A DNA stretch of 41,829 nucleotides. Source: Neglectibacter sp. X58. Its GTDB lineage: Bacteria > Bacillota > Clostridia > Oscillospirales > Acutalibacteraceae. Made by a program: the position numbers and the translations under genes. How positions within the stretch are numbered: the first letter of the stretch is position 1; every line of letters begins with the position of its first letter. Positions 1-41,829 of this stretch are shown here, piece after piece. A model generated the notes under the pieces. It was not told the origin of the DNA. It saw only the letters and a list, made by a program, of their open reading frames with translations, and did not search any database. The stretch covers positions 1 through 41,829 of the forward strand of contig NZ_QWEO01000022.1 in the NCBI RefSeq assembly GCF_009936035.1, read 5' to 3'.

Positions 1-80
1 CCCCAATTCCTTTTGCTCTTTTTTGTGCCCCCTGGCCCTTTGGCGTGCGTCCTTGCGTACTAACTTAATGACATTGCACT

Positions 81-109
81 AGTATACATCCATTTTTATC
101 GTTTGTCAA
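81..109 (-). promoter_or_regulatory. Sigma-A promoter reading out of the left edge
   Basis: On the minus strand a perfect TTGACA (104-109) and TATACT (81-86) are separated by 17 bases. It would transcribe leftwards to a gene outside the window. The 80 bases after the -10 box contain no start codon I can assign. Confidence 0.75.
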
Positions 110-131
110 TAAATTTTTAACGTTTTTCGAT

Positions 132-175
132 AAACCCTCTCTGGCAAGCATTGACAGCCAGAGAGGGTTTCTTTT
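132..175. terminator. Intrinsic terminator hairpin
   Basis: A 14-bp perfect stem (132-145 with 157-170) encloses an 11-base loop. A T-rich tract follows on the plus strand and a weaker one on the minus strand. It sits just past the stop of the minus-strand 2H phosphoesterase gene, so it most likely ends that transcript. Confidence 0.75.
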
Positions 176-177
176 GC

Positions 178-672
178 TTATTGGCTGGGAAGCGCGCCTT
201 CCCGCAGCAGTTCCCGGGGGCAGAACTGGTAAAGCCGCACCCCACCTACCCGGCCTTCAAAGGCTTCAAAGCCCTGAAGCGCCAGGGGCAGGGCCGCGCA
301 AACCTGCTCTGGCTCCTCTATCAGCAGGGTGGTGTGGGCTGTCCAGTTCCGGCTTGTGCCGAAATGCTCCTTCAGTGTGAGCAGCTCCCGGTTCACGTCC
401 GGCGCCAGGAACAGCACCCGGCCCCCGCCGAATACGCCTAAATGGTTGAAGGTGAGGGAAAAAGCCCTGGTCTGCCGCAGCGCTTCCTCCATTGCGGCAA
501 GGGCTTCTTCCTGCTCGCTGGGCTGGAAAATCCCCAGGGTGATGTGATGGGGCAGGTTTTTCGTCTGCCTGCCGGCAAAGCCCGCCCCCACCAGCCGCGC
601 CCGCATTTCCTCTATGCGCCGCTGGGTTTCGTCATCGTATACCGCCATGGCGCACAGGAACGTTTTGTCCAT
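178..672 (-). CDS. 2'-5' RNA ligase family / 2H phosphoesterase
   Basis: A 164-aa protein with the two HxT motifs that define the 2H phosphoesterase fold: H43-I-T45 (in PHHITLG) and H113-T-T115 (in AHTTLL). These histidines form the catalytic pair in LigT/ThpR-like enzymes, which hydrolyse cyclic phosphodiesters on RNA or nucleotides. The substrate cannot be predicted from sequence. I chose the ATG at 672 because GGAGGTG lies 7 bases upstream; the longer frame begins inside an intergenic repeat. The gene is downstream of thrS on the same strand, separated by about 120 bases that hold a palindromic repeat, so it may have its own signals. No signal peptide, so cytoplasmic. Confidence 0.85.
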   Translation of the reverse strand: MDKTFLCAMAVYDDETQRRIEEMRARLVGAGFAGRQTKNLPHHITLGIFQPSEQEEALAAMEEALRQTRAFSLTFNHLGVFGGGRVLFLAPDVNRELLTLKEHFGTSRNWTAHTTLLIEEPEQVCAALPLALQGFEAFEGRVGGVRLYQFCPRELLREGALPSQ

Positions 673-693
673 ATCACACCTCCTAAGACCTGC

Positions 694-756
694 TAAGACC
701 TTGGGGCATCGCCCCAAACCCCACAAGCCTTTTTGAAAAAAGGCTTGACCGAAAAA
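694..756. repeat. Dispersed palindromic intergenic repeat, copy 1
   Basis: The unit has a G/C hairpin (ttggggcatcgccccaa) followed by an A/T-loop hairpin (aagcctttttgaaaaaaggctt) and then gaccgaaaaact. Related units occur at 5259-5318, 5362-5430 (inverted) and 7586-7633, always between genes. It lies between thrS and the 2H phosphoesterase gene and could act as a transcript-end structure. Confidence 0.6.
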
Positions 757-791
757 CTCCGCGTTTTGTCCTGTCCGGCTATATGCGGAGG

Positions 792-2696
792 TTACTTTAT
801 TTCCTTGCTTTCAATCTCCGCCTTTGCCTTTTCGATAAAGGCCTGCACAGAGATGGCTCCCAGGTCGCCGTCCTTCCGGTGGCGCACAGAAACCTCCTGG
901 GCCTCCTGCTCCTTGTCGCCTACCACCAGCATGTAGGGGGTCTTTTTCAGTTGGGCTTCCCGGATTTTATACCCGGTCTTTTCGCTGCGCAGGTCGCACT
1001 CTACCCGCAGCCCAGCCTCCTCCATCTGCTTTTGCAGGGCCTTGGCGTATTCGTGATGGCGCTCTGCAATGGGCAGGATAACTGCCTGCACAGGGGACAG
1101 CCACAGGGGGAAGGCCCCGGCGAAGTGCTCCGTTATAACGCCGATAAACCGCTCGATGGAACCAAGCACTACCCGGTGGATCATCACAGGCCTGTGGCGC
1201 TCCCCATCTACCCCTACGTACTCCAGCTCGAACCGCTCGGGAAGCTGGCTGTCCAACTGGATGGTGCCGCACTGCCAGGTGCGCCCTAAGGAGTCGGCAA
1301 TGTGGAAATCCAGCTTCGGGCCATAGAAGGCGCCGTCCCCTTCGTTTATCACGAACTCCTTGCCCATGGCTGTGATGGCTTCTTTCAGAATGTCCTGGTT
1401 CTTCTCCCACTCCTCCACAGTGCCGATGTGATCTTCAGGCATGGTGGAAAGCTCAATGGTGTAGGTGAGGCCAAAGGTGGAATACACCTCGTCGAACAGC
1501 CGCACTGTCTCCTGGATGATATCCTGCATCTGCTCCCGGGTCATAAAGACATGGGCGTCATCCTGGTTAAAGCAGCGCACCCGGAACAGGCCATGGAGCG
1601 CGCCGGAAAGCTCGTGGCGGTGGACAAGGCCGATTTCCCCCACCCGCAGGGGCAGATCCCGGTAGGAATGAGGCTCGCTGGCATATACCAGCATGCCGCC
1701 GGGGCAGTTCATGGGCTTAATGGCAAAGTCTGCCTCGTCAATTACAGTGGTGTACATGTTGTCTTTATAATGATCCCAGTGGCCGGAACGCTCCCATAGC
1801 TGGCGGTTGAGCATGATGGGGGTGGAGATTTCCACATAACGGTACTTCTTGTGGACTTCCCGCCAATACTCCATCAGGGTGTTTTTCAGCACCATGCCCT
1901 TTGGCAGGAAAAAGGGGAACCCGGGGCCTTCGTCCCTAAGCATAAACAGGCCCAGCTCTTTGCCAAGCTTCCGGTGATCCCGCTTTTTGGCCTCCTCCAG
2001 CATTTGCAGGTGTTCGTCAAGCTGGGACTGCTTGGGGAAGGCAATGCCGTACACACGGGTGAGCATCTTCTTGGTGGCGTCCCCCCGCCAGTAGGCCCCT
2101 GTGATGGCTGTCAGCTTTACGGCCTTCACCATGCCGGTGCTCATAAGGTGGGGGCCGGCGCACAGGTCGGTGAAATCATTCTGGCTGTAGAAGCTGATGT
2201 TTTCCCCGTTGCCCGCGTGCTCGTCAATCAGCTCCTGCTTATAGGGCTGTCCGGCCATCTTCTCCTTGGCTGCGCCCTGCGCAAGCTCAAACCGCTCCAA
2301 GGGGATGTTCTCTTTGATGATCTTCTTGATTTCTTCCTCGATTTTCGGCAGGTCATCCAGGGACAAGGGGTTTTCCATGTCAAAATCGTAATAGAAACCA
2401 TTGTCAATGGCAGGGCCGATGGCAAACTTTGTGCCGGGATACAGCCTGCACACTGCCTGGGCCATAATGTGGGAGGCGGTGTGCCAATACGCCTTTTTGC
2501 CTTCCTCGCTGTCAAAGGTGAGGATTTCCAGGGCGCAGTCCTCCTGAATCGGCGTGCGCAGATCCCGCGTTTCCCCGTTTATCCGGGCGCAGCAGGCAGA
2601 CTTGTATAACCCCATGCCAATGGACTTTGCCACCTCTGCGGCTGTCACGCCATTTTCAAATTCCTTCACTTGCCCTTTCAAATCAATCTTTACCAT
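792..2696 (-). CDS. thrS: Threonyl-tRNA synthetase
   Basis: A 634-aa class II synthetase, full length for the family (about 640). It charges tRNA-Thr in the cytoplasm. From the N-terminus: a TGS domain (about 1-62), the second additional (editing) domain with the HTASHIMAQ motif, the class II catalytic core with the zinc-site segment MNCPGGM and motif 2 around RVRCFNQDDAH, and a C-terminal anticodon-binding domain (about 530-630). The ATG at 2696 follows AAGGAG. Upstream in-frame codons run through the T-box leader and are not coding. Expression is predicted to rise when tRNA-Thr is uncharged, through the T-box at about 2720-3050. Confidence 0.97.
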   Translation of the reverse strand: MVKIDLKGQVKEFENGVTAAEVAKSIGMGLYKSACCARINGETRDLRTPIQEDCALEILTFDSEEGKKAYWHTASHIMAQAVCRLYPGTKFAIGPAIDNGFYYDFDMENPLSLDDLPKIEEEIKKIIKENIPLERFELAQGAAKEKMAGQPYKQELIDEHAGNGENISFYSQNDFTDLCAGPHLMSTGMVKAVKLTAITGAYWRGDATKKMLTRVYGIAFPKQSQLDEHLQMLEEAKKRDHRKLGKELGLFMLRDEGPGFPFFLPKGMVLKNTLMEYWREVHKKYRYVEISTPIMLNRQLWERSGHWDHYKDNMYTTVIDEADFAIKPMNCPGGMLVYASEPHSYRDLPLRVGEIGLVHRHELSGALHGLFRVRCFNQDDAHVFMTREQMQDIIQETVRLFDEVYSTFGLTYTIELSTMPEDHIGTVEEWEKNQDILKEAITAMGKEFVINEGDGAFYGPKLDFHIADSLGRTWQCGTIQLDSQLPERFELEYVGVDGERHRPVMIHRVVLGSIERFIGVITEHFAGAFPLWLSPVQAVILPIAERHHEYAKALQKQMEEAGLRVECDLRSEKTGYKIREAQLKKTPYMLVVGDKEQEAQEVSVRHRKDGDLGAISVQAFIEKAKAEIESKEIK

Positions 2697-2719
2697 AGGT
2701 GTGCTCCTTCCTTGCGGGG

Positions 2720-3050
2720 CGGCAAAATAGAAAATGCCTGCCCCAGCAAAAATTCTGGGGCAGGCATGCTTCACGTCAGTTTTTTGAAGCGGCCCGCGGT
2801 TCCACCCGGATTCAAAGCGCAAAAGCCGCGCTTCCTTCATTATAGCCGTAACGGTGCCATCCGTCTGTCCTTAGCCGGCGGGAAATCCCCAGCCGGGGTC
2901 GGCAGATGCTCCAAGGCGGTACGCAAACCTCTGGCAGGGAAGCCCTGCTCCGCTGCAAGCGCTTTCAGCCCATGGCGCCCGCTCTCTTTTGGCGGCAAAC
3001 TCTTTTGCAGAAGCCTGCGCGTCCTTATCAACGCATTTGTATAAAATTGT
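2720..3050 (-). promoter_or_regulatory. T-box riboswitch (thrS leader)
   Basis: The minus-strand leader of thrS contains the conserved T-box core GGGTGGAACCGCGG (complement of 2793-2807), which pairs with the free CCA end of uncharged tRNA. It also has an AGAGAG...GCTGAAAGC segment typical of stem I and, nearest the gene, an intrinsic terminator. An ACC triplet (complement of 2918-2920) in the 3' side of stem I is a candidate threonine specifier codon; this assignment is inference. Uncharged tRNA-Thr should favour the antiterminator and readthrough into thrS. Confidence 0.88.
2734..2767 (-). terminator. T-box attenuator terminator
   Basis: A 12-bp stem (ATGCCTGCCCCA paired with its complement) with a T-rich tract (ATTTTCTATTTT) on the minus strand, 38 bases ahead of the thrS start. 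It is the terminator arm of the T-box switch. Confidence 0.85.
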
Positions 3051-3057
3051 TGCCTGT

Positions 3058-3086
3058 ATCATAGCACCCGGAAATGGGTTTGTCAA
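3058..3086 (-). promoter_or_regulatory. thrS promoter
   Basis: Minus strand TTGACA (3081-3086), a 17-base spacer and TATGAT (3058-3063). Transcription would start near 3050 and run through the T-box leader. Confidence 0.85.
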
Positions 3087-3159
3087 GACAGGAAACGCGA
3101 GGAACAAAAATTTTTTCCGGATAATTTTTCCTTTTTGGAAAAGAATAGCCCCCAGCACC

Positions 3160-3189
3160 TTGACAAAGCCACTGTCCCCGAGATACAAT
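3160..3189 (+). promoter_or_regulatory. rny promoter
   Basis: Plus strand TTGACA (3160-3165), an 18-base spacer and TACAAT (3184-3189). It is divergent from the thrS promoter and is the only good plus-strand promoter I see before rny. Confidence 0.7.
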
Positions 3190-3196
3190 ATACCTT

Positions 3197-3670
3197 GAGA
3201 TGCACTTGGTGCTTTATATATTTTTTGCTTATTTCATAGTTCAGGCAGCGTTTGCCCTGGGTTTTAGAACTTGTATTCATAATTTGGAACCGCCGGATGG
3301 GCGGGGATTTTCAGAGCCAATCAAGGCATATTTTCGCAGAAAGGCTGCGGCCTTGCAAAAAATCAACACAGGACGGCTCTTAAAAAGCCGCGCAGGCGAT
3401 GGTTGCAGGTTGTGAATGCAGGCCCTTTAATATTCCGCAGTCAAAAGGCCCTGTATGCCCTTTTGCGTTTGGCGGCGTATTTTGTATCGTTTTGCAAGGC
3501 CGGGGCGGCCTGCCATAAAAAGCTGAAATAAAACAATGATATATGATGAACGTTTTTACCGCCACCATGCATTTGCCGGGGGGCGGATTTTTTCTTCCCC
3601 GGCTGGGTTACATTTCTTTCTTTCGCAAAACTAAGGTTCCGTAAAAAAATCGTACAAAGGAGGTGCCCGG
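3197..3670 (+). other. Long untranslated leader of rny
   Basis: About 475 bases lie between the predicted transcription start and the rny start codon. I see no convincing small gene. Several short G/C hairpins are present, for example AGGCCGGGGCGGCCT near 3500. The 3' end is T-rich and carries the AAAGGAGG ribosome binding site. It might be a structured leader or a separate small RNA; I cannot assign a known RNA family. Confidence 0.4.
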
Positions 3671-5233
3671 TTGAACGGGATGGCAGTATGGCTGTGTATC
3701 GTCCTCATTCTGGCGGCGGCTGCGGCGGCAGGCAGTATCGCGTTTTTCTTTGGCGTATACTACCGCAAGTCCAAGGCAGAGGCCGCGATTGGCTCTGCTG
3801 AGCAGGAGGCCAAGCGCATTGTGGGCGAGGCTGTGAAAACGGCAGAGGCCAGGAAAAAGGAGATTGTGCTGGAAGGCAAGGACGAGATACACCGGCTGAG
3901 GAACGAGTCTGAAAAAGAGCTGGCGGATCGCCGCAAGGAAATCCAGCACCAGGAACGCCGGATTCTGCAAAAAGAGGAAAGCTTGGAGCGCAAGCTGGAA
4001 AGCGTGGACAGGAAAGAGGAACAGGCTGCCGAAAAAAACAAAAAGGCAGAGGAACGCCTGCGGGAAGCGGAGAGCGTGAAGAAGAGCCAGTTTGACATGC
4101 TGGAGAAAATCTCCTCCTTCTCCCAGGAGCAGGCCAAGGAATATCTGCTGAAGAACCTGGAAAACGAGCTGGTTCACGAAAAGGCTATGAAAATCCGGGA
4201 GTATGAGCAGCAGGTGAAAGAGGACAGCGACAAGGCGGCAAGGGAGATTATTGCCCTGGCTATCCAGCGCTGCGCGGCGGATCAGGTTTCTGAAGCCGCT
4301 ATCAGCGTGGTGCCCCTGCCCAACGACGAGATGAAGGGCCGCATTATCGGCCGGGAAGGCCGGAACATCCGGGCCATTGAAACCCTGACAGGGGTGGATC
4401 TCATTATCGACGACACCCCGGAGGCTATCACCCTGTCAAGCTTTGAGCCGGTGCGCCGGGAAGTGGCGCGCATTGCCCTGGAGAAGCTGATTTCCGATGG
4501 GCGCATTCATCCCACCCGCATTGAGGAGACAGTGGAAAAGGCCCGGCGGGAGGTGGAGAACACCATTAAGTCCGAGGGCGAACGGGCTGTGCTGGAGGTG
4601 GGCGTAAACGGCGTACATCACGAGCTGGTGAAGCTTCTGGGCCGGCTGCGGTACCGCACAAGCTATGGGCAGAACGTTTTGAACCACTCCCTAGAGGTAG
4701 CCTTCCTTTCCGGCATGATAGCCTCTGAGCTGGGGCTGAACCCCACAGTGGCAAAGCGGGCAGGCCTGCTCCACGACATTGGAAAGGCCCTGGATCACGA
4801 GGTGGAGGGCAGCCATGTGCAGATTGGCGTGGACTGCGCCAGGAAATACCGGGAGAGCGAGGCGGTTGTGCATGCCATTGCCGCCCACCATGGGGACGTG
4901 GAGGCCAAGACCATTGTGGCCTGCATTGTCCAGGCGGCAGACGCTATTTCCGCCGCAAGGCCGGGCGCCCGCCGGGAGAACCTGGAAAACTACATCAAGC
5001 GCCTGGAGAAGCTGGAAGAGCTTGCTTCCTCCTTTGAAGGCGTGGAGAACTGCTATGCCATACAGGCAGGCCGGGAAGTGCGCATCATGATTAAGCCTGA
5101 GGTGGTAAGCGACGAGAAGATGACCCTTTTGGCACGGGAAATCTGCCAGAAGATAGAGGCAGAGCTGGACTATCCAGGGCAGATTAAGGTGAACATGATC
5201 CGGGAGAGCCGGGCGGTGGACTACGCCAAATAG
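3671..5233 (+). CDS. rny: Ribonuclease Y
   Basis: A 520-aa membrane-anchored endoribonuclease that starts mRNA decay in Firmicutes. One transmembrane helix (about residues 3-25) is followed by a long charged coiled coil (about 30-170) and a KH RNA-binding domain with the [15 protein letters not shown] signature. Next comes an HD phosphohydrolase domain with [10 protein letters not shown] and the metal-binding HD in [12 protein letters not shown], then the conserved C-terminal region. The length matches the family. The start is TTG at 3671, because GGAGG is 7 bases upstream; the first ATG (3680) would be 16 bases away. ymdB follows on the same strand, a pairing common in Firmicutes. Confidence 0.96.
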
Positions 5234-5258
5234 CACGCTTCCCTGCCGCGTCCGAGCC

Positions 5259-5430
5259 TAAGACCTTGGGACTCTGTCCCAAACCCTGCCACCTTTGAAA
5301 AGGTGGACGAAACTTTCGTTGTGGTTCCCCGGCAGGGCTTAAAGCCCTGCCGGGGAACCACCATGAAGTTTTTGCCCGCTTTTTTCAAAAAGCGGCGGGG
5401 GTGTGGGGGCGGAACCCCCACGAACTTTAT
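5259..5430. repeat. Dispersed repeat, copies 2 and 3, facing each other
   Basis: Copy 2 (5259-5318) and an inverted copy 3 (5362-5430) flank a perfect 20-bp inverted repeat (5321-5340 with 5342-5361). The whole rny-ymdB spacer can therefore fold into a large cruciform or RNA hairpin. The central stem with only one loop base could impede readthrough from rny to ymdB or act as an RNA-processing site. Confidence 0.65.
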
Positions 5431-5462
5431 CCCCGGGCGCGGCAAGGCAGAAAGGAGCCTGT

Positions 5463-6236
5463 ATGGTCAATATCCTGTGTATCGGAGACGTGGTGGGCAC
5501 GGTGGGGTGCCAGTTTTTGCGGGAGAAGCTTCCTGGGCTGAAACGGCTGAAGGGGGTGGATCTGGTCATCTGCAACGGCGAAAACTCCGCCGACGGCAAC
5601 GGCATTACCCAGTCTTCCATCCGGCACCTGTTTGACAGCGGCGTGGATGTGATAACCACTGGAAACCACAGCTTCCGCCGCAGAGAATCCTATGACCTTT
5701 ACGAGGAGGTGCCCACCCTGCTGCGCCCGGCCAACCTCCCCTCCGCCGCCCCGGGCAAGGGCCTGTGCGTGGTGGACATGGGCCGCGTCCAGGTGGCAGT
5801 GATAAACCTGATTGGCACCCTGTATCTGGAAAGCCAGCGCTGCCCCTTTGAAACCTTGGAATCCCTGCTGAAAGCTCCGGATTTCCCCCGACTGTGCGTG
5901 GTGGATTTCCACGCGGAGGCCACAGGGGAAAAGCGGGCCATGGGATTTTTCGCGGACGGCAAGGTGACGGCCCTTTTCGGCACCCACACCCATGTGCAGA
6001 CTGCTGACGAATGTATCCTGCCCCACAGCACTGGCTATATCACCGACGCGGGCATGACAGGGCCTATCCATTCGGTGCTGGGGGTGAAGCCGGATATCAG
6101 CATTCAGAAGTTTGTCACCAAAATGCCCACCCGGTTCGAGCTGGCAAAAGGCCCCTGCCGCATGGACTGCGTGCTCTTTTCCGCTGACGAAAAAACCGGG
6201 CTGTGCCTGGAGGCAGAACGGCTGTCCATTGTATAA
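5463..6236 (+). CDS. ymdB: YmdB family metallophosphoesterase
   Basis: A 257-aa protein of the TIGR00282/YmdB family. Bacillus YmdB is a phosphodiesterase acting on 2',3'-cyclic nucleotides and affects biofilm and motility gene choice. Metal-binding motifs are visible in the family order: an N-terminal GDVVG, NGENSADGNG, TGNHSF, VDFHAEAT and GTHTHVQTAD. The ATG at 5463 follows AAAGGAG by 5 bases. The longer frame starts in the repeat region and is rejected. It lies 229 bases downstream of rny and is followed by a terminator shared with kbl. Confidence 0.94.
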   Translation: MVNILCIGDVVGTVGCQFLREKLPGLKRLKGVDLVICNGENSADGNGITQSSIRHLFDSGVDVITTGNHSFRRRESYDLYEEVPTLLRPANLPSAAPGKGLCVVDMGRVQVAVINLIGTLYLESQRCPFETLESLLKAPDFPRLCVVDFHAEATGEKRAMGFFADGKVTALFGTHTHVQTADECILPHSTGYITDAGMTGPIHSVLGVKPDISIQKFVTKMPTRFELAKGPCRMDCVLFSADEKTGLCLEAERLSIV

Positions 6237-6241
6237 AACCT

Positions 6242-6282
6242 AAAAAAAGCGCCGCCGCAGAAGTTCTGCGGCGGCGTTTTTT
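6242..6282. terminator. Bidirectional terminator between ymdB and kbl
   Basis: An 11-bp G/C stem (6250-6260 with 6266-6276) is flanked by A7 on the left and T7 on the right, so it can end both the plus-strand ymdB and the minus-strand kbl transcripts. Confidence 0.93.
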
Positions 6283-6310
6283 TATCTAACCCCCAAAAGA
6301 GAGCGGCTTC

Positions 6311-7498
6311 TTACAGCCCCATTTCCTCTTTGACCTGCTTGAAGCAGGATACGGCGAAGTCTAAGTCTTCCTTGGTATGCCCGGCGGAAACCTGGGTGCG
6401 GATGCGGGCCTTGCCCTGGGGCACCACAGGATAGCTGAAGCCCACCACGTATACGCCCTTCTCCAGCATCCGGGCGGCAAACTCAGCGGCTGTTTTGGCA
6501 TCGTACAGCATGACGGGCACGATGGGGTGGGTGCCGGGGAGCACGTCGAAGCCCAGCTTTCCAAGCTCTGCCCGGAAATAGGCGGTGTTCTCATGAACCT
6601 TGTCCCGCAGGGCTGTGGAGGCTGTGAGCAGCTCCAGGGTCTTGACGCTGGCGGCGCAGACGGCGGGAGCCAATGTGTTGGAGAACAGGTAGGGGCGGCT
6701 GCGCTGGCGGAGCAGGTCTACAATGGGCTGGCGGGCGGCGGTGAACCCGCCGGAGGCCCCGCCCAGGGCCTTGCCAAAGGTGCCGGTGATGATATCCACC
6801 CGCTCCTGCACGCCGCAGTATTCCGGGGTGCCCCGGCCCTTGTCACCCATGAACCCGGCGGCGTGGCTGTCGTCCACCATCACCAGGGCGCCGAATTCCT
6901 CTGCCAGGTCGCAGATGCCCTGCAAATTGGCAATATACCCGTCCATGGAGAATACGCCGTCTGTGGCAATGAGCATTACCTTTGCCCCGGCTTCTTTGGC
7001 GGCCTCCAGCTGGGCGCGCAGGTCTTCCATATTGTTGTTTTTATAGCGGTAGCGCTTGGCCTTGCACAGCCGCACGCCGTCGATGATGGAGGCGTGGTTC
7101 AGCTCGTCGGAAATGACCGCGTCCTCCGGCCCCAGCAGGGTTTCAAAAAGCCCGCCGTTGGCGTCGAAGCAGGAGGAATAGAGAATTACATCATCCATGG
7201 AGAGGAACTCTGCCAGCTTCTGCTCCAGCTCCTTGTGGACGCTCTGGGTGCCGCAGATAAACCGCACAGAGGAGAGGCCGAAGCCCCACTTGTCATAGCT
7301 TTCCTTGGCGGCGGCAATCAGATCCGGATTGTTGGAAAGGCCCAGGTAATTATTGGCGCACATGTTCACCACAGCCTTTGTCTCGGTGGTGTCGATGCGG
7401 GACTTCTGGGGGGTGGTGATAACCCGCTCGCCCTTCCAGGTGCCTGCCTCTTTGATGGCTGCCAATTCTTCTATATATTTGTTCAGTGCCTGTTTCAT
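6311..7498 (-). CDS. kbl: Glycine C-acetyltransferase (2-amino-3-ketobutyrate CoA ligase)
   Basis: A 395-aa PLP enzyme of the alpha-oxoamine synthase family. It splits 2-amino-3-ketobutyrate with CoA into glycine and acetyl-CoA, the second step of threonine degradation. The PLP lysine is K243 in TFGKALGG; the cofactor-binding VDDSHAAGF segment is about 30 residues earlier. Length matches the family (about 398). AAGGAG lies 9 bases before the ATG at 7498; an alternative ATG two codons upstream is only 3 bases from it. tdh, the preceding enzyme of the pathway, lies upstream on the same strand, but a terminator and a repeat separate them. Confidence 0.94.
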
Positions 7499-7585
7499 GC
7501 TCATACACTCCTTTTGAAGGTCATGGGGCTTTTCTCGCCTGCCGGCTCGGTCGGTTCGCGACTTGTCTGCCGCTGGCAGACGCTC

Positions 7586-7633
7586 ACCCCACACCCCACG
7601 AACCCTTTTAAAAAAGGGTTCGATCCGAAAACT
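7586..7633. repeat. Dispersed palindromic intergenic repeat, copy 4
   Basis: It contains ccccacaccccacg followed by an 8-bp hairpin with an A/T loop (gaacccttttaaaaaagggttc) and ccgaaaact, matching copies 1-3 in design. A separate hairpin (ctgccgctggcag) lies just left of it at 7567-7580. Confidence 0.55.
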
Positions 7634-7654
7634 ACTTACTTTCGATACTCTAAA

Positions 7655-7660
7655 ATTATA
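7655..7660 (-). promoter_or_regulatory. Candidate kbl promoter (-10 box)
   Basis: A consensus TATAAT on the minus strand lies about 155 bases upstream of kbl. No -35 match at 17 bases is convincing, so this is tentative. Confidence 0.35.
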
Positions 7661-7701
7661 GCCTTGCCTGATGAAGCAAAACGCAAAAGTTTTTAAAGAG
7701 T

Positions 7702-7733
7702 CCAGAGAAAATTTTTTCAAAAATTGTCTCTGG
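7702..7733 (-). terminator. tdh terminator
   Basis: On the minus strand, CCAGAGA and TCTCTGG (extended by A/T pairs) form a hairpin 13 bases past the tdh stop, followed by a T-containing tract. Confidence 0.6.
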
Positions 7734-7745
7734 GGAAAATGCGGG

Positions 7746-8783
7746 TTATTTATCCCAGGAAAGGATAACCTTCCCGGACTTGCCGCTGTTCATGGCGGCA
7801 AAGCCTTCCTCAAAGTCCTTATAGTGGAAGCGGTGGGTGATGACGGGGGTCAAGTCCAGGCCACCCTGGACCATGTAGGACATCTGGTGCCAGTTGTCCA
7901 TCTTCCGGCCGTAAATGCCCTGAAGGGTGAGGCCTTTGCAGATGATACCGTTCATGTCCATGGGCACAGGCTCATTGGAAATGCCCAGAAGGCTTATTTT
8001 GCCGCCGTTGCGCATGACAGAGATCATCTGGGTCAGGGCAGCGCCGTTGCCGCTCATTTCCAGGCCAATGTCAAAGCCTTCCACCAGCCCCTGCTTGTGC
8101 ATGACGCCTGCCAGATCTTCATCCTTCACATTGACCGCCGCATCCGCGCCCATTTTCCGGGCCAAGTCCAGGCGGTAATCATTTACGTCGGTGATAACCA
8201 CCCGGCGCGCCCCGGCATATTTGCAGATGCCCACAGCGATAATGCCGATAGGCCCGGCCCCGGTGATGAGCACGTCCTCCCCCACCAGATCCCACATAAG
8301 GGCGGTGTGGGTGGCGTTGCCGAACGCGTCGAAGAAAGCCACCACTTCCTCGTTGAGGCTCTCGTCAATGATAATCACGTTGCTCTGGGGGATGCACACG
8401 TATTCGGCGAAAGCGCCGTCCCTGTCTACCCCCACGCCTTTGGTGTCCCAGCACCACTGGATGTTCCCTGTGTGGCAGTTGCGGCAGCGCCCGCAGGTGA
8501 TGTGCCCTTCGCCGCTGACCCGCTGGCCTACATGCAGGCCCGAAACCCCGGCGCCCAGCTTTGCCACCTCGCCCACATACTCGTGGCCGATAACCATGGG
8601 CGGCTTGATATGCTCCCTGGCCCAGGGATCCCAGTTATAGATATGTACGTCCGTTCCGCAGATAGCGGTTTTGTGAACCTTGATAAGCACTTCTCCCGGC
8701 CCCGGGTCGGGCACAGGCACCTGGCGAAGCTCCAGGCCCGACCCTGCTGCGGGTTTTACCAGCGCGTCCATGAGTTGCGGCAT
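7746..8783 (-). CDS. tdh: L-threonine 3-dehydrogenase
   Basis: A 345-aa zinc-dependent medium-chain dehydrogenase. It oxidises threonine to 2-amino-3-ketobutyrate with NAD, feeding Kbl. Visible features are the catalytic zinc site (ICGTD and GHEYVGEV), the structural zinc loop with the CxxCxxC...C pattern in [15 protein letters not shown], and the Rossmann segment [14 protein letters not shown]. Length is typical. The ATG at 8783 is preceded by GGAGG at 6 bases. It has its own promoter at 8847-8875. Confidence 0.95.
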
Positions 8784-8846
8784 AACTGTCCTCCTGTAAA
8801 ATACACTTTTCGGTTTTTAGGCACCTTTTGTTTGTCTCTTGTAGAC

Positions 8847-8875
8847 AGTATACAGCTTTGCAGGGGGAAAGTCAA
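8847..8875 (-). promoter_or_regulatory. tdh promoter
   Basis: Minus strand TTGACT (8870-8875), a 17-base spacer and TATACT (8847-8852), about 64 bases upstream of the tdh start. Confidence 0.75.
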
Positions 8876-8883
8876 GGGCGGGG

Positions 8884-9028
8884 AAAAATAAATTTATAGT
8901 TAACGCAGTTCAAAGGAGGCAGAATACCTCTTTTGAACCAGGTGGCGCAGCCACCCGGCTTGAAAAGCGTATATACCGATTCTCAAGTGCGTTTACTATA
9001 AAGCTGGCTTTATGGCGCAAACTATAAA
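8884..9028. other. Intergenic region with two hairpins
   Basis: No gene seen. An imperfect 12-bp inverted repeat (ttcaaaggaggc / acctcttttgaa, about 8910-8938) and a GGTGGC-GCA-GCCACC hairpin (about 8941-8955) lie here. Their role is unknown. Confidence 0.4.
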
Positions 9029-9059
9029 GGGCAGGGCGCCTTCTGGCGGCGCCCTGCCT
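9029..9059 (-). terminator. Terminator of the amidase gene
   Basis: A 12-bp G/C stem (9029-9040 with 9048-9059, one mismatch) lies 56 bases past the amidase stop. The T-tract on the minus strand is short. Confidence 0.55.
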
Positions 9060-9114
9060 CTTGGATTGCCCCTGCGGAGCAAGGGGATGAGAATTCATTT
9101 GCCCAGGTAGGCCC

Positions 9115-9670
9115 TTACAGCGCGCGGAAGCCGAAATAGCTGAGCAGGCCGTAATAAATGCCCTGGGCGAACCCCCACTGGTCATTTTTCAGGCGCTGGG
9201 CATCCGCCTGGTTTGTCAGATACCCCAGTTCCACCAGCACGGCGGGCATGGTGGTTTTCCGCAGGACGTACAGGGAGGGGTTCAGGCGCACGCCGTTGTC
9301 CCGGGTGCCGGTCTGCTGGGTGATGCCGATGAGGATGTGCTGGCCCAGCCAGTAAGGCTGGGTGTTGGCCTGATAGACATAGGCCTCGCTGCCGTTGATG
9401 GCGGGGTTGGAATTTGCGTTGCAGTGGATGCTGAGGAAATAATCTGCCGGCCAGGAATTTGCCATCTGCACCCGCGCCCGCAGGCTGGTGGCGTTGCTGG
9501 TGCCCAGTATCTCATTGGGCGTGTGGCGGGAAACCCGCACCGCAAAGCGCGGATCCTCCTCCAAAAGCTCCCGCAGATACATGCCTACCTGGTAAGTAAT
9601 ATCCTGCTCCCGCAGGCCATTGCCCTCCGCCCCGGCGTTAATGCCCTGGGGGTTGTGGCCTTGATCAGCC
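9115..9670 (-). pseudogene. N-acetylmuramoyl-L-alanine amidase, 5' end removed by ICE insertion
   Basis: The Amidase_3 (AmiC-like) catalytic domain is almost complete: zinc histidine in DQGHNPQG, glutamate in GNGLREQD, histidine in SIHCNANS and catalytic glutamate in VLVELGYL. Such enzymes cleave the glycan-peptide bond of peptidoglycan outside the membrane. The domain starts abruptly at DQGH (about 9666). The bases before it belong to the 3' end of a serine recombinase read in another frame, so the signal peptide and first strand are missing. The frame stays open to 9738, but that stretch is recombinase coding sequence with no ribosome binding site. The missing 5' part should lie beyond the other end of the element, outside this window. 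Confidence 0.85.
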
Positions 9671-9685
9671 CCTGTCAAGCCCTGA

Positions 9686-11260
9686 CTAAAAAACTTTGCT
9701 GGATTTTGCCAAATCCCCGTACTTCCAGACGATTTCAAGCCGTCCGCCTGTGTATACGCGCACTTCTTGCAAAATGTCGCTTAGGATTTCTGGTGTTAGT
9801 TCCTGCACGTCTGCGTACTTCTGGAACACGGCAAGGGCCGGGTTTTCTGACTGCTGGCTAGTTTTGTTGAGGGCAGCGTCTATCTCCCAGATTTGCTTTT
9901 GAATTGCAGCCCTCTGCGCTGATACGGTTTCTTTTTCGGACAGATATTCTTCCCGGCTGATTTCCCCCAGCGCAAAGCGCTCATACAGGTCTTTGGCCTC
10001 CCGGTTAAGCTGGCCCTCTTTTTCTTTTAGAGCCGCCTGATTCTGTAGCTGGGAGGCTTTGCTGTTTTGCTGGTTTTTATGTTGCTCCTCGTAAAGCTTG
10101 CCCATGTCCACCGCTGCGGCAGCTTGTGCGCGCAAGCTGTCCAAAATCGCCGCCAGCAGTTCTTTTTCCAGGATGTGTACCTCAATGCAGCCTGTGCCAT
10201 CCAGCATCCGGTGAGTCTGGCAGTAGTAATATTTTTCCTTTCCATTGGAGCGCGTCAGGATGTGGCCGCACTCCCCGCAGCGGACTTTCCGGGCCAGGGG
10301 CTGCTTCTCCGTGTAAGGGCTGTGTTCTTTAAAGTCCCGCAGGGCGGCTTGCGCCCTGTCAAATTCGTCCTGGGTGACGATGCCTTTATGGGCGTGTGCA
10401 ACTTTTATCCGGTTTTCTTGGCAGACCTTTACTGTATGGGTGCTGCCAACGATGTCTCGTTCCCGTTTGAGGTAGATGTTCATGCCCAGGTAGCGCTCAT
10501 CCCGCAATATTTTTGCAACGGAGTGCCCCGTCCAGAAATTATCTTCCCGGACGCTGGGCCAGCGGCTCCGGGAGCAGCCCGCCGCCCGCTTGTAGAGCAT
10601 GGGGGTGGGGATGCTCTCGCTATTCAGCAGTTTAGCGATTTGCACGGCGCTGTGCCCGTTTGCAATCAAACGGAAAATGCGGCGTACGGTTTCTGCCGCA
10701 GGCGGGTCAATGATAAGGCGGCTATGGTTCTGCGGGTCTTTCTGGTAGCCATAGGGGGCAAAGGGGGCTACAAAATCGCCCCGCTTGGCCCTCAACCGCT
10801 TGGCGCTCTTGACCTTCCGTGAGAGGTCGCGGCTATAAAGGTCGTAGAGCAGGGCCTTGAAGGATGTGTCCAGGCTGTCCACATCGCCGGGGCGGGCACT
10901 GTCCAGGCCGTCGTTGACGGCGATAAACCGCACCCCCAGGAAAGGGAATACGCTGGAAATGTAGTTGCCTACGGTGAGGTAATCCCGGCCAAAGCGGGAG
11001 AGGTCTTTCACGATGATGCACTGGATTTTCCCTTGTTTGACTTGGGACAGCATTTCGGTTACGGCGGGGCGCTCAAAGTTTTTGCCGCTCCAACCATCGT
11101 CACAAAACTCTAAAACCGCTGCGTTAGAAAAATCCTCTTTCTGCTGGATGAAGCTGTCCAACAGATTTCTTTGGTTTACAATGCTGTTGGATTCGTCCTT
11201 TCCTCCCCGGTTCAAGTCCCCGTCTGCATCTGACAGCCGCAGGTATTTCGCTATCGTCAT
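9686..11260 (-). CDS. Large serine recombinase, third of three
   Basis: A 524-aa protein. It has an N-terminal resolvase domain with catalytic S10 (KYLRLSDADGD), conserved SRFGRD and FIAVNDGLDS motifs, a recombinase domain and a zinc ribbon (CGECGHIL ... YYCQTH). A coiled-coil segment (about 370-450) and a short C-terminal tail follow. Its ATG overlaps the TGA of the preceding recombinase by 4 bases, so the two are translationally coupled. Large serine recombinases integrate and excise elements at dinucleotide cores. Its stop codon lies within about 20 bases of the element end, the usual place for an att-adjacent integrase. Confidence 0.93.
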   Translation of the reverse strand: MTIAKYLRLSDADGDLNRGGKDESNSIVNQRNLLDSFIQQKEDFSNAAVLEFCDDGWSGKNFERPAVTEMLSQVKQGKIQCIIVKDLSRFGRDYLTVGNYISSVFPFLGVRFIAVNDGLDSARPGDVDSLDTSFKALLYDLYSRDLSRKVKSAKRLRAKRGDFVAPFAPYGYQKDPQNHSRLIIDPPAAETVRRIFRLIANGHSAVQIAKLLNSESIPTPMLYKRAAGCSRSRWPSVREDNFWTGHSVAKILRDERYLGMNIYLKRERDIVGSTHTVKVCQENRIKVAHAHKGIVTQDEFDRAQAALRDFKEHSPYTEKQPLARKVRCGECGHILTRSNGKEKYYYCQTHRMLDGTGCIEVHILEKELLAAILDSLRAQAAAAVDMGKLYEEQHKNQQNSKASQLQNQAALKEKEGQLNREAKDLYERFALGEISREEYLSEKETVSAQRAAIQKQIWEIDAALNKTSQQSENPALAVFQKYADVQELTPEILSDILQEVRVYTGGRLEIVWKYGDLAKSSKVF

Positions 11261-12957
11261 GCGGATTCCTTCTTCCCGGCAGTTTGCAGGATGGATACCA
11301 GGTTTTGAAATTCATCTTGATACCGCAGGGTGATGGAAATGTAGCCGGATGCGTCCACCTCCACCCGCTGGATTAAGGCGTGGGCGATTTCTTCCGTCAA
11401 CCCGGTTTCATCGGCAAAATGGCTGCAGGCTGTAAGCCACAGGTTTCGGGTAGTCTGCCGTGCCCGTGACGCTTTCTGCTGTTCCAGTTCATCCAGCCTT
11501 GCCTGAGCTTGTTCCATCTGAGAGCGGTACTGCCGCTTCATTTCGGTGTATTCCCACTCGTCCATCAAGCCGTCCACATAGTTCTCGTACAGGCTGTCGT
11601 GCAGTGTTTTGTACCTTTCTAATGCTTGGCTGGCCTTGCGGAGTTCCTGTTCCAAAGCAGATTTGCTCTCCAATATCGCAGGGGAGTGTTCGTATACCTT
11701 CACCAGCTTTCCCACGTTTTCCGCTAATTGGATTTCCCTCCGCAGGGTGCCCCACAAGACTTCTTTCAGCTTTGTTTCATACAGGTATTTCCTTGGGCAG
11801 GCGGTGCTGTCCGCATGGTGGGTAGGACAAATATAAGTATAATAAAGATGTTTTCCATGGGTGACCTGCTTATAGCGTGTTAACGGCTTGCCGCAGTCGG
11901 CGCAGAACACCAGCCCGCGCAGGATGTTGGGCATGGGGTCCAGGTGGTCATATTTTCCCAACGTCTTTTTGTATGTTTCGCTGGCTTTCTGCGCCAATTC
12001 CTGCACCTGCCGAAAGGTTTCCCTGTCCACCAAAGGCTCGTGGGTGTTTTTCACAATGATCCATTCCTCTTTCGATGTACGGCGCTGTTTCTGGCCCTGG
12101 CATAAGCCTGAAATCTTGCGTCCCTGCACCAGGTTCCCAATATACACTTCGCTTTCCAAGATGTTTTTTAGCGTAAAGATATTCCATCGGGCGTTTACAT
12201 AGCGGTCGGTCTGTATCTCCCCGGTTTGGCGCTTGTACTGCGCGGGGGTTGGTACGCCGCTGTCGTTGAGGTGTTTCGCAATTTTATTGAAACTCATGCC
12301 CCCGGCCCGCAGCCTGAAAATGTCCCGCACAATGGGGGCAGTAGAAGGGTCGGGTTCAATCTTGTGCTTGTCAGAAGGACACTTCCGATACCCGTAAGGC
12401 GCCCATGCGCCGATAAACTCCCCATTTCTCTGCTTGGTTTGAAGGGCGCTGCTGACATTCCGGGAGATATCCCGGCTGTAAACCTCGTTCATGATGTTTT
12501 TCAGCGGCACAATGTAGCCATCCTGGGAGCGCTCGGCGGTAAGGGTGTCAAAGCTGTCGTTCACGGCCACAAAACGTACATCCAGGAAGGGGAAGATTTG
12601 CTCCAGATATTGGCCTGTTTCCTTGTAATTGCGCCCGAACCGGGACAAGTCCTTCACCACAATGCAGTCGATTTTCCCGGCCCGCACATCGTCCATCAGC
12701 CGCTCAAACTCTGGACGCTGGAAGTTCGTGCCCGTGCGCCCGTTGTCGCAGTACAGGCCGCAAAATTCCATATCAGGCTGGGTTTCGATATACTCCAGCA
12801 CCAGTTCTTTTTGTGCTTCGATGGTATCTGCCCCGGGCTTACCGCTGTCCTCCACGGAGAGACGCACATAGCCACCAGTCTTGTAAACTCTCTGCTGGGG
12901 GACGGTTTCCATTGCCATGGGAACCAGTGGGTTGACTTTACGCTTTGTCCTCGCCAT
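11257..12957 (-). CDS. Large serine recombinase, second of three
   Basis: A 566-aa protein. The catalytic serine is S34 in GGYVRLSVED, with the motifs DLSRFGRNYKETGQ and FVAVNDSFDT. The recombinase domain is followed by a zinc ribbon (FCADCGKPLTR ... YICPTHH) and a coiled coil with many glutamines and glutamates. The basic N-terminal extension (about 25 residues) is longer than in the other two. The ATG at 12957 is one base after the stop of the upstream recombinase; the track-length frame begins inside that gene and is rejected. It overlaps the next recombinase by 4 bases. Confidence 0.93.
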   Translation of the reverse strand: MARTKRKVNPLVPMAMETVPQQRVYKTGGYVRLSVEDSGKPGADTIEAQKELVLEYIETQPDMEFCGLYCDNGRTGTNFQRPEFERLMDDVRAGKIDCIVVKDLSRFGRNYKETGQYLEQIFPFLDVRFVAVNDSFDTLTAERSQDGYIVPLKNIMNEVYSRDISRNVSSALQTKQRNGEFIGAWAPYGYRKCPSDKHKIEPDPSTAPIVRDIFRLRAGGMSFNKIAKHLNDSGVPTPAQYKRQTGEIQTDRYVNARWNIFTLKNILESEVYIGNLVQGRKISGLCQGQKQRRTSKEEWIIVKNTHEPLVDRETFRQVQELAQKASETYKKTLGKYDHLDPMPNILRGLVFCADCGKPLTRYKQVTHGKHLYYTYICPTHHADSTACPRKYLYETKLKEVLWGTLRREIQLAENVGKLVKVYEHSPAILESKSALEQELRKASQALERYKTLHDSLYENYVDGLMDEWEYTEMKRQYRSQMEQAQARLDELEQQKASRARQTTRNLWLTACSHFADETGLTEEIAHALIQRVEVDASGYISITLRYQDEFQNLVSILQTAGKKESA

Positions 12958-12958
12958 G

Positions 12959-14590
12959 TCAGCCCACCTGCCTTTCGGCTTGGGCCATGCGGAGTAATTC
13001 GGCCTGCACTTCAAACTCGTTTTGCCAGCGGCAGACGATTTCTACCCGCTTATCGCGGAAAACCATCACCCGCTCTATGAGGGACACCACCAGCCGCCTG
13101 TCCAGGGCGGTTATATTCTGGTTCTGCCGGAAATGCTCTATCCAGCTATTGTCTACCGAGGCAAGCTCCCGGCCCATTTCCTCCCGCAGGGTTTCGGCCT
13201 GCTGCTCGGCTTCTTCGCGGCGCTGGGTGTAGGTCTTTTTCAATTCGCGGTACTCGTTTCGGTCGAGGATGCCGTCTGTCAGATTTTCATACAAAGAGCG
13301 CAGCAGCGTGTGCAGGCGGTCGATTTCCGCTTGCTTTTTATCCAGACGCGCCTGCATCTTTTGGATGATGGCCTGTTGCAGCCGTGCAGAATCAACCAGT
13401 TTTGATAAATTATCAAGGTCGATAACCTCTTGAATGTGTGCCTGCAAAGCCTCCAAAACCAGGCTTTCCAAGGCTTCTGTCCGCAGACTGTGGGGGTAGC
13501 AGGCTTTGTGCTCCTTGTGGTTGGCGCAGACATAATAGACGTACTTTTTCTTGCCGTAGGGCACGGTTTTCCGAATCATGGCCCCGCCGCACTCGCCGCA
13601 ATAAATCAGGCCGGAAAACAGTTCTACGGGCTGGCCCGCCTGGGATGTGCGGGTGTCCATAGCCAAGACGCGCTGGGCTGTGGCAAAGTCAAACTTATCA
13701 ATGATGGGTTCATGGTTGTTCTCGATTACCGCCCATTCCTCCCGGGGTTTCTGCACCAAGCGTTTGACTTTGTAGCTGGGCGTGGTGACGCGGCCTTGCT
13801 CCAAAACGCCGATGTAGACTGGGTTTTTGAGGATACGCAGCACCATGCCTGCGCCCCACACGGGATTTTCTTTCACCCGGAAGGAGGTGCTATACCGCAT
13901 TCCCAGGGATTTTTTGTACTCCATGGGCGTGGGGATGCCGCTGGCTGTCAGGCGGGCAGCTATGTCTAGGGCGCTGATGCCGTCCAGCTTCCAGTTGAAT
14001 ATGTCCCGTACCACGTCGGCGGCGTACTCGTCCGGCACCAGCTTATGGCGGTCAGACGGGTCTTTCTGGTAGCCGAAAACAGCAAAGGAGCCAATGAAAT
14101 CCCCGCGCTGGCGTTTGATTTCAAGCTGGCTCCGAATTTTGATAGAGATGTCCCGGCAGTAAGCCTCGTTTATCAGGTTTTTGAAGGGGACGATAATTTC
14201 ATCGGATTCCGCTTGGCTGTGCAGGCTGTCGTAGTGGTCGTTGATGGCGATGAACCGCACCCCCAAAAAGGGGAAAATGCGCTCGATGTACTCGCCCGCT
14301 TCCAGGTGGTTGCGCCCAAACCTGGAAAGGTCTTTGACCACGATGCAGTTGATTTTCCCAGCCTTGACCTCGCCCATCATCTCCTGGAAGGCGGGCCGCT
14401 GAAAATTGGAACCCGTAAAACCGTCGTCGATTTTCATGCCGCGCTCTTGCAAATCTCCGTGGCGCGACAAATAGTCACGAATCAAATCTTTTTGGCCCGT
14501 GACGCTGTTGCTTTCCTCCTTGTCGCCGTCCTCCCGGGACAGGCGCACATAACCGCAGGTGTTCCACACCTGTGTGTCAAGGTTTTTCAC
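12959..14590 (-). CDS. Large serine recombinase, first of three
   Basis: A 543-aa protein. The catalytic serine is S18 in CGYVRLSRED, with DLSRFGRNHLEAGE and FIAINDHYDS. The recombinase domain precedes a zinc ribbon (YCGECGGAMIRK ... YYVCANH) and a coiled coil. I place the start at GTG 14590 because GGAG is 9 bases upstream; an in-frame ATG at 14629 has no ribosome binding site. It is the promoter-proximal gene of the trio. A hairpin at 14633-14668 precedes it. Confidence 0.9.
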   Translation of the reverse strand: MKNLDTQVWNTCGYVRLSREDGDKEESNSVTGQKDLIRDYLSRHGDLQERGMKIDDGFTGSNFQRPAFQEMMGEVKAGKINCIVVKDLSRFGRNHLEAGEYIERIFPFLGVRFIAINDHYDSLHSQAESDEIIVPFKNLINEAYCRDISIKIRSQLEIKRQRGDFIGSFAVFGYQKDPSDRHKLVPDEYAADVVRDIFNWKLDGISALDIAARLTASGIPTPMEYKKSLGMRYSTSFRVKENPVWGAGMVLRILKNPVYIGVLEQGRVTTPSYKVKRLVQKPREEWAVIENNHEPIIDKFDFATAQRVLAMDTRTSQAGQPVELFSGLIYCGECGGAMIRKTVPYGKKKYVYYVCANHKEHKACYPHSLRTEALESLVLEALQAHIQEVIDLDNLSKLVDSARLQQAIIQKMQARLDKKQAEIDRLHTLLRSLYENLTDGILDRNEYRELKKTYTQRREEAEQQAETLREEMGRELASVDNSWIEHFRQNQNITALDRRLVVSLIERVMVFRDKRVEIVCRWQNEFEVQAELLRMAQAERQVG

Positions 14591-14632
14591 TATAAATCTC
14601 TCCAATCTGTCAAGACTAATAATCAGCAAAAG

Positions 14633-14668
14633 CCTTAACAGCGGAGAGCACTGGCTGTCCTGTTAAGG
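14633..14668 (-). terminator. Hairpin ahead of the recombinase operon
   Basis: A perfect 9-bp stem (CCTTAACAG / CTGTTAAGG) with an 18-base loop is followed by CTTTTT on the minus strand. It may end upstream transcription or attenuate recombinase expression. Confidence 0.5.
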
Positions 14669-14718
14669 CCATCTTAACATAACTTTTTTGCTGTGTCCAG
14701 GGGTACGCGCAAATTTTT

Positions 14719-14982
14719 TCATCCGCATTTTGCCCGCATATAGTTGACTAAGCGCTGTTCCAACGTCACGTCCGTGTCGGCGTAGCTGACTTTTACCACA
14801 TACTTGCCGTGCCTGTAACAGTATGGGTTGCCAATCTGGCGGATAAAATCGAGGATGCGTTCTTCCCTGGGCAGTTCGGTGTTGATTTTCACATCCCGGA
14901 TGTCCCGCAGGGTGGCGGGGTCTACGGTGCGCACGTCTACGCCGCGCATGGCGTCCAGGTTTTCTTGTGTGAGTGGTTCCAC
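14719..14982 (-). CDS. DUF6870-like ICE protein
   Basis: An 87-aa cytoplasmic protein resembling the small DUF6870 family found in Clostridia conjugative elements. The recognisable stretch runs from VDVRTVD through IRDVKIN, then RILDFIRQIGNPYC and VKVSYADTD. Function unknown. The start is GTG at 14982, preceded by GGGAGGG at 6 bases. A longer minus-strand frame covering 14663-15043 is an arginine/histidine-rich shadow and is rejected. It sits between the ParB-like gene and the recombinases, in the same direction. Confidence 0.75.
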   Translation of the reverse strand: MEPLTQENLDAMRGVDVRTVDPATLRDIRDVKINTELPREERILDFIRQIGNPYCYRHGKYVVKVSYADTDVTLEQRLVNYMRAKCG

Positions 14983-15039
14983 GTGATTCCCTCCCTTTAT
15001 GCAAGTCTATGTTGCCTGTCTTTGTCCACATTCTTACAA

Positions 15040-15687
15040 TCAATCCTTGAAGCGGTAGCGCAGCTTTTTCCCACCGCGATGCTCATTGTATTTTTTACGG
15101 ATGACGCGGGCAAAGCGCAGCCTGCGCTTGTTAGTGGTGAAGTCCACCTTGGCTTGCTGGGTGATGTCGAATGGGTCAATGGCAGACAGACGGGTCACAA
15201 AAACATAATCGTCAATTTCCGTCTCGTAGGTTTTGAGAAAAAGCGCCATACCCGCAATCATCCCCGCTGTGAGGGAGGATTGCGAACCGTGCCATGCCCC
15301 GGCCATTAGTTCCAACATTCGGCTAAATGCAGGCCCGCCCAGCAGCTTATAGGCGCTCTTTACGGCCCGGGTCGGGATGATTTCATAGGCGGCATTGGTG
15401 GGCTTGTCCAAGGCCCAGGTGAAGCCCGCGTCCTCAATACGCTTGTCGATGTCCAACACGGCAGCGTCTGTGCCCGATTCCAGAAGGGCCTTTATCTCAC
15501 TGGCAAGCTTCAAATGACCTTTGGCCCTATCCAGCTTGACGTACATCTCGGCCTCCTGGGCGTATGTAAGGCCCGTGTAGACCAGGCAGGGCAATTCGGC
15601 AATGCTGTCGGTCAAGCTTTTTATGTCCTCTGGTTCGGCTTTCCACCTGCCGGGATTTACTTTGATTTCATTTATGGATACAAGCAT
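15040..15687 (-). CDS. ParB/DUF6551-like protein with internal deletion
   Basis: A 215-aa protein. Residues 1-30 look like the start of a ParB-type domain (MLVSINEIKVNPGRW...SLTDSIAE). The sequence then jumps directly to LPCLVYTGLTYAQEAEMYVKLDRA, which in relatives follows the core of that domain. The expected middle part with the G-x-H-R motif is missing while the frame is kept, which suggests an in-frame deletion. The C-terminal 160 residues resemble DUF6551 proteins of Clostridia ICEs. The ATG at 15687 is preceded by AAAGGAG. The protein may be expressed, but the ParB-like activity is probably lost. Confidence 0.7.
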   Translation of the reverse strand: MLVSINEIKVNPGRWKAEPEDIKSLTDSIAELPCLVYTGLTYAQEAEMYVKLDRAKGHLKLASEIKALLESGTDAAVLDIDKRIEDAGFTWALDKPTNAAYEIIPTRAVKSAYKLLGGPAFSRMLELMAGAWHGSQSSLTAGMIAGMALFLKTYETEIDDYVFVTRLSAIDPFDITQQAKVDFTTNKRRLRFARVIRKKYNEHRGGKKLRYRFKD

Positions 15688-15947
15688 AGGCGTTCTCTCC
15701 TTTCCGTTTTTCCCCATGATATAGGGTACAGCCCACGAGCCCATCCTGGCGGATGGCGCGATACCAAAAGGCGGTGGCGGCAGTTGACTAAGCTGCCCAA
15801 GCCGGGCTTTCAGTACCCTCCTTTGACCCTGGAGTAGGGCGGCGCATTGCTTGGGGCTGCTATGAAATTTTCAAGGTGCAGATTGCAGGATGAATAATAT
15901 CTCCTCATAGGTTTAAGGAAACAAAGGGCCTTTTGTTCGGTGAAAAA
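15688..15947. other. Intergenic region in the ICE
   Basis: No supported gene. It is a 260-base spacer between the sigma-factor remnant and the ParB-like gene, with G/C-rich and then A/T-rich halves. No clear promoter pair was found. Confidence 0.35.
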
Positions 15948-16406
15948 CTAAAAATTTTTTTCGAGTGTAGTCCGCAACTTCTTTAAAATTCGTTTTTTGC
16001 GGTCATGTAGTGTACTTAGTGCAATGTGCAGGCTGTGGCTGATCTCCCGCTCCGTCCTTTCTAAATAGAACAATTCCTGAATTAACACAATCTCTTCATC
16101 GGTAAGTGTTGCCAGAGCACTAGATAGCTTTCTCAGTGTCTCTGCTTTGTCTATCACATCATCTGGTATTCCCAAGGCTGTGTCAGCAAACTGTGTATCC
16201 AATTCCAAAAGGCGGTCAAGAGAATCCTCACGGCTCGGAATGAATTATGCAATGCTATGTTCTTGGTCACAGTCAAACTTTTCTTGCTTCAACTTGTTCA
16301 TAAAATATTTCTCTTTTTCTGTATAGTGCCAATAGGCGTGGTAGACATCTGCACTGACAGATACTCGCTGACCATTTACGTAAAGGTAATATTTCTCATT
16401 ATCCAC
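15948..16406 (-). pseudogene. Sigma-70 family sigma factor split by an in-frame stop
   Basis: Read from GTG 16406 (GGAGG 7 bases upstream), the frame gives VDNEKYYLYVNGQRVSVSAD and VYHAYWHYTEKEKYF, a start typical of small ICE sigma factors. It reaches TAA at 16245-16247 (codon 54). The same frame continues without shift through FIPSREDSLDRLLELDTQF into a region-4 helix-turn-helix (LTDEEIVLIQELFYLERTEREISHSL) and stops at 15948. The total is 152 residues plus the stop codon. One substitution would restore the gene. An internal TTG near 16208 could make only the DNA-binding half. Confidence 0.75.
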
Positions 16407-16635
16407 TTTGATCCCTCCGAGAATTTGAATTTGGTGTATTCAAATTTCCGGAGGGCGGGGCGCGTGGTCGAGCAGGAAAAAAGTCTTTGCCACAGTCAGC
16501 GTGAGCAAAAAAAGACATAAAGAAAAGGAATATGGAAATTCCATATCCCTTTCTCGTCGATTCTGATTTTAGAGGCACTTCCGCGCTGCAAAAAGCTTTA
16601 CTTGCAGCTCCGCGAGAGATCGTTTCCACAGACTA
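16407..16635. other. Intergenic region between agrD and the sigma remnant
   Basis: No gene. A palindrome (gatatggaatttccatatt on the minus strand, about 16530-16556) followed by T-rich sequence looks like a transcription terminator on the minus strand. The remainder shows nothing I can assign. Confidence 0.45.
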
Positions 16636-16649
16636 CCCGGCAAAGAAAT

Positions 16650-16679
16650 AACCGGCCAGGTATTGCCCTGACCGGCTGT
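16650..16679 (-). terminator. Terminator of the agr operon
   Basis: A stem of about 11 bp (16650-16660 with 16668-16679) starts 12 bases past the agrD stop and is followed on the minus strand by TATTTCTTT. Confidence 0.7.
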
Positions 16680-16690
16680 TTCTTTAGAGC

Positions 16691-16810
16691 TTACTTGCGC
16701 AGTTCTTCGGGCACTTCGGGTTCGTATGCATTGCCACATGACAATGCGCCTGCGCCTAAGTTGGCAAGAGTCTCAATCAAGGAAGCAATTGCAGACCACA
16801 AACTCGTCAT
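16691..16810 (-). CDS. agrD: AgrD-type cyclic lactone autoinducer precursor
   Basis: A 39-aa peptide. It has an amphipathic N-terminal leader (MTSLWSAIASLIETLANLG), a core ending LSCGNAY and the acidic tail EPEVPEELRK. The tail matches the conserved C-terminal segment of AgrD peptides (compare the VEVPKEL tail of S. aureus AgrD). By analogy the mature pheromone would be a five-residue thiolactone ring, Cys25-Gly-Asn-Ala-Tyr29, with an N-terminal extension of unknown length. AAAGGAG lies 8 bases before the ATG. The start is 1 base after the agrB stop, so they are co-expressed. Confidence 0.92.
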   Translation of the reverse strand: MTSLWSAIASLIETLANLGAGALSCGNAYEPEVPEELRK

Positions 16811-16811
16811 A

Positions 16812-17393
16812 TCAACCTCTCCTTTCTTCAAATTTTGGTATAACCATCATGACAGCTACCGCTGCCAGAGATGCCGCAAATATAAAAAAGAAATGGGTGT
16901 CGTTCCCAACAAAGAAAGCCAGGATAAGGAACATAATTTCAAAACAAACAAGAAATCGGGAAATCTTCTTATTTGTGATAAGTCTATCTGATGATAAAGG
17001 ATGCTTTATGTTTTGAACGGGTGTCAAAAACAAAATTATCAACCCGGAAACCAATCCGATTATTAGCGTAACACTTTTTATTGCATACGTTTCAAGAATA
17101 TAGGCGCTGCCATAAGTTGCTAAGTAGACACCATTTGTAATAAAAAAACATCTTGCATAGGTAGAAGCATGAAAACCACCTGCAAACAAGCGTAGAAAGA
17201 AAAAGATGGCAATAAACAGGAGCGATGAAAAGAAATCCTGCATCAAGATAGAAATGGCTACAATAGAGGCAAACGAGGTCAAGGTTGACAGAGCCAATTC
17301 ACATCCATACACAAGGATTGGACGCTTACTCACATCTATGGAACCACGCGAAAGTAGGAACTCTGTTAGCCTCACAACGTTGTTATGTAGCAT
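16812..17393 (-). CDS. agrB: AgrB-type peptide-processing membrane protease
   Basis: A 193-aa integral membrane cysteine endopeptidase that cuts off the AgrD tail and forms the thiolactone. The catalytic pair is visible: H75 and C82 in GGFHASTYARC. Conserved TPVQNIKHPLS and about five hydrophobic segments follow. Length is typical (about 190). The ATG at 17393 is preceded by AAGGAGG. It is followed immediately by agrD and preceded, across a 78-base gap with a hairpin, by the histidine kinase gene. Confidence 0.93.
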   Translation of the reverse strand: MLHNNVVRLTEFLLSRGSIDVSKRPILVYGCELALSTLTSFASIVAISILMQDFFSSLLFIAIFFFLRLFAGGFHASTYARCFFITNGVYLATYGSAYILETYAIKSVTLIIGLVSGLIILFLTPVQNIKHPLSSDRLITNKKISRFLVCFEIMFLILAFFVGNDTHFFFIFAASLAAVAVMMVIPKFEERRG

Positions 17394-17440
17394 ATCCTCT
17401 TGCCTCCTTTTTTCCAGGTTATAGCATGATAAGTTTAAAA

Positions 17441-17463
17441 AAATCAGTAGTTTTGCCTGATTT
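17441..17463 (-). terminator. Small terminator/attenuator upstream of agrB
   Basis: A 7-bp stem (AAATCAG / CTGATTT) followed by a run of T on the minus strand lies between the kinase and agrB. It could lower agrBD expression relative to the sensor genes or isolate them. Confidence 0.5.
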
Positions 17464-17471
17464 GTGCGATT

Positions 17472-18806
17472 TTATGTCGTTAATTGTTTACAGAGCAAGG
17501 CAGTAGACGTGAACACCCCGTTTTCATAGCGGTTTTGAAGGGAGCCGCCGTACTTTTTAGCTGTATCCCGGATGTTTTTCAGGCCAAGGCCATGCCAAAA
17601 GGCATCTTCCAGCTTTGTGGTGGCAAGCTGGCTGTTATGTAGGAAGGGGTCTTCTTGTACGGAATTACTTACCTGGAACAGTACAAAATCCTCCTGCTGG
17701 CGGATTTCTACAGAAACAAATCGTTTATCTCTTTCTGCTATTTTTTCACATGCCTCTAGTGCATTTTCAATTTGATTGGACAAGATTGCACATATGTCCA
17801 CAGGTGAAAAAGAATCCAGGTCCCCAGATCTCACTCGATATTTGAAAGCTACTCCCTTTCCCAAAGCCTGCACATGTTGATAATTTATGATTGCGTCTAC
17901 TATATCACAGCCACTGCAGCAGAGTTTGAGCTCTTGGTAAGAAGTATCCAAAAGGGATCCCACATATTCATTTATCCGCTCAGCTTGGCCTTTGGCCGCC
18001 ATCCCACGGATCGCAACGAGGTGATGATGAAAGTCGTGTAGGCGCTTTGCATTGTCCTGAGCATTTTTATGCATCTGCTGATAATTCTGCTCAAGCATTT
18101 GATTGCTGCTTTGCAGTAGTTCATTGGTAAAGCGTTCTCGTTCCATTTCAGTTATAGAAAATAGCGCAATGATGACAGCAATCAAGAAACAAAGAAGGTA
18201 GGTAAACGAAATGATGGATGCGCCTTGCAATGTGGCATAATCTCCGTATATTGTCATGCTGAACAACATCTGCATGGTTGTGTAAGAAAGCCCGCAGGTA
18301 ACGAGGAGTAAAATCAAGTGTTTCTTCCTGAGCGCCTGGATTTTCCCAATCTGGTGTCTCAGGAGGAAGTATAGAACGACGTTAAATAGTTTGTCCGATG
18401 CAATAAACAGGAATCTCTGCCACCGGGGTTCAAGAAGAAAGAAAAAAGTTTCTTTAGGATTCCCGCTAATCAGCCCAATTCCTAGGGTTATGAGATAATC
18501 AAATGTCTGGATAACAAACATTGCCATGATGCCCGCAGTGCCTCGCAATAAAATGCTTCCACTTGATATAAGCACAGATATACCGACCGCTAATATTATT
18601 GCACCGACCGGCGTCAAAAACGAAAAGAGGGACAGTTTATTCATCAAGGTGACGTAGATAGACATCAATGTTGTGAACAATACCACCAGAAAAAGGTGCT
18701 TTTTATCAGAATGTTTTCTTTCCCCCGCTGCCACAACCGTAGAAAGAATAACTCCACATTCCATAAATGTTGCAACAAACTCCATAAACTGGGCAAAAGT
18801 TTCCAT
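17472..18806 (-). CDS. AgrC-like GHKL sensor histidine kinase
   Basis: A 444-aa sensor of the HPK10 type. The N-terminal 215 residues contain six or seven membrane helices, the pheromone-sensing part in AgrC. A coiled coil leads to the phospho-acceptor region (LHDFHHHLVAIRG). The ATP-binding domain has an N-box (ILSNQIENALEACEK) and a G-box (WHGLGLKNIRDTAKKYGGS). GGGGGAG precedes the ATG at 18806. The gene starts one base after the response regulator stop, so they form a coupled pair. Confidence 0.92.
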   Translation of the reverse strand: METFAQFMEFVATFMECGVILSTVVAAGERKHSDKKHLFLVVLFTTLMSIYVTLMNKLSLFSFLTPVGAIILAVGISVLISSGSILLRGTAGIMAMFVIQTFDYLITLGIGLISGNPKETFFFLLEPRWQRFLFIASDKLFNVVLYFLLRHQIGKIQALRKKHLILLLVTCGLSYTTMQMLFSMTIYGDYATLQGASIISFTYLLCFLIAVIIALFSITEMERERFTNELLQSSNQMLEQNYQQMHKNAQDNAKRLHDFHHHLVAIRGMAAKGQAERINEYVGSLLDTSYQELKLCCSGCDIVDAIINYQHVQALGKGVAFKYRVRSGDLDSFSPVDICAILSNQIENALEACEKIAERDKRFVSVEIRQQEDFVLFQVSNSVQEDPFLHNSQLATTKLEDAFWHGLGLKNIRDTAKKYGGSLQNRYENGVFTSTALLCKQLTT

Positions 18807-18807
18807 T

Positions 18808-19521
18808 TTATCTCCCCCAAAGGTTTATGATGGCCTCTTTTACTTTTGGCAGCATGGGCCGGCTGATAGGGAGCCGCTCTCCGTTTTTCAGCACCATCCA
18901 ATAGCCGTCTATCCCCCGGGCATAGTCCAAGTTGATAAAGCAGCTTCTTTCTGTAAAGGTAAAGCGTGGGTCATCAATTTGCTCAAATAATTCCTTCAGC
19001 CCGCGGTTATCCTGAATATTTCCCTGGCGGGTAGTAGTAATGAGCACACAACGTCGGCTTTTCCGCACGTACATTATGTCCTGGTACAGTACACGGGTAA
19101 AATTATTATAGTGCTGTATGAGCAGACATTGCTTGTCCGCTTGTTTTAAGGCTTCCAAGGCTTCTTCCAGCGCCTCTGGCAGAGCTTCGGCCAACTCCAG
19201 TTTCGCAATGTATCGCAAGGCGTTAACCTTATAGCCCTCCCTGGCCTGCTCAAGATGCAAAGTGAGAAAAATCACAATGGCGTTTGGCTGATACTGCCGC
19301 ACTTTTTTCGCCACGGCAAAGCCGTCCATGTCGGACATCTCCACATCCAGAATGTAAATGTCAAATCGGTCTCCGTCGGAGACCGACGCTGCTAGTACTT
19401 CTCCACTTGTAAAAGTCTTAGTGGCGGCACTTACGCTAGCATTTTCCATGAATGTCAAGATGTGACGGTTGATTTCCAGAAGAATCTCCTTATCGTCATC
19501 GCAAAGGGCTATATTTACCAT
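18808..19521 (-). CDS. AgrA-like LytTR response regulator
   Basis: A 237-aa protein with a receiver domain: acidic cluster LCDDD, phospho-acceptor Asp in YILDVEMSDMDG, conserved threonine in IFLT. A LytTR DNA-binding domain follows (about 135-235, with DIMYVRKSRR and FTFTERSCFINLDY). The usual lysine-proline after the receiver is K-L here (RYIAKLELAEAL). I chose ATG 19521, where similarity starts, over the upstream frame. LytTR regulators bind pairs of short direct repeats, often at their own promoters. Confidence 0.92.
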   Translation of the reverse strand: MVNIALCDDDKEILLEINRHILTFMENASVSAATKTFTSGEVLAASVSDGDRFDIYILDVEMSDMDGFAVAKKVRQYQPNAIVIFLTLHLEQAREGYKVNALRYIAKLELAEALPEALEEALEALKQADKQCLLIQHYNNFTRVLYQDIMYVRKSRRCVLITTTRQGNIQDNRGLKELFEQIDDPRFTFTERSCFINLDYARGIDGYWMVLKNGERLPISRPMLPKVKEAIINLWGR

Positions 19522-19522
19522 G

Positions 19523-20041
19523 TCAAGGTTTCCTTTCAGTTTGTGCAAAAGCATATGTGCTCTTCCGGTTAATGTCAAACCAGCGGGTCGAACCTTCCGC
19601 TATCACAAGTACGTACAAATCATTTAGGCTCCTGCGGCTATAAGGGTTCAAATTGCTGTTATAGGTGTAAAGACCGGATAGGCCCGTATGGATTGTTTGC
19701 TCAATCTTTGAAAGCACCTCCGCTATAGAGGATGTATGGTATTTCGATGCAGTCCAGCGGGGAATGCATTGGCGGATATGCCACTGGTCAGGTGAGTATG
19801 TGGCTAGGGGTTGCGGGGCATAGCTAAGTAATATAAGCAATTCTGCTTCCTTCCAATTATCCATTTGAATGTATAAAGGCAGCAGATCATAAAAGTCACA
19901 GCCCGAATAATCCAGAAGTTTTAAAACATCGAATAGACCTTTGCGAATTTCTGGTCTAGGGTCTTCCAGTTCCAAATGTATTAGGCTATCCAAAAATCTC
20001 TCTACTGTGCTTTTTGTTGTGCAAGTGTAGGGCGAAACCAT
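19523..20041 (-). CDS. Uncharacterised protein at the head of the agr operon
   Basis: A 172-aa protein of unrecognised family. It is soluble, with alternating acidic and hydrophobic helices (EDPRPEIRKGLFDVLKLLD, LLPLYIQMDNWKEAELLIL) that recall helical repeat proteins. No signal peptide. The start is ambiguous: ATG 20041 has GAGG 9 bases upstream, while ATG 20056 has no ribosome binding site. It ends one base before the response regulator start and so belongs to the same transcript. Confidence 0.6.
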   Translation of the reverse strand: MVSPYTCTTKSTVERFLDSLIHLELEDPRPEIRKGLFDVLKLLDYSGCDFYDLLPLYIQMDNWKEAELLILLSYAPQPLATYSPDQWHIRQCIPRWTASKYHTSSIAEVLSKIEQTIHTGLSGLYTYNSNLNPYSRRSLNDLYVLVIAEGSTRWFDINRKSTYAFAQTERKP

Positions 20042-20110
20042 GTGTGCAAACCTCATTTCATTTTTATTCGGCTTAGCAGGGCGAAGTGAGCCGCCAGCCT
20101 TTCAAAGCAC

Positions 20111-20157
20111 ATTATACGCCTAATTAAATAGTAAATATATAATTACTTATACTTAAT
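20111..20157. promoter_or_regulatory. Divergent regulatory region: agr operon / XRE regulator
   Basis: A TATAAT box on the minus strand (20111-20116) faces the agr operon without a good -35 box, suggesting activator dependence. Next to it, 20122-20157 is an A/T-rich imperfect dyad (ATTAAATAGTAAAT against ATTAAGTATAAGTAAT). It is a candidate binding site for the LytTR regulator or the divergent XRE protein. Confidence 0.45.
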
Positions 20158-20212
20158 GGCGTGAAATCCTGTTTGTTGGTAAAATATAGGGTACAAGGGG
20201 AGAGGTGGGCAC

Positions 20213-20542
20213 ATGGAAATGTCTCTTGGGAAACGAATCCGTGAACTGCGGACTATGAAAAACTTGTCGCAGGAAGCAGTTGCGGAAAAGTGCAACGTCT
20301 CAACTCCGGCCGTCTCTCATTGGGAGACAGATAGCAGCAGTCCTAACAAGGCACATCGCAAGCTGCTGGCAGATGCGTTGGGCGTTCATGAAAATGATTT
20401 GTATGTTGCCCCGGAGATTCCTGTACCGCAACATGTATTGATTTCCGAAATCGTGGACTGCCTGAAAGACATGACAGACGAGGAATTGCGGTTTGTGCTG
20501 ACTGTAGTCCAAGCGGCGCGGAATCTTACTAACCGCAACTAA
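20213..20542 (+). CDS. XRE family helix-turn-helix regulator
   Basis: A 109-aa protein. The HTH_3 domain (residues 5-65) has the pattern RIRELRTMKNLSQEAVAEKC, then VSTPAVSHWETD, and LADALGVHENDLY. The C-terminal 40 residues (CLKDMTDEELRFVLTVVQ) are likely a dimerisation helix. The ATG at 20213 is preceded by GAGAGG at 7 bases. It diverges from the agr operon and precedes the secreted-protein operon, so it could regulate either. A strong terminator follows. Confidence 0.9.
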   Translation: MEMSLGKRIRELRTMKNLSQEAVAEKCNVSTPAVSHWETDSSSPNKAHRKLLADALGVHENDLYVAPEIPVPQHVLISEIVDCLKDMTDEELRFVLTVVQAARNLTNRN

Positions 20543-20610
20543 TATTATAGCAGATTTCCTCCGCATTTCAGTAGTTTGTCGTAAATTATAGGATTTTCTG
20601 TACCAAATTG

Positions 20611-20649
20611 AAAAGGGAGTATGGCTGATAAGCTATGCTCCCTTTTTGT
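20611..20649 (+). terminator. Terminator after the XRE gene
   Basis: A 9-bp stem AAAAGGGAG / CTCCCTTTT with a U-rich tail, 68 bases past the XRE stop. Confidence 0.85.
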
Positions 20650-20719
20650 TTTACAATTCACACCGTGCAATTGACAATTCAAACAAAATTCCTGATTTTT
20701 AAAAATATATATGATACAC

Positions 20720-20878
20720 TATAGACAACACAGAGGATTCCCCAAAAGGAACCCGAGTGTTACCAGAAATGTTCGACTAAACCTCTGCCGGCTTCAAGCC
20801 AGAAAGAGATAGGTGATTCCGATGCAGTTGTAGTATTTCAGAAACGTGTTATGCAATTTTTGGAAAGAGGTTTAACCT
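20720..20878 (+). other. Structured leader of the secreted-protein operon
   Basis: About 160 bases ahead of the protease gene contain a closing stem AGAGG...CCTCT, an internal TTCCCC-AAAA-GGAA hairpin, a GGCTT-CAA-GCC hairpin and a conserved-looking tail (gataggtgattccgatgc). The arrangement resembles a small-molecule riboswitch aptamer, but it does not match a family I can name with confidence. Confidence 0.4.
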
Positions 20879-22138
20879 ATGTTAAAGAGAAAATTTGTCA
20901 GCAGAAAAGTAGTTTCTTTTTTACTCGCTTTTGTTTTTGCTTTGAGCACATTTATTCCAGTCCAAGCTGCTGAAATGGGAACTGAAAAGAATCTCGTCGC
21001 CAAGTATTCCGAACTAGGCGATAACGACTTGTTCGTAACAGAAGAAGTGGCAACCTATATCGCCAAATTCTTTATCAACGATATGGTTGCAACTGGTCAG
21101 ACTGAGTGGACCCAGCAAACAAATGTAGAGTCTGTTGTCGCATTGTATGATGAAACTGGAATGGACGTGATGGGGTATAGCATTGAGCTGAATCAAGGGT
21201 ACATTGTAGTTTCAGCGTATATCGACATGCCTTCAATTATTTTAGAATGGTCCGATGAAGCGGAACCTCTCTATCAGGAGAGTGAACCCGAAGAGATTGA
21301 AAAAGTCCTCTACACGAACACTTTAGAATACTATTGTGTTGATAAAGCTGGCGAACTCCGCACGGTTGATGGACTTGAGGTATCTCAAAATGAGCTTCAA
21401 GATTCTTTATCTAAAATGCGGGATGTTACTAATGTTGATGAAGATTTGATCCAGGATATTGTGGTTTCCAAAGAGCAGAATGCAAGTCTCATTTCCCCCC
21501 AGGATAATAGTTCTGGTCAAATTATTACAGATCCGTTTACGTATGCTAAAAACGTTTACGGCGGTACATGGTCAGCCCTCGAATGGGCAAACAATTGGGA
21601 AAATTACATGAACTTTTCTTCAACATCTGATTTCCTTTGGCACAATAACCATTGTGGCCCTACCGCAATTACCAATATTATCAAATCATATGGTAACAAA
21701 TATAATGTATCCTCTATTAAAAACAGCTCAAGTCAAAGTGTTTTTAATAGGTTAATGGATGTGAACGCTGAAAACGGTTACAATTATTTCAAGGAAAATG
21801 GGGATGGTGCCGGGACTACGGTTTCAACCACCAGCGATTTTATTAAAAAGGGATTCAAAAAATTCAACGTAAATGTGCAAGTTTATGGGATGTATTCGCC
21901 TACATACCAAGATATCAAAAATGCCACTACTGGGAACAGGTTGATGTATCTGATTGTATGGAACAATAAGCCATACGGAAATCATGCGGTTGTAGGGTAT
22001 GCTTATAACCGGTTGAAAAATCAAAAAGGTGATTTAAGCTCTTACTTAAAAATTGCCGATGGATGGAGCCATGAGGGCAGATACCTCCCCATTAGTACTC
22101 TGGCAAATGACAAGTATTATGAGGCGTATTTTGGTTAA
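20879..22138 (+). CDS. Secreted C39/C10-like cysteine protease
   Basis: A 419-aa protein. The signal peptide ends near VQA-AEMG (residue 30). Residues 85-115 resemble the streptopain prodomain (inhibitor) fold: VALYDETGMDVMGYSIEL and GYIVVSA. The C-terminal half carries a papain-like triad: C259 in NNHCGPTAI, H369 in YGNHAVVGYAY and D394 in KIADGW. No LPXTG or SLH anchor. It is the first gene of an AT-rich plus-strand operon. Autocatalytic activation and an extracellular target are likely by family analogy; the exact substrate is unknown. Confidence 0.8.
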   Translation: MLKRKFVSRKVVSFLLAFVFALSTFIPVQAAEMGTEKNLVAKYSELGDNDLFVTEEVATYIAKFFINDMVATGQTEWTQQTNVESVVALYDETGMDVMGYSIELNQGYIVVSAYIDMPSIILEWSDEAEPLYQESEPEEIEKVLYTNTLEYYCVDKAGELRTVDGLEVSQNELQDSLSKMRDVTNVDEDLIQDIVVSKEQNASLISPQDNSSGQIITDPFTYAKNVYGGTWSALEWANNWENYMNFSSTSDFLWHNNHCGPTAITNIIKSYGNKYNVSSIKNSSSQSVFNRLMDVNAENGYNYFKENGDGAGTTVSTTSDFIKKGFKKFNVNVQVYGMYSPTYQDIKNATTGNRLMYLIVWNNKPYGNHAVVGYAYNRLKNQKGDLSSYLKIADGWSHEGRYLPISTLANDKYYEAYFG

Positions 22139-22155
22139 TCGGGAGAGACTAATAT

Positions 22156-23199
22156 ATGAATCTAAAACGTTGTTTCATGTGTATGACCGTGTTGATTTTA
22201 TCATTGACGATGCCGTTTACTACCTCAAATATTTGTAGTGCATGTGAAGAAGGACAATATGATACCTTGTCAGGAATACTGTCCTCTAAAGACGGACTGG
22301 ATTTTCATCTCCTTTCCAACGATATTGTACGTATTATTGTAACAAATGGTAATACCGGCCGTACCATTTATCTTGAAAGTGATAAAGATTTGGATAAAGT
22401 CGTTGGATGTTTAAACTCTTTTCATTACAAAAGCAAGATAGAAGCAACAGAATCAGTTGGATATCAATATATGCTTCGAATTGAGTTCAATGAATCTGAT
22501 AATCCGCCTTTATCGTTCCAGTTTACCCCCAATAGTATTTTGGTGGATGGTGAATGGCTCATAAGTGATGAACCTTTGCTTTCGGGAATTGTATCTCTCC
22601 TTCCCGAAGACGCTATTTACTTGTTTGAGGATGTTTCGTCCGATGACTACTGGTATAATGATATAAAAGATTCTGTGGAACATGGAATCCTTTGTGGAAT
22701 TTCAGACACGCATTTTGCTCCACAGGCTTCACTAAACCGTGCTATGGCAGTTACTGTTCTTCATCGTTTGGCCGGCTGCCCAGACGAACAGGGCGGCCTT
22801 CCTTTTCAAGATGTTGAAAGAGATGCTTGGTACAAAAAAGCAGTGGATTGGGCATCTGGGGCAGAAATAGTTTCTGGTACGGGAAAGATGTTATTTTCAC
22901 CAAGCAGTCCTGTGACTAGAGAGCAGATTGCCTTGATGATGTACAAATATGCCCAGCTCAAATCTTGTGCAAACGCAAATGGCAATCTTGTGAACTATCC
23001 CGATGCGGATCAAGTTAGTTCATGGGCCAAAGAAGCTGTGGAGTGGGTGACTCGTGCTGGAATCATCCAATGCAAGCTTGACATATCTTCCCAAAAGGCA
23101 ATCATTTTAGATCCGCAGGGGAACGTTTCCCGCGCCGAAGCGGCCGGGATGATAAGAAGATTTCATTCTTATCTTGACTCTGCAAATGGCGCCGTGTAA
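22156..23199 (+). CDS. S-layer homology (SLH) domain protein
   Basis: A 347-aa protein. The N-terminal signal segment (about 1-26, with cysteines) could be a lipoprotein or a classical signal. Residues 30-150 are an unrecognised domain. Three SLH repeats follow at about 155-215 (DVSSDDYWYNDIKDSVEHGI), 215-275 (QDVERDAWYKKAVDWASG) and 280-345 (PDADQVSSWAKEAVEWVTRA). SLH repeats bind pyruvylated cell-wall polymer, so it is displayed on the surface. GGGAGAG precedes its ATG, 17 bases after the protease stop, so it is in the same operon. Confidence 0.88.
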   Translation: MNLKRCFMCMTVLILSLTMPFTTSNICSACEEGQYDTLSGILSSKDGLDFHLLSNDIVRIIVTNGNTGRTIYLESDKDLDKVVGCLNSFHYKSKIEATESVGYQYMLRIEFNESDNPPLSFQFTPNSILVDGEWLISDEPLLSGIVSLLPEDAIYLFEDVSSDDYWYNDIKDSVEHGILCGISDTHFAPQASLNRAMAVTVLHRLAGCPDEQGGLPFQDVERDAWYKKAVDWASGAEIVSGTGKMLFSPSSPVTREQIALMMYKYAQLKSCANANGNLVNYPDADQVSSWAKEAVEWVTRAGIIQCKLDISSQKAIILDPQGNVSRAEAAGMIRRFHSYLDSANGAV

Positions 23200-23252
23200 T
23201 AGCAAATTTGTTGCCAAACATTGAACATTAAATTCTGAGAGAAAGTGTAAAC

Positions 23253-23771
23253 ATGAACAAAATTAGACGAATGTTAGCTATGTGTCTGGCGTGTGCATTG
23301 TTATTGTCTGCAATGGCGCTTCCAGCGAGCGCAAATAACAACACTGATACGGATTTCATGATTGCAATTACAGTTCCTGGGAAAATACATAAAAATTCCA
23401 AAACAGTGCAACGAGCGAAATATGACGCATCTTCTTCCTATATCAATTATGGTACGTGGGCAAACGGAACTCCAGCATGGGGAGTAAACCAATTCGAGGC
23501 TTTCATATATGATTCGCGAACCTATGGTGGGAAATTTGAAGATTGCTCTAGTGAAACATATAATGGATATAAGCGTTCAAGAGCAATTGTAAACTTTGGG
23601 ACAAGGGGCCTGATTCGTCAGGATATTTGGGAGAAGTTTTATAAAAATGATAACGTTTATCCCTATGGACAGATTTACGGGGCAAGTGTTGGCTATGCGG
23701 GCCGTGCTGAGGGATGTTGGAGTGTGGATAGTGTAGGAGACCATTATCAATATTACAATTACGTTCTATAA
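23253..23771 (+). CDS. Small secreted protein, possibly DUF2712-like
   Basis: A 172-aa protein. A clear signal peptide (MNKIRRMLAMCLACALLLSA, cleaved near ASA-NNNTD) is followed by about 145 residues rich in Tyr, Gly, Ser and Asn, suggesting a beta-rich secreted domain. It loosely resembles DUF2712 proteins, which often sit beside ABC-2 transporters. That is weak pattern recognition. The ribosome binding site is weak (GAGAG). A strong hairpin follows. Confidence 0.6.
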   Translation: MNKIRRMLAMCLACALLLSAMALPASANNNTDTDFMIAITVPGKIHKNSKTVQRAKYDASSSYINYGTWANGTPAWGVNQFEAFIYDSRTYGGKFEDCSSETYNGYKRSRAIVNFGTRGLIRQDIWEKFYKNDNVYPYGQIYGASVGYAGRAEGCWSVDSVGDHYQYYNYVL

Positions 23772-23785
23772 TTTCACATCAAGCT

Positions 23786-23822
23786 AAAGAATAAGGGTGA
23801 GTATATCTCACCTTTATTCTTT
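23786..23822 (+). terminator. Terminator or attenuator within the operon
   Basis: A 16-bp stem with a G-U pair (AAAGAATAAGGGTGAG / CTCACCTTTATTCTTT) lies just past the small secreted protein. It would make that gene better expressed than the transporter genes downstream. Confidence 0.75.
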
Positions 23823-23840
23823 AATACTGGAGGAGATATT

Positions 23841-24623
23841 GTGAAAAAACAAAGTATTCTGATGCTACTATCAATCTTTCTTTTTACCTTCTTTTCGGGC
23901 TGCTCATATGTAGATATTGACAATAATTTGCAAACTAGGATTCATCAGATAAACAGCAAAGAGGCGAGTTCTGCTCCAGATGGAAGAGCGTATGTGGAAG
24001 ATTCATCGCTTTCAGAAAACTATATTGATTTGAAAGGAATAGGTGGGGCCTTTTCTGCCTACAAAAATTATTCCGTTATTAATATGAATGGTGCAGAAAT
24101 AGCTACTATTGAGAAGGGAGAAGAAGGAGTGACGTATACCCTTAAATCAGTTCAACTATTTGATTCTATCTACACTTCAGATGTTGATATGTACGGTTGT
24201 CAAATAGATGATGTTGAATTCTTAGAGTCTACACCATTTATATTGGTAGAAATAGAAGCGTCATATATTGCTCCTTCTGATAAAAAGAAAGAAATCGTTG
24301 CTGATGCTAACGAAATATCCGGAATGGCAGTGGAAAGCCAACCAGGAAAGCAATTGCCAGAAGGAATGTTTCCGACAGTTGCTTACTTTAGCTTACGTCC
24401 CCCAAAAGATGATTCTGTCCTGGACTATCAACACAATTTCTTTTCCTACCGTATTAAAGATGGCGAACCTGTCAAGTTCCAGATCGGGTTGTTTTGTGGA
24501 CAATCATACATTGACAACAAAAACGTCTATTTGGAAGTCAACGCAAGTCCTTCTATCAAAGACAAGGTGACAGGCGACACTACACGCAAACTATTTGTCC
24601 TGTTTCCAGAAAGTGAGGAATGA
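23841..24623 (+). CDS. Lipoprotein of unknown function
   Basis: A 260-aa protein with a lipobox (LFTFFSGC, Cys21), so it is anchored to the outer face of the membrane. The mature part is acidic and beta-rich (for example YVEDSSLSENYIDLKG and FILVEIEASYIAP). It resembles the uncharacterised lipoproteins that accompany ABC-2 permeases in Clostridia, perhaps DUF5027-like. GGAGGAG precedes the GTG/ATG region; the start codon is GTG 23841. It ends one base before the permease start. Confidence 0.7.
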   Translation: MKKQSILMLLSIFLFTFFSGCSYVDIDNNLQTRIHQINSKEASSAPDGRAYVEDSSLSENYIDLKGIGGAFSAYKNYSVINMNGAEIATIEKGEEGVTYTLKSVQLFDSIYTSDVDMYGCQIDDVEFLESTPFILVEIEASYIAPSDKKKEIVADANEISGMAVESQPGKQLPEGMFPTVAYFSLRPPKDDSVLDYQHNFFSYRIKDGEPVKFQIGLFCGQSYIDNKNVYLEVNASPSIKDKVTGDTTRKLFVLFPESEE

Positions 24624-24624
24624 T

Positions 24625-25512
24625 ATGGAACAATTCAGTCATGTAGTTGGAATGGAGCTAAAAAAGGCTTTCTGCTCGAAAAAGTTTCTTTTTGGAATGT
24701 GTTTGTTGCTATTATTCTCAATCCTAAGTGCTGTTTATATGATCGAGAGCCGGGCAGGATACAATCCGGACGCTATTCTCGCTGGTATGAAAGATGGAAA
24801 GTTTACCCGCAATCCCGATTTGGCCCTTTTCACGTTTTATAATTCCTGGATGGGTGGTGATGATCTCTCTTTGGCTTCCAGTCTCTTTTACACATTGCTT
24901 CCGGTAGGGGCAGCCCTTCCATTTGGATGGTCTTTTTATTTGGAGCGGAAGACAGGCTATCTGAAAAATATTTACACACGGGTGGGCAAGGGAACTTATC
25001 TGGCTGGAAAAACCATTGCGGTTTTTTTGTCCGGTGCTGCGGTAGTAGCAATCGGATTGGTTGTAAACGTTATGCTTGTGTTCGCGAAAATTCCCGTGAT
25101 TACGCCCTTTGCGGGCTATAACTTTTACAACCATATCTATTTCTGCAACCTTTGGGCAGATCTATATTTTTCTGTTCCGTGGTTATATGTACTGCTTTTT
25201 GTCTTACTAGATGTGTTCTATGGTGGAGTATTTGCCTTACTTACTTTTGCAGTTGGTTTCTTTTTTCGCAATATATTTGCAGTGTTGTTCACGCCCTTTT
25301 TGCTAATGCTTATGGCTGGCTATTTAGAAGGAATTTTTTTTAATAATCGCGTAGATTTTGTGCCAGCAGAATGGGTTCCCACATTATTCCTTCATCCCCA
25401 GGGAGTCCATTTTAAAATCATGGGCTGGGTCGTAGCTCTGGTGACAGTATTGTTACTGGCCTTTTCTCTGCTTACGATCTACTTTCGAGGTGTGCGCTGT
25501 GAAACTATTTAG
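24625..25512 (+). CDS. ABC-2 type permease
   Basis: A 295-aa membrane protein with six predicted helices (about 25-43, 90-108, 140-165, 195-215, 220-250, 265-290) and the cytoplasmic element GWSFYLERKTGYLKNIYTR between helices, as in ABC-2 permeases that report reading direction to their ATPase. The ATG at 24625 is chosen; the track-length frame starts inside the lipoprotein gene. The following permease overlaps by 14 bases. Its ATPase partner is truncated downstream, so it is probably non-functional as a transporter here. Confidence 0.8.
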   Translation: MEQFSHVVGMELKKAFCSKKFLFGMCLLLLFSILSAVYMIESRAGYNPDAILAGMKDGKFTRNPDLALFTFYNSWMGGDDLSLASSLFYTLLPVGAALPFGWSFYLERKTGYLKNIYTRVGKGTYLAGKTIAVFLSGAAVVAIGLVVNVMLVFAKIPVITPFAGYNFYNHIYFCNLWADLYFSVPWLYVLLFVLLDVFYGGVFALLTFAVGFFFRNIFAVLFTPFLLMLMAGYLEGIFFNNRVDFVPAEWVPTLFLHPQGVHFKIMGWVVALVTVLLLAFSLLTIYFRGVRCETI

Positions 25513-25923
25513 CCACATTAAATTCGATTTGACTATCGGCTTATGGCGGCAAGGTATGTGGATTAAGTATCTTTTGTGGTGCGGTCTGCTTGCATTGGCT
25601 ACCTTGGAATTCTCCGGAAGGGTAACTTCTCTGAAAATTACCCAATGTACCTATGGGGACTATCTACTATACATTTTTGGTGGAATGCGTGAGTATATTC
25701 CCATACCGGGAGAACCCTTCCAGATCCCCTATCTATGGGCTGATCAACCATATTGGAATTCTCTACTTCACCCTCCACTATATGCACGACGATCTAAATG
25801 GTCTTGGTCAGCAGATGATTCTTCGTTCTAGGAGTAGGTCGGTATGGTGGATTTCCAAATGTATCTGGAACGGGGTAGTTGTGTCGCTTTTTTACCTAAT
25901 TGCCTGGGGAACAGTACTGCTTT
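25499..25923 (+). pseudogene. Second ABC permease, frameshifted and truncated
   Basis: From GTG 25499 the frame reads KLFSHIKFDLTIGLWRQG and a membrane helix up to about IPYLW (25740). Similarity then moves to another frame, giving INHIGILYFTLHYMHDDLNG, GQQMILRSRSRSVWWISKCI and a further helix. A one-base indel near 25735-25745 explains this. The frame breaks off near 25920, where ABC ATPase sequence begins, so the C-terminal part is deleted. Confidence 0.78.
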
Positions 25924-26184
25924 CGGCAACAACGTCTGGGAATTGCCGCAGCAATTTTAGAACGTCCTGCTCTTTTGCTGCTGGATGAACCCACAAACTC
26001 CTTGGATACCAGTGGTGTGAAATTAGTAAAGAACATTGTTCAGGAAGAAAGGGACAGGGGCGCTACGGTAGTACTCTCCTGTCACGATGGGACAATTTTA
26101 ATGGAACTGGCAGATGACATTCTGTCCATTGAGGGAGGAAAGTTGGTGTCCTCCCGTAAAACAGAAGAGGAGGTATTGACATGA
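25924..26184 (+). pseudogene. ABC transporter ATPase, 3' fragment
   Basis: Eighty-six codons starting in the signature region (RQQRLGIAAAIL). They include Walker B (LLLLDEPTNSLD), the switch histidine (LSCHDG) and a normal C-terminus. Walker A and about the first 130 residues are missing. The join with permease sequence suggests one deletion of the permease end plus the ATPase start. Its TGA overlaps the next ATG by 4 bases. Confidence 0.85.
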
Positions 26185-26385
26185 ATGTCAGGAGATCTGT
26201 ATGGAAACAGACGGCTTTAGTAGGCATCTTAGCTGTTATCATAGCCTTCATTCCTCTCTGCATGTACAATGGAGTGAGGATAAACCAGGATAAAATCAGT
26301 CCGCAGGTGGAAATGTTCTCCCTTGGAGATGCCGTAAATCTGGAGGAGAATTTTTTCTCAGATGCAACTGAAAACCCTAACGGTT
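26181..26385 (+). pseudogene. Membrane-anchored protein, 5' part (split by nested element)
   Basis: Sixty-eight codons: a short cytoplasmic start (MNVRRSVWKQ), one membrane helix (TALVGILAVIIAFIPLCMY) and the beginning of an outer domain that stops at ENPNG. GAGGAGG lies 7 bases before the ATG. The 3' part is at 33949-34393. Joining them at the TT core gives an uninterrupted 215-codon frame (ENPNG-YSITVNSAEL). Possibly DUF5028-like; function unknown. Confidence 0.88.
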
Positions 26386-26406
26386 TGCTCATGTGAGATA
26401 AAGAAG
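26386..26406 (+). repeat. Left terminal inverted repeat of the nested element
   Basis: TGCTCATGTgagaTAAAGAAG. It matches the reverse complement of 33928-33948 at 17 of 21 bases. Confidence 0.85.
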
Positions 26407-26434
26407 TAAAAGAAGTGTAAAAAATTTTGCCGTT

Positions 26435-26460
26435 CCCTGTCCGGCTGACTGCCGGACGGG
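26435..26460 (-). terminator. Terminator of the nested recombinase gene
   Basis: Stem 26435-26445 with 26451-26460 (one bulge), followed on the minus strand after 8 bases by AATTTTTT. It lies 7 bases past the recombinase stop. Confidence 0.7.
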
Positions 26461-26467
26461 TCGGGCT

Positions 26468-28090
26468 TTAGTCGGGCAATTCTACCTTGCCGACAAAAGA
26501 GTAATAGATTTCGATTTCCTGTCTGCGGAGCTTCCCCCGCCGTTTCCCGTCAAGGGCTTCCGATTCGTGGATTACGATTTTCTCCACAAACTCCCGTAAC
26601 AGGGTAGGGGTGAGTTCCTCAAAGCTGGTGTACTTGCGTACCACTTTCATAAACTTTTCAGCGTTTGCCGTGGCTTCCAGCGTCTTAGAAAGCTCGCTCT
26701 GCAAGGCGGCGGCTTTCTCTTTCAGTTCCTTTTGCTCGGCTTCGTAGTCTGCCGACAATTCCGTGAAACGCTCGTCCGATATGCGCCCGGTCACGCTGTC
26801 CTCATACAGCCGCTTGAAGATAGCGGAGAGTTCCGCAATCCGTTTTTCTGCCGCTTCCAGCTCTTTCTTCTTGGCGGCGTTCCGGCGTTTGCTCCCGTCC
26901 TCGGTCTGCTCGGTCAAGAGCTTCATAAACCGGGCTTCATGCTTGGCGGCGTAGCTGGTGACTTTCCGTAGGTTCTCGGTCACTCCCTCGGTCAACAGGT
27001 CGGTGCGGATAAAGTGCGCCGTACAGTCACGGGTTCGCTTTTTGTAGCTGCCGCATATGTAGCAGTCCTGCCGCCGTTTGGCCGTCTGGTATCTCTGCTG
27101 GTACATGACGCTGCCGCAATCGGCACAAAAGAGTATGCCGGAGAACAAACCCACTTCATCATAGCGGTTAGGGCGTTTGCGCTGCTTGCGTAGCTCCTGC
27201 ACACGCTCCCATGTTTCCCGGTCAATGATTGCTTCGTGGTGGTTCTCAAATACCGCCTGTTTCTCCACGGGGTTCTCTACGCTGTGCTTTACCTTGTAGG
27301 ACGGCTTCTCGGTCTTGAAGTTCACAAGGCAGCCCGTGTATTCCCGGTTTTCAAGGATATGCGCCACGGTGTTTGTCGCCCACCTGCACTCATAGCCGGG
27401 GTGGTAGCGGCGGGTGCTTCCCGTCCGGCGGTATTCCAGCGTTCCCGGCGTGGGGATTTGCTGCTCGGCAAGCATACGGGCTATCTTGGTCGGTCCGTTC
27501 CCGGCAAGGCAAAGGCTGTATATCTGCTTTACCACGGGGGCGGCTTCCCCGTCAATGATGAAATTTTCGTCCTCGTCCATGAGGTAGCCATATACGGGCT
27601 TGCTTGTGACGGGCTTCCCGCTCATGCCTTTTGACCTCTTGACTGCCTTGATTTTCTTGCTCGTATCCCTCACCAGCCATTCGTTAAAAATGTTACGCAA
27701 GGGGGCAAAATCGTTGTCGCCCTGTGCGCTGTCAACGCCGTCATTGATGGCAATGAAACGGACGCCGTTCTGTGGGAAAATCATTTCCGTGTACATTCCC
27801 ACTTGCAGATAGTTTCGCCCTAACCGTGACATATCTTTTACGATAACCGTTCCCACAAGCCCCGCTTCAATGTCGGCAAGCATGGACTGGAAGCCGGGTC
27901 TTTGGAAATTTGCCCCGGAGAATCCGTCGTCCGTGTACCATTTGAGGTTGGAAAAGCCGTTCTGTTTTGCGTAGGCTTCCAGAATCCGCTTCTGGTTGCT
28001 TATGGAGTTGGATTCGCCTTGGAGCGTGTCCTCGTGCGACAATCTCGGATAAAGGGCGGTAATGAGTTTTTGGGTGGTCTGTCTTGGCAT
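26468..28090 (-). CDS. TndX/TnpX-type large serine recombinase
   Basis: A 540-aa protein resembling TndX of Tn5397. The catalytic serine is S18 in LYPRLSHED. MSRLGRNYLQVGMYTE and FIAINDGVDS are conserved. A recombinase domain and a zinc ribbon (FCADCGSVMYQQRY ... CYICGSY) are followed by a coiled coil (370-470) and a C-terminal domain with LREFVEKIVIHESE. GGAGG precedes the ATG at 28090. By family knowledge it excises and inserts the element via a circular form without other recombination proteins. It is intact, so the element could still move. Confidence 0.95.
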   Translation of the reverse strand: MPRQTTQKLITALYPRLSHEDTLQGESNSISNQKRILEAYAKQNGFSNLKWYTDDGFSGANFQRPGFQSMLADIEAGLVGTVIVKDMSRLGRNYLQVGMYTEMIFPQNGVRFIAINDGVDSAQGDNDFAPLRNIFNEWLVRDTSKKIKAVKRSKGMSGKPVTSKPVYGYLMDEDENFIIDGEAAPVVKQIYSLCLAGNGPTKIARMLAEQQIPTPGTLEYRRTGSTRRYHPGYECRWATNTVAHILENREYTGCLVNFKTEKPSYKVKHSVENPVEKQAVFENHHEAIIDRETWERVQELRKQRKRPNRYDEVGLFSGILFCADCGSVMYQQRYQTAKRRQDCYICGSYKKRTRDCTAHFIRTDLLTEGVTENLRKVTSYAAKHEARFMKLLTEQTEDGSKRRNAAKKKELEAAEKRIAELSAIFKRLYEDSVTGRISDERFTELSADYEAEQKELKEKAAALQSELSKTLEATANAEKFMKVVRKYTSFEELTPTLLREFVEKIVIHESEALDGKRRGKLRRQEIEIYYSFVGKVELPD

Positions 28091-28107
28091 AATGTCCTCC
28101 GTTTCCG

Positions 28108-28162
28108 ACAGCCAGCCCCACTATTCCGTAGGTTTATTATACCATAGGGCGGGGCTGGCTGT
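28108..28162 (-). promoter_or_regulatory. Dyad around the recombinase promoter
   Basis: A perfect 12-bp inverted repeat (ACAGCCAGCCCC / GGGGCTGGCTGT) encloses a TATAAT box (complement of 28136-28141). This may be an operator or a hairpin that controls recombinase expression. No clear -35 box. Confidence 0.5.
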
Positions 28163-28219
28163 ACAGTCTTTTTTGCTTCTTTACCGCCCGTCAAAATGAC
28201 GGTTTTTATCTGCGGGTTG

Positions 28220-28417
28220 TCATGCGCTGTAAATCGGCTTGTGTCCGGCTGCGCTTTCGGCTTCCAGCACCTTCATCATCTTGTCGGCGGCGGTGGCGGT
28301 CGTGCCTTGCTTGAAGTAGCCGGAAACCACAAGGACGGTGTTCCCCCGGCGTACCTCGGTCACGCAATCCGGGCGGCGGGCGGTAGTGGCGGTGCTTCTG
28401 TTGGGGGTGTCGGTCAT
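28220..28417 (-). CDS. tnpW: TnpW-like transposon-encoded protein
   Basis: A 65-aa protein matching the small TnpW family carried by Clostridia elements: RRPDCVTEVRRGNTVLVVSGYF, then ATAADKMMKVLEAE. Function unknown; it is consistently next to the recombinase gene. AAAGGAG precedes the ATG, which overlaps the TGA of the DnaC-like gene by 4 bases. Confidence 0.85.
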   Translation of the reverse strand: MTDTPNRSTATTARRPDCVTEVRRGNTVLVVSGYFKQGTTATAADKMMKVLEAESAAGHKPIYSA

Positions 28418-29265
28418 AGGCTCTCCTTTCTGTTCAGCAGCGTTTTAAGCTGTTCCATTTTCTCCCTTGCTCTGGCTTTCCTGAAATTCTCCCCGGTAAT
28501 GCGGACGGGGGTACACATTTCCGTAAGGCGGTCATATATCCGGGCATGGGCGGTGTCCTCCGGGTTCTGCAATTCTTCCAGCGTCAAGTTTGTTGTCACG
28601 ATTAAGGGCTTTCTGCTGCGGTATCGGCTGTCAATCACGTTGTAAACCTGTTCAAGCCCGTATTCCGTGCCACGCTCCATGCCGAAATCGTCAAGGATAA
28701 GCAGAGGGAAGCTGCAAAGGCGGGCTATGTACTCGTTCCTGCCCTTATAGCTGGCGGCAAGGTCATTGAGGATAAGGGCAAAGTTTGTCATGCACACGGA
28801 AACCTCTTGCTCCATGAGGGCGTTGGCGATACACCCGGCGAAATAGCTTTTGCCTGTGCCTACCATGCCCCATAACAGATAGCCGATATTCCCGGCTTTC
28901 ATTTCCTCCCAACACTCTACATAAGCATGGGCTTTGTGCATTTGGGGGCATTGCCCGTTGTCGTTTTCAAACGTCCATTCCCGCATAGCCGGGTCGGTGA
29001 AGCCTGTCCGTTTCAGCCGTTCCACTTCCTCCCGGTGCTTGTATTCCCGGTGGCTGGCTTCCAGCTTTTCCCGGCGTTTTCTCTGGCAGTCACATTCTTT
29101 CGGGTGGCGGTCACGTCCGAAAAATGTTTTGCCCTCCGGGAAGTAGGCTTCTTTGGGCTGGCGGCAGCTCCCGCAATATAAAAGCCCGTCCTCCCCGGTG
29201 TAGTCCTCTGGCTCTGCTCCCTGTGCCGTGGCAAGCCGGAAAATGGCGTTATCGTAATCACACAT
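28414..29265 (-). CDS. DnaC/IstB-like ATP-binding protein
   Basis: A 283-aa AAA+ ATPase. The N-terminal cysteine cluster (YCGSCRQPKEAYF ... CDCQRKRR) probably binds zinc. The ATPase has Walker A in GMVGTGKSYFAG and Walker B in LLILDDFGMER. It is likely a helicase loader for replication of the excised element. I chose ATG 29265, with GGAGGACG 8 bases upstream, over the ATG at 29286, which overlaps that site. Confidence 0.88.
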   Translation of the reverse strand: MCDYDNAIFRLATAQGAEPEDYTGEDGLLYCGSCRQPKEAYFPEGKTFFGRDRHPKECDCQRKRREKLEASHREYKHREEVERLKRTGFTDPAMREWTFENDNGQCPQMHKAHAYVECWEEMKAGNIGYLLWGMVGTGKSYFAGCIANALMEQEVSVCMTNFALILNDLAASYKGRNEYIARLCSFPLLILDDFGMERGTEYGLEQVYNVIDSRYRSRKPLIVTTNLTLEELQNPEDTAHARIYDRLTEMCTPVRITGENFRKARAREKMEQLKTLLNRKESL

Positions 29266-29327
29266 AAAATCGTCCTCCTTGTTCATGGTCTTTTACGTCC
29301 TGTTTACGGGGCGTTGTGTCTATGCGG

Positions 29328-29726
29328 TTAAAGGCTCTCGCCCTCCTTGTAGGAATAATCGGGAATTCCCTTTTTTGGCTTCCCCTTTGCCTTGTCATCA
29401 GCCGCCCAACGCCGGATAGTGGCGGCATGGTTCTTGTAGTTCTTCCCGCTGGAAGCGATATAGCCGGATAGACGGTCAATGTAATACTCCCATTTGCCGG
29501 GAAGCTCCTCTTGCAGCTCCGCAAGCTCTTTTTCTGACAGAATGACGTTTTTGTATCTGCCAAAAGGGGCGGGGGCGGTCTGTCCTTTCTTTAGCTCTCC
29601 CTCTCTCTTTATCTCTAACTCTATATCTATCTCTTTCTCTATCTCTATCTCTGGTGGACAAATGTCCGCCCCGTCTGGTGGACGTTTGTCCGCCACGGCT
29701 TCCGGCAATGCCTTTTGCTCCTGCAA
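29328..29726 (-). pseudogene. Replication initiator/replisome organiser, 3' part only
   Basis: About 132 codons equal the C-terminal part of phage-type replisome organisers in these elements: FGRYKNVILSEKELAELQEE followed by YYIDRLSGYIASSGKNYKNH and IRRWAADDKAKG. The N-terminal DNA-binding winged helix is missing. The frame upstream meets a TAA near 29808 without a plausible start; the only candidate is an internal TTG. A pyrimidine-rich microrepeat inside the gene encodes alternating Glu/Ile/Lys (EIEIEKEIDIELEIKREGE). Confidence 0.6.
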
Positions 29727-29809
29727 AGCCAGCCTTGCACGGCGTTTCCTCTCCCCCTCGGTAGAGGACTGACCGATTAGGAGTTCTACTGTGGTAGAAT
29801 CTTGCTCTT

Positions 29810-30171
29810 AAAAAGTGGCGGCTTCCTCTGTGTGGGCTTTTGCTGATAACCCCGGCTTGTTTGGCGTGGATTCTGCCAGCTATGCGGCGGTATTTCTCCC
29901 TCTATTACTTACTACGCACGGCAAGGCAAATCTGGCAAAGTTCCCCGAAATTTCTTTTCGTGTTTTCGTAACAGAATTTGACAAAAACGGAAGAATCAGC
30001 TCCGTTTTGCAGTGATATACGGACGGTTTCAAAAAATGCCAAACTTTCCGGCAATTATTTTTCCCCTTATTACCTACTACGGGAAAAAAGAAAATTTAGG
30101 CAATGTTTTCCAAAAGTATTTGAATTATTTTATTGCGGTACAAAATCCGGCTTGGTTTTTGGCGCAAAAAA
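29810..30171. other. A/T-rich non-coding stretch in the nested element
   Basis: No gene supported on either strand. Two related motifs (ttactacgcacgg... and ttacctactacggg...) about 150 bases apart, with A/T-rich surroundings, could be part of an origin or transfer site. This is speculation. Probably also the place where the initiator N-terminus was lost. Confidence 0.35.
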
Positions 30172-30198
30172 ACAGGAAACCTTTTCTTGATTTCCTGT
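30172..30198 (-). terminator. Terminator of the winged-helix regulator
   Basis: Stem ACAGGAAA / TTTCCTGT with an 11-base loop and T7 on the minus strand. Confidence 0.85.
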
Positions 30199-30235
30199 CT
30201 TTGGCTGCCGCTGATGAGCGGCGGTTATTCTGTTG

Positions 30236-30664
30236 TTATTCCCCGGACGCAAACTTGTAGCCCACGCCTAAAACGGTCTTTATGTAGGTAGGGTTTTTGC
30301 TGTCCGGCTCTATCTTTTTCCGCAAGTTGCATATCACGCTGGCAACGCTTGACTGGCAGCTTTCACTTTCCATGCTCCACACGGCTTCAAAGATTTGCGC
30401 CTTTGTGAATACCCTCCCCGGACTGGCGGCAAGGTAGCAGAGTGCGCCGTACTCTAAACGTGTGAGAGGAATGTCTGCCCCGTCTTTCAGTACCCGGCGT
30501 TGGTGCGGTCTGATTTCCAATCCCGGAAAAGTAAGTGCCGGGGAGTGGGGCGGCTGCATGGCTTCCAGCGGTATCATATCCGCAAGGGCGGCTATGGCTT
30601 TCTCAACCGCTTTTTCTTCTGTGTCGTTAAATATAAGCATGACTATTTTTGCGACAAATCTCAC
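30236..30664 (-). CDS. OmpR-type winged-helix regulator without receiver domain
   Basis: A 142-aa protein whose C-terminal 95 residues are a Trans_reg_C domain: PGLEIRPHQRRVLKDGADIP, LTRLEYGALCYLAASPG, SVASVICNLRKKIE and the wing YIKTVLGVGYKF. There is no phospho-acceptor domain. The start is uncertain: GTG 30664 overlaps the AGGAGG, while ATG 30640 lies far from it; similarity starts near the latter. It is located 6 bases after the HTH gene. Confidence 0.82.
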   Translation of the reverse strand: MRFVAKIVMLIFNDTEEKAVEKAIAALADMIPLEAMQPPHSPALTFPGLEIRPHQRRVLKDGADIPLTRLEYGALCYLAASPGRVFTKAQIFEAVWSMESESCQSSVASVICNLRKKIEPDSKNPTYIKTVLGVGYKFASGE

Positions 30665-30670
30665 CTCCTG

Positions 30671-30883
30671 TTAGGTAGGCTGTCCGTCAAAGCGGAACTG
30701 GAACAGGGCAGCAATAAGCCGCCGTTTAATGTTGTCCTCTGTGTCCTTGTTGACCTGTCCGTTTTCAAGGGAAGCAAGCCGGATTCGCTTGCTGTAATGC
30801 CGTAAAACCTCGTCAATGGCTTCCGGCTCTCCGTTGGTTGCTCTGACAATCGTTTCATACGGTACAAGTTTAGGATTTCTCAT
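30671..30883 (-). CDS. HTH domain protein (Tn916 Orf8-like)
   Basis: A 70-aa protein of the small conjugative-transposon helix-turn-helix type (MRNPKLVPYETIVRATNGEP, then AIDEVLRHYSKRIR, ending ALFQFRFDGQPT). GGAGG is 9 bases before the ATG at 30883. Its start overlaps the end of the sigma factor gene by 14 bases, a pairing seen in Tn916 relatives. Likely an accessory to that sigma factor. Confidence 0.85.
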   Translation of the reverse strand: MRNPKLVPYETIVRATNGEPEAIDEVLRHYSKRIRLASLENGQVNKDTEDNIKRRLIAALFQFRFDGQPT

Positions 30884-31313
30884 GGAAAAGTACCTCCATT
30901 TCTTTATGCAGCATTTGCAAGGCACTGTGTATGTGATGCCACGCCGTACTTCGGCAGCGTCCGTATAGTTCCCCGATTTCCTGCTGTGTGTAATGTCCGA
31001 AAAAGTAAAGATAAATGATTTCCCTCTTTTTCTCCGGCAAGGCAGACAAGGCTTCGGCAAGCTCCCCGTTTGTGAAGATAACCCTCTGACCGCATATCAT
31101 AACTGGGTATTGCTTGTAGGGGTCTATGTAATATGTGTCTGACGTACAGAATGGATAAAACTTTTCTTCCGTGAGATATTCAAAAGATATTTCCCTTTGC
31201 CGCCGCTTATCTCTGTCACGCCATGCGTTGATAGCGGCATAGTGTATGACAACTCTGCAAAAGGCGTTAAATGTGTATTCGATATGCTCCTTGTATGCTT
31301 CTGTACAAGGCAT
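30870..31313 (-). CDS. Sigma-70 family sigma factor (Tn916 Orf7-like)
   Basis: A 147-aa protein. Region-2-like helices (EYTFNAFCRVVIHYAAINAW) are followed by a region-4 helix-turn-helix: LSALPEKKREIIYLYFFG then HYTQQEIGELYGRCRSTAW. Such proteins control transfer genes in Tn916-like elements. AAAGGGGG precedes the ATG. It is intact, unlike the sigma factor of the host ICE. Confidence 0.88.
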   Translation of the reverse strand: MPCTEAYKEHIEYTFNAFCRVVIHYAAINAWRDRDKRRQREISFEYLTEEKFYPFCTSDTYYIDPYKQYPVMICGQRVIFTNGELAEALSALPEKKREIIYLYFFGHYTQQEIGELYGRCRSTAWHHIHSALQMLHKEMEVLFHEKS

Positions 31314-31406
31314 GGTAATCCCCCTTTCCTACTAAGTGGCAGTTAAGATTTTAATGATAGTAAGGGGCGGCAGCATTTTTTGCTGTCGCTCCTTGACTAC
31401 CCAGCA

Positions 31407-31481
31407 GCAAAGACAGACGGGGCTGTCAACGGCGGGCGAAGCCCGTTCATCTTGACCGTTGACTGGCTCGTCTGTCTTTGC
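31407..31481. repeat. Three-tiered inverted repeat (cruciform)
   Basis: Outer arms of 13 bp are perfect (31407-31419 with 31469-31481). A nested GTCAACGG / CCGTTGAC pair and a central CGGGC-GAA-GCCCG hairpin lie inside. It overlaps the stop codon of the ABC permease. It may terminate the cargo operon, though no U-run follows, or act as a DNA site such as an origin of transfer. Confidence 0.6.
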
Positions 31482-32194
31482 TATTTATCAATTCTTCGTA
31501 ACAGAATACTACACATAACAGTAGCTAAAATAAAAATCAAGAGCAGTGGCAAAAGGCTTTCAAATTTAAAAGCATTTTCCGCCAGTAGTTTATATCCCCA
31601 TGTAGCCGGAAATAGTTTTCCTATTGTTTCAAACGTTTTTGGAAGTAGTTCAATAGGAAACATAATTCCAGAAAGCATGGTTGACGGCAAAAAAACAATA
31701 ATAGAAAACATAGAAGTTTTTGCCTGGTCTTTTACTGCCAAACCAATTATGCTGGCAATACTTAATGATACTGCAATAAAAACAGCGAGGCTGATGAAGT
31801 ACATACCCGGATTTTTTGGTATTTCAGCGTTAAAAGCCAGTGGCGCAGCAATATATAAAATAATGCTCATGAGGAACAAATGAATATACGCTGAAATGTT
31901 TGTTAAAGCAAGACCTAATATTAACGGAACACCATTTGCTTTATAGACTTTTTTAATATCACTGCTGTAAATTTCAACAAGAGAGGGCGGCAGACCAATC
32001 AACGCCCCCATTGTCACACCAAATACAGTCATGGACTGAATAAGCGTATATCTCGCTTCCGGCATGACTGATGTAAATATACCGCCCATAATTACAAAGA
32101 ACAAAAGAGGTACGATATAGCAGGTTATAAGTAATGTCTTACTCCTTATGTCTAACTTCCATTGTAAAGAAACTCCGTATAAAAAAGCTCCCAT
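31481..32194 (-). CDS. ABC-2 type permease (cargo)
   Basis: A 237-aa protein with six hydrophobic helices (about 20-38, 52-72, 92-118, 130-152, 160-182, 212-230) and the typical ABC-2 segment PSTMLSGIMFPIELLPKTF before the last helix. It pairs with the ATPase gene ending 2 bases upstream. Likely exports a small amphiphile, drug or peptide; substrate unknown. Confidence 0.88.
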   Translation of the reverse strand: MGAFLYGVSLQWKLDIRSKTLLITCYIVPLLFFVIMGGIFTSVMPEARYTLIQSMTVFGVTMGALIGLPPSLVEIYSSDIKKVYKANGVPLILGLALTNISAYIHLFLMSIILYIAAPLAFNAEIPKNPGMYFISLAVFIAVSLSIASIIGLAVKDQAKTSMFSIIVFLPSTMLSGIMFPIELLPKTFETIGKLFPATWGYKLLAENAFKFESLLPLLLIFILATVMCSILLRRIDK

Positions 32195-32196
32195 TG

Positions 32197-33006
32197 TTAC
32201 TCCCCCTTTGCAATTTTTATAAAGTGCTGTTCCAGTGAACCACGGTCTATCTTAATATCTGTGATAGTTTCTCCTTTTTCCTTGTACTGCATGAGCAGCG
32301 AAAGTAGGGAATTTCCGATATTTTCCGATTCATAGTTTTCAGTCCTGTTTTCCGTTTGGATTGTGATATTATAATGCTTCCCGATTGTATCGCCCAGTTG
32401 CCCGACAGTCCCGATAAAGGCAATTTTGCCGCCGGAAAGAATAGCAATCCGGTCACACAAATTCTCAACTTCTGCCATATCATGGCTTGCTAATATGATT
32501 GTCTTTCCGATTGCTTTTAACTGACGGATTTGTTCATGTAAAGATATTTGCCCCTCAACGTCAAGTCCTGCTGTTGGTTCATCAAGAAACAAAATGTCGG
32601 GATTTCGTGTTAATGCAAGCGCCAGATGGAGCCGCCGCTTTTGCCCGGTTGATAATTGATAATAAGGCTTTTTTGAAAGTTCATAAATACCAAGAGCGTC
32701 AAGCGTTGCTCTGTCAAGAGAGGTCTTATTCCATTTAGCAAACAGCTTTACAGCTTCCAGTGCTTTAATGTATTTCGGCAAAGAAGCCGATTGTAATTGA
32801 ATGCCCATGATTCCATTTATAGTAATGTTTCCGCTGTCATATTTTCTTAAACCCTCGATACATTCAAGCGACGTGGTTTTTCCAGCTCCATTCACGCCGA
32901 GCAGAGCAAAAATTTCTCCTTGTTGTACGCTAAAATCTAAACCATTCAGCACAATGTGAGTTCCATAACTCTTTGATAAATTGCTGATTTTTATAGCTTC
33001 ATTCAT
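32197..33006 (-). CDS. ABC transporter ATP-binding protein (cargo)
   Basis: A 269-aa ATPase: Walker A GVNGAGKTT, signature LSTGQKRRLHLALAL, Walker B ILFLDEPTAGLD and H-loop ASHDM. It is complete, in contrast to the broken ATPase of the surrounding operon. It overlaps the MerR gene by 4 bases. Confidence 0.94.
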   Translation of the reverse strand: MNEAIKISNLSKSYGTHIVLNGLDFSVQQGEIFALLGVNGAGKTTSLECIEGLRKYDSGNITINGIMGIQLQSASLPKYIKALEAVKLFAKWNKTSLDRATLDALGIYELSKKPYYQLSTGQKRRLHLALALTRNPDILFLDEPTAGLDVEGQISLHEQIRQLKAIGKTIILASHDMAEVENLCDRIAILSGGKIAFIGTVGQLGDTIGKHYNITIQTENRTENYESENIGNSLLSLLMQYKEKGETITDIKIDRGSLEQHFIKIAKGE

Positions 33007-33803
33007 TCTGTTTCCTCCTTAAATGGGTCAATGCCTAAACGGGAAAAATAAACACCTAATGCTTGTTCAACATATCCGTTCGCAATATCCTGGGCTACTT
33101 TCCATTTATGGTCTGCATTCTGAAACTGCCCTAATTCAATCAGTCTGGGAAGCATACTCATATCTCCGCCAGTGAAATCCATAATCATATCCCAATAGGC
33201 TTTTGCAAAATTCTGTGTCTCATCACTATCCGCAGGAATATTCGCATTTTGAAGTCTTATTGCTTCGTTTTGAAGCTGCATGAAAGTGTTCACAAATGCC
33301 GTTCCGCTATCTTTGTCAAAATGGCTGCGGATATGGTCAAGCGTTTGGTCGTCAAAATGTTTAATCAGCCAATAGAAATCGTTTTTCATTTGCAGATTAA
33401 CAATAATATCCGCATATTTTTTGAAATCAACTGATTGCATTTGAAGGACTTCTTTCCGCAGCACCTCCAATTCTCTCAACGATTCAGACAGACTTTCTAT
33501 TTTCCGTTTGACAGTGACTGCCTGCTCCATTAGAACATCAGCAATTTCATCTGGTGTATCAAGCAGAATCAGTCGATTTTTTATGTCGTCCAAAGAAAAT
33601 CCCAAATGTTTGAGCGATAAAATCTGATGAAGTTTTACTATGTCTTTATCTGTATATAACCTACGCCCCCCTTCACTCATGGCAGAGGGGGAAAGCAAGC
33701 CCTCTCTGTCGTAATGTTGTAATGCCCGTACAGTAACGTCCATTTTTCTTGCAATTTCACCAACGGTCATATAACCTTGTGGTATCGCTTTATGTTTATC
33801 CAT
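33003..33803 (-). CDS. MerR family regulator
   Basis: A 266-aa protein. The MerR DNA-binding domain is at residues 10-80 (MTVGEIARKMDVTVRALQHY, YTDKDIVKLHQILSL). A coiled coil (about 95-125) and a TipA-like effector domain with a long helical C-terminus (FDDQTLDHIRSHFDKDSG, then VAQDIANGYVEQALGVYF) follow. GGAGGTG precedes the ATG at 33803. First gene of the transporter operon, so an inducible autoregulator is likely. Confidence 0.92.
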   Translation of the reverse strand: MDKHKAIPQGYMTVGEIARKMDVTVRALQHYDREGLLSPSAMSEGGRRLYTDKDIVKLHQILSLKHLGFSLDDIKNRLILLDTPDEIADVLMEQAVTVKRKIESLSESLRELEVLRKEVLQMQSVDFKKYADIIVNLQMKNDFYWLIKHFDDQTLDHIRSHFDKDSGTAFVNTFMQLQNEAIRLQNANIPADSDETQNFAKAYWDMIMDFTGGDMSMLPRLIELGQFQNADHKWKVAQDIANGYVEQALGVYFSRLGIDPFKEETE

Positions 33804-33820
33804 GTCACACCTCCTCGAAT

Positions 33821-33851
33821 AGTATATCTCATTACGTTGCGTCACAAGCAA
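33821..33851 (-). promoter_or_regulatory. MerR-type promoter with 19-base spacer
   Basis: Minus strand TTGCTT (33846-33851) and TATACT (33821-33826) are separated by 19 bases. The overlong spacer is characteristic of promoters that MerR proteins twist into activity. It starts the MerR-ABC operon. Confidence 0.75.
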
Positions 33852-33927
33852 GTGCTTTTAAGAAGATTTAAGAAAAAATACGGAATAGTGGGCTGCTGGC
33901 GGTCTATCTGTTGTTTTCAGTTGCTTG

Positions 33928-33948
33928 CTTCTTTACCGTACATGAGCA
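33928..33948 (-). repeat. Right terminal inverted repeat of the nested element
   Basis: Read on the minus strand: TGCTCATGTacggTAAAGAAG, matching the left end except for the four central bases. Confidence 0.85.
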
Positions 33949-34393
33949 TTATTCCATTACAGTGAACAGCGCGGAGCTGGTAGAGTATGTCCCCTTTCTG
34001 GAAAGCTTTGGAATTACCACAAAGGATTTCGGGTATACAGAAGGCTACCCTGCCCCTGAATATACATATTTGCTCCATGTCACGGTTGCCAACACAGACA
34101 ACACGGAGGGGGCGTTAATGGCAATCAACTACGCTCTGTACGACAAAGCGTTGAAGATTCCCGTAGATTACTCCCTCTGGAGCTTGATGGACGAAGGTTT
34201 TCCTGGGGAGGCAGGGTTTCGTTTACGGGAAAATTCTCAGGTAGATATTACTATTCCCTTTACACCAATGTCATTGGACACAGCCATAGACAATGAGAAG
34301 TTGAGTAAGAGAATGGAAAACAGTGATTTCTATTTCTGCGTCAGCGAGTTTCCTGTGAGAAAAATGGTTTTGATTAACCAAAAAAATTGGTGA
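33949..34393 (+). pseudogene. Membrane-anchored protein, 3' part (split by nested element)
   Basis: About 147 codons continuing the 26181-26385 frame: YSITVNSAELVEYVPFLES, VTVANTDNTEGALMAINYAL and a C-terminus ending MVLINQKNW. The outer domain is probably a beta-sandwich. Without the 5' part it has no start or anchor. Confidence 0.85.
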
Positions 34394-34402
34394 TTTTTAA
34401 AT

Positions 34403-34780
34403 CTATTGATTGGGGGACTGTACGTCGCCGCCTGCGTACTGGGTGCCCAGGTAGTAGCTGTCATGCTCGTGGGCAGAAAGTTCATCCACAATGGCCTTTC
34501 TCGTCACGCCGTAGCTGGTGAGATAGTTTGTGCCGCTGCCCAGGTCCGACTGCACCTTAGAGAGAGGGTCGCGGGCATACAATACCGGCTCGTCTACGGC
34601 CTGCATCTCGCTGTCAATTTCATTCGGAACATCCTGCGGTACAGATTCGATAGGGTTTTCCTCGATATCGGAGGACACCCCGCTGTCCACTTCCGTTGCG
34701 AAAGCAGCCATCGGTACCATGCTAAAGCACAGCACCACGGTCAAAAGTAACGCTAAAGTTCTTTTATAAATTTGTTTCAT
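34403..34780 (-). pseudogene. Secreted NlpC/P60-like protein, truncated
   Basis: A 125-aa remnant with an intact signal peptide (MKQIYKRTLALLLTVVLCFS, cut near AFA-TEVD) and a linker. It then reads LTSYGVTRKAIVDELSAHEH and DSYYLGTQYAGGD, a stretch that in Clostridia cell-wall hydrolases immediately precedes the catalytic cysteine region. It stops after QSPNQ, so the catalytic domain is missing. The break is 10 bases from the end of the split protein gene, so a deletion joined the two. Confidence 0.65.
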
Positions 34781-34877
34781 AGAATCATCCTTTCACAAAA
34801 AATGTCTTTCTTCTATCTGCTGTGTGGGCAAACAATCCGGCACCATCCCTCCCGTTGTAAAACAGGCAAAAGGAAAA

Positions 34878-34900
34878 CCCCCTTGTGAGTTCACAAGGGG
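34878..34900 (-). terminator. Terminator of the second SLH gene
   Basis: Stem CCCCTTGTG / CACAAGGGG with a 4-base loop and GGTTTTCCTTTT after it on the minus strand. Confidence 0.85.
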
Positions 34901-34924
34901 CCGACCGTTATGTCTATTCAATTT

Positions 34925-35929
34925 CTATTCCCAATGGCCTGTTTCCTCTATCCACACCTGTTCAGTGACTTCAACCATTTTCAGTCCTTTGTGTCCTGGT
35001 ACATCTACCACCCAATATTTTTCTCCAGTGTAGATGGGGTCACCAGACACCATGGTATAACTTCCACAACCAGTCATAGTAACCCAATCTATTGAATCTT
35101 CTAAATATTTGTTGATTCCTTCTACGGTATCAGCGACAAAGCCACATTTGTTACAACGATATACCCATTCCGTATACCACACATCTTCCCAATGCCCGAC
35201 TTCTCCCACCGTCACTTCCTGGAGTTCCCAGCGCGTCACGGTTTCATAATGTCCTGGCACGTCCACTACCCAAACCCTATCAGGTGTGGTGAGTGTAGAA
35301 TTTGCCAGCAGTTCCCGGCAGTTATAGAAAATCTGCGCAACCTGGGCGCGGGTCGCGGTGCCTTTAGGGTCAAGTTTCCCCTCAGACCCATTCAAAACCT
35401 TATGGGCCACGGCCCATTCCATGGCAGTACGGGCATAACCCGAAATATTGCCGTTGTCCGTGAACGCTCCCAGCGCGCCCTTTTGGCTGCTCATGTCCAG
35501 GCCGCAGCCTTTGGCATAGTTATAGAGGATAACAGAAAGCTGCTCCCTGGATATGTTGCTGCCCGGGGCAAACAGGCCGTCCCCCACGCCGCCCACCAGT
35601 TTGTTTTGGCAGGCCCACTCCACAGGCGGGGCAAACCACTGTCCTGCGGGTACGTCGGCAAAGCTGGAGCTGGTATATTGATGAGCGCTGTAATTTTCGG
35701 TCTTGTTCGCCAGCACTGTCACGAACATCCCCCGTGTCATGGTGCCATGGGGGTCAAAGGCCGTCGCGGATGTCCCGTTGAACAGGCCCTCGGTTACAGC
35801 ATAGTCCACAGCCTCATAATACCAGGAACCGGGTTTTACATCAGTAAATTTATCTACTGCTGCCGCGCTGGCTGTCATGGGCAGGGCCAGAACCAGTGTA
35901 AAAACCAAAGCAAAGAGTGTCTTTTTCAT
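34925..35929 (-). CDS. SLH domain surface protein
   Basis: A 334-aa protein. Signal peptide (MKKTLFALVFTLVLALPMTA, cut near ASA-AAVD). Three SLH repeats at about 27-85 (FTDVKPGSWYYEAVDYAV), 88-150 (FADVPAGQWFAPPVEWACQ) and 152-210 (AFTDNGNISGYARTAMEWAV). The C-terminal 120 residues hold two copies of a VDVPGH-containing motif (WVVDVPGHYETVTRWELQEV and WVVDVPGHKGLKMVEVTEQV) and a CxxC pair (RCNKCG), probably a small metal-binding module. GGGAGGG precedes the ATG. Confidence 0.92.
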   Translation of the reverse strand: MKKTLFALVFTLVLALPMTASAAAVDKFTDVKPGSWYYEAVDYAVTEGLFNGTSATAFDPHGTMTRGMFVTVLANKTENYSAHQYTSSSFADVPAGQWFAPPVEWACQNKLVGGVGDGLFAPGSNISREQLSVILYNYAKGCGLDMSSQKGALGAFTDNGNISGYARTAMEWAVAHKVLNGSEGKLDPKGTATRAQVAQIFYNCRELLANSTLTTPDRVWVVDVPGHYETVTRWELQEVTVGEVGHWEDVWYTEWVYRCNKCGFVADTVEGINKYLEDSIDWVTMTGCGSYTMVSGDPIYTGEKYWVVDVPGHKGLKMVEVTEQVWIEETGHWE

Positions 35930-35932
35930 AGT

Positions 35933-36186
35933 TCAGCCCTCCCCATCGACCACTTGGATATCATAGTTTTCCAGAAATTCAAAGAGTGCTGTTTGCGTCA
36001 CCTGGGAGAATATTGTACCCTGCTTTACCGCATAGAGGGTCAGGACATCATGGATAGCCGGGGTCGTGCGCACCGTGAAATTCCCCGTAAAAGTGCGAAC
36101 AGGCTGTTCATATCCAGCGCCTTGCCGCTCAGGCTGTCCGTGACGTTGGAGTAGAGTACCTGGCAGGTACAATTTTTGTACTGCAT
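35933..36186 (-). pseudogene. Small regulator (ribbon-helix-helix-like), frameshifted
   Basis: From ATG 36186 the frame reads MQYKNCTCQVLYSNVTDSLS and ALDMNSLF. A second frame then reads GNFTVRTTPAIHDVLTLYAV and FSQVTQTALFEFLENYDIQ down to 35933. A single indel near 36090 would join them into one protein of about 85 residues, whose second part resembles an RHH/HicB-type DNA-binding fold. It lies 4 bases upstream of the SLH gene. I do not recognise the family, and the join is inference. Confidence 0.45.
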
Positions 36187-36233
36187 TATGTTTGTAGGTT
36201 TCACTTTTCAGACTCTTCTCTAGTTCTGCCTAC

Positions 36234-36265
36234 AGTATAACACAATGCAAATAGGTTTACAACCT
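36234..36265 (-). promoter_or_regulatory. Promoter with palindromic operator
   Basis: Minus strand TTGTAA (36257-36262), a 17-base spacer and TATACT (36234-36239). The -35 box lies inside the palindrome AGGTTgtaAACCT (36253-36265), a likely operator. It drives the small regulator and the SLH gene. Confidence 0.7.
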
Positions 36266-36350
36266 AATTTTGGTTTTTAGGGAAATGATTTTTAGCTATA
36301 AATACTTATGTAAACGTTTCATTCCCAATAAGAAATGCCATTACATACTT

Positions 36351-37412
36351 CTATTTCTTTGGTATCATTTTTAGGTTTTCAATGGTTAATATACCTTTTT
36401 CGCCAGTAACATAAGCTACATTAAAAAATACAGTAAAGCATACCTGGGATACTTTTTTCCACGAAGTTAAATCTCTGGTTGTTGACGGTAACCATATCTG
36501 GAAATGTTCCCCCTTTTCGCTTACCGTCATCGTTTTATCAATAATCTTGCTGCGGAGATTGTCTTTTATTTCCAGTTGAAAAGCCTTAATATTCCCCTCG
36601 CTGACGGCATCAAACTCCAAAAAATATCCAGCGTCAAAAAAGCCTGACCAATTATCGCATGGGGCATATTCTAACAAAGCCATTGCAAATTCCTTTTTCT
36701 CCATCTTTTCAACATTGCAAAGGTCAACTTCCATATCAAAGCAATTCTTATGAGTAGAAATTTTCACAATATCGGGATCAGAATAGGATGTAACCGATTT
36801 TATCTCACAAAACTGAGTATAATCGTAAAGCAAATTAACTTCCTCTTTACACATAATTGAATTATCAAATCTGGTATGCTCGTTATTACGATTCGCTTCG
36901 TTAGCCATCTCTGCCGTAAGATATCTTGTAAGATTCCTTGAAATTATCTCACTAAATTCTTCATCAGAGCCATATTCTACATAAACTCCCCGATTTCTGT
37001 ATTTTCTTTTAAAAGCCTCTACTTTCTTTTCTTCTTTCTCATTTCTCTCACTTCTACGGATAGGCTTATCAGAAAAGAATACAAATACCTGCTTTCCCCT
37101 TTTTATCATCTCCTCAATTTCTTCTATCGTTCCCGATTTATAATGTTGTGTCGGACTTCCAATTTTATTTCCAAAGATAGCTATTATGGCATCTGATTTA
37201 TCAAGTATCTGTTTATTGATAATACTTTGTGGGAAATCTCCTGCTTCCGGCATTACATTTCTAGACCAATGAAGTGTCTTTACAAATATATCCATTGACA
37301 TACCAATAGAATCATTTATATTTTCCACTACCTTCTCTATTATCTCTATTTCTGTTTTCACATCTGAAGGACAAGAAAGCATCAGTCTGCATACTGGCAT
37401 TTTCTGAAACAT
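36351..37412 (-). CDS. Orphan protein with DUF4062/TIR-like N-terminal domain
   Basis: A 353-aa protein, much more A/T-rich than its neighbours. Residues 5-125 resemble the DUF4062/TIR-like fold of predicted immune or signalling effectors: RLMLSCPSDVKTEIEIIE, a WSRNVMPEAGDFPQSIINKQ segment, DKSDAIIAIFGNKIGSPT and SGTIEEIEEMIKRGK. A charged linker follows. Residues 205-353 form a separate beta-rich domain (FFDAGYFLEFDAVSEG, EHFQIWLPSTTRDLTSW, ILTIENLKM), perhaps a carbohydrate-binding-like sandwich. AAAGGGGAG precedes the ATG. It has its own promoter and no operon partner. Confidence 0.7.
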   Translation of the reverse strand: MFQKMPVCRLMLSCPSDVKTEIEIIEKVVENINDSIGMSMDIFVKTLHWSRNVMPEAGDFPQSIINKQILDKSDAIIAIFGNKIGSPTQHYKSGTIEEIEEMIKRGKQVFVFFSDKPIRRSERNEKEEKKVEAFKRKYRNRGVYVEYGSDEEFSEIISRNLTRYLTAEMANEANRNNEHTRFDNSIMCKEEVNLLYDYTQFCEIKSVTSYSDPDIVKISTHKNCFDMEVDLCNVEKMEKKEFAMALLEYAPCDNWSGFFDAGYFLEFDAVSEGNIKAFQLEIKDNLRSKIIDKTMTVSEKGEHFQIWLPSTTRDLTSWKKVSQVCFTVFFNVAYVTGEKGILTIENLKMIPKK

Positions 37413-37436
37413 AATACACTCCCCTTTCTGCTTTTT

Positions 37437-37465
37437 ATTATAGCAGAAAGGTATTGCATTTTCCA
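37437..37465 (-). promoter_or_regulatory. Promoter of the DUF4062-like gene
   Basis: Minus strand TGGAAA (37460-37465), a 17-base spacer and consensus TATAAT (37437-37442), 24 bases upstream of the start codon. Confidence 0.65.
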
Positions 37466-37511
37466 GTTGGAGATTGCAACAATGCGGTTAATTTTCTCTC
37501 TCATAGCTGTT

Positions 37512-37676
37512 TAGGGCTTGTTTGAAAATAGAGAAAGTGCCGAATTTTTGAGACAAAACGAGGCGGTTTCAAGGCGGAAACCGCAAGAAATACTGTCGTA
37601 TTTCGAGGATTTCCAACACAGAAAACGCCCGTTTTGGACAAAAAGATGGTATTTGCGATTTTTCAAACAAGCCCTA
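37512..37676. mobile_element. MITE with perfect 17-bp inverted repeats
   Basis: A 165-bp segment bounded by TAGGGCTTGTTTGAAAA (37512-37528) and its exact complement (37660-37676). The outermost TA on each side may be a target duplication, as in IS630/Tc1-type elements. Inside is a gcggttt...aaaccgc hairpin and no gene. Non-autonomous; no matching transposase is in the window. Confidence 0.85.
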
Positions 37677-37748
37677 GTCATTCTCCTTTCTCCGTTTTGA
37701 CAAAAAATAGTTATGTACCCAATTATTGTAAATCAACGCGAAGCCTTC

Positions 37749-39402
37749 CTAGTCCCATTTCCCTTCTCGGGGATTGGTGGACAGCAGCCGGTACAGCTTC
37801 GTGTCCTTGGGCACGGTGCTGACAAATGGGACAAGCGTCCCGCTCACCTTCATTAAGCCATGGCCAGGCGGCACGTCCTTGAAAAACTTCTCCTGGTTCT
37901 CCGTGATTTTGTAAAGCTCCGCCAGCCGATGGGCATTGGTGGGGGATTGATTCAGCATCACCACGAAATCGGTGTTTGCCAGCATCGCCCGCCCGGATTC
38001 GCTCTCCAAGACTTCTTCCGTGTTCTGGGTAGCCCCGGTGCAGTAGCCGTTATACTTGCGGATTCTGCGCCAGAGATTGGCAAAAAACTTGCCCGTGTCC
38101 TCGTCCTGGAAAAGAAGGGCAAACTCGTCCGCGTAGACAAAGGTAATCTTTCCCTGCCTGTAGTTGCGCATGACGCGGCCCAACAGATGGTCTAACGTAA
38201 TGAGAGTGCCGATGGGCTTCATCTGATCGCGCAGGCCGTTGAGACTGTAGCAAATAAGGCTGCTGCCGCTGTCTATGTTGGTGGCCTTGGAAAATGTGTT
38301 CAGTGCGCCATCTACAAATCTTTCCAGCGACAGGGCCAGTTCCTGCGCCCGCTGGTTCTCCATGCGCAGGAGGACGATGCGGAAATCCCCCAACAGTGGC
38401 GGGCGGTACTTGCCTTTGGACTTGAGGAAATCCTTGTAGACCATGCGTACCGCCCGGTCAATGAGGGATTTTGTCTGCGCGTCCAACCCGCCCCCTTCGC
38501 TTACTTTCTCGCAGAAGGTGGTGATAAACTCGGTTTTGTAGGCCAGGGGGCTGCGCTCCCTCAAGTCCAGTTCCAGGTCAAAGGGGTTGATGCTGTCCTG
38601 CCCAACGTGGTACACTTCGCCGCCAAGCTCGGTGGCAACCTTTGCCCACTCCATTTCAGGGTCTAAAACCAGAAAATCCGCCTTGTTGGGCGGGTATTTC
38701 AGCCGCAGGGACACCAGTTCTTCCTTACAGAAAAAGGATTTGCCGCCGCCCGTCATGCCCAGCACAAAGCCGTTGCCGCTGCTCTTTGCCAGACGGTCAA
38801 CCACCACAAGGTTTCTTGTAGCGGCGTTCTGCCCATACAGCACCCCGGTGGGGTCGCAGATTTCCTCTGCCTTGAAGGGTACATAGGCCGCTAAACTCTC
38901 GCTGGTAAGGCTTCTGTCCATAGAAATGCGGTCAAGGCCGTAGGGCAGCACCGTGTTCAGCGCGTCAAGCTGCTGGTCGGTGCAGGTGCTGAAATCGCAA
39001 GCCTTGCCACGGGTCATGCTGCGGATGAGCTTTGTGTCAGAATCCAACTGTTCCAAACTATCCGCCGTATGCGCCAGGGTGATGGTCGCCAGCACCATGC
39101 CCTGGTCGCGGCTGGTGATGTCGTTGAGGTTGTCGGTCAGGCCCTTGCGCTCCTTCTGGAAGTGGAGCGGTTCGGGCATGGCAACGTGCATCCGCTGGAG
39201 CTGCCGGTGCTGGAATTGCATGGAGTTAGCCTCCACGGAATCCAGCTTGCGCATATGGAATTTTACGGCCTCGTCCATGGACACGGGCACGAAGTTGACG
39301 GACAGAATCATCTCCATATCCAGGTCGGCCAGGGCCATGAGGGTTTCCGGGAAAACCCAGGTGCCGGTGCCGGGTCTTCATCTTCTTTTCTGTTGGTATC
39401 AT
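37749..39402 (-). pseudogene. VirB4-like conjugation ATPase, N-terminal half deleted
   Basis: The intact frame (529 codons, down from about 800) covers the end of the N-terminal domain and the whole motor: Walker A GMTGGGKSFF, Walker B ITFVYADEFALLF and the TQNTEEVLES sensor. It resembles the CD1110 family. The true start is probably ATG 39402 (AAAGGAAAATGTG before it), giving MIPTEKKMKTRHR. After about 13 codons the sequence jumps, in another frame, to TWVFPETLMALADLDMEM. Roughly 250 codons are thus missing. A motor-only product from ATG 39338 is possible but lacks a ribosome binding site. Confidence 0.8.
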
Positions 39403-39757
39403 CACATTTTCCTTTCTTTCTGGTTTCGTTGATTATGGCCCGCAAGGGGTTCTCCGGCCGGAAGAACACGGGCCTGCCCAGCACGATTCTTGACCGGATG
39501 AACACAAGCACAATCTGCTCAAAGGGCAGGCCGTGCCACTGTACGAAGCCGAACGCCCCAAAGGGCACAGCCGCCGCTACGCAAAGCCAGCTCACCATTT
39601 CCATAGGCATACGGCGGTGGCACAGGAAGTAAACGCCCAGGGCCGCGCCCCCGGCCAGGGCCGTGAAAGCCAACTGCCGGAGCGTCATGCCGAAGTAGAC
39701 CACTTCTTTGTAGTCCCGCACCTCTTTGTTTGATTTTATCTGCATACTGTTCGCCAT
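39308..39757 (-). CDS. PrgI family conjugation protein, C-terminus altered
   Basis: A 149-aa protein. Residues 1-110 are the PrgI fold of Gram-positive type IV secretion: a cytoplasmic start (MANSMQIKSNKEVRDYKE), two helices (LRQLAFTALAGGAALGVYFL and VSWLCVAAAVPFGAFGFV) and FRPENPLRAIINETRKK. The deletion in virB4 removes its normal end, so the last 30 or so residues (GFSRKPSWPWPTWIWR) are out-of-frame VirB4 sequence. GGAG lies 9 bases before the ATG at 39757. Confidence 0.82.
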   Translation of the reverse strand: MANSMQIKSNKEVRDYKEVVYFGMTLRQLAFTALAGGAALGVYFLCHRRMPMEMVSWLCVAAAVPFGAFGFVQWHGLPFEQIVLVFIRSRIVLGRPVFFRPENPLRAIINETRKKGKCDDTNRKEDEDPAPAPGFSRKPSWPWPTWIWR

Positions 39758-39761
39758 ACTA

Positions 39762-40625
39762 TCACACTCCAAATATTCTATGGGTCACCTGGTCGGCCCC
39801 CTTGATGATGCCCAGCAGCAGGAGCATATTGAAAATCAGGGTGTACATATAGGCCATCTCGTCTGCCGCGCTGCCCAGCCATTGGAAGATGTCCACGCTG
39901 CCGAAGTCGATAAGCGGGGCCTGGGAGTAGGCGGCGAATATAATCATAGCAAGGCCCACGATGAAGCCCTCCAAACTCACCCCGGCAAAGGCCCGGAGAA
40001 AGTTCTGGCCCACGCTTTGGGTGGATTCGGAACCGAAGCAGGCCAGGGGGATGGGGGACAACGCCGCGAACAGGTAGATTTTGAAAAATCTGCCTATCAC
40101 GGTCAGCAGCAGCGTTACGGACAGCACGATGGCAACGATGAAACCAATCAGCCCCAGCAAAAGCGAGGGTATCTGCGCCAGCGGGTTCAAGATAGACATG
40201 GCGGCGGACAGGATGCCCATGATGCCATCATCCCCGAAGTCTGGCGCAGTGATGCCCGCCCAGACGTTGCCATCTGTCAGGCCGCTGGTGAGAAAGGCTT
40301 TGGCCGTCAACGCGCCGGTGATGGTGAAGATTCCATTGACCAGCGTCCAGGCCATCCCGATGGCGTACTTCGTCAGGATAAAGCGCACCAGAAGTTTTAT
40401 GATATGTTCAGGACGTTTCAGCTCCACATAGGAACCGGCTGTGCGCACTACGTTCCACAAAGTCAATATGACAAGCAGGGCGTATGAAAACGCCTGCAAG
40501 CCGCCGTTTATCGCCTCCATAGTTGCCGCCACGTTGGGGGCAAAGGCTTCCAGGTCTTTTGTGAGGAAACCGAAGCTGGTTTCCATGGAGAAGCCGAACA
40601 GGTCTAAAATCGCTTGAATAAACAT
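39762..40625 (-). CDS. VirB6/TrbL-like conjugation membrane protein
   Basis: A 287-aa polytopic protein of the CD1112 type: about six helices, with the conserved stretch RFFKIYLFAALSPIPLACFG followed by NFLRAFAGVSLEG. It forms part of the inner-membrane channel of the transfer apparatus. It is followed by prgI after 4 bases and looks complete. Confidence 0.88.
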   Translation of the reverse strand: MFIQAILDLFGFSMETSFGFLTKDLEAFAPNVAATMEAINGGLQAFSYALLVILTLWNVVRTAGSYVELKRPEHIIKLLVRFILTKYAIGMAWTLVNGIFTITGALTAKAFLTSGLTDGNVWAGITAPDFGDDGIMGILSAAMSILNPLAQIPSLLLGLIGFIVAIVLSVTLLLTVIGRFFKIYLFAALSPIPLACFGSESTQSVGQNFLRAFAGVSLEGFIVGLAMIIFAAYSQAPLIDFGSVDIFQWLGSAADEMAYMYTLIFNMLLLLGIIKGADQVTHRIFGV

Positions 40626-40628
40626 GGC

Positions 40629-41762
40629 TTACCCCTGGATCGCCGCGAGGATTTCCGGCGAAAAAAAGATAATGACAGCTCCGGCAATGCACATCAAGCC
40701 TTGTATGCGCTGGCTGGGGTCGTGGCTTGAAAAGGACATCTTTGTGAGGTTGATAACCTTGCGGAGCGGTTCATAGTGGGCCGCTGCGTTCCCGCTGCCC
40801 CTGGCCCCAAAAGCGATGGCAAGGGTGCCCTGGTACGAAATGTCCCTGTCGCTGATTTTCAGGACAGCCGCTAAATCCTTCAAGGCTTCAAAGCCCATAT
40901 TGAGGGATGTTTGCCGGTCATTCTGGTTCATCCAGTTGCCGAATTCGCCGCCCCGGAAACCAAAAGTGTCCAAGTACGCCTTTCCTGTGATTTCCACGCC
41001 GCGCCGGTAATCCGGGCCGGTGCGCCGTACATGGGCAAGCTGGGGAGGGGTAAACCGCATTTTCCCGCTTTTATTGCGGGCTTTTGCGTAATCCTGCACC
41101 CATTGGAGGGCGGCTTCCCTTGTCTCAAAATTTGTCCGCAGGATGGAATACCCTTTTGCCACATAATAGGTGTTGGGCTTCCAGTCGTTATTTCGGGAAT
41201 AGGTATGTTTCCCGTCGTTAAAATGGATGGTATAGCCTCGGGGCACCTTCTGTTCTTTGGGGACACCAAACTGCTGTTTCTGCGCTTCCTGCGTGAAATT
41301 CCGTTCAAAATGCGCTGCCGAGCGGACTAGTAGGGCTTGAGACAGCTTATTTGTAATAGCAGGGTTCTTTTGCCCCTTTTCCGTCACCCGGTAGTGGGGG
41401 CCGCTGGCCCAGCCCTGCACCAGTTCAAAATATCCGTTATCAACAAAGAAGCGGTCAAAGGCTTTCATGGCATCGCCTACGGTGTGGACTTCCGCAAGTA
41501 CGCTTTGCAGCTCCCGGACAGTCTGGATATACTCTTTTTGCCTTACAAGCCGCATCTCCGGCGAAGAATCCAGGCGGGTGTACTGCGGGGACGCGTTTAG
41601 GGTATCCCTGGCTTTTTTGATGAAATACACCACCCCCAGGGGGGTGCCGCCGTCCAGCATGGCCTGATAATCCGTTTTCTTCCAGATGTTGTCTTTCTTT
41701 ACAAACTTGTCGGCTTCGCGGTCATTCATGGCATCCAGGTCGCTTACATTGAGCAATGTCAT
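40629..41762 (-). CDS. Chimeric protein: ICE polyvalent-protein domain joined to a small conjugation membrane protein
   Basis: A 377-aa frame. Most of it resembles the domain of very large ICE proteins (helicase/methylase type): TPPQLAHVRRTGPDYRRGVE, FGFRGGEFGNWMNQNDRQ and IAFGARGSGNAAAHYEPLRK. At VINLTKM it passes directly into a 36-residue tail (MSFSSHDPSQRIQGLMCIAG, then an FFSPEILAAIQG helix). This is the product expected for a small membrane protein encoded before the VirB6-like gene. The join (40737-40739) suggests an in-frame deletion. The start is unclear: ATG 41762 has no ribosome binding site and the frame is open to the window edge. Confidence 0.6.
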   Translation of the reverse strand: MTLLNVSDLDAMNDREADKFVKKDNIWKKTDYQAMLDGGTPLGVVYFIKKARDTLNASPQYTRLDSSPEMRLVRQKEYIQTVRELQSVLAEVHTVGDAMKAFDRFFVDNGYFELVQGWASGPHYRVTEKGQKNPAITNKLSQALLVRSAAHFERNFTQEAQKQQFGVPKEQKVPRGYTIHFNDGKHTYSRNNDWKPNTYYVAKGYSILRTNFETREAALQWVQDYAKARNKSGKMRFTPPQLAHVRRTGPDYRRGVEITGKAYLDTFGFRGGEFGNWMNQNDRQTSLNMGFEALKDLAAVLKISDRDISYQGTLAIAFGARGSGNAAAHYEPLRKVINLTKMSFSSHDPSQRIQGLMCIAGAVIIFFSPEILAAIQG

Positions 41763-41829
41763 TAAGTTAAAGGTATAAAAGAGCAAAATAAGAAAAAAGC
41801 ATAAAAAAGGCTTGACAAATGGGAAAAAA

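Follow-up and report, generated by a model that had tools for sequence, protein, structure and literature searches.

A probable member of the IME_Rho_tet recombination family, internally deleted and without tet, at a TT dinucleotide in Neglectibacter sp. X58

Related elements and the ends of the element

The closest described systems are the IME_Rho_tet elements, by which tetracycline resistance is spread among gut bacteria. In the available part of Sidibe et al. (2026, PMC12904643) they have 21-bp terminal inverted repeats (TIRs) and a 3′ boundary 81-90 bp past the recombinase stop. In the same part of that paper, 45% of insertions lie in Maff2, most copies of tet(W) lie ~656 bp from the end, and the search criteria demand a tet gene, with relaxase and recombinase within ten genes. 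The multi-targeting clade of Durrant et al. (2022, PMC10083194), as presented in the accessible portion of that paper, carries DUF4368 in 63% of cases and includes a TndX-like subfamily; one multi-targeting integrase, for which 21 targets are given, is shown there to have a conserved TT core. Tn5397, whose recombinase is TndX, appears in the available text of PMC4430133 as a 21-kb conjugative element with a GA core. Finally, serine-recombinase IMEs in maff2, traG and snf2 of Tn5252-type ICEs are described in the available parts of PMC5704250 and PMC5357655, the former of which also names Tn4451.

The stretch of Neglectibacter sp. X58 DNA analysed here (41,829 nucleotides, hereafter the window) contains an element of 7,563 bp (26386..33948, no strand assigned), delimited by its inverted ends and by comparison with relatives. 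A pattern search places the left, recombinase-side 21-bp TIR at 26386..26406 on the plus strand and the right, cargo-side one at 33928..33948 on the minus strand, both matching TGCTCATGT-N4-TAAAGAAG with 0 mismatches. With up to three mismatches allowed, these two are the only copies in the window, versus 0.11 expected, and 0/100 shuffled windows contain two copies. Reading of the junctions and comparison of copies place one TT directly outside each end, at 26384..26385 and 33949..33950. The preliminary description of this DNA, which had proposed a nested element with exact inverted ends and a TT at each junction, is therefore borne out. The placement is exact to the base because of the many other copies of the ends and the empty Maff2 genes presented below, rather than because of an empty site from the same species.

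The resemblance to IME_Rho_tet extends over several features. The TIRs are likewise 21 bp long and inverted, a comparison of length and orientation rather than of motif letters, and the element boundary lies 82 bp after the recombinase stop (26468 minus 26386), inside the 81-90 bp range. Maff2 is a frequent target of the element's relatives, whose backbone of 9.6-12.2 kb carries a serine recombinase, a relaxase and mobC. In addition, some elements that carry a tet ribosomal protection gene have the same ends: L133, L136 and L139 have both ends together with such a gene, while in L014, which has the window's right TIR, a TetM/W/O/S-type gene starts 661 bp inside (NF033148, 1280.8 bits vs. a cut-off of 1100). 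The window element differs in having no tet, relaxase or mobC and only part of repA, and in carrying a MerR/ABC exporter cargo and being inserted in a DUF5028-like gene. On the basis of the TIRs, the 82-bp boundary, the Maff2 targets of the relatives and the tet-carrying kin with the same ends, we consider it very probable that the element belongs to the IME_Rho_tet recombination family as a member with an internal deletion and no tet, integrated at TT by its DUF4368 recombinase. As such it is ordinary in kind: the case is clean, and its parent family is plain to see.

Integration would start from a circular form, with the two 21-bp arms around a TT, which the DUF4368 recombinase would pair with a loosely specified target holding a TT. 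Both circle and target would be cut at the TT and rejoined to each other, leaving one TT per junction and an interrupted resident gene, here the DUF5028-like gene of an ABC-exporter operon.

Gene content, internal deletion and the interrupted gene

All element genes lie on the minus strand and were assigned by profile search unless stated otherwise. The large serine recombinase (540 aa, 26468..28090) has complete Resolvase, Recombinase, zinc ribbon and DUF4368 domains (the last PF14287, E 4.9e-24). It is followed by a TnpW-family small protein (65 aa, 28220..28417, PF14202) and a DnaC/IstB-like ATPase (290 aa, 28414..29286, PF01695 and NF005992). Tn4451 also carries a TnpW-family gene. The ORF at 29328..29726 gives no Pfam or NCBIfam match. 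Its sequence is nearly that with which a replication protein (repA), 254 aa long in L132 and L144, ends there, and it is the C-terminal remnant of this protein; we take this protein, by analogy, to be a replisome organizer. Further along are an OmpR-type winged-helix regulator (142 aa, 30236..30664, PF00486), a helix-turn-helix protein (30674..30880, PF12645) and a sigma-70 region 4 protein (147 aa, 30870..31313, PF04545), the final backbone gene ahead of the cargo, which is present in 15/15 relatives searched at 67-93% identity. The cargo encodes an ABC-2 permease (237 aa, 31481..32194, PF01061), an ABC ATPase (269 aa, 32197..33006, PF00005) and a MerR-family regulator (33003..33803, PF13411). 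In the profile search no tet gene is found in the element, the cargo being a MerR-linked ABC exporter.

Homology to the relatives stops at element position 3401-3403 (29786..29788 in the window, no strand assigned) and picks up ~3 kb further on. The additional ~3 kb of the relatives encodes the 5′ part of repA, a 144-aa protein, the relaxase and MobC; a full relaxase and mobC are found in 15/23 paired relatives among the matches listed, while the window element matches neither of the two at E values up to 1. By this comparison, part of repA, the relaxase and mobC have been lost by internal deletion, and the element lacks the relaxase of its own by which a functional IME is recognized. With neither a relaxase nor mobC left of its own, it would now be expected to reach other cells solely as a passenger or by means of a relaxase provided in trans.

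The interrupted gene encodes a DUF5028-like protein, with its 5′ part, including the left TT, at 26181..26385 and its 3′ part at 33951..34393, both on the plus strand (from the joining of the flanks and, for the 5′ part, the ORF list). Fusion of the flanks through one TT gives an open frame of 215 codons, as had been proposed, and 18 uninterrupted homologues align over the join without gaps (one in genome G027, to which the family scan adds 17 places in 14 further genomes). Tyrosine follows the join directly in 18/18 and glycine precedes it in 17/18. The G027 homologue, from another species and with 70% protein identity over the 3′ part, matches PF16431 (DUF5028) barely over the cut-off (30.3 vs. 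29.9 bits). Its join codons are GGC TAC, compared with GGT TAT in the window, and it therefore has CT at the core position. Hence, where the preliminary description looked to relatives for the bases of the empty site, homologues that span the join do exist, whereas G027, a different species, has CT instead of TT. The proposed restoration of the host gene likewise stands for the frame of one gene but not for a working operon: relative to G027, the operon upstream of the insertion is without ~0.8 kb of permease and ATPase sequence. Excision, which is probably exact, would therefore restore one gene only, because the operon has this second lesion.

These losses leave a possible, if rather doubtful, reading in which the locus is a fossil with recombinase-type ends, which either arrived within a larger rearrangement or has lost its mobility. 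The missing relaxase, mobC and 5′ part of repA, together with the decay of the surrounding operon, fit such a history, and several of the relatives with both ends, e.g. L138, L147 and L149, are remnants that lack a full recombinase. However, the recombinase and both ends are intact here. The recombinases of 15 relatives are 94-100% identical over 540 aa; the window protein is 100% identical over this length to that of L140, and a recombinase in Eubacterium plexicaudatum is 100% identical. The cargo stretch is 98-99% identical in L076/L189 and L188, and the cargo half is 97-99% identical to copies at other sites in other genomes. The identity to L140 and the cargo copies favour recent movement of the lineage, though not movement after the deletion. 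The recombinase is probably still functional. In the 19.5 kb examined around L188 there is no recombinase, DnaC or left end, and this sibling is therefore no proof of an intact parent with the same cargo.

It is improbable that the ~3-kb deletion is an assembly error and that the true element has a relaxase, even though the genome is a draft of 185 contigs. The draft contains no close copy of the missing relaxase (best 34% identity, 7 matches) and no near copy of the recombinase (next best 47%), and so nothing similar for the assembly to confuse.

The TT core and the choice of targets

A survey with the exact pattern (C at position 5, variants falling outside the counts) gives at least 122 end copies in at least 119 loci, and the element's ends belong to a populous family. 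In the class sample they occur in 4/391 genomes, the window's included. Among the matches listed, TT adjoins 34/34 recombinase-side ends and 83/88 far (right) ends, or 83/86 without the chance matches L087 and L116, whose inner sequence is unlike a right end. The true right ends without TT in this set are L041, L063 and L100, the last being the same end as L150. Pairs were picked by eye among the matches listed, from 48 genomes behind 50 chosen loci, plus L157, which gave 24 two-ended elements when that of the window is counted. TT flanks either end in 22 of them, and the cores are unequal in the other two (TT/TA in L150, TT/TC in L154).

The Maff2 genes, the intact ones found by Pfam search, supply the empty sites. 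In intact genes AA, which is TT on the opposite strand, stands once, while occupied genes have AA on either side of the element; L198/L201 and L143 read identically around the site. In 7 genomes searched, many Maff2 matches break off at model position 40-43, adjoining the far end. The two bases are thus single in empty Maff2 genes and doubled in occupied ones, which identifies TT as the crossover dinucleotide. A DDE or tyrosine transposon with a 2-bp target duplication and the serine recombinase as a mere passenger can practically be set aside: a 2-bp direct repeat with inverted ends would by itself suit a DDE element and some matches of the DnaC-like ATPase are labelled IS21 helper, but no DDE transposase or tyrosine integrase domain is found in the ten element proteins scanned, target duplication would not repeat TT in nearly all copies, and element position 83 is where the recombinase ORF stops, both here and in the four relatives compared.

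The two 37-kb pairs, L152+L153 and L154+L155, were considered as conjugative versions but are better read as elements of this family with other DNA inserted, a reading that bears neither way on conjugation. Their left-end sequence runs to ~1,650 or ~1,300 in element coordinates, and more of the backbone follows in pieces 10-33 kb off, some inverted. In the plasmid collection, 366 records match the recombinase, 4 at 60-80% identity (best place) and 362 below 60%; the best 15 of 366 by coverage are 39.9-47.7% identical.

Of the 20-base flanks among the matches listed, 76 different ones lack the Maff2 motif; the split by motif is approximate and some Maff2 flanks may remain among them. The family thus combines DUF4368 with more than three unrelated targets, the definition of multi-targeting, as judged by flanks with the hit genes unclustered, unlike in PMC10083194. 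In the non-Maff2 targets, C is favoured 10 and 11 bases before the junction in each arm. The window target, a DUF5028-like gene and not Maff2, agrees with the family motif to the left but not to the right: the left half is at the 98.4th percentile of 5,444 TT halves and the right half at the 83.4th of 5,460 AA halves, and 87/5,442 TT sites outside the element score at least as high overall.

DUF4368, many unrelated targets and a conserved TT core are shared with the elements of Durrant et al. (2022, PMC10083194), and a TT core has a precedent in this multi-targeting branch, being already present in the part of that paper available. Their TT example, as given there, has an AT-rich motif, whereas the non-Maff2 targets here have C at 10 and 11. 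Compared by description in the available text, Tn5397/TndX likewise combines a large serine recombinase, a dinucleotide core and gene insertion. It differs in being conjugative and 21 kb in size, and the contrast drawn earlier between the window's TT and its GA core agrees with PMC4430133 to the extent available. The IMEs of Tn5252-type ICEs are similar in their serine integrase, replication genes including DnaC, and nesting in conjugative elements by gene disruption; in the available parts of their descriptions they have particular gene targets, while the window's family uses many other sites too.

Cargo range and meaning

Cargo was counted in 16 elements, namely the window and the 15 relatives, of 23 pairs among the matches listed, with full recombinase, relaxase and mobC. 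These relatives were chosen on the three genes only; DnaC is broken in L142, and L137 has an insertion. A tet ribosomal protection gene is the cargo in 3/16, and the other 13 have no tet in the cargo stretch. An ABC exporter is present in four (window, L132, L144 and L157), a BlaR1/BlaI-like pair in two (L145 and L146) and an acetyltransferase in two (L135 and L137), while the remaining 5/16 cargoes are various regulators and enzymes.

From these counts we lean, with caution, towards a view of the tet(W)/tet(32) backbone as a general carrier of gut Clostridia. Its cargo would be exchangeable, in a bay from the sigma-like gene to the right TIR, with tet in the minority; members without a relaxase would putatively jump within a genome on the recombinase alone. 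The gain for the window element itself is modest. For the family, whose recombinases are widespread in the gut, many junctions and empty sites fix TT as the crossover bases, and the tet(W)/tet(32) carrier also moves other genes. Copies without tet fall outside the search of PMC12904643, which, in the part of the paper available, requires a tet gene; surveys based on tet only would miss the carrier's tet-less copies.

Element ends and the interrupted gene

The element is bounded by inverted, exact copies of TGCTCATGT-N4-TAAAGAAG at 26386-26406 (left, recombinase side) and 33928-33948 (right, cargo side), and TT lies immediately outside both ends, just as the preliminary description had read them. 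No third copy of the end is found in the window at up to 3 mismatches, where 0.11 would be expected by chance. Two short motifs, CCCACTATTCCGTA inverted and TTGCTTCTTTACCG direct, occur both upstream of the recombinase gene (28117-28186) and in the right end (33874-33938), which possibly reflects an old end, a common regulatory site or chance. In addition, the same genome contains a solitary, AA-flanked right end with one mismatch (G000:C10:41267-41287, in loci L126 and L156), where 68 bp of end sequence are 91% identical. No full element copy was found in the 13 kb fetched around it, and it is probably a remnant of another copy.

With the flanks fused through one TT, a frame of 215 codons results. 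That removal restores a host gene had been proposed from the sequence, and the homologues bear this out: an intact 214-aa protein in another species (genome G027) extends across the join, as do 17 more homologue places in 14 genomes (398 genomes scanned, with matches in 15, including the window's own). All 18 homologues align across the join without a gap; Y follows the join in every one of them, and G precedes it in 17. It had also been suggested that an uninterrupted homologue be sought and its junction bases read; the homologue exists, but the bases at the core position in G027 are CT, not TT.

The operon of the interrupted gene comprises a lipoprotein-like gene, permeases and an ABC ATPase, all with uninterrupted frames in G027. 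Where the G027 operon has about 835 bases, running from the last part of the second permease gene into the first part of the ABC ATPase gene, the window has about 21 (25909-25929; the edges are approximate, being blast edges at 64-70% identity). Thus, this exporter operon was struck twice and would be broken even without the element insertion.

The TT core and the choice of target

A pattern scan of the genome collection yielded at least 119 stretches containing 122 ends, namely 34 recombinase-side and 88 far ends. Among the matches listed, TT precedes all 34 recombinase-side ends and AA, which is TT on the other strand, precedes 83 of the 88 far ends, these rows not all being independent (107 different 20-base flanks among the matches listed). 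The exceptions are L041, L063, L087, L100 and L116; L087 and L116 appear to match by chance, and without them the count among the matches listed is 83 of 86. Both sides carry TT in 22 of the 24 elements with two ends, window included, while L150 (TT/TA) and L154 (TT/TC) have unequal cores. Furthermore, intact Maff2 genes have an empty site with one AA, occupied ones have AA flanking the element on both sides, and the empty and occupied sites in L143 and L198/L201 match exactly in the surrounding bases. The preliminary description had set TT against the GA core of Tn5397. GA is indeed in print (PMC4430133), but TT is not new: both a TT core for one multi-targeting serine recombinase and the DUF4368 clade have been published (Durrant et al. 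2022).

When translated, relatives' right flanks begin MAFF... and end in NDNPGA or SDNPGS (29 rows), and many of the Pfam Maff2 matches in 7 genomes end at position 40-43 next to a TIR. In non-Maff2 flanks (19 left, 53 right) the only common motif is weak: on either side, the bases 10 and 11 ahead of the junction are mostly C and the one 14 ahead mostly A; the window site scores well on the left half only. The one complete Maff2 gene of its own genome (G000:C154) is empty, with AA at the family's site, so the element occupies another target while a favoured one is free. What remains of Maff2 in the left flanks of L132, L133, L139, L140, L142 and L146 frequently breaks off a second time, after 'MKQ(F/V)MAN' or similar, and detached Maff2 pieces (model 44-70) occur at other places in the searched genomes. 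A few codons downstream, Maff2 may serve as the target of a second element. Serine-recombinase IMEs in maff2, and two maff2 sites in streptococci, are described in two papers (PMC5704250, PMC5357655).

Gene content and cargo

All genes lie on the minus strand. In order from the left end, they encode a 540-aa large serine recombinase with DUF4368, complete in its domains, a TnpW-family protein, a DnaC/IstB-like ATPase, the C-terminal part of a replication protein, an OmpR-type winged helix, a helix-turn-helix protein, a sigma-like protein and, eighth to tenth, an ABC-2 permease, an ABC ATPase and a MerR regulator. Fifteen of 23 paired relatives have the same backbone plus matches to a 546-aa relaxase (PF03432 in L142) and MobC/NikA, and these fifteen measure 9.6-12.2 kb. 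The window element gives no match to relaxase or MobC at E up to 1, and its homology to relatives breaks at element position 3401-3403 and restarts about 3 kb further on. The relaxase/MobC region has been lost. The recombinase is 94-100% identical to those of the 15 relatives over 540 aa, and 100% identical to that of L140 (Eubacterium plexicaudatum). Copies of the cargo half in L076/L189 and L188 show 97-99% identity to it. In L188, a cargo sibling from E. plexicaudatum, relaxase and mobC sequence is detected, while recombinase, DnaC and left end were not found in the fetched 19.5 kb; it also contains a 6.5-kb insertion (7800-14313) whose edges share a repeat of about 7 bases.

Cargo, taken as the stretch from the sigma-like gene to the right TIR, was compared between the window element and 15 relatives by scanning predicted proteins of at least 120 aa (32 from relatives, 3 from the window), 3 of these 35 having no match at the limits used. 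Three of the 16 elements (L133, L136, L139) carry a tet ribosomal protection gene; since the L136 and L139 cargo stretches are identical, these represent two independent cases. An ABC exporter occurs in four, with differing regulators (window, MerR; L132, two-component; L144 and L157, GntR). Two elements each carry a BlaR1/BlaI-like pair (L145, L146), an acetyltransferase (L135, L137, the former with an additional GntR-aminotransferase protein) or a WYL regulator (L140, L143), and single elements carry a PadR regulator (L142), an amidohydrolase with a flavin reductase (L134), or a HAD hydrolase and others (L141).

Relation to IME_Rho_tet and possible mobility

A literature search for the name IME_Rho_tet gave a single 2026 paper (Sidibe et al. 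2026, PMC12904643). It describes a family 10.7 kb long with 21-bp inverted TIRs, a 3' boundary lying 81-90 bp beyond the recombinase stop and recreated sites in Maff2 genes in 116/256 cases (45%); for tet(W), 80% of the gene's copies stand about 656 bp away from the 5' TIR. Similarly, the window element has 21-bp TIRs and an end 82 bp from the recombinase stop, and its relatives are often in Maff2; in L014, which shares the window element's right TIR, a tet ribosomal protection gene lies 661 bp inward of that end. Unlike the family as described in that paper, the window element has neither tet nor relaxase, and thus shares its recombination features while falling outside its formal definition. 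No discussion of tet-less copies was found in the accessible text, and they may have been described elsewhere.

By analogy with known serine recombinases, the recombinase would cut both strands at TT, in the joined ends as well as in the target, strand exchange would leave one TT per junction, and exact excision would be the reverse reaction. The own genome (3.36 Mb) has 58 matches to the recombinase, many partial, and is heavily loaded with serine-recombinase elements. Without a relaxase, the element would be expected to jump inside the cell or ride on a larger element. The window contains conjugation-type genes at 37749-39772, with PrgI above the cut-off and an ATPase matching TraG just below and FtsK just above it, as well as three serine recombinases in tandem (9686-14629) adjoining an amidase gene. 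Thus, a larger integrative element around the window element may be its carrier.
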